Of a stretch of 64,000 nt of DNA, positions 1 through 64,000 are shown in pieces. The notes below the pieces were generated by a model, which made no database searches, had not been told where the DNA came from, and worked only from the letters and a program-made list of their open reading frames with translations. Where the stretch lies: assembly GCF_035083965.1 (NCBI RefSeq), contig NC_089729.1, positions 16,976,964-17,040,963 on the forward strand, given 5' to 3'. The translations under genes were made by a program, and so were the position numbers. The DNA is from Branchiostoma lanceolatum (taxonomy: Eukaryota > Chordata > Leptocardii > Amphioxiformes > Branchiostomatidae). Numbering within the stretch: the stretch's first letter is position 1; each line of letters begins with the position of its first letter.

Positions 1-637
1 GTGAATTCAGCACCAGGGACAGCCATGTCAGTGTGAATTTGGCAGCAGGGACAGCCATGTCAGTGTGAATTTGGCAGCAGGGACAGCCATGTCAGTGTGA
101 ATGTGAATTCAGCACCAGGGACAGCCATATCAGTGTGAATGTGAATTCAGCACCAGAGACAGCAGTGTCAGTGTGAATGTGAATTCAGCACCAGGGACAG
201 CCATGTCGGTGTCAGTGTGAATTCAGCACCAGGGACAGCCATGTCAGTGTGAATGTGAATTCAGCACCAGGGACAGTCATGTCAGTGTGAATGTGAATTC
301 GGCACCAGGGACAGCCATGTCAGTGTGAATGTGAATTCAGCACCAGGGACAGCCATGTCAGTGTGAATGTGAATTCAGCACCAGGGACAGCAGTGTCAGT
401 GTGAATGTGAATTCAGCACCAGGGACAGCCATGTCAGTGTGAATGTGAATTCAGCACCAGGGACAGCCATGTCAGTGTGAATGTGAATTCAGCACCAGGG
501 ACAGCCATGTCAGTGTGAATGTGAATTTAGCACCAGGGACAGCCATGTCAGTGTGAATGTGAATTCAGCACCAGGGACAGCCATGTCAGTGTGAATGTGA
601 ATTCAGCACCAGTGTCAGCCATGTCAGTGTGAATGTC
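1..637. repeat. Minisatellite, ~38-bp unit
   Basis: Tandem units built around GAATTCAGCACCAGGGACAG followed by CCATGTCAGTGTGAATGT, mostly 38 bp with shorter variants at 1-100. The array begins before the window. It lies in a VPS35L intron or beyond. The segment 638-835 continues with single-copy sequence of the same dispersed repeat family seen inverted at 8625-8870. Confidence 0.95.
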
Positions 638-839
638 ACTTTCAAGGGTAGGCTGTACTACTCTTTGAAGGTTCTTCAGCACCAAGGACATCTGCAATGA
701 CTAATGTGACTATAATTCAGTGGTGAAGACAACAGCACATATCTGAATGTCATTCATCACCAATGGCAAACTTCATTGTGGATGCCATTTAGTAATTAAA
801 AGAGCTGTGTTACTGTGAATATGAACATTTGTAGCTATC

Positions 840-1351
840 TTAAAGGCATCCAGAGTATTTTACCTGGCTTGAAACTTGAATTAGAAAACTCAAATTTCTA
901 GTCATTCTTACACATAGCAAGTTTCAATAACACTTAACCATAACATATCGACATTAAATGAGCGAAGATACGATGTCGCTGTGTGGTGAGAACTGATCAA
1001 ATCAAATCAAAGCCCTAATAGACTGATCCTGACTGTCCATCACAATTAGCGGTTCGACCAATAAGAGAGTGACTGCATGCCTGTCAAATATTTGCATCTT
1101 TATGTTTTTATTTTGCATTTCTATGTTTTGGCGGAGGTTGGCGAAGCTATGGTATCAACAATATTTACAGCAGGCGCGTGAAACTAAAAGATCACCATGT
1201 AGCTTATTTTTGTGCCGCTTTTGAGCACTTTTGATAGGAAATCCGTACGCAAATGTGGCAAACAGTGGCATTAATTGTCAATTTCATAAAGATACAGCAA
1301 CTAGAATATTTTCAGTTTTCAAGCCTCATAAAATGCTCTGGGTGCCTTTAA
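840..1351. mobile_element. TTAA-type MITE, copy 1
   Basis: About 510 bp with inverted ends AAAGGCATCCAGAG...CTCTGGGTGCCTTT bounded by TTAA at both ends. Homologous along its length to 6054-6560 and 11509-12033. It has no coding capacity, so it is non-autonomous. TTAA targets are typical of piggyBac-like transposases. Confidence 0.85.
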
Positions 1352-1384
1352 AGAGTGTACCACACAATACTTTGCACAGAGTGA

Positions 1385-1912
1385 CGATGTAGATAATAGG
1401 AGATTTAGTACATGAACAGTTTGCTAGATTTAGTACATGAACAGTTTGCTAGATTTAGTACATGAACAGTTTGCTAGATTTAGTACATGAACAGTTTGCT
1501 AGATTTAGTATGAACAGTTTGCTAGATTTAGTACAGTACATGAACAGTTTGCTAGATTTAGTACAGTACATGAACAGTTTGCTAGATTTAGTACATGAAC
1601 AGTTTGCTAGATTTAGTACATGAACAGTTTGCTAGATTTAGTACATGAACAGTTTGCTAGATTTAGTACATGAACAGTTTGCTAGATTTAGTATGAACAG
1701 TTTGCTAGATTTAGTACAGTACATGAACAGTTTGCTAGATTTAGTACAGTACATGAACAGTTTGCTAGATTTAGTACATGAACAGTTTGCTAGATTTAGT
1801 ACATGAACAGTTTGCTAGATTTAGTACATGAACAGTTTGCTAGATTTAGTACATGGACAGTTTGCTAGATTTAGTACATGAACAGTTTGCTAGATTTAGT
1901 ACATGAACAGTT
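1385..1912. repeat. Minisatellite, ~25-bp unit, abutting a VPS35L splice donor
   Basis: About 20 copies of TTTAGTACATGAACAGTTTGCTAGA with 23-bp and 30-bp variants. The order of variants (one 23, two 30, then several 25) occurs twice, about 183 bp apart, suggesting block duplication. The last unit merges into the donor of the VPS35L exon ending at 1920: on the minus strand the donor reads GTTAGCAAACTG and each repeat reads CTAGCAAACTG. Confidence 0.95.
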
Positions 1913-1919
1913 TGCTAAC

Positions 1920-4900
1920 CTTTGGGAAGCCTGCCTCCTCACAGTCTCTGATGATGTCCACAAACTTCAGGGCTCGGCTGGCGATGTAGTCTGGCTTAAA
2001 GGCCGACATAACGGAGTTCAGCAGCAAGGCACTGTGGAAAATGCAAACATTTGGATTCAAGTAGAGCTGATAGAGTGTTTCCTAAAGTAAATTTTTCAAT
2101 GCTTACAACTTTGCAGCTCATGCCAGGGCTTAATTTTCTAGGAAAACATTTTCTACACTTGCAAAGGTTCATAGTAAGGTAAAAGTACTGGGAAAAACAC
2201 TTACCTGTTGCACTGCTTCTTGCAATGTTCCAGTACTTCTGTCATGGTATCCTGTACAACACAACAATGTTTAAGTAACAAGGCCATTATTGTTGACTTT
2301 TAAATTACTAAATGAACCATTATAGGCAATACAGTTATCATTTAATTAGTAGTACATACATCTATGTGCGTATAATACTATTTGTTTGTTTGTTTGAACC
2401 ATTGTTTATTCATGATAAGCTCAAATCGGCACGCAGGCCGCTTTTCATTGAGGTCATGAGGGAAGGGTCAGATACAATAGAGTAGAGATACACAGTCATC
2501 TGAGTCCTAATAACTCTATCAACATATATCATTACATATTTATGGTACAACAATATACAATTGCTACAACATACAACATATAGTAGGGATAATTATACTA
2601 AAGGATACTAAAGGATACTGAATTAGATAAACTCTACATAGACCATTTCTAACTAATAGATACACAATAGGAACAGTGTACTAAATATTCATATGACCTC
2701 TGATGCCCGATGAGCCACACACTGTAGTATCCAGTCCAGTGCAGGGGTGTACAGGTGCAGGTACTGGGCCATCTCCATCTGTTGTACAGCCAGGATGTTC
2801 TGTACACTGTCACTCTGCAGCTGTGAGACATGCGACAGGTGTTACAGGTGTGGGTTTATGTTACAGGTGTGCACTGGTGGAGATGCTATAAATCTACATG
2901 CCACGCTGCAGCTGTGGCACATACAACAGGTGTTGCAGATGTCACTGGTGTGCATATATGAAACATGTGTACAGGAGGAGATACTATAGATTTACATGTC
3001 ACTCTGCAACTGTGGTACGTGCAACAGGTGTTACAGATGTTACAGGTGTGTACTGGAGATACAAGAACCCTGTAGCTGTGAGACACATAACAGGTGTTAC
3101 AGGTGTTAACATGTGTTTCAGGTGCAGAATATCTATGTGTCTTTGTTTATATGCAATGCTTGACAGATGATGACAAGTGTCCATAAGTGTATATTAAGCC
3201 ATAAATGACAAGTTTCTCTTTATTCTAACAGTCCATACTTACCTGTTTGTAAGTTGTAAGGAAGTCATACAGGTTGATGGTCACGTGATCATGCACTTCA
3301 GGTGCAACCAGGATTCCCACCTGTATCAAGGACAAAGAAAGTAGTGCTTAAACAAAATACACTCTCATGTGGCAAACTCAATTTCACAGCCTGCTGATCA
3401 TGACAGATGACAGGAAAACTGAGACAGATCCTATAGACTGTTAATTCCAAACACAGGCAAAAAAGTTGAGGATATATATGGTTGCTACAGTACTGTAAAA
3501 GGGGAAATGTCCACAGGGATCTAAAATTTTGGGTAGGGAGAAAATGGAATGTTCGCGGTGGTTTTAATTTTGCGGTTGAAACAAGGGGGTAGGTACTGTA
3601 ATTTTTGATTTGTTAACTGTAACTTAATTTTAGCTGATTTAACGGTCACTAGTCAACAGCTAAAATTTCATCATCGTTAATATTTGATCACTAATATTTG
3701 AGATAGTAATGTTTGTTCCCACCGTTGAAATTAAGTGCCGTGACCTACTCTATTTTCCCCCAACCGCTATATTTTCCTGCCGCTATATTAAAGTGATTTA
3801 CAGTAGGTAGAAGGCAGAACAGCTTTAATGTTGCGATGAAGAGGTCAATGTGAAAACCATGAACATGAAAGAACATTTCTCTTTTTACAGTATATCTGTC
3901 TATCAGTATACCTGTATGTGTTTAACTCTTTCAGTTGGTCACATCTTTGTGAGTTTCTATCTAGACATGAAAACCTTTAAGACTAATTGACTGTAGTAGA
4001 AAAAAAATAGGAAAAAAATTTTTACATTGGCATTTTAACAACTCACTTCTTCTGCCTTGGGGCAGATATTTGCTGTTTGGTCCGCTTTCTTCAAAAAGAA
4101 AAAAAAGTGCAAAAAAAATACAAAAAATATTTTCTTCATTCACAAAAATTATGAACAGGTTTTTTAATCCTCTGAAAATATGCACCAAACTACAAATAAA
4201 ATTTAATAATAAAAGCATAATGAAAAAATCAAAAATACTACTGTAACAGTAATTACACAAAATTCTTACCTATATGATTATTAGGTTTATCTAAAGACAG
4301 ATAGTGGAGGAAGCCATTGTAAATGATTCACCACTCAAGAACAAAAATTGACATAAAAGTGTGGACATTATCTACTGTCTGTCTGTATCCACCTACTTGA
4401 TAGATAAAAACCTGTTGATGAAAATAAAAAGTCCATATTCACCCTACAAAGGTAGGTCCTGGCATACACAGCAACCAAAGGGTCTCCAATTCCTCTCATC
4501 ATATTGGACAGCCTCAGCAGTGCCTGAGAGTATTCCCTGTCAACAAATAAAAGATACACATGAAACAGGCACTAAACATGTGGGCAGCAATTGTTCCATT
4601 TAACGTTCCGGTTCGGAATTTCAAGTGACCGTACCTAGAAGTAGTCCGTGAGATAAGATGCAAATCATAGGTTTTCTCGAAAGATTTGGCTCCAGATTTT
4701 TCGGTTATCGCTATAGCAGTGTGTTATCTTTTATATTTCCTGAAAAGCCCGATCTTCGTAGCGTTTTACGGTTGCAGAGTTTTGGTCGTCCTCGGGTACT
4801 TCCTGGTATTAGTGCCCGACGACAGTTACGCGGCTTTGTCACCTGATTACCCGAATCGTGCGTTCTATGTGCGTTTTGGATGGTTTCGCATCATTGGAGA

Positions 4901-7900
4901 TTGTGGAAAACGTATCCTAACGATTTGTTTCAGTTTTCTTAATTGCACAGACAGAGTGATGATCTTTATTGCCGTGTCAGTCATTTTCCTGGGAAAAAAT
5001 AACGTCTTTTCCGTGCAGCGGCCTTGGAAGAATGCCCCCAAAATAGCAGTTTTCGGGTGAAAAATTGCTTAGAAGGATGATTTTTACTAAAAATGAAGTT
5101 TCCACAGAAAATATCAACTAAGCTTGCCGGGCAGTGGCAAGACACCCCTTTCCACCAGAAACATTGAATCGCCCAGAAAACGATGTTTGGAGAAGCGGTA
5201 AGCGTCTTTCTGAGAACGTGTCAGATCGGCCCCGAATCGATAAAGAGACTACAAACCAAAACCTTTTACTACTGCTCTGGCATGTACATTACCTTCTGTT
5301 GCTCCTGTATTGATAGTATTTGGGGACTTATCAATACATCTTTATGTAGGGTGGACCAATAGTGGACTACAGAAAAAGAATCTAAGAAGATTGGAAAAAA
5401 ATATAGAATGTAGTGGCATAAGACTATTTAAAAGACAATCTTTGAGATATCTTGATCCTTAAAAATTAAATTCATACTTTCTAAAAGATAAGAAAGTTTA
5501 AAGTGCTCATGCCACCGATAAACGTAAATTCCCTCTATGACGCCACATCAGAAGGGTGTCTATTTTGTATAAACGTCTTTGTTCATTGGATAATACTTAC
5601 CATGGTTGAATATGATCAGGAACTGTTATATTTTATTGTCACTAGTGGCACAAGCACTTTAACTTTCTCCCTGCTGCTTAACTCTGTAACCAATAGGGAA
5701 TTGGGTGCCAAACATCTACTTCAATGTGCTAAAGGAAGACTTTGACTTTAGACTTTGACTTTATTTGGGATCCACAATTAGCACAAGAGCAATTCTTCCT
5801 GTGGTCCTTAACGAAACATACACACATCGTTAATGAGAAATTTTGAACACTACATGAATGTCCTTACCCTGAAGTCAGGAAGCTGTAGCACCTAAGAATG
5901 GCCGTCTCCACATACAGTCTCGGGATCAGTTCACGGATAGACGCGATCTTATAGAACCAGTTTCTACATGTTTCCTTGGCAGAGCCAGGAACTTGGTCAG
6001 GGGTGAAATCCTCTGTGTATAAAAAAGGAAACGATTAACATGTTGTTCAGAATTTAAAGGCATCCAGAGCATTTTATGAGGCTTGAAACTTGGATTAAAA
6101 AAACTCAAATTTCTAGTCATTCCTACACGTAATAAGTTTCAATAACATTATACCATTACATATCGAAAATAAAGGAGCAGAGCCCATGTCGTTGTGTAGT
6201 GAGAACTGATAGAAAATCCAAGCCTTAATAGACTGATCCTGACTGTCCATCACAGTTAGGGGTTCGACCAATGAGAGAGTGACTGCATGTCCGTCAAAAA
6301 TTTGCATTGTTATGTTTTGATTTTGCATATCTATGTTTAAACGGAGGTGGCCGGGATCGATATCTACAGTATTTACACTAGGCGCGTGAAATTAAAAGAT
6401 CACCATGTAGATTATTTTTGTGCCGTTTTTGTGCACTTTTGATTAGAAATCCGAACGCAACTGTGGTAAACAGTGGCATTACATGTCAATTTCATAAAGA
6501 TTACAGTAACTAGAATAATTCCAGTTTTTAAGTCTCATAAAATGCTCTGGGTGCCTTTAAACTGTGAGGAAGTGAGCCAAAGGTTTGTTACATTATCAAC
6601 ATTTCTAACAAAGCACTGCAATCAGAAGGACAGGCTAATTGAATCAAAATCCAATCTAAGATACTCACTACTCGATTCAGTTAGAATTCGATGCATGATA
6701 GCTATCGAAATAAAGAGCAAATTAAAGAGACATGCACAAAAACAGAATTGTGTATAATAGTAATACACTATAATTGTGCGTTTTACACAGTCAAAAAACT
6801 TCTTAAGATTTACAAAAAGATGTAACAATATTTGAAGATTGATTGAAACTATATAGAGTCACCCCCATATGTTTATGTTAATGGTAGAACCCACCTGGGA
6901 GCATCTGAGGCACCTTACTGCCAGGTGGGAAATATGCAGATTTCTGTCGGATCCTCTCGTACACCAGGTGACCTGTGGTGAGAAAAAGGATGAATAAATT
7001 TATTGCATCAAGGTCTTAATATCTATACTGTAAATGCATTTACTTTTGTGGTGGTTTTATTTTGCAGTAGGAGAGAAGAGTTGCGGCTAAAACAATTATT
7101 GTGTAGTACAGTAGAATTATACAACAAAGGCTGATGTAATTTTGCAGTTAGAGGTCACTTCAAAAACCATGAAAATCAAACATTTACAGTAGTGTAAAGA
7201 CCAGAGTGAGAAAGATATCCTTACCAAAGGTGTCCAGGATATCAGTGATGAGCACAAACTTGCTGGGGTAAAACTGAATCACAGAGATGTCAACCAGCAG
7301 CTTGGAGCACTAGAGAACGGAATAAATACAAGCCATCATATACAATGTACAGTCATATATAATGTTGGGTTACATATGGTCTGTAAGAAAGGCAAGGAAT
7401 ACATGAATATGCATTAAGTTACAGCACATATATGTAAACAGTCAAGGATGACTGACAGCTTTTTCTGCTATCTTATTAAATTACATATACTCTATCATAA
7501 AAGCTATGGTCTGGAGGGGACAAAATGAGACTAAAATACAACAGAAACTTATGGGGATAATGCACTGCCCACCACCCCCACCCCGGACGAACAACATTTA
7601 GTTACTGTACTAAAACAACAGTAGCTAATTGAACTATTAGCATACACCTTGTCTTGAATTAACCTTCTTTGAAGACTACGTCAAGACATCCTAGATTGTC
7701 TTAACCTCATTAACATATCTATTAAGAGTTTTGGTATAAATCTGGTTTTCCAATCTTTATCGTTAGTCGCTGACCAAAGACAGCGGATGCTGTCTGAAAC
7801 ATCTGACTGTTTCAAAAATTCTATTCAGTTGCTTGAGTAACTATTTTTGGCGTATCTTACTACCTGGATGTCTAACCTTCATCAACGTAACAGAAACTTA

Positions 7901-10900
7901 TATCTTTGGCTCCACTCCTGAGGCAGTGCAAAAAGTATTTTTGTAACAATACATATAACTAACCTGGATGGCGATCTTGAGTGCTTTGACTCTCTGGTCC
8001 TGTTCCCAGGCACTGATGAGGGCCTGGTTCAGCTCCTCAATCCTGTTCACATAGTCCTGCTGACTCAGGTTCAACATCTCCTTCACAGAACCCTACAGGA
8101 ACAGGGTTTGTATACATAAAAAACTTCTTTAAGATAATTGTAACTTGGTCGTTTCTTTGGGGTCTTCTTCCGTCCTACATCAGGATGTAGCACCCTCATT
8201 AAATCAGGACCCCTATCGCTCCACGTTAGCTCGCTCGCGTAGGGGCCCTGATCTTCAGCCCGGTAGACATGGTTCTGGCAACATCACCACCAAAACAGCT
8301 TCAGCCAATCAGAGGGTTTGCTAAACCTCATCTGAAGCAAAAGCCCAAAGGACGCTGGGAAGCTATCAACCAATCAGGTTACGTCTCACATTGTTACTTT
8401 AGGTTCAGAACAAATTAACCGCCAAATAAGGATAGCTCATTAATTATTCATGAGCAACCGTCAGTAACGGCGCCAGAACCATTTCTACTGGCACTGAAGA
8501 TCAGGGCCCCTACGTGGGCGAGCTAACGTGGAGCGATAGGGGTCCTGATTTAATGAGAGTGGGATGTAGATGATTAGACCCTACACAATGAATTTTGCAT
8601 ACAGTGGAAACTACCATGATTTTCAATATGCTCATATTCACACTAAAGCAGCTCTTTTAATTGATTCATGGCATTCACAGTGAAGTTTGCCCTTGGTGAT
8701 GAATGACATTCAAACATACGATGTTGCTCCCACTACTGAATGATAGTCACATTGCACCTGTCCTCGGTGCTGAAGAACCCTCACAATCACACTATCCCTA
8801 GGGCTGAATCTACATTTACACTTACACTACGTAGTACTGTCCCTGGTGCTGAATTCACATTCACACTGGCATGACTGAGATGAATTTGTTCACATTTAAG
8901 AGACCTTGTATCTGTATCTACAAAGCCGGTACAACCGCCATTAGGCGTAACACACCAGCTTCGCAGGCACACGGCGCGGCAGCAGCTGGTTATATTACAC
9001 CGAACGGTCTGTTACACCTAGTCTTTGCATATCTGACTGCAACCGTTCTTTAAAGGAAAGCTACACAAAAAATTGAAAATCCTTCTATGCTATGCTAGAT
9101 ATCTTCCAAAGTCAAATTCTTACTTAAGTTGTTTCACATAAGTCCGTCGTAGTTCTAGGATTTTCCACAGTTTGCAACTTATGCCTTGCTGACGCCTTCT
9201 TACCTGATAATTGAATTATATGACGTCAGTGTTTCAAATTTTTCACCTGATAATTGTATTATATGACGTCAATCAAAATATTTGAAACACTGACGTCATA
9301 TGATTCAATTATCAGGCGAGAAGGCGTCAGCACGGCATAAGTTGCAAACTGTGGAAAATCCCAGAACTATGACGGACTTATGTAAAACAACTTGAAGTAA
9401 GAATTTGACTTTGGAATATATTAAGCATAGCATAGAAGGATTTTCAATTTTTTGTGTAGCGTTCCTTTAAAGCTACTCAGTGGAGATGCTCCTATAGTAC
9501 TTGATGACAACGAGTTCCATTCTACTAGTACTATAATAATGGTTCTTGGAAAATACGAATTTTTGAACACATCAATCCTTGGCTGATAACTCTGTTACTT
9601 AAAAGCATGACTATTTCTAGTCCTCTTATGAGCTGGCATTAGATACTTGTGACAATACATTGCTCTTAAACAAGTTTCTGACCTCCTCAAAGTCATCCAG
9701 TTGCTCCAGTCTGTTCTTGACCTTGTCTGTCATGGTTGTCTGGACCTGGGTCTTGACTGCAACTGTGGGTAGTGGGTAGCATAAATCTACATATTAGTCT
9801 ACAATGGTACATGTAGAATATAACACAGGGTATTCCGTATCACCCGAGGTACCAGCCCGACCGCGGGTGGGATCGCCCAACAGCTGTAGACCGGAGCGCG
9901 ATCCGACCCGCGGGAGGGCTGGGACCTAGGGTGATGCGGAATACCCCGTGTTGTATTTTATTTATGTCATACCCACCCGAGTAAACACACATTTCAATGC
10001 GGAATGCACCAGAAGTTGAGGCAGTTTTGTGTCTTCGAACAAAAAACTGTAACAACATTGATTCCAACCTACGAATTCGGTATTCCAATTTTCAACGATG
10101 GCGCAACCAGCACGCTCGATATGCATTCGAAATATTCTATGGAAGCCTGTGTGATACAACTCTAGAACCTCATGTGATACGGATAGTTATCACACGGTCC
10201 GGAACACCCATATCAGGCCCAGACATGGCATAAATGTGTATATCAAAGACAAATACAAAAGTGCATTCTACAATCCTACCTAAAAAATTGATAAACCAAA
10301 ATCCATTCAGGTCAAACTTTCCATTACATGTACAAATGTTATGGATCTAAGAGCTATGACTGACATTATGAAACAATAGAGTTCTCACCTTTTTCCCTAT
10401 CAGATGGTGACAAGAAGCTCTAAAAGTTGTAAAATAAAAGAAATTGTTTCATTATAATATACAAGAAAGGTTTGTTCAAATTTAGCTTTTGTCATATGAT
10501 CAATTACAAATGTAATCTTACTACAAATTATAAAGTACCTTAATGTAAAGAACATGTATACAACAAACATAACAGTTTCCAAACAAATTATATACACACA
10601 ATGCATCACCATACAGCCTTACATTTGTTTGCTTGCCAAGTAACCCCAATAGTATAAAACATAACATCAGAACCGAGGTTTGTGACTAAAGAAAAAAAGA
10701 AACAATTACAATGCTGTTGCAAGGTTTGTGCCAGATCTGTGGTCACAAGTCCCAGCTTAATTTGCTTTTGCTACACTTTGAGTGGGGTGTCCCTGTGGTG
10801 TAGTGGTCTGTGCTTCTGTTACTTGCCACATCTGGTTCAAATTACTTGGACCAGAAGGTTCAAGCCCCGGGTAGGACACCTCTGGTCAAGAGGCCCATTG

Positions 10901-13900
10901 AGTCATACCAAAGACTTTATAAAAATGGTACATACTTCTGAAACAGTATGGAAGTTAAACACACTTCACTGCCAGTGGACTACTAGTAGCCCCCTGCTGC
11001 AGTGATTGCACCACAGTGTGGCCCAGGGCTATGAAACGGGGATGGGCACCGCCCTATACACCTTATGGTGTGGGAGGATTTTAACTAACACTTCGAGTAT
11101 TTCATGTAACTTACTGTAGTGATGGAAAGTCTCTCTGAGGTTGTGTACTTGCTCAGGATGTTGGCCTTCTTTGTAGACCATGGCTCAAAGGACTCATCAA
11201 GAGAAGACTTCTTCCCTGGTTTGGCCTTCGAACCTGACTCAGCCTTTAAGTACATAAAAGAGGGCTATAATCAAAACTCCCAAGAAGACCACTCAGGGGA
11301 CCAATAAAATCTGGTCTATGTGGACAGGTGGTCACTACAGAAAGGATTATTAATGCTTAAGTCAATGGCAAAATTATCTAAAGGACCATCATAAAGCGGT
11401 TACATTGGTCTGACACAGGTGGTTTAGGTGGTAACTTATATAGGTTTGACTGTACATGTATGAATTTTAACATTAACTTGTAAGTGAAATTCCTATGTAT
11501 GTTAAACTTTAAAGGCATCCAGAGCATTTTATGAGGCTTGAAACTTGAATAAAAAACTCCAATTTCTAGTCATCCCTACACATAGTAAGTTTCAATAACA
11601 CTATACCATTACATGTCGACATTAAAGGAGCAAAGATACGATGTTGTTGTGTGGTGAGAACTGCAGAAAATCCGCAAGCCTCAATAGACTGATCCTGACT
11701 GTCCATCACAATTAGCGGTTCGACCAATGATTATGAGAGAGTGACTGCACGTCCGTCAAATATTTGCATTTTTATGTTTTAATTTTGCATTTCTACTTCT
11801 TGACGGAGGTGGGCGGGGCTATGTTATCGGTCTATTTACACTAGGCGCGTGAAACTAAAGGATCACCATGTAGCTGATTTTTGTGCTGCTTTTGAGCACT
11901 TTTGATAAGAAATCCACACGAAAATGTGGTAAACAATGGCATTAAATGTCAATTTCATTAAGATTACATCAGCTAGAATTATAATTAATATTTCTAGTTT
12001 TCAAGCCTCATAAAACGCTTTGGGTGCCTTTAATGCTTATGTCAATGGGAAAATTATCTAAAGGACCATCATAAAGCAGTTACATTGGTCTGACACAGGT
12101 GGCTTAGGTGGTAACTTATACAGGTTTGACTGCACATGTATGAATTTTAACATTAACTTGTAAGTGAAATTCCTATGTATGTAAACTATGTTAAACTTTA
12201 AACTCCATTCTACAGTATGGATCAGAGAATGTCTGAAATGTACATGTGCAAGCCATTCAATGTTAAGTTAACAGAAAGTAGAATAGACCTCTAACCCTCC
12301 CGGGTCGCATTGTTTGACTACAAATCATCCGGATGGAGCCCTGGCAAACCTCCGTCTCGTAGTAGCCACACGATGATTTACATCATTCACCCGGGCAGGA
12401 GATCTGGCGCATCACTGTCTTGTACGACTGCCAACGAAAGGGTATGTCACCCCGTAAAGGAGCGGTATAATCCTACGCAAGGGGGCAGTTCTGGCCTGTG
12501 CACGCACTACTACTACTACTTCTAGAATAGACCTCATGTCCTACCCTGTCTCTCTTGGGTGCCATACTGAGAGGGTCTGTCACGACGTGTTCTGCAGCAA
12601 ACATAGACAGGGGGTCCGTACCATCCAAGGAGGAGGACAGGGGGTCCACAAACTCTGTCTCCGCTTTCCCACCTGTCTTCTTGGCCTTAGACTCTGTCAC
12701 CTGGGGGCAGAAACACACTTATGATTCTTGTGCATTGGTATATGTACACTTGTTAGCACTTGTTGAAATATATATGGGCCATAATAAATACACACTGACA
12801 CTATCTTATTTAAAAGTTTACCACTGCAAGAAGAGGAGCATGTATTGTAAGTTCTCTTTTATCTGGCGTTTGAATACCACCACTTTTCTTTCAGAAGAAG
12901 ACAAATCTGCAATTCCTACTGTAACTGTTTGAATGGAATAGCTAAGCTTTGATAATACAATCTACACACATTAGGCATGTGAATGATATGACTTGTACAT
13001 GTACTTACTTAAGTAAAGATAAACTCCTCAACACAACAATCCTGGGTTGACAACACTTCTATGATAGTATAACACTTGAGGTAAATATTGTGCTACTATA
13101 AAACTTAAAAGTAAGGTATATCAGTCATGACTTACTGTTACAGTCATTGGTTTAAGAGGATGGTAATCAGTCGTCTCCCTCACACAGGCTTCCTGTTCCT
13201 TCTCACTCGTGTAATCCCTCATACGAGGGACCCTTAGAAAGATTTAATTAAGGTTAACAAATCAGCCCCCTATCTATAGATTCCTTACAACGTATGATTT
13301 CACTAATCAGGTTGGTGGTTTATTGGTTTATTGCGATACCCTTTAGTCGAATTACGACTAATCTTCAAGGGTTCAACACAAAAAAAGTATACAAACACAA
13401 ACATATATACAGTGCAAGATTAAAAGGACATATATACATAATCATAACATATACAGATTGCTAACTTAACTTACGAATAATTGGTGACAAACTGGTAGAT
13501 TGCCTTCAGTGATATGGGACTGTCAATGATTTGATGTTAGATGCTAATGTATTCCAAAGATTGATGGCTCGGTAGAGACATATACAGACATATACCAGTT
13601 ACATATACAGGTTAAATGTAACAGTTCTGAGACTTATTACTGTACATGGCAAGATAACATATTCTGATAAGTGTTTTCAAGTGAGAAATGAAACAATCAA
13701 AGATCAAGGCGGTATGTGTGGGAACAACCCTAACGTTATACCAAGGAGGTGGTTATACGTAGGAAAGTCCGGAAACTTGGGGGGAGGGGCTACCATTGTT
13801 GTTTTGCAAAAAGGGTACTTAATTCGATATTTCTGATACCACTGATGCTAAACATTTTTAAAATCACAATATTAGGTCCTTCAAAAGACATTGTTTCCTA

Positions 13901-13985
13901 CGAGTTGGGCAATATAAACAATAGAAGCCTTGCAGAAAGGGAAAAAATGACAAAATTGGGAAACAAACCACTGATAAGCCGCCAT
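1920..13985 (-). CDS. VPS35L: VPS35L (C16orf62), Commander/retriever subunit, N-terminal half
   Basis: VPS35L is the VPS35-like scaffold of retriever, which recycles endosomal membrane cargo. Fifteen minus-strand exons join in frame with AG/GT borders: 13969-13985 (start ATG), 13142-13232, 12545-12700, 11115-11243, 10389-10419, 9683-9762, 7964-8092, 7225-7309, 6895-6972, 5868-6012, 4443-4536, 3243-3320, 2698-2820, 2205-2251, 1920-2031. Peptides recognised against the vertebrate protein include [78 protein letters not shown] and [10 protein letters not shown]. Exon 1 has only 17 coding nt (MAAYQ plus two bases) and joins to give MAAYQWVPRMRDY, which aligns with the human start. About 465 of an expected ~960 residues are present; the next exons lie left of the window. 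Introns carry MITEs and exon-border minisatellites. The start is supported by phase and by the divergent MED9 promoter. Confidence 0.95.
2385..2640. repeat. Probable LINE 3' tail remnant
   Basis: AT-rich sequence after TTTGTTTGAACCATTGTTTA that resembles other tail-like stretches at 13312-13500 and 52320-52480 in composition (T-rich start, short GC block, A/T-rich run). No coding region is attached. Low certainty. Confidence 0.3.
2800..3090. repeat. ~95-bp tandem repeat spanning a VPS35L exon/intron border
   Basis: Four degenerate copies. Each contains CTGCAGCTGTG-like sequence (at 2814, 2908, 3003 and 3068) followed by ACAGGTGTTRCAG. The first copy is the true acceptor of the VPS35L exon 2698-2820 and includes about 20 nt of exon. 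The others reproduce the acceptor and the start of the exon inside the intron. Confidence 0.85.
3491..3805. mobile_element. TACTGTAAA-type MITE
   Basis: Starts TACTGTAAA and ends TTTACAGTA, with internal GTTCGCGGTGGTTTTAATT-like sequence. The same family occurs at 7025-7193, 59019-59242 and 63705-63915. Confidence 0.6.
4537..5867. other. VPS35L intron, no recognised feature
   Basis: It contains a plus-strand open frame at 4686-5060 coding for a hydrophobic peptide with no recognisable domain, and a T-rich GACTTTGACTTTATTTGGG stretch near 5740 that may be a LINE tail. Nothing else is identified. Confidence 0.3.
6054..6560. mobile_element. TTAA-type MITE, copy 2
   Basis: Same family and termini as 840-1351, bounded by TTAA. 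It inserted in the VPS35L intron just upstream of the exon starting at 6012. Confidence 0.85.
7025..7193. mobile_element. TACTGTAAATGCA-type MITE
   Basis: Inverted ends TACTGTAAATGCA and CATTTACAGTA; a short member of the family at 3491-3805. Confidence 0.55.
7620..7880 (+). repeat. Dispersed repeat carrying a hammerhead-like motif
   Basis: Similar in reverse to 41035-41250: shared AGCTAATTGA, TTAACATATCTATT, the hairpin at 7764-7810 and TAACTATTTTTGG. The hairpin reads CTGACCA, a 7-bp stem AGACAGC/GCTGTCT with a GGAT loop, then GAAAC. No ORF is attached. Confidence 0.6.
8191..8561. mobile_element. hAT-like MITE, 371 bp, 8-bp target duplication
   Basis: Termini CACCCTCATTAAATCAGGAC and its inverse, with inverted arms of about 60 bp (including CGCTCCACGTTAGCTCGC). 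Flanked on both sides by GGATGTAG, an exact 8-bp duplication. Shares ends and some interior with 22484-23094. Confidence 0.9.
8625..8872 (-). repeat. Dispersed repeat homologous to 560-835
   Basis: The reverse complement matches 560-835: the GAATTCAGCACCAGGGACAG unit, the stretch with CATTCATCACCAATGGCAAA, and the AAAAGAGCTG motif. Here the unit that is amplified at 1-637 is present about once. Confidence 0.75.
8890..9640 (+). repeat. Dispersed repeat interrupted by a MITE
   Basis: 8890-9050 plus 9467-9640 are similar to the continuous stretch 40585-40830 (shared CGGCGCGGCAGCAGCTGGTT, GATGACAACGAGTTCCATTC, AATTTTTGAACACATCAATC). The MITE at 9054-9466 splits this copy. Confidence 0.8.
9054..9466. 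mobile_element. Near-palindromic TTAA MITE, 413 bp
   Basis: The two halves are inverted copies of about 200 bp each, ending AGGAA...TTCCT and bounded by TTAA on both sides. Stem sequences include GTAAGAATTTGACTTTGGAA and GACGTCAGTGTTTC. The uninterrupted paralogue at 40585-40830 has a single TTGA at this place. Confidence 0.92.
9817..9958. mobile_element. Small hairpin MITE
   Basis: 142 bp with inverted ends AATATAACACAGGGTATTCCG and CGGAATACCCCGTGTTGTATT. No clear target duplication was identified. Confidence 0.6.
10784..11082 (+). repeat. tRNA-derived SINE, family A
   Basis: The head resembles tRNA with an A box TGTGGTGTAGTGG and B box GGTTCAAGCCC. The body ends with ATGGGCACCGCCCTATACA and TGTGGGAGGATTTTAAC. 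Same family: 15084-15384 (minus), 36645-36822, 53447-53591 (minus), 63113-63242. Confidence 0.75.
11349..12205. repeat. ~160-bp direct duplication with a TTAA MITE between the copies
   Basis: 11349-11512 and 12030-12205 are about 95% alike (shared ATTATCTAAAGGACCATCAT, TGACACAGGTGG, TAAGTGAAATTCCTATGTAT). The MITE occupies exactly the junction, so TTAA ends the first copy and TTAA starts the second. Confidence 0.85.
11509..12033. mobile_element. TTAA-type MITE, copy 3
   Basis: Third copy of the 840-1351 family, TTAA-bounded, 525 bp. Confidence 0.85.
13312..13500. repeat. Probable LINE 3' tail remnant
   Basis: GGTTTATTGGTTTATTGCG followed by a short block and an A/T-rich run, as in an inverted LINE tail. 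No ORF. Confidence 0.3.
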
Positions 13986-14233
13986 CTTGGTTGGTCAAAG
14001 GTCACAAAGCTGTCTATTGTTGGAGGGAAATAATCCTCAGAGAAAAATACGATTTCAATCAGTTTAGAGTCAATTAATCACCTCAGATTTTTTCTAGCCT
14101 CAACAAAATATATGAAAATTGTGCTTGCATAGATCCGTTATACTTAGATGACCAAAAATCTTCTTTGTAATATAAGATTGAACAGGCACTGCGTATAACA
14201 AATCATAGGCCAGTCGCATCACAGGAAAGAGAC
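13986..14233. promoter_or_regulatory. Shared VPS35L / MED9 promoter region
   Basis: Only 248 bp separate the VPS35L start codon (minus) from the MED9 start codon (plus), so both transcripts must start within or very near this interval. No TATA box is evident. The bidirectional role is inferred from the head-to-head layout, not from a recognised motif. Confidence 0.6.
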
Positions 14234-15031
14234 ATGGCGGCGCAAGCAGGAACGGGAAATGATATGTCCTTTCTTCCGTTGGTTCACGAGATAATTCGAG
14301 GGTTAGTACAACGTTTAAGAGAGTTTTTCATCAGTTGATACTATGTATGACATCACAAATACTTGTTTGACGCCGATGGTTGGGAATAAAACCGTGTATG
14401 GTGCCTCTCTTATGTTGTTTCCTTTCTCCTTTGTCCAGGATGGATATGGAATCCCCAGACGTCAATCAGAAGATTACCGAACTGAAAACAAAATTCCAGA
14501 AATGTCGGACAATGGTGGAAGAGATGCCAGGTACTATTGCATGCTTGAGTTATTCTATATTCCTTTAACCTTTTATCATAAAGCCCTGACATCCGAAATA
14601 CATTTATGATTATCATAAAATCTTGTGTTTTCATGGGAAAATTTAGGACATTGCAAAAGCTTACCAGTTTGACTTTAAGGACAAGTTGAGTAGCTACTAG
14701 TACTAAGATGCAAGGAAACAGTGTATCACATTATGTAAATGTACAATTAAGTAGAATATTAGTTGTGTTAGATCTATGTACATAATCATTATGTACATGT
14801 GACCCACTGTACTCGACTAAATTCTTGATGGACATTGCATGCTCATGCTTTCTCTCCCATCACGCGATATTAAACTGATGACCATAATGTACTTGTTTTA
14901 TCACAGGTATTGACTGCAGTGAGGAGGAACAGAAACAACAGATAGAACAGCTCAGACAACAGGTCACCACAAAAACAGACTTACTCAAGAAGTACAAGAA
15001 CTTGTGTGCATTTGAGCTGCCAAGATCATGA
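14234..15031 (+). CDS. MED9: Mediator complex subunit 9
   Basis: MED9 is a small middle-module subunit of Mediator, acting in the nucleus between transcription factors and RNA polymerase II. Three exons (14234-14301, 14439-14530, 14907-15031) splice in frame to a 94-residue protein ending at TGA. The conserved core is plain: SFLPLVHEII, MDMESPDVNQKITELK, then the C-terminal coiled-coil helix with QQIEQLRQQVTTKTDLLKKY and the ending NLCAFELPRS. The vertebrate protein is longer (about 146 residues) because of a Pro/Gln-rich N-terminus that is absent here, so this copy is essentially only the Med9 domain. The start ATG is the only one upstream of the conserved region and has a purine at -3. The gene is divergent from VPS35L. 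Confidence 0.95.
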
Positions 15032-15083
15032 CAACTGAATGAACTGATTGTTTTCTAATGTGCTTTTTTTTAGTCAGTTAAAA

Positions 15084-15384
15084 TCGTCCCACACCATTTT
15101 TGATGTATAGGGCGGTGCCCATCTCCGTTTCATAGCCCTGGGCCACACTGTTGCAATCACTGCAGCAGGGGGCTAGTCCACTGGCAGTGAAGTGTGTTTA
15201 ACTTCCATACTGTTTCAGAAGTGTGTACCATTTTTATAAAGTCTTTGGTATGACTCAATGCACCTCTTGTCCAGAGGTGTTCTACCTGGGGCTTGAACCC
15301 CAGTCCTTCTGGTCCAAGTAATTTGAACCAGATGTGGTGAGAGACAGAAGTGCAGACCACTACACCACAGGGACACCCCAATGT
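15084..15384 (-). repeat. tRNA-derived SINE, family A
   Basis: Reverse-strand copy with A box TGTGGTGTAGTGG and B box GGGTTCAAGCCCC. Near full length, just downstream of MED9 and possibly within its 3' UTR. Confidence 0.75.
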
Positions 15385-15511
15385 GCTTTTTAGTGCAGTT
15401 ATAAATGTCAACAATTGTACTCCCGGAGTTGATGTCCCGGAGTATACTTTTTTTACATGATGATTTCTGTGGACTACAGTGAATGTACCGGCACTAGAAT
15501 GTTTAGGAATG

Positions 15512-15675
15512 CAGTCAAACCTGTACAAGTGACCACCTCTACATAAGGACCACTGGGCCAGTGTGGCCACTTTTTGGTGGTCTGTTAGATAATTTTGACA
15601 CACGTGTCTATAGTGACCAGTGACCACCTGTTCACATTGACCATACCGAGTGGTCTTCTTGGACAGGTTTGACTG
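15512..15675. mobile_element. CAGTCAAACCTGT-type MITE
   Basis: 164 bp with inverted ends CAGTCAAACCTGTACAAG and GGACAGGTTTGACTG and internal repeated GTGACCACCT. A more decayed relative lies at 21746-21935. Confidence 0.7.
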
Positions 15676-16047
15676 TATAGCAAAATACAGAAGCATTTAG
15701 GCAGGTTGATAAAAGTTTTTTTGGATAAATGATCATAGGATGACTATGTCTAGTTTCTATTAATAACGACTATGTGAAATAGTCCTCTGTACACTCAATT
15801 AATCACCTGATTGTACCTTTAGTGTAAGCTTACAGGAACGTTGATAGCCTTACTAAGGACCTTAGCACTATGCTAGATTTGTAAGTCCAAGATGTACATA
15901 ACTGTGGGAATAAATTTCTGCCATGTGTCCATTTGATGAATATGAGCTCTACCTGAGGTGTGCTAAGAACCAGAAACTAAGACATGTGTCTTTATATTTG
16001 TTGGTGTAGTGTAGGTAGTGCAATTTTCTACAATTTCTGGTACCCAC

Positions 16048-16432
16048 ATAGGCATGTCCCCGTGGCGCAAGCAGTAACGCAAACCCGCTGCTTCGCCATC
16101 TGGATCAAATTCCGTGGATCCGAAGGGCCCGCGTTCGAACCTCAGTGGTCGACTCGAGCTCGGACATGTTGTAAGGGATTGCATTCGTCATTTCGGATGG
16201 TGACGTAAAGCCAGCGGCCCCGTGTAGGAGGGAGCTTTAGGCGTAAGCCTCAAACCTCTGCACGTAAAAGAACCCAACACACTTAAAGAGAAGAGTAAGG
16301 GTGACCCGGTGTGCTTGGCCAAAAACGCGAGCCGTGGCAAAGCCGCATTGCACTACCACTAGCTACTTGAAAAAGCATCATGCTTCACCTCAATTGAGGA
16401 TGCCTGCTTTACTTACTTACTTACTTACATAG
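16048..16432 (+). repeat. tRNA-derived SINE, family B
   Basis: A box GTGGCGCAAGCAG, B box GCGTTCGAACCTC, body with AAAAGAACCCAACACACTT, and a tail of TTAC repeats. A reversed partial copy lies at 37310-37500. Confidence 0.7.
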
Positions 16433-16929
16433 GCACTCCTTTGTCTTTCCAATATCATGTCACTTGACTTTGAGTAGGGAAGTTTAAAAAAGCATATATT
16501 GCCCTGCCCTAGAGCTTGATTTACTAATACAAGTTGATTTGTTGAGCTACAGGGAAAGATTTAGCTATCTAAGCTGAAGAAGCTAATGATGCCGTGAATG
16601 CACTTCAGCACCAAGGACAGGGCTATCAATGGAGCTGTGCATATTGTTCAGGGACAGGGTCATTTATGAAATCATGCCCAATGTCCTTACTCAGGATGAA
16701 ACACATTCAAAACTGAGTGATGAATAGAGAAGTTCTTTTATTTAGTAGGAGCCTAATACATGGTTATGCACTGAACTCTTGAAACATGGTTTACATCACT
16801 TACACATTCTTAGTCAAAGAAATAAACTGCTTTTTCAGGTCTGACTGGTGACTAGTAACATGCTGCTTTAACACATTTATTTCTATCCCGAGTAATGGAA
16901 AACATCAAGAAAAGGACAATCACGGAAAG

Positions 16930-16935
16930 TTTATT
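16930..16935 (-). terminator. Probable archease polyadenylation signal
   Basis: AATAAA on the minus strand, about 118 nt past the archease stop. A second copy lies at 16876-16881. Both are candidate signals; the choice between them is not determined by the sequence. Confidence 0.45.
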
Positions 16936-17052
16936 AAAGAATGACTGACAAGTAGAAGACACTTCATACAAATAGTGGCAATATGTTTCCAAACGATTAA
17001 ATCTTCGACATAGGCACTGTAGTACAGTTAGTTTGTGGCGTTAAAAAAGACT

Positions 17053-17538
17053 TCAGATATCAAGAACCACGTAAATATCATTGGTGTCCACTTCTTCGTG
17101 AATCTGCATCGCCGAATAAGTGATTGCCTTCACTTCAGTTCCCTGTGGATGCTTGCTGAGATCAAAGGTTTCTCCGTATCCGACCGACTTGATCTTGAAG
17201 TTTTCCCTGTCGAACTCCACAATCTTCACGTCCCTAGCGATGAAGAAAGGTTCTGCGCTGAAAGCAAACAGCCACTCGTCTAGGAACTGGTACAGTAAAG
17301 ATTCCATGTCGTCCCCCTCTGCTTCCGTCTCGTAGGTGTCCAAAGGCTCGACGGTGTCTATCTCAGTCATGTAACCAAACATGCCTACTGCACACTGTTC
17401 AAACGCTTCCTTCACGTCTTCCCCCCAGGAGTGAAGCTGTACATCGGCTGTGTGGTCCAGATACTCGTATTTACAGACGTATTCACCGTCGTCGCCCCCC
17501 TCCCACTCTGGATCGTACCCTGCTCCTTCTTCCACCAT
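17053..17538 (-). CDS. ZBTB8OS: Archease (tRNA-splicing ligase cofactor)
   Basis: Archease promotes guanylylation and turnover of the RtcB-type tRNA/XBP1 RNA ligase. The open frame ends at 17053 and shows the whole family pattern: YEYLDHTADVQLHSWGE near the N-terminus (with the metal-binding Asp in the HTAD motif), EAFEQCAVGMFGYM, LLYQFLDEWLFAFS, LSKHPQGTEVKAITYSAM and the C-terminal VVLDI with the second conserved Asp. The in-frame ATG at 17538 gives 161 residues, close to the human 167. The frame stays open upstream to about 17650, beginning just after a CAG, so a longer N-terminus through an upstream exon is possible; the only other nearby ATG (17725) would need an implausibly short intron. 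There is no intron within the conserved domain. It is head-to-head with GDE1. Confidence 0.95.
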   Translation of the reverse strand: MVEEGAGYDPEWEGGDDGEYVCKYEYLDHTADVQLHSWGEDVKEAFEQCAVGMFGYMTEIDTVEPLDTYETEAEGDDMESLLYQFLDEWLFAFSAEPFFIARDVKIVEFDRENFKIKSVGYGETFDLSKHPQGTEVKAITYSAMQIHEEVDTNDIYVVLDI

Positions 17539-17808
17539 TCTAGGCTGGGTTTGTCCCCCCTGTAGCGACTTGCGGACAGAATGTTCTAGCTTGCTGTGCT
17601 CAATGTTCACCCACTTATCGTGGTTAGGTCCCTTTGAAGCTTCGAAACACTGTCAGGTCGTAAGGAATGCACTCAAAAACCGACGAAATGGAAAAGATTT
17701 CAGCATGTGTTGCAACATCCGCCATGACAGTTGACCTCATCTTGACCTCTAGCGCATGCGCACAGGAAATGTTGTGGAAGTTGACGTGACAGCCAGCTGA
17801 TCGGCAAG
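17539..17808. promoter_or_regulatory. Shared archease / GDE1 promoter region
   Basis: 270 bp separate the chosen archease ATG (minus) from the GDE1 ATG (plus). The archease 5' UTR, or part of its coding region, occupies the left part. A bidirectional promoter is inferred from spacing alone. Confidence 0.5.
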
Positions 17809-20800
17809 ATGCCGGTTCGTCTTTTGGTCGTCCTTGGTCCCCAAGTCTTGGGCGTCTTTCTCGTCATCTTAGCGATCACGCGCAATCTTCAGACAACTGT
17901 GCTCGCTCTAGCCTTTCTCAGTGCGTGTGTGTATCATTTCCGCATCACTCCCGTGAGCGAGAAGGCGGTGGAAGCGGTGCTAGGGCGGTCTCACGTCGTC
18001 GGCCACCGGGGCGCCAGTCGCCAGGCCCCCGAGAACACCATCGCCGCTTTCCGGACGGTAAGGCACAAAGCAGGCCGTCTCTTTGTTTTAGATTAACAAC
18101 AACAAAGATTAAGAGAAAAAGAAAGAAAATTCAGTCAGATATGTTGCTATATAACGTCAGTATGTTTTATATGAGATAAGATATCTTCGGTCAGTTCAGA
18201 CTGGTATTATTGGGCTATTCCATTGAGAACAAAGGAGGATTGGGACTGTACTACTGTAACAGTGGGGATCAACCTCCACTAACTGACCAGTCTAACTGGT
18301 CCGGACCTTTTAGCCTTGTGGTTATCACGTTGATTTCCGAAGCCGTGCGGATCGGGATTGGCACGGGTTCTAATCCCGGGAGCGTTGTACTCGCCCCTTT
18401 GGGTTTTTACAGTGGTTCCCACGCCGGCCCTGTGAGTAACGATCAGATCACACAGGGAATGTCGTACTCGCCCCTTTGGGTTCCCACAGTGGTTCCCACG
18501 CCGGCCCTGTGAGTAACGATCAGATCACACAGGGAATGTCGTACTCGCCCCTTTGGGTTCCCACAGTGGTTCCCACGCCGGCCCTGTGAGTAACGATCAG
18601 ACCACACAGGGAATGTCGTACTCGGAGACTTGGGACGAGTCTGAAAAGAAAAGGGGGAGTAGTGTAACAGTGGGGATCAACCTCCACTAACTGACCAGTC
18701 TAACTGGTCCGGACCTTTTAGCCTTGTGGTTAGCGCGTTGATTTCCCAAGCCATGCGGATTGGAATTGGTGCGGGTTCTAATCCCGGGAGCGGCGTACTC
18801 GCCCCTTTGGGGTTTTACACTACTATTAGTATTGGACATGGGTCAAACAAATCTGATACATCTTACTAACAAAAAATCCTAATACTGTACACCCTTCTCC
18901 CATTTTTTTGGAACAGCCCATTGTTATGTTTTATTCGGTTGGTTGGCCACAGATTATGTCCCAAGAGCTTTGATCAAATGATAAAAAAAAGTCTTAATCT
19001 GTCGAGATATGTAGCATGACAAAGGAGGTTAAATTTTTTTAACCTCCTTGTTTAAACCTCCTTGGCATGACGAAATGCTGCTCCAGCCAGAGATAAATGT
19101 GTAAACACAAATTGCTATCACTAGTATCAGGATATGCAGCTTGTACTCTTCAGTACAAACCTGGTGTGTTACGCTATGAGGTGGTTTACCGGGTATGCAC
19201 TACAAACTAACAAACAAATCATGTTTATCTTTTGCTGTATCTCTCCAGGCTAAGAAGAACGGAGCTGACAGTGTTGAATTTGACCTTGAGTACACCAAGG
19301 ATGGGGTTCCAGTCCTCCTACATGATGACACTGTGGACCGTACCACTGATGGGACGGGGAACATCAAGGACCTCACCTTTGCTGAGGTTCAGCAGTTGGA
19401 CGTGACTGCTAAGCACCCAGAGGCGTAAGTCAATGGTGAAGTAGTGGGTTTTGGTGGTCTACTGTACCCCCTGTGCAAAAGTGTCTGTACCGCCTCTTAT
19501 GCTCCCTCAGTGAATGCCTTCAAAGCCAGATTCGACAGGTACATGGAATGTCATCCTGTTAAGTACAACCACAGAGCTTTGGAACACCCACATAAACCCA
19601 CCATGACGGTTGAGTGAAAAAGAATTCAACAATGAAGAGCGGTCTAAACTGGAACAGTCCTACCTGACCGAAAATTCTACTCTAGTCTTATGCAAAAAGT
19701 GTCCGTACCCAAATGCAAAAGTGTCCGTACCACCCATGCTAAAGTTTTTGTAACCCCCATGCAAAAGTTAGCCTGGGTGACATCTTCCTTTGTAACCGCT
19801 GGCTAAATCTTTTCGCTTGCTAATCCGTAGCATCCTGTTGTCTTATCGCATGGTGAATAGGGATTAAGTGACAAAAGGGAGGGAATTGAGTATTACTGTA
19901 GAAAGCCTTCCAAGAGAGTAGGAGTAGTCTTCAAAAACCACCCTCCCTAGGCCACACCTGCCATATACAAATCATAACAAATACAACAATTGCCGTGTCT
20001 ATGGAAACTGGCGAGCCTTTGTCAATGACCAAGTGAAAATGTATCATCACTGTGTTTCTGTTCAGTATATATCAAATGTAGCATGTGATATTTACAGCAA
20101 AATCCTCAGTCTTGCAAAATACAGACTAACGGGTTTACGCAAGGTGACAGTTACTAAAGCCACTGAGTGGATAGATATTGGAAATAGTCAGACGCTTCTG
20201 GTAGCACCCACTACCTTTTGCCAGTGACTGGACGAGATTTTTGGTTCACCAAGAACTATGAAGTGATATATGCAGATGAATTAAACTTATGGCCACGCCA
20301 ATTTTTTTGTTGCTTCTCGGAATCGCCTCTCCTGTTTTTTCCATTTTGAAAAAAAAAATTGGGTCGCTATTCTCATTCAGAAATTTTCACTCACGATTTT
20401 ACTATTTGTTCAGTTGGAAAACTCAATAGCCACCAAAATAGATTATAAAGGCCTGCACATATACACTTCGGTCGCTATTCTCATTCAGAAATTTTCACTC
20501 ACGATTTTACTATTTGTTCAGTTGGAAAACTCAATAGCCACCATAATAGATTATCAAGGCCTGCACATACCTAAAAAGTGTGGTCATATTTTATCATAAG
20601 TTACAATTTTTCATTCATTAAAACTATTTCTCAATATCAATCCATATATTACATGGCGAAAGGTAATTTTGTTACTGAAATTATAGTACTAGATCAAAGA
20701 AAGGGTTGCATTGTATAAAATGAGCCATACAAAGCTGAAACTGGAATAATCATCTTATTCTTTATGTTATGTAAACCCTTATCTTCACCCCAGACTATTT

Positions 20801-23800
20801 GCCAATTTTTTTTTTTTTTTTCCCTGTCGCTCCGATTTTTTCCTGAAAAAATCTGAGAATCAAGAAATAAAATTGGTGAGGCCTATGTAATGCTTCTCAT
20901 CCATCCAGGTCGAAGTTTAAAGGAGAGAGGATACCCACACTGGAAGAGGTGGTAAAAGAATCCCTGAAGCTAGGCATGGTCATGTACATAGATGTCAAGC
21001 GACTACCAGAGAATGTGAGCACTGTTTACTTTGTATTGTGTGTTTGAATATAATCTCCAGGCAGATCTCCACGGTGCTAGAATCGAACAAGCTAGCCAGA
21101 GAAGCTCCAGTCAGCCAGGGAAGTTGTCAGGCACAGTCGGTTGCAATAAAAACTCCTTCTGCCAGTTGGATAAGGTCTTTGCAACCGTTGGGTCTGCTTA
21201 GAGACTATTTGAATAGAGCTGTATGTTCTATGTAGTTCCTTGTCATATTGTTCATTAAATGCTAAAAATGCTCCCTAAAAACTAACACCTTTTGTGTGCA
21301 TTCAAGAAAAGTATACCACAGCTGTTGAGAATTTTCTTAGACAATTTTTCTGTTGTCTTGAATGTTTGAGAAATTATAAATATCCTCAGGACTGAGAGTC
21401 TGAGATTCTTTCTTACTTTTCAGGGAGTATGAAGGAATAGAAAGCCTAAGTATAACCTGACAACATGCCTTCTTTCTGTTTAGTCGGCAGAGACTCTACT
21501 CAACTTGTTCCAGAAATACCCAGACCTATACAAGTCTGCAGTGATCGTTTCCTTCTTACCAACCGTCATCTACAAGGTCAGGAATAGGGCAGAAATCTGA
21601 ATGTGTGAATTAGTGCTAAAACTGCATGTAGTTCCGAATATTCAAAATATATCAAGTTCTGGCTATAAAAAAAGGACACTGAATTCCCTATATCTTTGTA
21701 ATGGTAACAAATGTTTGGAATGGTAACATTGTAACAGCTTTGCTACAGTGAAACCTGTACAAGTGACCACCTCTAAATACATGTGAGTACCACCTGGCCT
21801 ACATGTATGTGACCACTTTTTGGTGGTCCCTTGGATATTTTGTCACATCGACAGAGCCTGTCTATAGTGACCATCTGTATACATAGACCAGATTTTATCT
21901 GTGAGTGGTCTTTGTGGGCAGTCTTGAATTAAGGAAATGGAATAAGTTAGGTGTTATAACCGGGTGTGTTATGGCCCCATAACACATGGGCAAGGGAGGC
22001 TTCTGATTGGTCGACGCCATCTGGCTATGTGATAATTCGATTTAATGTCTATTTGCACATAGATCCGTTCTGGGGATCCAGACATTGTGACAGCCCTTTC
22101 ATGGAGACCCAGATACTACAGCTACGACAGTGTGGGTGGAGAGCCCAAGTACACCCAGACCTGGAAACACGTCCTGATGAGTTTCTGGGATATTGTGTAT
22201 GAATACGTCCTGCACTACTGGCTGTGGTACATAGAGGGTATCTCAGCTGTCAACATGAACAACCATTGCATATCCAGGTGAGTTATCAAAAAGTTTGGTG
22301 GTGAAAAATTATCAGAACATCCCATAAACTTTGACCCAGTGCTCAGGTCACCTCTTCACCCTGAATTCAAGACACTGCAAATATGCTTCCCTTGTATGAC
22401 TGTACTACAGAACTGTTTCAACCATCTTGAATTACCATTTAGCATCACTCTGCAAAAACCTCACTGTCCCTCCCACTAAAAAATACCCTCATTAAATCAG
22501 GACCCCTATCGCTCCACGTTACCTCGCTTGCAAAAGGGCCCTGATAATCACCGCCGCCAGACATGGTTCCGGCGACGTCGCCAACACTTGCTCATGAATA
22601 ATTGATGAGCTGGCCATATTTGGCAATGAGCAGACTGACGAACTAATCTCCAGACGGAAGTTGCGGACAAGGTCGGTAGGCTTGCTCGGCTTTCGCTGCC
22701 ACTGGGAAGCCCATATAACAGTGGCTCTTCCCTCCGCCTGTCCTTACACTTAGAAATTCCTTCCCTGCCATCAAGCAGTGTCTGTAGGGTGGACTGCTGA
22801 TGCTGACGAAGCCGCTCTAATCCAAACAAGTCTTCCACAGCTGAAGCAAAACTATCGGCTGCCATTTGTTTTGGGTAACCAAAGCAACGATGTAACACGT
22901 AACCTGATTGGTTGATAGCTTCCCAGCGTTCTTTGCGTGTTTGCTTCCGATGAGGGGAAGCAGACCCCTCTGATTGGCTGAAGCTGTTTTGTTGGTAACG
23001 TTGCCAGAACCATGTCTGGTGGCGGTGATTATCAGGGCCCCTTCGCGAGCGAGGTAACATGGAGCGATAGGGGTTCTCAGATTCAATGAGGGTGCTAAAA
23101 AATAAAACCACCACGAAATGAAATGAACTTACAGTAGCCTCCGTTGAAGACACCTTCCGGTATTTTTTCTCATTACTTGCTTCTCAGCAAGCAATAGGAA
23201 GAAAAAAATGTAATGAGAAAACAGTAACTTGAAAAAGAAAACAGCCGGAAGGTGTCTGCTACGGAGGCTAAACTCACAGTATGTTTGTATCAACTTGCTT
23301 GTATGGTAATGATTTTGACTAATTGTGGGAAAATGTCCCCGTGGTCATTTTTGTTAATTGGCTCGGCCTGGCAAGCTCCGCCTCCACCGACAGGTTCCGA
23401 GCAGACCAGCACATGCTCACCCCCCGTCGGCACCTCCGCTCAGACCACTTCCACCCGCTTTTCGGCGGTACTAGTCACATCCCAGAGCGGTCCGCTTTCC
23501 AAAAAGTGGCTAATTTGAGTACTATTAACACCCTCCAGATTAATTTTGGACTTTCTATTGCACTTTGGACTAATGCTTGTAGCCTCTGACAGCTTATACT
23601 TACAGAGATGATATTTTGTGAACAACTTCCTTGCCACTTTATGGATCATAATGACCCCCAGCGGGGGTCGTCACGCGTCGTTGAAAATCGAAAAACCTTC
23701 AGATTTTTCCCGAAAATCTTCAGATTTTATGGAAAATCTTCAGATTGTTTGAGATAACCTTCAGATTGTTTGCAAGAATCTTCAGATTGTTTTGAGATTG

Positions 23801-26800
23801 CTTTCAAAGAACCTTCAGATTGTTTCAAAGAACCTTCAGATTGTTTCGAACAATCTTCAGATTTTTTAATGTGATCTTCAAATTTATGTTTCAACTTCCT
23901 TTAATATTGATTAGTATGATATGAAAATTGATAAGAATGGTTTTATTGTTGTGTGAGTTTTGTACTTTTGATGGGAAAATGGATCTAACCAATCCTGATT
24001 AGCTCCTTTCACTTGCAACTCATGGCTTTTTAGTCGAACAGTTCTTTGTGGGCTTAAACAGAGCGACCTGTCTTTAGATAGCGCGAACTTAGCGAACATT
24101 ATGTAGTTGTTAAACGGAGTTGGCAGAGAAATCCATGTTCTCGGGAACAACAATTTTGATCGGAGCCTCATATCGAACCTGACTGCAATATTTATCCTCG
24201 TTCGCCCCTCAAGCCCTGGATAACAAACGTACCCTTACTATTGTTTTGGTGGTATAATGATGAATACTGCATTTGGATGCAGTTGTCATAATGCCGTGGG
24301 TTTGACACTAGATGAAAATAAAAATCCACTTGAATCAACTGTCAGTTCTACATGTGTATTGTTGACAACCGTACGAATGGTAATAACTCCTCATTATTAT
24401 AATAAATTACCTATGTCAAGTCATGGAATTTTACCGCTTCCGAGACAGCATCGGCTTCCAATGTGATGTGCAATGTAGTTATACATATAAATTTCCATCA
24501 CTGGTTGTGTTACAGGTACTAACTTGTAAATGACAGCAGAAAACAGTCGTGGGTTCAAAATTCAGCTGCTATGTGTATTGCTACTTTGCGGTAGATATTT
24601 GGCTTGTTCATTGTTATTGCAACCATTTGATCAACCTGGGTTATAGGTCTTCAAAGATGTGTTTTATCCATGACATTTTAGTTTTTTTAAGCTTGCATGC
24701 AGTTGATATATCATTATGTGGCAAGAATGCAACTTCTGAAGATGCCTCAGGCCTGGAAATAGTGGGTGCATGTGCACCTGTGTGCACCCAAAATTGGAGC
24801 TGTGCACCTAATTTTTGACTGTGGGTGCACCAGTGCACCTAGATATTTTTGTAGGCTATAAGGTAAGGGTACTATTATATTGTACACTAGTATACGAAGA
24901 ATACAGAAATGTAAGTATCTTGACTTACTTGCCTTTTAGACAGAATAGCTAAAATTACCCTTCGTTGTATTCTACTTGATGTAATTCTAGTTAGCTATAG
25001 AATTACAGGTTGTAGTTCTTAAGAGCGTTAAACTTGGTAATTTTGTTTTGCTGACATTCAACTTTATTTTATGTGGTGCACCCAAAATGTTTTCTGTGCA
25101 CCTAATTTTTTTTTGTCGGGTGCACCAGTGCACCTATTTCCAAAAATGAATTTCGAGCCCTGTGCCTTCTTGTTAAACATTGTGCATGCAATACGAAGCA
25201 GTGTTACATCAAGTCATCTCCAAGCAGATAAAGAGAGTTCTCTCACCAGTGGAAAGACTTGCTGAACCAAGTTATGTTAAACAAGCTGGACCCTACATGT
25301 ATATCTTCTTGGAGATTTATGTTTGCCAGGGTATCACATATAGGGCAAGCATACACGTGTAGATTCAAAATGATATAAAACATGTATGAGTGGAACTTGG
25401 CTGTCACCTCAGTATCCAACTACACAGAAAACAGATGCAGACAAATTACTACCACCTTCAACATTCATGACTGGCACAACCATACAGTAGGTTAGAATAC
25501 ACCTACATTGTAGGTGTAGCTCCTTAAGACACCATGCACAGGATTTGTGTGTTGTTTGCCAAAACTCTATTATGCTTTCCCTACTTTCAGCATTCTATGG
25601 CTCTCCATGTGTCAGCATAGATGGATTCATTCTAATCATAGGCCTAGACAAGACCTAGAAAACATCTCTTCAAGTTGTCTTTGATTGAAAGTAAAATTTC
25701 TTACTCATTTGTTGGTTTCTCATGTTTTGCAGTGGCCATTATTCTGTGTTGAAAGGACAGTAGCTGTTGATATCATCTATTTAGAGAGGTGATGACTTGT
25801 TAATAGCTTTTTAATTGATTGGGAGGAGAAGTCATTTCCCACTACTCCGCCCACTCCATTACTTACTGGACTTGCTAACTGTAGTAGCAGGCACAGCTTG
25901 AAATGATTATTTGCTGCTGACTACAAGATCTGTAAGAGAGATATGGAAACTTTAGAACAGATCATCAGTACGGATATCATCCTAAGGAAATCTTTGAATG
26001 TACAATAAACATTAGGGATATTACAAAGTAGCCCTATAGCACCCTATTACATACACTTGAGCTTCACTGTATAGCGGACTATACCCTGTAGTGTATAGCG
26101 GAGTACCTCGGTCGATTTCTACTATTTTCCCAACGATAGGACAGGGCCTGGTAGAGGCTGTAAATTTGCCCTGTCAAAATGCAAGGAAAACTGTCTAGAT
26201 TTCACACTTTTCTGGGAAGGGTGCCCACAAACCCCTACTTTGCAACCTTTAGTGCTTGCTGTGATGCTATCACCGTACCAATTTGCCTTCTGCACCTAAT
26301 CTCCTACTCTGTAAAAAGTTATGGTGACTACCTGAGTTGTGTTGTCTCAGGCATAGCCTCCTTTGCAAACTTTCTAGTTGCTACTGGCATTTATTTCTAG
26401 GAGAGCGCGGGCAGCAGATAGCATTTCTCCTTCAAAAGAATCTGGCCCCAGCGTGTTATAAATCACGAATCAGTGCTCCCCCCACTCCAAATTTAATGCC
26501 AGCACCACCCAGAAAGCCATCAAATCTCATACTCTCCAAGCAGGAGTCCAGCTCCGGCTGGTGTTTAATGTGTTTTGGAGAGTTTTGGGCGGGCTTTATA
26601 TTTCATCCGTTTTCCTGATATCACCCAGTCAAAATAGAAAATGTGACAAAAACGCCAGGTAAACATATCAAAAACCAGCCGGAGCCAAACCTACGCATGT
26701 ATTCTTGGAGAGTAGCTATCTCAGATCCTAGTCTTGCCTGGTCTTCCCATCTGGGAGGAACCCCTGCTGAAATCATTATTGACACAAGACAGTAAAGAGA

Positions 26801-29800
26801 GAGTAGAGCTGCCATCCAAACAGACATCCAGCAAACTATTTGCAATGTTTTTATGCAATTGTGAGTTAATAGTGCCAATGATGATGATGAGTTAAGTGCC
26901 AATGACTTTAAAAAACTAGTTCTATAATGTATATGTACCAAGGAATATACTGCACATGAAAAGAATGGGCTCTTTCCTAGGGGTAGGAAGATATGATCAG
27001 CTTGGATGACTAATTAGTTACAGGACTTCCTCCCCTGGGCATTCCCAGGCCAAGAGTTTCCTTGTTACCACCAGCCACCAGCTTGTGGAATCAAGGATCC
27101 TTCAATGGTGGAATCTAGGAGCTGGGGCAGGGCCATTCAAGGAACTCTGCCTGGGCTTTTCAGGATCTTTCAGCCCTTTGCCTGGGCTTTTCAGGATCAT
27201 GACAGATCTGTACCAACTTCATGTACAAAAAAATGAATTGAGATAAGCAGTGATCTCAAAAGGTAAATTTGTATTGATGAGAAGGTTTGTTTTTTCAAGC
27301 ATGATAAATTCAAACCGTCTTGAGGAAGGCAGCGCCTGTTGTGGACTGGTCTATTTTCTTCCGCTGTGCTCGTGCATTAGCTCCTTCCAATGTCGATCTA
27401 GTTGAGATTTGAACTGGTTTTGCTGGAGACTACACTCTCTGGTAGAGAGTGCCAAATGTTTAAGGTCAAACAGTATCATTTACAAATCCACCAGACAATT
27501 TGGTGATCATCATGTGTTGGTGGCAAGAAGTTTTGAAATTAAGAAATGATCTACCCGTATGTGCTCTTGAACATTTAGCAAGAGATAGAAATGAAAACAA
27601 AGGGACAGAAGGATGTGCATTCACACCCTGAGACTTTACTGAATGAAATATTCTTCTTACACAGCTTTCAAAGCTTTCGGTATAGCCTGGATGCCAGACC
27701 CCCAATCTCCAAAATATCTATCCCACGGTCTGGCATTCAGGCTGAGCCAGGCCTGGGCTGAGCTGAGTTTCAGCAGGGCCTCTTCATGGGCTGTTTATGC
27801 AAGAGGTACACAGATGGTCTCTTGAGACTAGACTCCCAAAGAGGAGATCTGATCATGATAATAAGCCCAAGCCCACCAACACCAGAGAGTAGAGACCACA
27901 GGACCAAGCTGAAGCTAGCCCTCGATTGGGCCTTCGATTCACAGCCTTCGTTTCAGCCCTCGATTCGATTTTGCCGCCGATTCAGCCTTCGATAAGAGGG
28001 AATAGACAGAACATAGCAACCTATTCAGTTACCGATTCGAAAAACCTAGAATCTAGGCCAGCTCTCTTACAACGAACACAAAAGGCAATACAAGGCTCAA
28101 CTAGTACCAAACAAGGAGATATTTACTTGCAAATAATGTCGGAAAGGACATAATATCACGAAATCGGCATAAAATAATAGTGACAACTGACAAAGGACAC
28201 TGGCCCTCGATTCGGCCGTCGATGGGATTTTATCTAGATGTGGCCCATGAACTTGAAATAGTAATTAGGATACGTTGAGATCTAGAGTACTTTATGCAAG
28301 TATCTAATTCAACTGGCCGGATTGGATGAACGAGCCACAGGGGGTCTCATCAAGCCCCGGTGAAACTAGCCCTCGATTCAGGCATCGACTTGCCTGGGAA
28401 AGAATGGCTTGCTGGACGGCTTGTAGCGCTTTCTGCTGTTTAGCTAAATGTGGTACATGAATTTGAAATAGTAATTAGGATACATTAGGATCTAAAATAC
28501 TTTATGGCGCATGGCCGGATTTGATGTACGAGCCACAGGGGGTCTCATCAAGCCCCGGTGAAGCTAGCCCTCGATTCGGGCATCGACTTGCCTGGGAAAG
28601 AAAGGCTTGCTGGACGGCTTGTAGCGCTTTCTGCTCTTTATCTTAATGTGGACCATGAATTTGAAATAGTAATTAGGATACATTAGGATCTAAAATACTT
28701 TATGGCGCATGGCCGGATTTGATGTACGAGCCACAGGGAGTCTCATCAAGCCCCGGTGAAGCTAGCCCTCGTTTCGGGCATCGGCTTGCCTGGGAAAGAA
28801 AGGCTTGCTGGACGGCTTGTAGCGCTTTCTGCTGTTTAGCTAAATGTGGCCCATGAACTTGACATAGTAATTAGGATACATTAGGATCTAAAGTACTTTA
28901 TGCAAGTATCAAATTCAACTGGCCGGATTGGATGAACGAGCCACAGGGGGTCTCATCAAGCCCTTGTGAAGCTAGCCCTCGCCGATTCGGGCATCGACTT
29001 GCCTGGGAAAGAAAGGCTTGCTGGATGGCTTGTAGCGCTTTCTGCTGTTTAGCTAAATGTGGTACATGAATTTGAAATAGTAATTAGGATACATTAGGAT
29101 CTAAAATACTTTATGGCGCATGGCCGGATATTATGTACGAGCCACAGGGGGTCTCATCAAGCCCCGGTGAAGCTAGCCCTCGTTTCGGGCATCGGCTTGC
29201 CTGGGAAAGAAAGGCTTGCTGGACGGCTTGTAGCGATTTCTGCTGTTTATCTAAATGTGGCCCATGAACTTGACATAATAATTAGGATACGTTGAGATCT
29301 AGTGTACTTTATGCCAGTATCAAATTCAACTGGCCGGATTGGATGAACAAGCCACAGGGGGTCTCATCAAGCCCCGGTGAAGCTAGCCCTCGATTCGGGC
29401 ATCGACTTGCCTGGGAAAGAAAGGCTTGCTGGATGGCTTGTAGCGCTTTCTGCTGTTTAGCTAAATGTGGTACATGAATTTGAAATAGTAATTAGGATAC
29501 ATTAGGATCTAAAATACTTTATGGCGCATGGCCGGATTTGATGTACGAGCCACAGGGGGTCTCATCAAGCCCCGGTGAAGCTAGCCCTCGTTTCGGGCAT
29601 CGGCTTGCCTGGGAAAGAAAGGCTTGCTGGACGGCTTGTAGCGATTTCTGCTGTTTATCTAAATGTGGCCCATGAACTTGACATAATAATTAGAATACGT
29701 TGAGATCTAGTGTACTTTATGCCAGTATCAAATTCAACTGGCCGGATTGGATGAACAAGCCACAGGGGGTCTCATCAAGCCCCGGTGAAGCTAGCCCTCG

Positions 29801-32800
29801 ATTCGGGCATCGACTTGCCTGGGAAAGAAAGGCTTGCTGGATGGCTTGTAGCGCTTTCTGCTGTTTAGCTAAATGTGGTACATGAATTTGAAATAGTAAT
29901 TAGGATACATTAGGATCTAAAATACTTTATGGCGCATGGCCGGATTTGATGTACGAGCCACAGGGGGTCTTATCAAGCCCCGGTGAAGCTAGCCCTCGTT
30001 TCGGGCATCGACTTGCCTGGGAAAGAAAGGCTTGCTGGACGGCTTGTAGCGATTTCTGCTGTTTAGCTAAATGTTGCCCATGAATTTGAAATAGTAATTA
30101 GGATACATTAGGATCTAAAATACTTTATGGCGCATGGCCGGATTTGATGTACGAGCCACAGGGGGTCTAATCAAGCCCCGGTGAAGCTAGCCCTCGTTTC
30201 GGGCATCGACTTGCCTGGGAAAGAAAGGCTTGCTGGACGGCTTGTAGCGCTTTCTGCTGTTTAGCTAAATGTTGCCCATGAATTTGAAATAGTAATTAGC
30301 ATACATTAGGATCTAAAGTACTTTATGCCAGTATCAAATTCAACTGGCAGGATTGGATGAACGAGCCACAGGGGGTCTCATCAAGCCCCGGTGAAGCTAG
30401 CCCTCGATTCGGGCATCGACCTGCCTGGGAAAGAAAGGCTTGCTGGATGGCTTGTAGCGCTTTCTGCTGTTTAGCTAAATGTTGCCCATGAATTTGAAAT
30501 AGTAATTAGGATACATTAGGATCTAAAATACTTTATGGCGCATGGCCGGATTTGATGTACGAGCCACAGGGGGTCTCATCAAGCCCCGGTGAAGCTAGCC
30601 CTCGTTTCGGGCATCGGCTTGCCTGGGAAAGAAAGGCTTGCTGGACGGCTTGTAGCGATTTCTGCTGTTTATCTAAATGTGGCCCATGAACTTGACATAA
30701 TAATTAGGATACGTTGAGATCTAGTGTACTTGATGCCAGTATCAAATTCAACTGGCCGGATTTGATGAACAAGCCACAGGGGGTCTCATCAAGCCCCGGT
30801 GAAGCTAGCCCTCGATTCGGGCATCGACTTGCCTGGGAAAGAAAGGCTTGCTGGATGGCTTGTAGCGCTTTCTGCTGTTTAGCTAAATGTGGTACATGAA
30901 TTTGAAATAGTAATTAGGATACATTAGGATCTAAAATACTTTATGGCGCATGGCCGGATTTGATGTACGAGCCACAGGGGGTCTCATCAAGCCCCGGTGA
31001 AGCTAGCCCTCGTTTCGGGCATCGGCTTGCCTGGGAAAGAAAGGCTTGCTGGACGGCTTGTAGCGATTTCTGCTGTTTATCTAAATGTGGCCCATGAACT
31101 TGACATAATAATTAGGATACGTTGAGATCTAGTGTACTTTATGCCAGTATCAAATTCAACTGGCCGGATTTGATGAACAAGCCACAGGGGGTCTCATCAA
31201 GCCCCGGTGAAGCTAGCCCTCGATTCGGGCATCGACTTGCCTGGGAAAGAAAGGCTTGCTGGATGGCTTGTAGCGCTTTCTGCTGTTTAGCTAAATGTGG
31301 TACATGAATTTGAAATAGTAATTAGGATACATTAGGATCTAAAATACTTTATGGCGCATGGCCGGATTTGATGTACGAGCCACAGGGGGTCTCATCAAGC
31401 CCCGGTGAAGCTTAAGCCCTCGATTCGGGCATCGACTTGCCTGGGAAAGAAAGGCTTGCTGGACGGCTTGTAGCGCTTTCTGCTCTTTATCTTAATGTGG
31501 ACCATGAATTTGAAATAGTAATTAGGATACATTAGGATCTAGAGTACTTTATGCAAGTATCAAATTCAACTGGCCGGATTGGATGAACGAGCCACAGGGG
31601 GTCTCATCAAGCCCCGGTGAAGCTAGCCCTCGATTCGGGCATCGACTTGCCTGGGAAAAAAGGCTTGCTGGACGGCTTGTAGCGATTTCTGCTGTTTATC
31701 TAAATGTTGCCCATGAATTTGAAATAGTAATTAGGATACATTAGGATCTAAAATACTTTATGGCGCATGGCCGGATTTGATGTACGAGCCACAGGGGGTC
31801 TAATCAAGCCCCGGTGAAGCTAGCCCTCGTTTCGGGCATCGACTTGCCTGGGAAAGAAAGGCTTGCTGGACAGCTTGTAGCGCTTTCTGCTGTTTAGCTT
31901 AATGTTGCCCATGAATTTGAAATAGTAATTAGGATACATTAGGATCTAAAGTACTTTATGCAAGTATCAAATTCAACTGGCCGGATTGGATGAACGAGCC
32001 ACAGGGGGTCTCATCAAGCCCTTGTGAAGCTAGCCCTCGCCGATTCGGGCATCGACTTGCCTGGGAAAGAAAGGCTTGCTGGATGGCTTGTAGCGCTTTC
32101 TGCTGTTTAGCTAAATGTGGTACATGAATTTGAAATAGTAATTAGGATACATTAGGATCTAAAATACTTTATGGCGCATGGCCGGATTTGATGTACGAGC
32201 CACAGGGGGTCTCATCAAGCCCCGGTGAAGCTAGCCCTCGTTTCGGGCATCGGCTTGCCTGGGAAAGAAAGGCTTGCTGGACGGCTTGTAGCGATTTCTG
32301 CTGTTTAGCTAAATGTGGCCCATGAACTTGACATAATAATTAGGATACGTTGAGATCTAGTGTACTTTATGCCAGTATCAAATTCAACTGGCCGGATTTG
32401 ATGAACAAGCCACAGGGGGTCTCATCAAGCCCCGGTGAAGCTAGCCCTCGATTCGGGCATCGACTTGCCTGGGAAAGAAAGGCTTGCTGGATGGCTTGTA
32501 GCGCTTTCTGCTGTTTAGCTAAATGTGGTACATGAATTTGAAATAGTAATTAGGATACATTAGGATCTAAAATACTTTATGGCGCATGGCCGGATTTGAT
32601 GTACGAGCCACATTTAGCTAAACAGCAGAAAGCGCTACAAGCCGTCCAGCAAGCCTTTTTTCCCAGGCAAGTCGATGCCCGAATCGAGGGCTAGCTTCAC
32701 CGGGGCTTGATGAGACCCCCAGTTGCTCGTACATCAAATCCGGCCATGCGCCATAAAGTATTTTAGATCCTAATGTATCCTAATTACTATTTCAAATTCA

Positions 32801-35800
32801 TGGGCAACATTTAGCTAAACAGCAGAAAGCGCTACAAGCCGTCCAGCAAGCCTTTTTCCCCAGGCAGGTCGATGCCCGAATCGAGGGCTAGCTTCACCGG
32901 GGCTTGATGAGACCCCCTGTGGCTCGTTCATCAAATCCGGCCAGTTGAATTTGATACTTGCATAAAGTACTTTAGATCCTAATGTATCCTAATTACTATT
33001 TCAAATTCATGGGCAACATTTAGCTAAACAGCAGAAATCGCTACAAGCCGTCCAGCAAGCCTTTTTTCCCAGGCAAGCCGATGCCCAAAACGAGGGCTAG
33101 CTTCACCGGGGCTTGATGAGACCCCCTGTGGCTCGTACATCAAATCCGGCCATGCGCCATAAAGTATTTTAGATGCTAATGTATCCTAATTACTATTTCA
33201 AATTCATGTACCACATTTAGCTAAACAGCAGAAAGCGCTACAAGCCATCCAGCAAGCCTTTCTGTCCCAGGCAAGTCGATGCCCGAATCGAGGGCTAGCT
33301 TCACAAGGGCTTGATGAGACCCCCTGTGGCTCGTTCATCAAATCCTGCCAGTTGAATTTGATACTTGCATAAAGTACTTTAGATCCTAATGTATCCTAAT
33401 TACTATTTCAAATTCATGGGCAACATTTAGCTAAACAGCAGAAAGCGCTACAAGCCGTCCAGCAAGCCTTTCTTTCCCAGGCAAGTCGATGCCCGAATCG
33501 AGGGCTAGCTTCACCGGGGCTTGATTAGACCCCCTGTGGCTCGTACATCAAATCCGGCCATGCGCCATAAAGTATTTTAGATCCTAATGTATCCTAATTA
33601 CTATTTCAAATTCATGGGCAACATTTAGATAAACAGCAGAAATCGCTACAAGCCGTCCAGCAAGCCTTTTTTCCCAGGCAAGTCGATGCCCGAATCGAGG
33701 GCTAGCTTCACCGGGGCTTGATGAGACCCCCTGTGGCTCGTTCATCCAATCCGGCCAGTTGAATTTGATACTTGCATAAAGTATTTTAGATCCTAATGTA
33801 TCCTAATTACTATTTCAAATTCATGGTCCACATTAAGATAAACAGCAGAAAGCGCTACAAGCCGTCCAGCAAGCCTTTCTTTCCCAGGCAAGCCGATGCC
33901 CGAAACGAGGGCTAGCTTCACCGGGGCTTGATGAGACCCCCTGTGGCTCGTACATAATATCCGGCCATGCGCCATAAAGTATTTTAGATCCTAATGTATC
34001 CTAATTACTATTTCAAATTCATGTACCACATTTAGCTAAACAGCAGAAAGCGCTACAAGCCATCCAGCAAGCCTTTCTTTCCCAGGCAAGTCGATGCCCG
34101 AATCGAGGGCTAGCTTCACAAGGGCTTGATGAGACCCCCTGGGCTCGTTCATCAAATCCTGCCAGTTGAATTTGATACTTGCATAAAGTACTTAAGATCC
34201 TAATGTATCCTAATTATTATTTCAAATTCATGGGCAACATTTAGCTAAACAGCAGAAAGCGCTACAAGCCGTCCAGCAAGCCTTTTTTCCCAGGCAAGTC
34301 GATGCCCGAATCGAGGGCTAGCTTCACCGGGGCTTGATGAGACCCCCTGTGGCTCGTTCATCAAATCCGGCCAGTTGAATTTGATACTTGCATAAAGTAT
34401 TTTAGATCCTAATGTATCCTAATTACTATTTCAAATTCATGGGCAACATTTAGCTAAACAGCAGAAATCGCTACAAGCCGTCCAGCAAGCCTTTTTCCCC
34501 AGGCAAGTCTATGCCCGAATCGAGGGCTAGCTTCACCGGGGCTTGATGAGACCCCCTGTGGCTCGTTCATCAAATCCGGCCAGTTGAATTTGATACTTGC
34601 ATAAAGTACTCTAGATCCTAATGTATCCCAGTTACTATTTCAAATTCATGGGCCACATTTAGATAAACAGCAGAAATCGCTACAAGCCGTCCAGCAAGCC
34701 TTTCTTTCCCAGGCAAGCCGATGCCCGAAACGAGGGCTAGCTTCACCGGGGCTTGATGAGACCCCCTGTGGCTCGTACATCAAATCCGGCCATGCGCCAT
34801 AAAGTATTTTAGATGCTAATGTATCCTAATTACTATTTCAAATTCATGTACCACATTTAGCTAAACAGCAGAAAGCGCTACAAGCCATCCAGCAAGCCTT
34901 TCTTTCCCAGGCAAGTCGATGCCCGAATCGAGGGCTAGCTTCACAAGGGCTTGATGAGACCCCCTGTGGCTCGTTCATCAAATCCTGCCAGTTGAATTTG
35001 ATACTTGCATAAAGTACTTTAGATCCTAATGTATCCTAATTACTATTTCAAATTCATGGGCAACATTTAGCTAAACAGCAGAAAGCGCTACAAGCCGTCC
35101 AGCAAGCCTTTCTTTCCCAGGCAAGTCGATGCCCGAATCGAGGGCTAGCTTCACCGGGGCTTGATTAGACCCCCTGTGGCTCGTACATCAAATCCGGCCA
35201 TGCGCCATAAAGTATTTTAGATCCTAATGTATCCTAATTACTATTTCAAATTCATGGGCAACATTTAGATAAACAGCAGAAATCGCTACAAGCCGTCCAG
35301 CAAGCCTTTTTTCCCAGGCAAGTCGATGCCCGAATCGAGGGCTAGCTTCACCGGGGCTTGATGAGACCCCCTGTGGCTCGTTCATCCAATCCGGCCAGTT
35401 GAATTTGATACTTGCATAAAGTACTCTAGATCCTAATGTATCCTAATTACTATTTCAAATTCATGGTCCACATTAAGATAAAGAGCAGAAAGCGCTACAA
35501 GCCGTCCAGCAAGCCTTTCTTTCCCAGGCAAGTCGATGCCCGAATCGAGGGCTAGCTTCACCGGGGCTTGATGAGACCCCCTGTGGCTCGTACATCAAAT
35601 CCGGCCATGCGCCATGAAGTATTTTAGATCCTAATGTATCCTAATTACTATTTCAAATTCATGTACCACATTTAGCTAAACAGCAGAAAGCGCTACAAGC
35701 CGTCCAGCAAGCCATTCTTTCCCAGGCAAGTCGATGCCTGAATCGAGGGCTAGCTTCACCGGGGCTTGATGAGACCCCCTGTGGCTCGTTCATCCAATCC

Positions 35801-38800
35801 GGCCAGTTGAATTAGATACTTGCATAAAGTACTCTAGATCTCAACGTATCCTAATTACTATTTCAAGTTCATGGGCCACATCTAGATAAAATCCCATCGA
35901 CGGCCGAATCGAGGGCCAGTGTCCTTTGTCAGTTGTCACTATCATTTTATGCCGATTTCGTGATATTATGTCCTTTCCGACATTATTTGCAAGTAAATAT
36001 CTCCTTGTTTGGTACTAGTTGAGCCTTGTATTGCCTTTTGTGTTCTTTGTAAGAGAGCTGGCCTAGATTCTAGGTTTTTCGAATCGGTAACTGAATAGGT
36101 TGCTATGTTCTGTCTATTCCCTCTTATCGAAGGCTGAATCGGCGGCAAAATCGAATCGAGGGCTGAAACGAAGGCTGTGAATCGAAGGCCCAATCGAGGG
36201 CTAGCTTCAGCTTGGTACCACAGGCAGTGCCTGGGCAGTGCTGACAACAGTACATCTGGGATCAATCAGCCACCAGTTTATAGACTTGAAAATATAGCCT
36301 CTACCAGGCCCGTCCTGTCGTTGGGAAAATAGTAGAAATCGACCAAGGTACTCCGCTATACAGGGTAGTCCGCTATACAGTGAAGCTCAATCGATACTTG
36401 AACTTCACTCAAGTTCACTGTATAGCGGACTACCCTGTATATCAGAGTACCTCGGCCGATTTCTACTATTTTCCCAACGATAGGACGGGGCCTGGTAGAG
36501 GCTATTGAAAATTGTCCAGTACTGAAGAATAACCAAATTTACCAGTCTGAGAAGTTGGGCAGAGAATTGGTTTTGCTAGCTTAAGTTGACACAACTGTTG
36601 ATAAATCCTTTGAAATGGTATTATATTTATATTCAACCAATTCTGAGTCATACCAAAGACTTTGTAAAGATGGTACATACTTGTGAAAGAGTATGGAAGT
36701 TATACACACTTCACTGCCAGTGGACTAGCCCCCTGCTACAGTGATTGCACAACAGTGTGGCCCAGGGCTATGAAACGGAGATGGGCACCGCCCTATACAT
36801 CAATAATGGTGTGGGAGGATTTAAACAAAAAATTACATATCTACAATTCTTCTTTGGATCCACCGGTCTATAAAGTTTATATATAAGGTCTATATAATAT
36901 AGTGTGCCCTGATGCTACAATCCTTTTTTGGCCAAGGACATACAGTCCTAATGGTTGGATAAGGCAAACATTTCCTAGCTTTAAAGTAAAAGAAGAAGAA
37001 AAATCCTTAGCCTCTACCAGGCTCCGTCCGATCGCTCGGAAAATAGTAGTAATCAGCCAAATAGAGTGAATAGTATGCCAGGGGTACAGTGAAGCTCAAT
37101 AGGGGACTACCTTGTATAGCGGACTACCCCTGACACTCTATTTAATTATTTGGCCTATTTCAACTATTTTCCCAGCGATTGGATGGAGCCTGGTAGAGGC
37201 TAAGAAATCCTGGCGATGGTGTTAGAATTGCATAGACCTGTGTCATCCCAGTTAGCTTACATGTACCTCAGTCTGCAAAACAGTCTGAGGAAAATTCATT
37301 ACGCTTTATCATTAGCTATTTATTAATAGTGTAATGTGGCTTTGTTACGGCTCAAATATTTTTAGCCAAGCACGTTTTGGTTCCAGGGTCACCCCCACTC
37401 GTGTTGGGCTCTTTTACATGCAAAGTTTGATGCCCAAAAGCTCCTTTACTACAACAAGGGTGCAGGCTTTATGTACCCCTCCAATGCAGTCTCCTTCGGA
37501 ATGCTGATATGATACACTGTACTAGCATACTACACCATCTACATGTACCATGTCTACTGTATGGCTCCCATAGTTGCTCCAAGGTCACAGGTTTAAAATC
37601 ATTGATTTGTTGGCCTCCTTGCTGGCTAACACTAAATCTCTACTAGTAGTATAAGGGTACAGGTGACGCTGTCATATATAAAGGACCATTAGAGAGACGC
37701 ATATATGCGTGCCATGTGGAAAGCAATATGTCAGACCCTACATTTGCTTGAAGATCAGCTGACACCAACCAAGCTGGTTAGAGCAAATATGGACAGGACT
37801 GTACCCAAACTACCATCTGTGTACCCAGAAGTAAGCTGGGGGTAACACATCTTTGCTCATACAGTACAAAGGAAGCAGAAATTTTGTCTCTGCATAACGA
37901 TGGGCTTTCTTGACCAACTTTGTCAGACAGGAAAGCCATCTGGGAAGGTGTTTCTCCTTTTCACTATAACCTCCTTGTGTGACCACAATGTATTGTTCCT
38001 AGCTTCCCCCTTTCATAAAGTTGGTATAGTCCTGGAGGCAAATGGTTTGTCTTCGAATTCTCCCCAGGGAGGCCTGCTCTCAGCTTTTACTGAAACCTGA
38101 GTGAGTCACTGAGTGTGAATGCCTGCATTTCATTCTCTGGGCTTGCTCTGGCATGGGAGGAGCTATAGCAGGCTGTGATCTGTTCTTAATGATGTGCTAA
38201 TTGGTCATCATCTCTGCAACAGTTGAAAGGAATTATTTGCCAGGAAATTATAGAAAGTTAGGTTCTATTGTAGTTGTAGCGGTACCGAAATGAAATGATA
38301 TGCAGAACTTTCTTGAAAGTTGGAACTGAGTGCAGAATGGTGTAAGTTATCTCAAGTTGGCCCTTCTATGACCACGAAAGAAATGAGACTAATCATGAGG
38401 TCACCTTTTTCCCACCACGTTTACAGACAAGAAGAAAACTACTCTCTTCTTAACAATGACAATGACAATAACATCACACACAGAATGAATGGGACCCAAT
38501 ATTAGTTAGAACTACATGTACAATGTAAGTGTCAGTGGTTAAGACTAGAGTAGTCACATGTTATACTGTTCATCATTGTCTGTCTGTACTTTCCGTGTTA
38601 CATGTACTTGCAATTAAGCCTTTGGCCATGAACTTTCTCTTTAGTCATCATCATAACAATATACCAGTGTTCTCGCCAGGCCTTTTCAGCATAGGGGCCC
38701 CCTATGCTGTGATTTGGACCCCCTATGCTGTGTTTCAACCAGCATAGGGGTGTTTCTTTCAGGGACAAACTTTGTGACCCTTCATAAATCTTATAAAAAG

Positions 38801-41800
38801 TTCATATTTGGCTTTAGAATGAGGCTGTGACAGAGGAAAAACTCTACTTCACAAAATTTATCCCTCAAAATGCATGAAATAATGTTTCATTGGGTCATGA
38901 ATTTACAAATTTTCCGGGGGAACATGCCGGACTCCCTACTCTGGTCATGTCTTCAGCACTCCACGTGTGACTTGCACCGCTAAAGTTGGCCTTCTGTACC
39001 TGACCCCTATGCTGTGAAAAAATTCTGGTGAGAACACTGATATACCTATCAACCCCATCATCTAGCCCAAACTCTAGGAACTAACAAGGACGACACTCGG
39101 GCTACCCATCATCTTCCTTGCATATCATAACCAACTAGCTTGAGTGTCATTTTGTATCAGTTCCAGGCTCTACCCTTTCCAGGCTCTACCCTTCACCAAG
39201 CAGTCTGAGATCACTGCCATTCAAGTGTCTGGAATAAATGTATCTGTCCAGATTCTGGCCTAGCATGCTGATTGGTCCCTTCAAAGCTCCACGGGAAGCC
39301 TTGTCCTTGTCACTCAGCTTAACGACTTTCTCCACATGGTATCTCTGTAGGGACCACATCTTACTAGGGACCACACTTCTCAGAAATGGCCGAAAGAAAT
39401 GACCAAAAACATGGAGTTGATTTAATGTCATACATAGACAATGAAATAGAGTTTTCTTCAGATCTTTGTAAAATCGTCATGATAACACTTTCTATATACC
39501 AAAATGCAGGTACTACAGCCTTGTCGGTAAATAAGGTCTTTCTGGGATGGGGTGATCCCTGCTGAGATAGCATATGGAGCTCTGACAGAAGGGACCAATC
39601 AGCGTGCTAGAAAAGAATATGAATGAACTAGACAACTCGAAATAGGATTTCTCTCAACATCTCTCAGCCAAAATGATGATGATGATCCCTGAGAAGATTG
39701 AACAGCAACAAATTTTTGGGTTCTCAGCACTCAGATTAAAGAACAAAATATTGAGGACCATGTTTAGGCCTTCAGAGCACTCAGTTTTATTCAAGCAGTT
39801 TTTTTCTGCCTGTCCTCTGCTTCTGATGATGTCTGTCTGCTATATTTTTGTCCCCTTTCAATGTCCACAAATCAAGTAACCGGTGTGGTCAAAACACTAA
39901 AAAAATGATTGTGTTAGCTTTCCTTTTTGGACTGTGTTTGTTTTGTTCAATCAACCACGGCCCCTGGGGAGCCAGGCCTTAATGAATGTCATAGTCCTAC
40001 AATCATAGGTTCCCCTCCCTTTCAATTAAAAAGCTATCAACAAATCATCTCTGTCAAGTTTTGCTGGACACAACATACAGTAATGGCAGTATCACATGCA
40101 GTGCCGTGCACTGACTAACATTTATGTGGCTCCAGATTTAGAACTAAGAAACTTTTAGAATGCCCGATCATTCATTTCATTATCAATGCTTACCAATACT
40201 TTATTTGAGTTTATGTTCCTCACTGTCACTGTGTTTAAAGCTGTTTTTCGCTACAACTAACTTTAAAATAGCTATGATACATCCTTGCTGAGAAGTATAT
40301 ATTATAATATTACAATATTGCACCGCACAATCTTTTATTTCTTTTTGAAGTTAAAAAATTTTTCTAAGTCATCCTCTAAAACTGTAACAAACAGAGTAAC
40401 AGAGCAACGTTAACGTTGTATTGTAACATTACACAGTCAAGTTCATTTTAATTCAGACTAGGGATTTTAAGGCTTCAAGTTCAAATTTATACAGCCCTAC
40501 CGTACTAGAAGTTTGATTACATTGTATATTATTTTAGACAACTTCAACCACCCTAACATTGCCACTGACAGAAGTTACCATGACTGTATCTGTATCTGTA
40601 TAGCCAGCTTCCCAGGCACGCGGCGCGGCAGCAGCTGGTTATATTAAACTTTTGAACATATGACTGCAATCGTTCTTTGAGGCTATGCAGTGAAGGTGTT
40701 CCTACAGCATCTGATGACAACGAGTTCCATTCTACTAATCGTTCTCAGGAAATACGAATTTTTGAACACATCAATCCTTGGTTGATAACTCTGGTACTAA
40801 AAGGCATGGCTATTTCTTGTCCTTCCACTCCTTCATGAACAGAATGAAGGAGTGGAATGACGACAGCTAACTTCTGCCTCTTTTATCCTACCCTGGCTAC
40901 TATCAAAAGCTACAACATCAAGTGTGTTACTTCTGTCAACCTCGCCACCTGCCACCATATAATGTCCACTGGCAGAAGTTAGCATGATGTCACCTAACTT
41001 CTGCCAACTTCTTCCACCTGCCAAAGATACCCCAAAAATAGTTACTCATTGACAAGTAAGTGGATAAAATTTTGAAACAGTCAGACGTTTCAGACAGTAT
41101 CCACTGTCTTTCATCAGTGTCTTTCCTCCAAATAGATATGTTAATGAAGTAAAGACAATTTCAGATTGTTCAATAGAATAGTAAGTTAAGGTTGTATGCT
41201 AATGAATCAATTAGCTCATGTTGTTTTAGGAGCTAATGTCCCTAACCAAATCTAGGTACTCATCTACACCTAAGTGAAGTGAGTGAAGTCGTGTTAAGTG
41301 CCTTTTCCAAGGACACAGCATTGGGGCAGATCAGTAGTTTTGAACTCGGGACCTGTCAGTTCTGGGCGTAACACCCCACACAGTGCCTAAACTTTATTGC
41401 CAGTGGGCAGTTCATTCCATCCTGGTGTTCATTCCACTCCTTCACGAAATGTGGAAGTCCCACAAACACTTGTAAAAGAAAATGACGAAAATAGCCCTGT
41501 AGCCTGTGATACGATTCTAAGTCATGTTCGCTGTAGTGTCTGCACTATTTAATAAAAGACAGGTCGCTCTGTTTAAGCCCACAAAGAACTGTTCGACTAA
41601 AAAGCCATGAGTTGCAAGTGAAAGGAGCTAATCAGGATTGGTTAGATCCATTTTCCCATCAAAAGTACAAAACTCACACAACAATAAAACCATTCTTATC
41701 AATTTTCATATCATACTAATCAATATTAAGGGAAGTTGAAACATGAATTTGAAGATCACATTAAAAAATCTGAAGATTGTTCGAAACAATCTGAAGGTTC

Positions 41801-42373
41801 TTTGAAACGATCTGAAGGTTCTTTGAAACAATCTGAAGGTTCTTTGAAACCAATCTCAAAACAATCTGAAGATTCTTGCAAACAATCTGAAGGCTATCTC
41901 AAACAATCTGAAGATTTTCCATAAAATCTGAAGATTTTCAGGAAAAATCTGAAGGTTTTTCGATTTTCAACGACGCGTGACGACCCCCGCTGGGGGTCAT
42001 TATGATCCATAAAGTGGCAAGGAAGTTGTTCACACAATATCAACTCTGTAACTATAAGCTGTCAGAGGCTACAAGCATTAGTCCAAAGTGCAATAGAAAG
42101 TCCAAAATTAATCTGGAGGGTGTTAATTGCTTTGCTGACGACTTTTCTCCACTCACACTTATGACTGTAGTTGAATATTATGTTTCAAGCTGCTTTTTGT
42201 CTTTAATAACAATTGTTTTGTCTTTATTTTTTTTCAGAGAGTATGTGAAGTTTTGGTCTGACAGAGGCTGTCGGATGCTGGTATGGACAGTTAATGACCA
42301 GGACGAGAAGAACTACTTTGCCAACACTCTTGATGTCATTTATATGACTGATGACCTACCTCCACAATCATAA
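17809..42373 (+). CDS. GDE1: Glycerophosphodiester phosphodiesterase 1
   Basis: GDE1 is a membrane-anchored metal-dependent phosphodiesterase that hydrolyses glycerophospho-alcohols and N-acyl glycerophosphoethanolamines. Six exons (17809-18057, 19249-19424, 20909-21014, 21484-21576, 22063-22277, 42238-42373) join in frame to 324 residues (human 331). Residues 5-40 form an N-terminal hydrophobic segment. The catalytic core shows VVGHRGAS with the catalytic His near residue 66, APENTIAAFR, VEFDLEYTKDGVPVLLHDDT (metal-binding Glu/Asp and the second His near 108) and TVDRTTDGTG. Further on are YIDVK, VIVSFLPTVIYK, ALSWRPRYYSYD and the C-terminal LVWTVNDQDEKNYF. Exon 5 carries a hydrophobic stretch (MSFWDIVYEYVLHYWLWYI). 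The last intron, 22278-42237, is 19,960 bp because of nested transposons; every other intron is under 1.5 kb. It is divergent from archease. Confidence 0.97.
18245..18825 (+). repeat. tRNA-derived repeat with internal 79-bp tandem copies
   Basis: A tRNA-like head (GCCTTGTGGTTAGCGCG, then GGGTTCTAATCCCGG) occurs twice, at about 18307-18378 and 18718-18795. Between them are three copies of a ~79-bp unit with GTACTCGCCCCTTTGGGTT and CGGCCCTGTGAGTAACGATC. It lies in GDE1 intron 1. Confidence 0.7.
20365..20575. repeat. 104-bp tandem duplication
   Basis: Two nearly identical copies of a ~104-bp unit (starting TCGCTATTCTCATTCAGAAA) in GDE1 intron 2. Confidence 0.85.
21746..21935. mobile_element. 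Decayed CAGTCAAACCTGT-type MITE
   Basis: Shares GAAACCTGTACAAGTGACCACC, here written in parts, and the internal GTGACCACTTTTTGGTGGTC with 15512-15675. The ends are degraded. Confidence 0.55.
22484..23094. mobile_element. hAT-like MITE, 611 bp, 8-bp target duplication
   Basis: Ends ACCCTCATTAAATCAGG and the inverse, with arms containing CGCTCCACGTTACCTCGC and CCCTGATAATCACCGCC. Flanked by exact 8-bp CTAAAAAA duplications. It shares the segment around GGGAAGCTATCAACCAATCA with 8191-8561 but has extra interior sequence. Confidence 0.9.
23135..23270. mobile_element. TAGCC...GGCTA MITE, 136 bp, 9-bp target duplication
   Basis: Inverted ends TAGCCTCCGT...ACGGAGGCTA with GACACCTTCCGG arms. Flanks are AACTTACAG and AACTCACAG (8 of 9 match). 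Nine-base duplications are typical of Mutator-like transposases. Confidence 0.8.
23529..24074 (+). repeat. Left long inverted terminus of the 18.6-kb unit
   Basis: About 546 bp. Subterminal repeats of CTTCAGATTGTTT spaced about 21 bp occupy 23690-23890, a layout like multiple transposase-binding sites. Confidence 0.85.
24748..25162. mobile_element. hAT-like MITE with GTGCACC clusters
   Basis: Ends CAGGCCTGGAAATAG and TTCGAGCCCTG (loosely inverted), each followed inward by inverted clusters of GGTGCACC/GTGCACCTA. Target duplication unclear. Confidence 0.5.
26040..26158. mobile_element. Half copy of a TAGCCTCTACCAGG MITE
   Basis: Matches one arm of 36295-36504 (GTATAGCGGACTA, ACTATTTTCCCAACGATAGG, GCCTGGTAGAGGCT). 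The other arm is missing. Confidence 0.65.
28235..32608 (+). repeat. Left arm array, ~204-bp monomers in 408-bp dimers
   Basis: Monomers alternate between type A (GGCGCATGGCCGGATTTGAT, GTTTCGGGCATCGGCTTGCC) and type B (TATCAAATTCAACTGGCCGG, GATTCGGGCATCGACTTGCC). Identical A/B dimers recur at 408-bp spacing (for example 29292 to 29700 and 30714 to 31122). Confidence 0.95.
32609..35895 (-). repeat. Right arm array, inverted
   Basis: The same monomers in reverse, about 16 copies with A/B alternation. The junction with the left arm is at a shared CCACA; about 80 nt (32529-32608) would form the hairpin loop. Confidence 0.95.
36295..36504. mobile_element. TAGCC...GGCTA MITE, 210 bp
   Basis: Inverted ends TAGCCTCTACCAGGCCCGTC...GGCCTGGTAGAGGCTA with AAAATAGTAGAAATCG arms. 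Flanks TTGAAAATA and TTGAAAATT (8 of 9 match). Confidence 0.85.
36645..36822 (+). repeat. Partial SINE, family A
   Basis: Body only (GAGTCATACCAAAGACTTT to GTGTGGGAGGATTT); the tRNA-like head is missing. Confidence 0.7.
37007..37202. mobile_element. TAGCC...GGCTA MITE, 196 bp
   Basis: Same family as 36295-36504. Flanks AAAAATCCT and AGAAATCCT (8 of 9 match). Confidence 0.85.
37310..37500 (-). repeat. Partial SINE, family B, reversed
   Basis: The reverse strand matches the 3' part of 16048-16432 (AAAAGAGCCCAACACGAGT, GGTGACCC, GGCTAAAAAT). Confidence 0.55.
38665..39039. mobile_element. CAGTGTTCTC-type MITE
   Basis: Inverted ends CAGTGTTCTCGCCAGG and TCTGGTGAGAACACTG. Flanked by ATATAC on both sides. 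A second, oppositely oriented copy lies at 42546-42884. Confidence 0.75.
40585..40830 (+). repeat. Dispersed repeat, uninterrupted copy
   Basis: Paralogue of the repeat split by the MITE at 9054-9466; serves as an empty-site reference. Confidence 0.8.
41035..41250 (-). repeat. Dispersed repeat carrying a hammerhead-like motif
   Basis: Inverted relative of 7620-7880. On the minus strand, 41122 to 41076 reads CTGATGA, stem AGACAGT/ACTGTCT with GGAT loop, GAAACGTC. Confidence 0.65.
41258..41395 (-). repeat. Partial SINE, family C
   Basis: The reverse strand matches the middle of 59752-60110 (GGAAAAGGCACTTAACACGA, ATGAGTACCTAG). Confidence 0.6.
41555..42122 (-). repeat. Right long inverted terminus of the 18.6-kb unit
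   Basis: About 568 bp, the inverse of 23529-24074 with small indels. It ends 115 bp before the last GDE1 exon. Confidence 0.85.
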
Positions 42374-42402
42374 GATTATTGAAAAATGCCCCTGCAGTTC
42401 TA

Positions 42403-42408
42403 AATAAA
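42403..42408 (+). terminator. GDE1 polyadenylation signal
   Basis: AATAAA 30 nt after the GDE1 stop codon, implying a very short 3' UTR. It is the nearest canonical hexamer on this strand. Confidence 0.6.
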
Positions 42409-42545
42409 GCTGCTAGAGAGCCCAAACCTATGTCACTTTTTACTGAGCACAAGCGCTGTCTACCAACCAAAACTCCTAACTATAGCATGTCTAAAACATG
42501 AGAGAGCAAAGCTGGAAGTTCTGCTGCAGTACCAAGTAACACATA

Positions 42546-42884
42546 CAGTGTTCTCACCAGGATTTTTTTACAGTGTAGGGGTCAGGTACAGAAGACCAAC
42601 TTTGCCCGGTGCACATCACTCGCGGAGTGCCAAAGACTTGATAACGGTTGGGAGTCTGGCATCTTACCACACAAAATTTTGAAATTCATAACCAAATAAG
42701 ACACTATTTCCTGCATTTTGAGGGATAAATTTTGTGAAGTTAAGTTTTTCCTCTGTCACATCCTCATTCTAAAGCCAAATATGACTTTTTTATAAGATTT
42801 ATGAAGGTTTGGTTCTTCCCAGAAAGAAACACCCCTATGCTCATTGAAACACAGCATCGGTGTCCAGGCCTGGCGAGAACAGTG
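42546..42884. mobile_element. CAGTGTTCTC-type MITE, second copy
   Basis: Just past the GDE1 3' end. The reverse complement matches 38665-39039; flanked by ACATA. Confidence 0.7.
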
Positions 42885-43233
42885 ACATAGTATTATACAT
42901 TCATACATATAAACATACAAATGCTACCAAAAACAAAACCTTCTGGTGAAGGTAACAAATTAACAGATTAATACATAGGGCTGGGAGCAAAACTTAAATC
43001 TGACAATGTTAACTCCCTGCTGTGTGTACCAAGGTCAGTCTTTCTGTTGAGACTCTCTGCTTTCCTGTTCATATTAAAATTAAGCATTATCTTGTTTAAG
43101 ATATAAAAACCAACGAAATCAAATTGGTGTGGTTAAAACATTATGAATACAGGATATATTTTTTTGCCAATGATAATTGTAGGCAACTAATACAGTATGG
43201 CAGTTGAACTTTTCAATGTCAGTACTTGTATAC

Positions 43234-43639
43234 TAGCCTGAGTACCAACCTCCGTAGTGACCGCTGGCTCAAAAGAATTCGCTTGCTAACCACGGAGTCT
43301 GACCCTGCGCGTATCCGTAACGGCTGTTAGTCAGATATTCGTTTCGATTTTGAACGAGCTCGCTGATTGGCCCCATTCGTCTAAGCTCCTCCCCATGCCA
43401 CACTGTTCTTCGTAACGGGTAGGTTCTAAGAACTGTTGCCATGGTGATTCTTTCAAAACTGGACCCGAACAGGGCAATAGAGACACCTTGGAACGAAAAA
43501 TGGCACCGAACGCAGCTCGAATTCCCCTCATTACGTGATCATGAGACAGCCGTTACGGATACGTGCAGGGTCAGACTCCGTGGTTAGCAAGCGAATTCTT
43601 TTGAGCCAGCGGTCACTACGGAGGTTGGTACTCAGGCTA
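43234..43639. mobile_element. TAGCC...GGCTA MITE, 406 bp, exact 9-bp target duplication
   Basis: Inverted arms of about 90 bp (TAGCCTGAGTACCAACCTCC, CACTACGGAGGTTGG). Both flanks are CTTGTATAC, an exact 9-bp duplication. Confidence 0.92.
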
Positions 43640-43757
43640 CTTGTATACATCCACACATTTGAAATTTTGCTGGTTTTGCCATGGCAATAACATGTAGCCA
43701 AGTGAGTTGCAAAGGGTAACGATGTCTAAAAAGCTTTGACAGAAATTGGTGACACGA

Positions 43758-44140
43758 CAAAGTGTTGATATGTGTGTGGATTGCTGTCTTTAGACATGTT
43801 TTAGTAAATCCATATTTTACCGACAGTATTTTCATGTGCTGGACTTGAGTTCTGAGTTATGTGAAGTGCTTGGTGGAAATGTTGCGGAGTCATAGCTTGG
43901 TTGAGCAAACTTTTTTGGCTTACATTTTGGAAGTACTGTATGTAATGGACAAAGTGTTGATATGTGTGTGGATTGCTGTCTTTAGACATGTTTAAGTAAG
44001 TCTATATTTTACCTACAGTATTTTCATTTGCTGGACTTAAGTTCTGAGTTATGTGAAGTGCTTGGTGGAAATGTTGCCAAGTCATAGCTTGGTGGAGCAA
44101 ACTTTTTTGGCTTACATTTTGGAAGTACTGTCTGTAACGG
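43758..44140. repeat. 191-bp tandem duplication
   Basis: Two copies about 95% alike, beginning ACAAAGTGTTGATATGTGTG at 43758 and 43949. Confidence 0.88.
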
Positions 44141-44319
44141 TAATATACAATGTAGTATGTCTAATTTTCAAAGGTTCTTATGGGTACTGTTTTAAATTGT
44201 TATAGAATCGATATTCACTGCCATGAGTTAGGGGTTTTCTGTGTAACATTACATTGTTACAGTAATGCAGCTTAGGCCACACCAATTTAATTTCTTGGTT
44301 AACAGATTTTATTTTCAAA

Positions 44320-47300
44320 TTTTAGCATGAGGACATCATCGGAAAATATATACAAAAGACAAAATATACAACCAACAGTAGCATATACAACAGATTACAC
44401 CTTACAAATTGGTGTTCAGTAGTTGGGTTAGTATGGAATAGCACTACGTTTGAATCTGTCTGATCTTGTGAAAGGAATGCACATGTTGTGGTTTCAAAAA
44501 GAGTTAAATGCAAGTGAAGCTGACATATACAATGTTACCAGTTTGTGTTATGTTTGATTTTAAAGAGGAGCTGTTTTGAAATGTGTTTGGAATTAGAGTA
44601 AACCTTACTGATATTCTACCTTAAAAGTTTTTGAGCTTTAAAAGAGTTCATGATTAAGTGGAATGATTATAATGTGTTGATATAGCATAGTAGCTCACTT
44701 GACAATTGTGTTTCGTTTATTTGAAGCATGTGGTGAAATGTGACTTTTGTCCTCATTTGTACTCAGTGTGTGTAGAGTGTATTATTTTTAATGGCCATTA
44801 CAGTATTTGTTTGACAGGAAATTCTGGGACCACGGTGGAAATTTAAGTTATGGTACACAATAGTTTTAGTTTGGGCAATGTCCAACTTTTAGGTACTTTC
44901 TAAATTATATTTCAATGGAATTTTTTAATGCATATCTTATGTTTTGGGAAGGTGTGTGATAAAGGTTGTGTCCAACAACTGAAGTTTATTCTGATACTTA
45001 TTGATGGTGATTTTCTTTTTACCAAAATATGTCTCATTCTTAGATATTGCTTTGCTTTCATTTATTAGTGTTTATATATATTAGATACATTACTGGAAAC
45101 AAGCGCTATGGTTGGTGAGTACATGTAGCATTTCACCTCCTAATGCCTTGTTCTTTTTCTACCCGACAAGAACCTACCTGGCAACCATTCAGCGCTTTCA
45201 AAGATGACCAGAAAAAAAACTGTAATTGTAGAATTAGTGACATTTTATTATAATAAATCATGGCTCAAGAATGTCTGAATCAGTATAATTACATAGAATG
45301 TACAGCGCCAATCATATAACACTACATATACATATAATACAAGTCTATACATTCTATATAAGTGGTCTATATAAAGGAACATTTAATATAAATTCTATGT
45401 ACTGTATCAAACAAGTAGGAGTCATCCAATGGTAAATTACCTAAAGACTGCAGATATCAACCAATAATATACATGTCAAAAAGTACTGGGTCATGGAGAA
45501 TATCATTAAGTTCAGAGCCAATCTCCATGAAAATGAGCTGTTGTTATATTTTGTGCTTAAGTGCTGACAAAAAAACAACACCGTAGCATTACTACAGGAC
45601 AATATAAAAGTACAAACATTCATAGCATCCTTAGCAAGGCAATCAGCTGTAGTATGTAGATAACTTCTACTTCTATATGTTACTCAACAAAACCCCGCGA
45701 GGGGCATAGCGTTGAGGATAAAGTGACAGGGTCACGCCCAGCTGCAGCGGTGGTGGTGAAAATCCGAAAAAAATAAACTAAATCGACGCAACAATAACTA
45801 TATAAATAAGTGAGTATTAACCAAACGGTGCTATATACATGTGGCTACAGTGGGTGTTGTCCTGACACTCTCTATATGACTAAATATAACTATGGCCTCC
45901 ATATTCCTTGTGTAGTGGCTTCATGTACATTGTACAGTGTAGGTGTCTTTTCACAAGATAAATTTGGTCCGACAAACATACATGTAAACAATGTGTGCCT
46001 GCTTTCAAGGATATTTGTGTTGTACATACTGTATTGGCTGACCAAGTAATAGAGTTATACAATGCACCAATCAAACTGCATGTAAGGACATAGTTGTAAG
46101 CAAAATTTCACTGCCATGTACATGTACTTAATCCAATCTACAAATACAACCAATCAATTTGCCTGATTCTTGATCATACCAATAGGTGAGAGGTTTTGTG
46201 TACACGCAAAGTAAAATTTGGGAACTGTCCATTCTGAATCACAAGCTATCTACCCTTCTTTTGATACATTTAAAGGCAACCACTCGTGGGTAATACAACA
46301 AGCTGGGCTACACTTTAAAATCCTGAGACAACAGGGAAGAGCACTTGCTGTGGTGTAAAACACCATATTAGCTGCTTTTACAAAATATGTTGAGCAACAC
46401 CCGCAAAATAATACTTTGTCACAGTATACACAGTATACACAATCACCCATTGTAATGCAAAACTGCAGTAAGTGACAATACCAGGACACTGCTTATTAAT
46501 ATCAATATAGATATTTTGCTTGCCATTTCACCAGTGGGGTTACATTAGCACGTTTATAACAACTCAGCCAGTACTTTTTGTTTTCAAAAATCAAATCAAA
46601 AGAAATATCTGCTATTCAATGAATGAATGCAAAAATCATAAATTTCACAAAAGACTGTATCTCTTTAAAGACAATATTTTTTTTTCGGGTCTATCTATGA
46701 ATATCTACACGGCTTGAATATACATTGCTGGAAGTACACAGCATTTTTTCTTCACAATAATTTTTTTCATTCTTTTTTCACATGTACAAACATACTCCCC
46801 TCACAGTCATTATACTTCACTTACACAGGAAAAATATCCTGTTGCAATTTTTTTCTCCGGCAAAATATTATTTTCACCTTCTTGAATTATATGCACCTGC
46901 CAGAGGTACACTATCTTTGTAACTATTCATGTAATATACATGTATATCAGTGGTGTCACTGTAATAGTGCAGAAAAGTTATACAAAATTATCTTAACTAA
47001 TTTGTTTTATCATAACCATCTGCATTTTTGTTAAATGAAGGCAACATTTATAAGGAAGGCACTGCATTTGTATCGAAACTTATTTCAAAGAATTGTTGCT
47101 TAAACTATATTGGTGTGCAGGTACAAGAATTCCTATAATACATCTTGTGTAACACCTTGAAAACAGTTGGAAACAATTCACTTGTGTCATTGCACTCTGA
47201 CATTATTCAAAGTTGTCAACCAAGCCTAGAAGGCATATCAAGGCCAGTTTAACCTGGAATCCAGTCTTGTTGAGATCCAGTCCATTTGATCCACCAAACA

Positions 47301-47632
47301 AGGCTGGGTCCTAGGCTATACATCAAAATATATTGTAGCTGCAATTCTCTCTTAGCCATTTCACTTGCATAACTGATAAGTCTCCGACTGCAACAATTCA
47401 CAATAATCTTTCTAGCCAGGACGGACAAGTAACTTACTCATAATGTTTGAATACTGCTACCTTTTACTGAGGTATACACGTTTATCATTCAAATCGAAAT
47501 GCCTGCCACTAAATAATATATAATACAACCGCTGCTGCAGTATTCTTTTTCTTTCAAATATGGGCTGCTGCTATGATAAGATTAGAATTTTGCACAGTTG
47601 ACATTCCACTTCATCTGGAGACGTTTACACTT
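44320..47632. other. Intergenic / SPSB 3' UTR region, nothing else recognised
   Basis: AT-rich. A half MITE ends near 44320. The minus-strand part next to 47633 must include the SPSB 3' UTR; TTTATT hexamers (AATAAA on minus) occur, for example near 45243, but none is clearly favoured. No exon-like frames were recognised. Confidence 0.4.
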
Positions 47633-49823
47633 TTAGTACTGCTCTTTCAGCCTGCTCTTGATGACTGTTGGTAGAGGTAACTTGTCGACTGCTTGTTTTC
47701 CCTTCATGGCCTGCATGATGGTGAAGCAGCATTTCTCCTGCAGGGAGTTGAATCGGCAGCTGCGCATCCCAAGCTCCATCTCGGTCTCCGCCGCCGTGGA
47801 ACAGATGATCGGATACAGCTCCTCCCCTCTGTTGATCCCGCGGAATGCCACGCCGAGCGACTTCCCGTTTCTGTAGTACGTTAGAGTTCCGTTGTATAAG
47901 TTCAGGTGGACACCGATCACGGTGGTTTGGTCGTAGAATGGCTCCGTGTACCGCTGGTATTTGCCGTTGTGCCAGATGGTTCCCTTGTACGAAAGTCCCC
48001 AGCTCTCTTCATCGCGACCTGAGGGGGTCAAAACAACATCAATAATTTACTACGTGCAGCAAACACTATAAACAGCATTTACCACTTTACTGCATGTTTG
48101 CAAATAGTTAGGACTTATCCATCGGGTCATTGAAAGGAATAAATCCCTAAATTCTTTACATGTTACTGTAATTGTGTTTTGTGCCATTGTGTTTAGAATA
48201 ATCAAGACTATTTCAAATAGAAATTTAATGGTTCTTTACTAGTGTCCCTGAAAATACAGGAAGCCTTAAGAATTCCCCAAAGACGACTCATTTTATTGTC
48301 AGTCCAGCCAACCATTTGCCATGTACCTGCTGTGTGATAAATAGCGCCCCTTCCACTACCCTGCTGGATTCTAATTGCTGAAATCTCACTACATTCCTCT
48401 GATTACTTTTTCCTATGGTTGAATGCCCACGATGGGAAATCCAAAAGGCCGATAATGAGAGAAACACAAGAAGATAAATTACTCCCGGCCATCCTGAATC
48501 AATAAGTGTACGCTCTGAATAGCACGTACACGCCTGGCTTTATGAAAGATTCATGAACCGTCTCGCAGAAGGAGAATACAAATTGCTTCTGCCTTTCAGC
48601 GTCCGTGTGCTAAATGGGTTGTGCAGACCTATTTCTACCATCTGGATAAAGAGCAAAACCTGGACGAATGTCACAACGAGTTAAACATTCTAAAACTCAC
48701 GAAAAATGACCAATTTCCACCTAACTACTCTTTTCAAGCCAAATTAAAGAAACAGCTGAAGAACCACAGTCAAAAGATTCTTTGCAAGCACCTTTGGTGA
48801 GAACATGACCTTTGTAACGTGAGTGCACACATTAAATAGCTGGCTCAATGGTGCAGCTGTCAATCTTAACTATGTCTTTCAGCTGGACTTTGGAACAACA
48901 GAGGAAACCTGAGGCCGAGGTTCAAGGTCAGCCAAGGGGATGTTTGTTCTAATCTAGCGGAATCAGCAGTCTGTGGGAGCCAAACCAGACGCAACTAATA
49001 ACAAAGGCTGAGCCACTGGCAACATGTACAGATCTGTTGCTTTAAATTCATTCCATACGCCCCCAGATTATGTAATAAAAAACTGCTTCTGGTTGGATAA
49101 AATTTAAAAGAAGTTTGCTAGCATTTTTAATCTTTAGTTTAATCTGTTCCAAAAGCCTAAATTTAAAAGAAGTTTGCTAGCATTTTTAATCTTTAGTTTA
49201 ATCTGTTCCAAAGGCCTAAATTTTGTATTTGCATTTTACAGTATATAGACTCAAAAGCAGCCATTGAAGACAAAAATGGACTAAAACATTTCTCAGGTTT
49301 GAACCATATCTTTAACCACCTGTTTACAAATATTCTATCCATTTTATCCAGAATTTAGGATAGGTGCTTGCATTCTTCATTTGTTGTTGTGAAAATCAAG
49401 TGACTGACATGTACTGTTATAATTCCTTATCCTAGAAAGCCTCATACCCAACAACTGAATTCTACAATGAACAATAAACTGACCTAGCAGGTTGATGTAC
49501 TGATAGTTGCCCAAGTGAAGTAGAGCCTTCTTCGTCCCCACCCCCACCATGACAGACGTCCCGTGCGGCGGCTCCAAAAAGATGACCTCCCAGTAGTGTT
49601 CGCCCGTCGTAAACCCCTTGGTCCCCCGCACGCCCGCCGTCCCGATACTGGAGTCCACCGGATCGACGTGAAAATACGCCGCTAATTGGCAGGACGATAG
49701 CTGCACCTCCGGGGATTTGTTGTTGACGTCCCATCTCCAATTTTCTGGTTTAAAGTCCTGGTCGTCCTCGATCCAGCAAGGCATGTTCTGGGTTAGCGCT
49801 GTGGTAAGACAGAAGTGAGCCAT
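47633..49823 (-). CDS. SPRY domain and SOCS box protein, SPSB3-like
   Basis: SPSB proteins are substrate receptors of Elongin/Cullin E3 ubiquitin ligases: SPRY binds the target and the SOCS box recruits Elongin B/C and a cullin. Two coding exons (49484-49823, 47633-48018) join in phase to 241 residues. SPRY signatures are AGVRGTKGFTTGEHYWEV, MVGVGTKKA, LLGRDEESWGLSYKG, VIGVHLNLYNGTLTYYRNG and ELYPIICSTAAETEMEL. The last ~40 residues form the SOCS box, with a BC-box SLQEKCCFTI and a Cul5-box-like LPLPTVIKSRL. It fits SPSB3 better than SPSB1/2/4 (RDEESWGLSY, STAA), but lacks the long acidic N-terminus of human SPSB3. ATG 49823 has a strong Kozak context (GACCATGG). A CAG 16 nt into this reading (CTTACCACAG) could instead be an acceptor, making the N-terminus different. 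Confidence 0.9.
49106..49216. repeat. ~56-bp tandem duplication
   Basis: Two copies containing AAAAGAAGTTTGCTAGCATT and CTTTAGTTTAATCTGTTCC, in the SPSB intron. Confidence 0.85.
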
Positions 49824-51407
49824 GGTCAGTCAACAGCAGTAATAGTGATAACCCAGGATACTCTTACAGATCCACTACCTTCCAAACAGGTTCTAGCTGG
49901 TGTTATCAAGTCTATATCACATGCCTGCCCTCTGAATAATGAAGTTGCACGTAGGCCAGCGCCAAAAAGGGCTATTATGCCGCAGCTTGCAAGGTCATCA
50001 CCATAGAGGGTCGCCCGGGGAACATTACTATCATAATGTTCCTGTCAGGCACCGCTGTGCATAATAAACCCTATATTCCCGAACAATTCTACCGCATGAT
50101 TTATGCTAATAGCCAGAACGTACTGATTTCAGAATCAATTTGGCTTGCAGGCATGGCAGAAATGTGATCACATTTCTTATTCGAAAGATGTCTTTTGATA
50201 TAATCTATAATATTCTTTACAAAAATAAATGAAAGGTCTTCCGACGGTATGCACAGGTGCATTATTGAGATAAATACAGAAACAGGTGTTCAGAAAAGAC
50301 GGTATATCACTGGGATTTACTAATAGATATTCTCACTCCCCAACAGCGTGACAGCTTACGCTTGGCTCTTTTCCAATTTTGTAACAAAGAGCAGATACAC
50401 CTGATAATCCCATGACTCTCATCATTAATTCATGACCTTCTGACAGCTATTCATCCGTCACAATTGGACCTTACTGAGACAAAGGTCAACACTATTGTGA
50501 CTGGGCATTATGGTCCAGCAATGAGTGAATTGTTTTCAATGCTTTTTTACAGATAGAAGAATTTCATTGTACTAACAGGGCGCGCGCCCGGGCTTGCAGC
50601 ATTTCAGTTTCCTAATGAGCATAAAATATCTTTACCTGTATGTTTTTGTTGTACACCTGTACACTGTTTCTATGGCTCTGTATAATACATACTATCAGGT
50701 GAATTCCCAGAAATCATCTGCAGTTCTGTCACCGTAGTAATTTTTACAGAGTGGCTGCACTTTAAGTCTACCTGCTCATTTTTTTCTTTACACATTTCTG
50801 GAGTTTTGAACATATTTCTAACCACCTGCTTACGAATAATCTAAATTTCCTTTTCACCGAGAATTTGGATATGTGTTTTCTTTTTCTTTTTGTTGTAACA
50901 GTTGTAAATATCAAATGATTGACATCTATATAGTTATACACTCATATTCTAGAAAGCCTGCCACACAAGTGCTAAGCCTAAATTCTATTACATGTGTTTT
51001 CTAAAACCACTAAACTCAGGGTATAAACAATGCTTCAACACACCTTTTCTTTCTTAGCAACAATCACACTCGTCTGGTGTATTGCCATGGGGATCTGAAT
51101 TGAACTGTTTGTATCCATAGGATAATAACACTAGGTCAGCGACCTTTCCACACCCTGTTTACCTTTCCATCTAACCTACATGTACTTCTTCATTCAGCCG
51201 GAACTATTTGGTGTCCATTTCTTACCTTTTGTGTCTCTGTGACGTATCGTAATACGTGTGTTCATGTAATTTGCATAAATAACCTCCCTTAATGTCTTCA
51301 ATTCCCCTCTAGGCATTGAAGAAAACACTATAATTCCCCTCACAACAAATGCGACTGGAACAATACAGAACTGGTCCAATGCTTGTAAACAAGGACATTT
51401 AACTCAC

Positions 51408-51534
51408 CCATTTAGCCTGACGCAAAGCCAACTGGTGGCACCCGTTTGTGGTTGTGGTGGCTGCACTGGTCGTAACTGGATTAGCTGCCTTGATACTATA
51501 ACACCTCCACTCACTTTGCTACACTGTCCAAAAC
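51408..51534 (-). other. Probable 5' UTR exon of the SPSB3-like gene
   Basis: On the minus strand this 127-nt stretch is bounded by TTTCAG and GTGAGT. It contains no ATG-led frame continuing into the SPRY exon, so it would be non-coding. Assignment to the downstream SPSB gene is inferred from strand and position. Confidence 0.4.
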
Positions 51535-52319
51535 CTGAAAGAGAAAAAAAAAGTCTTAATAATATGCTATTGCTTGGTTAGAAGTTTTTGGTAAGAACGC
51601 AATCAATTTACGTAATGTCAACAATAGTAGACTAGACTAGACCAATGAGGTTAACTAGACAGTGTATAACTATCTTCTACATAAATACCTTGTGCAAATC
51701 ATAGGAGTCCATTGCTGGAATAACCCGAATGTCACAACTAAGAGGTCTGTTCAACAGGATGTCTGATGACCATGATGACTCTACCAGTTAATTTCAATTA
51801 CAGTTTACAGTTAATATTCGCTACAAAAGTTAACCGTGAACAACAAGGATATGTAGAGAATGAATATGCTTCCTATGGATAGTACTCCTGTGGATGGGGA
51901 AGTATTAGTGTCCAACCTCTGACCTTATGACCAGGAATAAATTATGCTAATGATTTGTTTTGATGATGCAATCCAAATGGTTAAACTGTGTCTACTTGTC
52001 AATTTGCATGTAGATAAATGTACATAGAACAATCCAGTGGCAAATGAGCAGGTGACTTAACCATGCCTTCAAGCTGTACAATTTTTAGAGACCTCTTTCC
52101 TTTCTTCAGAGTGGTTTAAAAATTCATATATAAACCTCCTTGATGTAAGCAACAGGATAATTAATAAAAAATCAAGGCAAAAATATAGTATATATATATA
52201 TATACAAATATATGTATTTCATTTAGATTGGCTCTGAGATAGTAATATTTAGAAGTAGGATTTATGCATGTAAAACGGGTATAAAACCAGGTTTAATAAG
52301 CCCTAATTTTGGTCATGAA

Positions 52320-52480
52320 TGATAGACCTTTATTGTGCATTCATGCCCCAAGGGGCTAGGTACAGGTTGTCTAACTTAACACATGGAACATACAAGGACA
52401 TAAATACAACAATACAACTAAGCTGTAAACGTATAGAGTAGACAAACGTGTTATTAAACTAAGCTAGTCCAGTAGAGTCG
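52320..52480. repeat. Probable LINE 3' tail remnant
   Basis: ATAGACCTTTATTGTGCATT followed by a GC block and AT-rich tail; it looks like an inverted LINE 3' end. No ORF. Confidence 0.3.
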
Positions 52481-52716
52481 ACTTCTTCTCGCTTCTTTGT
52501 ACATGACTTGTGTAAATGTATGAACAGACAATATTTCTTATACAAGGATTATCCAGGCGTAATAAAAATATGAATTTGTCTGTTGCATTTAGATATTCAA
52601 AATATGGGAATTTTTCTTTGATAAGGTTAAAAAGTACACTTCTTTCGCTATCGTATATCTTTTGCTATCGTATAATTTACAAACTAGGACGAAATGTTGC
52701 TCATCTTCTACTTGTT

Positions 52717-53025
52717 TTAAATTATAATGTTGACAAAGTCTATGTTGTCATGCCTGTATAAGTGCAGCCTGAGTGCAGACCTCATGAGACAGTGGGGATG
52801 GAATTCCTCATGTAGCTCCCCAGGATCTAGCCGCGAACCCTCCGTCAGGTCATCGCAGCCGTCCCATGCCGCTTCTGCTTGTGTGGCGGTCCAAGCTGCG
52901 GCAGAGGTTCCGGCAGGGTCTTCTCTCTCATCGCCACTCTCTAATTGTCCTGAATCATGTTCAGGCTCAAAGGCATATGGCCTGATGTCATTAGGGTCCA
53001 ACTTGTCCGAGTCTGTGGCGGCCAT
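52717..53025 (-). CDS. Possible first exon of a P2X7-C-terminus-like protein (hypothetical)
   Basis: The ORF begins ATGGCGGCC with good start context and opens with DPNDIRPYAFEPEHDS followed by acidic residues. The IRPY-FEPE pattern is how many cnidarian, fish and lancelet proteins with a P2X7-type cytoplasmic (ballast) domain begin. The Cys/Trp-rich core expected next is not present in this ORF or immediately downstream, so this would be only a first exon whose partner I cannot find, or a stranded gene fragment. It sits between the two putative UTR exons of the SPSB gene on the same strand. The C-terminal third of the ORF is probably read-through into intron. Confidence 0.35.
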   Translation of the reverse strand: MAATDSDKLDPNDIRPYAFEPEHDSGQLESGDEREDPAGTSAAAWTATQAEAAWDGCDDLTEGSRLDPGELHEEFHPHCLMRSALRLHLYRHDNIDFVNIII

Positions 53026-53446
53026 GACAGTTTTGTCGTCTGTTCCGTGTTTGGACTAGTGCGCATACGTATACAGCAGAGTAGAAAAGAGTGGGTCTGT
53101 GGGGGGTGACATGGATTTGAAAAGGATTACTGTCGAAAAGTCCTATGAGGTAATTCAGTCAAAACTCAGGTGTATTTGTTTTCAGAAAAGCAAAATTTAT
53201 CAGAAAAAAATACCTGCTTACTGAGTGGACTTCTCCTTTAAATAAGGGCATTGGCCTCGAAATAGTGGTGACTGGTGAGGCTCGTTTAAGTTAAACAACC
53301 TTGAAACAGAAAACAATCTGAATTTCATGGACTGATCATAGCCTCCTGTGCAGACCTTCTGGGTGGCTGGCAGTTTTCTATGGCTTTTTTTCTGATTTAG
53401 GCTGTTTTCTGATCACTCGCGGGTTCTTAAATAAAGTTAAGTTAAG

Positions 53447-53718
53447 ATAAAATCCTCCCACACCATAATTGATGTGTAGGGTGGTGTCCATCCCCGTTTC
53501 ATAGCCTTTTTTCAGGGCCACACTGTAGTGCGATCACTGCAGCAGGGGGCTGGTCCACTGGCAGTGGAGTGTGTTTAACTTCCATACTGTTACATTTGTG
53601 AAGGTTAGACATCCAGGTAACCAATATATAAGGGAATTCAAACTCTACAACTGGATAAGAATTCGGAGATTTATTTCCGGACGTTTCGAGTGACATCCAT
53701 CACTCTTCTTCAGCGTCA
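53447..53718 (-). repeat. SINE family A fragment followed by a hammerhead-like repeat
   Basis: 53447-53591 is a reversed SINE A body. 53600-53720, read on the minus strand, contains CTGAAGA, a hairpin with GAGTGA/TCACTC, then GAAACGTCCGG, a motif type carried by Penelope-like retroelements. Confidence 0.55.
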
Positions 53719-54383
53719 CTAAAATGAACTAGCAGAACTAACCATACTGTTAACTTAATTGGCATGCCAACCCAGTAAGTGCGTCACAGAGAACGTGTGG
53801 TAAAATGTCCTCGCCAAGGGGCACGTTTGCCCTTATGAGCCAACAAGCTGGCCTGCGTAGGCCCTGGAAATAGTCTGCGATTCAGGCTAACAAGGCTATC
53901 ATCTAGGCTAAGCTCACCCACGGCTGTTTGAGAATTTTGACATCTGGCTCCGATGAATTCTTGGTAAGGCTGGATTGCTTTGACTTTGCCAAGTCCTCCA
54001 AGTCCTTGATGCAGTAAAAATTTATAGGACTGCATTTGGGGATGGCAAGTTGACAACTACTTGACAAGCCAAGAGTATTGTATGGCAGAGGTCATTAGCC
54101 GCTTAATCTAGTCTGAACAGAACTGAACTAGTTTATTTCAAGATATCTACTTATCAGCTTTTGTGGCCAATAGAATAATCTTTTCAAAGCTGAGGGTTTG
54201 TTTACACATGAGTGTGTGAGTGTGTGCGCGTGTGTGTGATATAATATTTGTTTTATAATTTTGATAGTCTGGGCAATGGAATTTATATTTGACTTGCTGA
54301 AACAATATAAAGTGACTTAGTATTACAGATGGTATAAAGAAGACAAGGGAAATCACACCACCAACAACAACAACAGCATTATT

Positions 54384-54531
54384 CTCCAAGCAGAGGTTTT
54401 GGTCGGCTGGGGTAGAAGTGGCCGGGGTTTTTTAGGCTGGCCTCTCGTTACAGGAGGCCAGCCTAAACAGGAGGCCAGCCTAAAAAACCCCGGCCACTAC
54501 TACCCCAGCCAACCAAAACCTCTCCTTGGAG
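54384..54531. mobile_element. Hairpin MITE, 148 bp
   Basis: Inverted halves: CTCCAAGCAGAGGTTTTGGT, GGCTGGGGTAG and AGGCTGGCCTC each recur in reverse. Confidence 0.7.
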
Positions 54532-55248
54532 AATACAACAGCATATGTTTTTGATAAACCAAAATTATGATTTGTTGACTGCTGATGCAAGCTGTTTTTC
54601 TGTATTTGGGCAATTATAAGTAGCCTAATCCAAGCAGGGGTCTGGGAGACAGAGAAAGTGAAAAAAGATGTTCTCTTGGAACACCCCCCCCCCTCCCTCA
54701 TTACCGGCCTGCTAACGACCCCCTTAGGAATTACTGTGACAGGTGCATAATTGCCACATCCTAATGACTGTCATTAAACGTTGGCGCCTAAAAACAAGGA
54801 CAAACATGTTTTCGTGGACAAAAACGAGAAGAATCTTTCATATGGATAATCAGAATCGTGTTGACGTGCAAAACGAAGTATGGCGTACGTGAAGCCCGTG
54901 CCCCCAGGACGGTACCACTGACTGGAGTCTAGAAACTGGACAAGGGGGGTCTTTAAAAACAACAACGATGAACCAATTTTAAGACAATGCCACGAATCAT
55001 ATGATGCGAAACGTTACAGCTAACAAATCTAGCGGTATAGTTTTCGTCGTGTAATCTGATAAAGAACGAGTTCAACAACCCGACAAGTACAGCCGAAAAT
55101 TATGCAGTGGACTACGCCCGTAAAAGAGGCCTCAGGCAAGTCTTTATGCACGTCCTGCCCTGTTGTTTTGATCGACGAAGTTGAATGGCCTCGGCAAGGT
55201 ACTAGTAGTTCAGTTGAACAACAAAGAACACAAAAATGGCTCCCTTAC

Positions 55249-55320
55249 CTGTTTCTATAGCCCCTATTCGACAAAAGACCGCAGTCTAGTGTTGTCGGCG
55301 GCAGCTGTTAAGTGCAACAT
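55249..55320 (-). other. Probable first non-coding exon of the SPSB3-like gene
   Basis: On the minus strand a strong donor (ACAG followed by GTAAGG) ends at 55249 and no coding frame is associated with it. The transcription start near 55320 is a guess. This would give the SPSB gene a 5' UTR spread over about 5 kb. Confidence 0.3.
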
Positions 55321-56168
55321 GTAGTGAGGATATCGTACGTCTTTTCTACAGTGTAAAGGCCAACTTCTTATTTATCTTTGTTGAACAACTCAAAACCAGT
55401 TGGAACCAGTTCCGTACTGGGTACTTCTTCCACTCCCCCTGCCTTCACATTTGGAGTAGTCTAAAATCGATAACAAAATGTCTCAACCCCAAAATTGGCA
55501 GCACAAAATACTTCCAAACGATGCCAAAAAACATAAAGTAGCTGTAGTTGATGAGAAATATGAGGAACAGCAGCAGTTATATGACAAAACGGGAATATAG
55601 CCTTGACTAAGAAACGGGAGCAGCAACATTACCCAGAACAGCGACTGACTGTTTACTAGAGCGTGATTGGCTGATCGGGACAACGCCTACAGACCTGCCT
55701 ACGCCAGCGGCGCTATGATTGGTTCTCATGTGATTGGATCATACGTCAACAGGAAGGGTGGGAGGTATCGAAATGTGCTGATCGGGCAAGAAGAAAGAAC
55801 TTTGGCACAGCTTCAAAAGGTCACATGGTCTGGTTGTTTTTTAAAGGAAACCCACGCAATAATAGGGCCAGAAAATTGGATTTTGAAAGTCAATTTATTT
55901 GGTTATTTCTATACATGATTAGTTCAAACAAGGACATTATAATGTCCTTGGTTCAAACAACACTAAAAATAAGACGTCGTTGTGATGTGACAACTCAATG
56001 AAAATCGTCGCCAGGGTTTTTGTTAGCCTGTATAAGTGTATTTACACAAGCTCTCGGCCGGAGGTTACTGACCCCCAGCCCAAGATGGGATGGCGGTTAC
56101 AGGACCGGCTGGCCATTAGGAGCGCGATTCGTCAGGCTAGGCTTTTGTAGGCTCGTGAAACAAGTATA

Positions 56169-56813
56169 AGGCTGCACCAAGCAATTTTTATGGATGACGT
56201 CCGCGCGCGCATTGATTTTGGTCTGTTCCCAGAAAAAACACAAGAAATTCCGCCTCCTGTAACTATGACCTAAGAGTTATGACAGTGCGGCAAATCCTAA
56301 GATTAACGTAAAACTCGTCACGCGAAATGCATAAGTTAACGCCTAAGGCTATTGGCAGGATCATCCTGTCAGCAGTAGAAAAAGTTGCACTGCTGACAGG
56401 ATGATCCTGTCAGCAGTAGAAAAAAATACACTGCTGACAGGACGATCCTGTCAGCAGTGGAAAAATCTGCATTGCTGACAGGATCATCCTGTCAGCAGTA
56501 GAAAAAAAGGCAATGCTGACAGGATGATCATGACAGCAGTGGGATATGGAAAGAAACAGGACAGGACAATAACTGCTGTTCAACTTCAACTGATTTATTC
56601 AAATTATTGCTGTTTTCATGATGAAAAAAAGAATTTTTAGTTGTTACACTGTGTTCTCTCATTCAATCTGTGTCCTAACATGTGTCGTCGACTATTATAT
56701 TTCAAATCTAGGCATCTTGTTTTTTTTGGCCCTTCTTACTTTTTTTTCGCGCTCTCGCATTAGATTTAGGGTCTCCAAAGGACATCATCCATAAAAATTA
56801 CTTGGTGCAGCCT
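56169..56813. mobile_element. MITE with internal palindromic satellite
   Basis: Ends AGGCTGCACCAAGCAATTTT and inverse, continuing for about 34 bp (TATGGATGACGTCC). It encloses the palindrome array at 56355-56541. It sits about 460 bp upstream of the PICK1 start codon. Confidence 0.75.
56355..56541. repeat. Tandem array of palindromes
   Basis: Four units spaced about 45-50 bp. Each contains CTGACAGGATGATCCTGTCAG-like perfect inverted repeats (27 bp with the flanking CTG/CAG), separated by A-rich spacers. Confidence 0.9.
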
Positions 56814-57275
56814 AAAGGGAATCATCGTACTTTTGCGTGGTTAAAATGCTCCGAGTATGAAGTTATCACACAAATGTGCTAAACAGTGCTAGTAAATGTC
56901 AGTACCATAAAGATATCATCATTTTTTTAAATTTCCATATTTTGGGCCCTAATATTGCTTTGGTTGCCTGTGTCGGTAACCACGTGACAAACACCCTGAT
57001 GACCTTTTCAGACTGACGCAAATAACAACCTGGGCTCGGGACTAGAAGTAGTGCCCTGGGAACGATAGAAATTCTATCATGTGACATTTTGGGCGAGTTC
57101 TCGCGAGATGTCGTCTACGTGGAATGAAAACGAAGCCTGGGTTACATTTTTTTTTCACGGTCCAGTTTGTGTCACAGAAATATGGCAAATATTGCCAGTT
57201 AGAAAGCAGTAAACTGAGTGTTTTAGTAAAATAAGTATTGGAGACGTCAAAAATCTGGATTTCTTCGAAGCAAAC

Positions 57276-60200
57276 ATGATGGACTACGAGCTGGAAGAGG
57301 ATAAATTGTAAGAGAATTCGGACACCTGTTCTGCATTTTTTATTATCCGCCCCTCCCCTTTGTTTTGATAACCTCAAAATCATATTCCTGCCGAACTAGG
57401 ATAAGACCAAGGCTAAAATATTCATTTCAGAACTAGTGGTTTGTGCATGGTGTGCTTTTATGTGATGTAGTACTTAACTGTGCATAAGAAACTGTAGTCA
57501 AATATTTTAAATCATGTTAGATTTTGACATATGATCATTGACCGCAGTGTGAAAATGATAGTAACGTATACTAACGTTACACAGAGATGGATAACTTTGA
57601 TGTATCTTATTATTTATTTTGATGTATTATCTATGATTGTGTTGCTACGTTAAGTTTACGTTAAGTTTACGTTAAGTTTATTTTTGTACTCTTTATCCGT
57701 GATTCCTGCCCCTCCACTTCACTTCGACCTTGTTGAAAAGTGGCCATGTGGCCGAACAAGCACTTCAATGAAAAAGAAAGGCCTTGACTTGACATGATTC
57801 TGCAAGTCAAATTAGCTTTTCAATGATAAAAGAACTAGGGAAGCCCGGGCCATACCGTAAAGTACAGACTGGTCTGAACACCCGCATTTAAACGTTATTG
57901 CACCCCGGGTATGATAATTATAAGATAAAGTCTTACTAGTACTCCTTCCATGTATCTCTCTCAGGGGGATGCAGGCCATCCCGGGGAGTGTCACCCTACA
58001 GAAGGACAGCCAGAATCTCATTGGGATCAGTATAGGGGGCGGGGCACCGCTCTGTCCGTGTCTGTACATCGTCCAGGTGTTCGATAACACTCCCGCCGCC
58101 AAGGAAGCTACGCTGGAGTCCGGAGATGAGATCGTGGGCGTGGGCGGGAAGTCGGTCAAGGGGAAAACGAAAGTGGAGGTGGCGAGACAAATCCAGGCAG
58201 TGAAGGTGGTAAAGTACTAGAACCGGTGTTCTGATCATACTTTCTTCTTGCTTTGTACTAATGCCCTCTAACAACGCCTGGAGGGGTATCGCTGAGGGGG
58301 GGTCAGGTCTGACGGGCTACGGTATGGTGGCAAGCCTGGCCTTAAAGGCCTCCACTGTCGGGGTTTGTGCGATATGCCCCCGCAGCGTATTCCACTCCTT
58401 AACCGTGTGTGGGAAAAAGGAATATCTATAACAATCAGTACGTGCTGAAGTGAGTTTGTATTTAAGGTTATGGCTAGCTCTGGTGCGTCTGTGGGCAACT
58501 GGTATAAGATATTGTTCAGATGGAATGTTGATAAGACCCTGTGAAATCTTATAAAGTGTAATTGACCATGCTTCTCGCCTTCTGTCTGCTAGCAAGGGCC
58601 ATTGTAGGTCTTCGAGCATTTTGGTTACACTACTGGTATATCTGAAATCACCAACGGTCACTCGCGCAGCTCTGCGCTGTATCTTTTCTAGCGCTTGCAT
58701 AGTTAGAAGTAAGGGGGTCCCAAACTGTCGCGCTGTACTCCAGGTGCCGTCGTACTAGCGATTTGTAGCACGTAGACTTCACCCGTGGAGAGCAGTGCCA
58801 CAGATTGCGTCGAATGACTGCTAGTATTCTGTTGGCTTTGCCAGTGGCATGTCTAATCTGGGTGTCCCATACCAGGCTTTGTGAATCTGGGTTCACCCAG
58901 GCACTGGGCATTGATCCCATGGCCAATTCGCAAAGCCGAATCCACCTCAGGAGTAGACTTATCACTGTGCTTCTTAATTTAGACTCCCTGAACTTGCATT
59001 TGTAGTATGTGATTTCCATACTGTAAAATAAAATAAAATGTATTTAAGTTCGCGTGGTTTTTATTTCGCGGTAGGGAGAAAATGGGATGTTCGCGGTGGT
59101 TTTGAGTTCCCGTTTGAAAGAATAGTAGCGCTAGAGCCATAGGTGGCCAAAAATTTTCGTGGTGGTTTTATGCTCGCGCTGAAAGCTCACCGCGAAAATC
59201 GTGAACATAAAACCACCGCGAACATTTCTGCATTTACAGTATATAGCCTAAACATGAATAAGTACTTCCTTGTTTGAAATACTTTGTGATATTTAAGACT
59301 TCTCAATGCATAGATCTAATCTATCAAAGTTAATTTGAAGTTTGAACTTTTGTGTTGTTTGTTTCAGGGTGAAGTGACAATCAACTACAACAAACTGAAG
59401 GCAGATCCCAAACAAGGCAAGACATTGGACATAGGTAAGATATAATAAATTCATCTTAGAAGTTTTCCTTGTTTTACCATGAATTCTATAAAGACTAACT
59501 GTCCAAGATTATAGCTTGCTTTAGTAGCACGTTGATAGAAATATCGTTCAGTATAAAAAGAATGTTATTGTCTTTCCCAGTGTTGAAGAAGATCAAGCAC
59601 AAGTTTGTGGAGAACATGAGTTCCAGTACTGCAGATGCCCTGGGGTTGAGCCGAGCCATCTTGTGTAATGGTAAGGAAAACTATGACTACTGTATCTCTG
59701 TCCTTGCTTGCTTTTAACAGCTTAAGACTGAATAGTGATATGCTAACAATTTATATGGCATCGTGTGGCGCAATCGGTAGGGTGTTTCACCCACAACCGA
59801 GAGATCCCGGGTTCGAGACCACCGATATGCCCCGATGTTGTGCCCTTGGGAAAGGCACTTCACACGACTTTCCTCACTTCACTCTGGTGTAAATGAGTAC
59901 CTAGCTTCAGTTAGGGACGTCTCTCGGATAGGACGTTAAGTGGAGGTCCCATGTTTGAGGAGAGCCACACCTCGACCACGTTAAAGAAACCACTGCACTT
60001 ATCGAAAAGAGTAGGGGTCCTTCCTGGTGTGAGTTGTTCAAAACCTACAGACCTATGGCCGCACATGGGTTTGCCCTTGGCATGTACATGCTGAACCAAT
60101 AAATAACAATACATATGGCTGATCGGCAGGTAATAGTAGTGGCCAACCTCAAGTGAACTGTACACACTTAGCTATAGCATCCTTTCTGTAGATGTGGCAT

Positions 60201-63200
60201 AAGACTTAGTGTGTACGGTTGACTTGAGATTGTCCACTACAATTACCTACTGTACAGGCTAATGTAGCTAGCCTGGGTCTTGCTTGGGCATGCAATTTGG
60301 GTGAGCTGTCAGTAAAAGTGTGTGCGTGAGAACATTGAAGTTGTTTTTCCCCAACATGGAGGACATGAGAGAATTTTGATAACCCACCCGACGCACCCTT
60401 GAGATCTACATTGACATGTGCCCATGCAACACAACCATGCCAGTCTTGTCTGATTATGATTTATTGTTGTACTAGTTATGCCTGTTATTTGTTTATCAGG
60501 TCAGATTCTTGGTGATGTACATGTAAGTGATTAAAAATCAGTTCAAACCAGTACAAAATAGTATGTACAGTACATAGAAGATACATAATTAGTGTGTCCT
60601 GAAAGTAGGTCGGGGTCACTCACAGGGCAGAGCAATTACTTTACCCTGCAGTGTCAGCTGCACACTTGTCAACAGTCTGAAGACTTGTCCTTAGTACCAG
60701 ATCACTGGGTCACTCCTTTTCTGAGCGCTATTCTAGATTATGGTTTTCACATTGTTTAAAATTCAAGGTTGAAACAATTCTGTAATACATCGGAAGAATA
60801 TAAATGGGATGTCATTAATTTGCAGTAAAGGGGTCACTGCGAGAACCTAAAGAATAAACTGCCGCAAAACTTTCAAGATTTACTGTAACCGATGAAGCTA
60901 CTGGAATATTTTCATGATTTACCACAAACATGGGAAAGTTGTAACTGTGACTTTTCCAAAATAAGCAAAAATGACTGATCCTATTCCTAGACAATACTTG
61001 GATCTAAATGTTTTGAAAAGGTCAAATAAAGAATTTACAAATAATTTGAACCAATAGTGACACATTTCAAGATTGATAATGACCATTGCTAATCTGCTGT
61101 CACTTTTTAATCTTAGATAGTATATGTATTAAGAAAAGCAAAGAAAGAAATGGCATTGGAATAATATCTTGGCATCCACAGATGGCCTTGTGAAGAAACT
61201 GCAGGACCTGGAGAGAACAGCAGGGATGTACCATGGGCTGGCTGAACACACCAAGAAGATGATGAGAGCATGCTATGAACTGTCACAAACACACAAAGGT
61301 GAGAGTTGACCATGTACACGTAGAGAACTTTACTTAGAGGTTTCGCCATGCCCATGTATTTATGTGAATGTAAGATTTGACAGACCTTGTGATGGTTAGT
61401 AGTGTTGTGAACAATAGGTTGGTATGCATATAGATAACGGGAAGAATTTTTGTTCAAATTTAAAAAAAACAGGAAAAAAGAAACAATGCCAAAGTGTCTT
61501 GTATTAGGTTAGTCCATACAATTGTTGCTGTCGATGTGCTATAGGACTTTTTCTTTTAATATTATACAGCAAAAGAGAACAAGTATGTTTTCTTTGTGTA
61601 TGTGTACATTTAGATTTGATCACTATTAGCAATAGTAGGATGATTTTAGCATAGCAACACGAAGCCTTATTGTATGTTCATTGTTCAATGATGTTTGCCT
61701 GCATATCAAACTTTTGTCATCCAAGGGGAATGTGTTTTTCATGGCTAAGGCCACACCAATTTAATTTCTTGGTTAACGGATTTTTATTTTCAACAAAAAA
61801 AAAAAAATTTTGAAAAAAAAATCATGAAAACATAAGGCTGGCCCAGCCTTCTGTTTTCATGAATTTTTTTTTTCTAAAAATTTTTTTGGGGGAAAATGAA
61901 AATCTGTTAACCAAGAAATTAAACTGGTGTGGCCTAATGTATTCTTTAGTAGTACAGTTTATTGATTTATATCAATGCATCCCTTTGCAGCATTTGGAGA
62001 TGTGTTTTCAGTGATCGGTGCCCGTGAGCCCCAGGCCGCTGCTAGCGAGGCATTCACAAAGTTTGCCGAGGCACACAGGTAACAGTGCACTGTGGGGTGG
62101 GTGCAGTGAGTGTACAACACACTTCACTGAACTAACCATCCTTCTTCAACTACTAACCACTGTTCTCATTGACATCAACGCACCACTTGCACAGCAGCAG
62201 AATACACTGTTCCCATCAGGAACATCAGGAACACACATTCACAAGTTCATTACACAATCTACAACCAAGGAATGGCAACAGCCATACAGTGTTACAAGTA
62301 GGGGTGGATACCGGTTCGCTGGACCTGATTCGGACCTTAATAACATCCATGAACGGAGTCCAAAAAACCTGAAAGCGTAAAAGCTGAGTCCAAAAAAAAC
62401 TGAACAAAGTACAAGTATATGTTTCTATTTTGTTTGATAAAAAGTTTAGTCTCTGACAAAGAAGGCATTTAAAATAAGTGTAACATTCAAATATCAAACA
62501 CTGATTTATCTTGAAAGTCTTCTCACCAAGAAACTTCTATAGCCGTGCGTGTCAGTATCCATTCTCTATGCTTAATATTGGTCAAATAAAACAAAACATC
62601 AACTGGACAGGATCAGGTCCAGGTTCAGGTCCGGACCTGAACCTAAATCTCTGGACCTAAACTTGGACTTGGACCTTATTAAGCCAAACCGGTATCCACC
62701 CCTAGTTAAAAGCATTCACCATAATTGTTACACTAAGTCTTGATTTTTTTTATGCAGGTGACCAACATTCTTCTAAGTCTTTGACTTTCATAAATCTCTT
62801 TCTGTTGTATTCTTTCCTTCAGTGCTTGTTGGTGGAACCCGATGATTCCTGTGCTGATCATCCGGCTTTGTGTGAAGTAACCGCACAGAGCACACTCACT
62901 ACATAATCTTGAAAGATTTCTTGTTCCTGGAAACTAACAATCACCACAGTTCCATTTACCTTTGCTCAGTTTGTCCCTTATAACACCGACTGCCTTTAGA
63001 TTGTTTGTCGTTTTGATCAGCCCAAATTCATTTCTTAAATTTGTGGCCTGGTGACTGTTTTTTCCGCTTTCAATTTTTAAATTTCAATTTTAAATTTCAT
63101 CTCTGCGAACTAAAAGGTATGGGAGTTAAAAACACTCCACTACCAGTGAACTATCCTCCTTCAGTAGTGGTTTGTGTGGCCCAAGGGCTGTAGAATAGAT

Positions 63201-63565
63201 GGGCACCGCCCCTATACATTGAAAGATGTGGGAAGGATTTTTATATACAAACTAAAACCTGTTGACTGAGAAGCAAGAAATCTTTTGAACGCCACAAACA
63301 GACATTATAACACATGCCATACAACATTGTATACTCAACACACACTCCCGGAATGCAGAGTACACATACAAGACTTGCTATCCATCTGGTAAAAGGCACT
63401 AGCTAGTGCTGTGGTCACTCTTTTTTCTCTACTAACACCCTGCATGCTTTCCTTGCCCTCCTGGTGTCCTTATATAGAGTTTGGTGATGTGTTTTGTGAT
63501 GTGGGGATGCGAGAACAAGTGGCCGGTGCTAACGAAGCTTTCCTGGCCTTTGGGGAGGCCCAGAG
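57276..63565 (+). CDS. PICK1: PICK1 (PDZ-BAR protein), 5' half, with alternative BAR exons
   Basis: PICK1 binds C-terminal PDZ ligands (AMPA receptor subunits, PKC-alpha) and bends membranes with its BAR domain. Exons: 57276-57307, 57965-58205, 59368-59434, 59581-59670, 61182-61298, then either 61991-62078 or 63478-63565; the rest lies right of the window. The N-terminus MMDYELEEDKLG matches the acidic leader. The PDZ domain shows VTLQKDSQNLIGISIGGG (carboxylate loop), CLYIVQVFDNTPAA, LESGDEIVGVGGKSVKGKTK and VARQI. After GEVTINYNKLKADPKQGK come the linker NMSSSTADALGLSRAILCND and the first BAR helix (LVKKLQDLERTAGMYHGL, ACYELSQTHK). About 211 residues are visible per isoform of an expected ~415. 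Intron 2 contains a LINE fragment. Confidence 0.97.
58262..59030 (-). pseudogene. LINE reverse transcriptase C-terminal fragment (CR1/jockey-like)
   Basis: Minus-strand reading in two frames (59019-58648, then 58700-58317). Recognisable retrotransposon motifs are VKSTCYKSLVRRHLEYSATV with WDP after it, ALEKIQRRAARVTVGD, ADRRREAWSITLYKI and FFPHTVKEWNTLR. The change of frame near 58690 shows it is broken. It is a 5'-truncated, dead copy inside PICK1 intron 2, antisense to the gene. Confidence 0.8.
59019..59242. mobile_element. TACTGTAAA-type MITE
   Basis: Ends TACTGTAAA and GCATTTACAGTA. The interior carries inverted GTTCGCGGTGGTTTT and AAAACCACCGCGAAC. Confidence 0.65.
59752..60110 (+). repeat. 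tRNA-derived SINE, family C
   Basis: A box GTGTGGCGCAATCGGTAG, B box CCCGGGTTCGAGACC, body with AAAGGCACTTCACACGACTT, tail AATAAATAACAATAC. In PICK1 intron 4. Confidence 0.75.
61748..61935. mobile_element. Hairpin MITE AGGCCACACC
   Basis: 188 bp with inverted arms AGGCCACACCAATTTAATTT and GGTTAACGGATTTT. A half copy lies at 44274-44320. Confidence 0.75.
61991..62078 (+). CDS. PICK1: PICK1 BAR exon, version A
   Basis: The 88-nt exon encodes (A)FGDVFSVIGAREPQAAASEA and on to FAEAHR, nearly the vertebrate sequence. Acceptor TTTGCAG, donor GTAACA. It enters in phase 1 and leaves in phase 2. This is the ancestral-looking version. Confidence 0.93.
62299..62704. mobile_element. hAT-like MITE, 406 bp, between the PICK1 alternative exons
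   Basis: Ends TAGGGGTGGATACCGGTT and inverse. Flanks GTTACAAG and GTTAAAAG (7 of 8 match). Confidence 0.8.
63113..63242 (+). repeat. Partial SINE, family A
   Basis: 3' body only (ACACTCCACTACCAGTG, GATGGGCACCGCC, TGTGGGAAGGATTTT). Confidence 0.6.
63478..63565 (+). CDS. PICK1: PICK1 BAR exon, version B (paralogous alternative)
   Basis: Also exactly 88 nt with the same phases; acceptor ATATAG, donor GTACAC. It encodes (E)FGDVFCDVGMREQVAGANEA and on to FGEAQR, aligning with version A without gaps. Using both exons in one transcript would shift the frame (1 + 176 nt leaves phase 0 where phase 2 is needed), so mutually exclusive use is expected. Confidence 0.85.
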
Positions 63566-63704
63566 GTACACACAACACTGCTTCATCATGACCATTCACC
63601 TCTACACTGTAGTCTTCTTGTCTCTGAATAACGGTGGCCCTTCATAGTATGCAGAAATAGCATTTATCTGGGACCAAGGGCTTGAATTGCATACCTCTAC
63701 CTAT

Positions 63705-63915
63705 TACTGTTAATGCAGAAATGTTTGCAGTGGATTTATGTTCGCGGTTTTCGCGGTAAGCTCTTCGCCACGAACTCAAAACCACCACGAAATGTTTTGC
63801 TGGTGCTTCTTTAGCGCTACTTTTCTTTTAAATGCGAAATTAAAACCACCGCGAACACCCCATTTTTTCTCTACCGCGAAATTAAAACCATGCAAACTTA
63901 GATGCATTTACAGTA
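63705..63915. mobile_element. TACTGTAAA-type MITE
   Basis: Starts TACTGTTAATGCAGAAATG, ends GATGCATTTACAGTA. Interior AAAACCACCGCGAACA. Confidence 0.65.
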
Positions 63916-64000
63916 TCTGATACTTTGCTGGCTAACCCTCCAAATTTCTTCCTTATTTTGGAAAAGTTGTCCTTTAAAACTTGCTATACATATAATTGCT

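Follow-up and report, generated by a model that had tools for sequence, protein, structure and literature searches.

Foldback elements with repeat-bearing termini

Sea urchin TU elements are foldback elements that carry short tandem repeats in their outer domain and show 8-bp duplications. They are mentioned in the report of Dias et al. (2014, PMC4079207) on Tetris of Drosophila virilis, for which unequal exchange was proposed and the Mutator superfamily suggested. One complete Tetris copy is described with three repeats in a terminal inverted repeat (TIR) and four in the other allele, and its authors considered that a few repeats may aid transposition and that larger arrays may disrupt it (PMC4079207). 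Mutator-like elements (MULEs) are assigned a duplication range of 8–11 bp (PMC6446971), and in arthropods the majority of MULE ends reportedly carry G or C in their first three bases (PMC13359780). The active Aedes aegypti MULE Muta1, termed a type 2 Foldback, carries nine 12-bp subterminal repeats with duplications of 8–9 bp (PMC5225508), and Tm1 of Meloidogyne is a Mutator/Phantom foldback (PMC3169594). In Galileo, a member of the P superfamily, the tandem repeats of the TIR hold sites bound by the THAP domain of its transposase (PMC3688188).

The locus described here lies in a window of 64,000 nt of Branchiostoma lanceolatum, to which all positions refer. It is probably a foldback DNA transposon of the non-autonomous kind, inserted with a target duplication of 8 bp and perhaps mobilized by a MULE transposase; its satellite monomer probably grew inside the inverted repeat. 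The closest known system is Tetris.

Element boundaries and arms

The element proper spans 27903–36216 (8,314 bp), and both of its ends begin with the perfect inverted sequence ACCAAGCTGAAGCTAGCCCTCGATTGGG. Directly outside these ends stand the two copies of ACCACAGG (27895–27902 and 36217–36224), an exact 8-bp target-site duplication as found with foldback-type TIR transposons; the chance of such an identity at two fixed places is 4^-8. The preliminary description of an 8.3-kb fold-back element with satellite arms, flanked by an exact 8-bp duplication over 27895–36224, was correct to the base. Apart from ACCACAGG, the 1-kb flanks are unrelated to each other. Searches for an empty-site paralogue in the window returned only pieces of hairpin repeats from the right flank; several of the window's hairpin repeats we take to be typical amphioxus repeats. 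The window gave no Rfam match at the gathering score and no tRNA, and its Pfam matches are to archease and to a SPRY/SOCS-box open reading frame.

The same description had called the element one giant inverted repeat, and it is indeed a single inverted repeat, but its arms are unequal (4,710 nt on the left and 3,604 nt on the right), together filling the element as very long TIRs do in foldbacks, and the mirror image ends past the outer 0.8 kb. The outermost 802 nt (27903–28704 against 35415–36216) match without gaps at all but 6 positions, and the right arm aligns at 93% with the left arm's outer 3.6 kb; further inward, shared higher-order blocks take the place of simple mirror symmetry. Each arm opens with a terminal domain of 326 bp, located at 27903–28228 on the forward strand and at 35891–36216 on the reverse strand, the two differing at 2 of 326 positions, and the rest of the window contains no significant copy of this domain. 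It is joined to the array by a first, internally shortened repeat (28204–28360, forward, its alignment with the monomer starting at 28229; 35759–35915, reverse, its mirror inside the 802-nt match), such that both arms begin their array in an identical register with an identical shortened repeat. A special single-strand fold of the terminal 418 nt was considered and rejected, as 86 of 100 shuffled sequences fold at least as well. The duplication, the end-to-end inverted termini and the distinct terminal domain give good support to a transposon-type insertion whose inverted repeats are satellite arrays.

Satellite arrays

Behind each terminal domain lies an array of ~198/210-bp monomers (~204 bp). 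Tandem Repeats Finder (TRF) delimits the two arrays at 28229–32612 and 32607–35890, and an anchor-based cut resolves 21 monomers on the left (L01–L21; 28361–32612, forward) and 16 on the right (R01–R16; 32613–35758, reverse), bearing out the counts of about 21 and 16 given earlier, both of which rest on the genome assembly. Monomers are 197–212 bp long, apart from the innermost one of each array, where the arms meet (177 and 87 bp). The TIRs are thus composite, containing ~12-bp units as well as a tandem repeat whose number differs between the arms. These are the only two such arrays in the window. The 37 monomers account for 7,398 of the 8,314 bp, as would be expected if the locus were an ordinary satellite that had undergone an inversion, with no transposon involved; this is scarcely credible against non-satellite termini of 326 bp that match to the last base and carry an 8-bp duplication.

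The arrays adjoin at the centre with no unique loop or middle domain. At their junction (32607–32612) the TRF arrays overlap by 6 bp, and comparison with 15 right-arm counterparts gives a microhomology of 3–6 bp, depending on the right-arm monomer type that was joined; a microhomology of possibly only 3 bp counts against the favoured reading. Inside the arrays, monomers L16–L18 with the first 15 nt of L19 (31415–32039, forward) form a higher-order block that recurs in the right arm as R02–R04 (34929–35553, reverse) and as R10–R12, at 99.2% and 98.4% over 625 nt. Duplications inside single arms measure 954, 926 and 1055 nt (98.2–99.2%), and each arm shows tandem duplications that are absent from the other.

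Long inverted satellite arrays are difficult to assemble and the monomer numbers may be wrong, which raises the question of a chimeric or mirrored read, or of a collapsed or expanded satellite. An artefact of this kind is nevertheless very unlikely in view of the 4,710- and 3,604-nt arms, their different internal order, the non-matching flanks and the target duplication. A mirrored read in particular is disfavoured, since it predicts equal arms and mirrored flanks.

Relationship of the monomer to the element's ends

The window contains 27 copies of the motif CCTCGATTC, all of them within the element, against 0.18 expected from shuffled sequence, which excludes chance. A terminal motif had been thought to recur in every monomer; in its exact form it is present in 23 of 37, the others having CCTCGTTTC (11), CCTCGTTTT (1) or CCTCGCCGATTC (2). 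The longer pair motif, allowing up to 2 substitutions, was found 22 times in the left arm and 17 times in the right. The box of 28 bp in which the monomers resemble the terminus scores 41, where 500 shuffles reach at most 26, and it extends outside the repeated motif (TGAAGCTAG). The remaining ~175 bp of the ~204-bp monomer are unlike the terminal domain, and inward of the outermost 40 bp the likeness comes down to a 13-bp motif match.

Two origins for this partial likeness can be weighed. A pre-existing genomic satellite might have been captured and carried by the transposon, its terminus-like box being coincidental or secondary; such capture of a tandem repeat has been proposed for a MITE (review, PMC12628747), and the ~175 bp unrelated to the terminal domain would fit it. 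Capture seems improbable to us, however, as the 28-bp match includes TGAAGCTAG and lies far above shuffled sequences, and both arrays start in one register with the same shortened repeat. The preliminary description had left undecided whether the satellite was carried in by a transposon or grew inside one; the insertion itself stands, and growth inside the element fits better than a carried-in satellite, because 28 bp of the element's own end are reproduced in the monomers and the tandem duplications are private to each arm. Capture of local flank by the monomer, suggested by CCACAGG preceding both the element's end and the end-like box, was rejected: the score of 30 bp of the left flank is equalled by 24% of 2000 random window pieces, and those of the other three pieces tried are equalled by more than 24% of them.

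The motif may plausibly be an amplified transposase-binding sequence, given that the TIR repeats of Galileo hold THAP-domain sites. Binding at the monomers is to be read as putative, since the likeness to the end is confined to ~28 of ~204 bp and the motif columns vary as much as others in the array. Its conservation does not exceed that of the rest of the monomer (8 of 25 columns variable, with 58% of blocks having as few), and constraint on the motif within the array is accordingly not supported.

Subterminal repeats and proposed superfamily assignment

The outer ~95 bp of the element hold ~12-bp direct repeats, CCYTCGWTTCAG, which a search with up to 2 substitutions placed at 27919–27994 (forward) and, at identical positions in the right arm, at 36125–36200 (reverse). 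Units were counted at 17, 29, 43, 55, 72 and 84 from the end, with an overlapping weak match at 60 excluded. With at most 1 substitution, the outer 100 bp contain 5 matches, compared with a mean of 0.06 and a maximum of 2 in 2000 shuffles. MULE-type ends are proposed because these repeats resemble the ends of animal MULEs and foldbacks such as Muta1 and Tm1. The 8-bp duplication falls within the MULE range. Other superfamilies also give duplications of 7–8 bp, which makes the MULE assignment less certain. The element's end starts with ACC, having G/C at two of three positions, and its first base, A, may count against a MULE.

Like the element, Muta1 and other Aedes aegypti MULEs have 12-bp subterminal tandem repeats and 8–9 bp duplications (PMC5225508). 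Muta1 is described as having a 10-bp imperfect palindrome with its 5th and 6th bases unpaired (PMC5225508), and the same features are seen here in AGCTGAAGCT; the two agree by description, not letter by letter, and the Muta1 palindrome is the terminal motif, whereas AGCTGAAGCT occupies positions 5–14 from the end. Muta1 also differs in its TIR of 145 bp and in encoding its own transposase (PMC5225508).

The TIRs of Tm1 carry tandem ~14-bp units with the core CGATTCAG or CGTTTCAG, both of which are present in each terminus of the element, and they too are unequal in length, with duplications of 8–10 bp (PMC3169594). Tm1 is set apart by its 1–9 units per TIR, by asymmetric terminal motifs and by ends (CGGTTAA, CCTACCC) that differ from the element's, and the available account reports no ~200-bp repeat (PMC3169594). 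Against the 15-letter Tm1 consensus, the element's unit matches at 12 of 12 bp, equalled by 0 of 2000 shuffles (2 of 2000 on repetition) and 0 of 340 other window pieces. The 14-letter M. incognita core gives a score of 11, reached by 6 of 2000 shuffles and 0 of 340 window pieces, and the M. hapla core a score of 8, which is at chance level (248 of 2000 shuffles, 30 of 340 pieces). The likeness between the units is thus partial; it was spotted after the Tm1 paper had been read, and its apparent strength depends on the form of consensus used.

Long TIRs are found in different superfamilies (PMC3573991, PMC3688188), and the element could be a foldback of another one, for instance a Galileo-type member of the P superfamily, with its architecture reached by convergence. 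Subfamily F of Galileo has ~210-bp tandem repeats in long TIRs, differing in number between the TIRs of one copy (PMC3573991), and Galileo's repeats carry transposase-domain sites (PMC3688188). We regard another superfamily as possible but not likely, an 8-bp duplication accompanied by short subterminal repeats of ~12 bp being the layout of animal MULEs, to which the partial Tm1-like core may be added.

Proposed mechanism and wider searches

Under the favoured reading of a MULE-type foldback, a transposase supplied from elsewhere, most likely of the MULE superfamily, would recognize the ~12-bp repeats near each end, pair the ends, and cut and paste the element. The ~204-bp monomer would have been born within the inverted repeat, including a copy of the element's end, and multiplied separately in each arm through replication slippage or unequal exchange. 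The near-identity of the arms in their outer ~0.8 kb may have been maintained by gene conversion, or one arm may recently have been copied onto the other. Joining of the arrays would have removed a former middle domain. Each monomer may provide an extra docking site for the transposase, and the element could seed satellite DNA where it lands. This reading is weakened by the lack of a transposase in the window (the longest stop-free run in the element is 82 codons) and of a second copy in the rest of the window.

More tentatively, and in our view unlikely, the element may transpose with whole higher-order satellite arrays, helped and not hindered by a docking box resembling its end in every monomer; animal MULE foldbacks of different phyla would have the recognition core CG(A/T)TTCAG in common, and satellites of this sort would grow from that unit.

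In public collections, viral contigs gave no match to a 19-mer and one to a 17-mer, and genome contigs gave three matches to an 18-mer, all bacterial. The four matched loci were taken as chance and rejected as relatives, their likeness to the terminus or monomer being limited to 13–28 bp (best of the four, L003: 22 bp, E 5e-6). None of the 13 papers containing CCCTCGATTC in a text search of the literature had a repeat or transposon title.

Comparison with known systems

Tetris resembles the element in having a terminal domain followed by ~220-bp tandem repeats inside its TIRs, in lacking a conserved open reading frame, and in its duplications of 8–10 bp (PMC4079207). Its terminal domain and repeat have a 37-bp stretch in common, compared with 28 bp here, and fibre-FISH showed long Tetris repeat arrays between two terminal domains, as in the element (PMC4079207). 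The Tetris repeats are ~70% AT, whereas the element has a GC content of 46.5%, and the complete Tetris copies sequenced in that account have TIRs of up to 1,735 bp and a middle domain, which the element lacks (PMC4079207). Galileo likewise has long TIRs, with ~210-bp tandem repeats in subfamily F, but it has two or three repeats, a TIR of at most ~1.26 kb in the accounts cited, and a P-type transposase (PMC3688188, PMC3573991).

Unlike in the Tetris copies sequenced in that account, the 21 and 16 monomers are resolved here base by base between both ends, duplication included. A long foldback array can now be read with both matching ends and the exact duplication in place, and the steps of its growth can still be made out from higher-order blocks in which the two arms differ, so that the growth model and the question of amplified transposase sites become directly testable. 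The element is another case of a known kind of foldback, with similar elements in flies, and it has an unusually complete sequence.

Structure of the foldback element

The element occupies 8,314 bp (27903–36216) and has an exact copy of ACCACAGG on either side, at 27895–27902 and 36217–36224, in agreement with the 8-bp duplication given in the preliminary description. Both ends are the identical sequence in opposite orientation, agreeing to the last base, and an ungapped alignment of the outermost 802 nt of each arm shows 6 mismatches, 2 of them within the first 326 nt. Each arm begins with a terminal domain of 326 bp. A single repeat, shortened internally, overlaps the inner end of this domain, and an array of satellite monomers of ~198 and ~210 bp follows; the last monomer, at the centre, is truncated in both arms. 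The earlier reading of one 8.3-kb inverted repeat carrying about 21 and 16 monomers stands with small corrections; the left arm has 21 and the right arm 16, numbers that rest on the assembly. The arrays delimited by Tandem Repeats Finder (28229–32612 and 32607–35890) overlap at the centre by 6 bp, GCCACA, and no unique middle is present between them. The longest stop-free run in any of the six frames was 82 codons. With its duplication, inverted ends and non-coding arms, the element is a non-autonomous TIR transposon with a foldback structure.

One arm is 1.1 kb longer than the other, and their internal order differs as well. The left and right 1-kb flanks do not match each other; a comparison gave just two short hits, 14 and 16 bp long (E 0.43). 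A mirrored-read artefact is very unlikely, as unrelated flanks, unequal arms with different internal order and a target duplication are not expected from it. A sensitive search detected no significant copy of the terminal domain or the monomer elsewhere in the 64-kb window (best E 0.25). The CpG observed/expected ratio is 0.74 in the element (27903–36216) versus 0.51 for the remainder of the window; youth of the element or the presence of CG-bearing motifs may account for the difference.

History of the arms

With monomers numbered from the outside of each arm, L16–L18 of the left arm correspond to R02–R04 of the right at 99.2% over 625 nt, and the next pair along, L19 and R05, are 2 events apart; L16–L18 match R10–R12 at 98.4%. 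A shift of 2,849 bp aligns the inner left array with the outer right array. The left arm also contains internal duplications of 954 nt (98.2%) and 926 nt (99.2%) plus shorter blocks, and the right arm duplications of 1,055 nt (98.8%) and 576 nt (97.6%). From these shared blocks and arm-specific duplications, both arms seem to derive from a single ancestral arm that had about five monomers or more, and to have expanded separately afterwards. Over the outer 0.8 kb the two arms are 99.25% identical, which equals or exceeds, roughly, the identity of the within-arm duplicates, so that in the single copy analysed either the arms and duplications are of similar age or later conversion acted on the outer parts. 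Where the arms meet, the left one ends in GAGCCACA and the right one starts with TTTAG. The 15 right-arm counterparts of this position read GCAACATTTAG (8), ACCACATTTAG (4), TCCACATTAAG (2) and GCCACATTTAG (1), and the microhomology at the join is therefore 3, 5 or 6 bp long according to which monomer took part. A former middle may have been lost here through end joining or template switching.

Neighbouring features

The element is bracketed by inverted, 95% identical copies, ~17.5 kb apart, of a ~570-bp repeat (23524–24075 and 41555–42127) that begins with TTAACACCCTCC and contains a 21-bp minisatellite. Directly to its right lie two members of one family of palindromic hairpin repeats with AGCCTCTACCAGGC ends (36294–36505 and 37006–37204), the first with the 8-bp TTGAAAAT at either end; a further partial copy is found at 26057–26162. 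Another hairpin repeat, at 54380–54535, has TATTCTCCAAG ends and ACAACAGCAT near both of them. Two more near-palindromic repeats are present at 9048–9472, which is 90% self-complementary over 429 columns, and 61748–61935; a simple scan near the ends of both found no common word of 6 bp or more. Other tandem arrays lie at 1–636 (38 bp x 17), 1401–1917 (25 bp x 20), 18387–18624 (77 bp x 3) and 43756–44137 (192 bp x 2). Two minus-strand ORFs were identified, an archease (17053–17652, Pfam E 7e-44) and a Pfam-supported SPRY/SOCS-box protein (47633–48046) which we take to resemble SPSB3. The ORFs mark the window as animal DNA: archease is not confined to animals, but SPRY and SOCS box in one ORF are typical of them.

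The terminus and its relation to the monomer

In the outer ~95 bp of each end, a unit near CCYTCGWTTCAG is directly repeated, with copies that start at distances of 17, 29, 43, 55, 72 and 84 bp (up to 2 substitutions; a weak overlapping hit at 60 was excluded). Allowing 1 substitution, CCYTCGWTT matches 5 times in the outer 100 bp; 2000 mononucleotide shuffles gave 0.06 matches on average and never more than 2. Within the element 47 such matches are directed from end to centre and 0 oppositely; the remaining 55.7 kb of the window has 14 on both strands. AGCTGAAGCT, at end positions 5–14, is an imperfect palindrome of 10 bp in which the 5th and 6th bases are unpaired. No special fold was found for the element's first 418 nt, as 86 of 100 shuffles fold equally well or better.

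Terminus and monomer consensus have 28 bp in common, TGAAGCTAGCCCTCGATT(C/G)GG(C/G)C(A/T)TCGA, with a score of 41 against a maximum of 26 among 500 mononucleotide shuffles. Because this match reaches past the repeated motif (TGAAGCTAG), the monomer box appears to reproduce the element's real end rather than the motif only; the rest of the monomer does not resemble the terminal domain. The motif is paired in the monomer with the same 12-bp spacing as at the terminus, and when up to 2 substitutions are allowed the left arm has 22 such pairs and the right arm 17. By analogy with Galileo, whose TIR tandem repeats can contain transposase sites (PMC3688188), and with plant MULEs (Mutator-like elements) with tandem TIRs, which reportedly amplify well (PMC3310237), the monomers are putative extra docking sites and would serve the transposase as such. 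Counting against a binding role, the motif is imperfect and its columns are only averagely variable. The exact CCTCGATTC, previously thought to be in every monomer, is found in 23 of 37, the others having CCTCGTTTC (11), CCTCGTTTT (1) or CCTCGCCGATTC (2), and lower variability around the motif was not seen (8 of 25 columns vary, 58% of blocks being equal or lower, computed without the short R16). The preliminary interpretation is partly supported: the duplication and inverted ends bear out a transposon insertion, and amplified transposase-binding sequence is plausible by the analogies above.

Classification and comparison with known elements

The element probably belongs to the MULE superfamily. 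Its 8-bp duplication falls within the MULE range of 8–11 bp (PMC6446971). Among the MULE families of Aedes aegypti with long TIRs, 10 of 12 have short subterminal tandem repeats; Muta1, with nine 12-bp subterminal units and 8–9 bp duplications, parallels the short subterminal repeats and 8 bp seen here (PMC5225508). A possible point against MULE is that the end begins with A (its first three bases are ACC), whereas most arthropod MULE ends are reported to carry G/C at these three positions (PMC13359780). A partial likeness to Tm1, a Mutator/Phantom foldback of root-knot nematodes, speaks for MULE. The core of the Tm1 tandem unit is CGATTCAG in one nematode species and CGTTTCAG in a second (PMC3169594), and both cores occur once in the terminus of either arm, at 47 and 76 bp. 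The 15-letter Tm1 consensus matches the terminus at 12/12 bp, which was equalled by 0/2000 dinucleotide shuffles in one run, 2/2000 in another and none of 340 further window pieces of 326 bp, the best of which scored 11. With the 14-letter core of M. incognita the score is 11 (reached by 6/2000 shuffles and 0/340 pieces), and the M. hapla core scores 8, at chance level (248/2000 and 30/340). Since this motif was met through reading and is the sole published motif compared, the partial likeness to Tm1 is a lead and no more.

No earlier report of this element was found in the open-access literature. The closest known case is Tetris of D. virilis (PMC4079207), in which a terminal domain is followed by ~220-bp TIR repeats, with 37 bp common to both compared with 28 bp here; its duplications are 8–10 bp and its repeats have turned into a satellite. 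Fibre-FISH of Tetris showed two terminal domains flanking long repeat arrays (PMC4079207), and long arrays within a foldback were therefore already known. What is new is such an array at base level, in an element with both ends and its duplication; judged against the open-access literature, its sequence family is new as well, and so is the fact that it lacks a middle domain.
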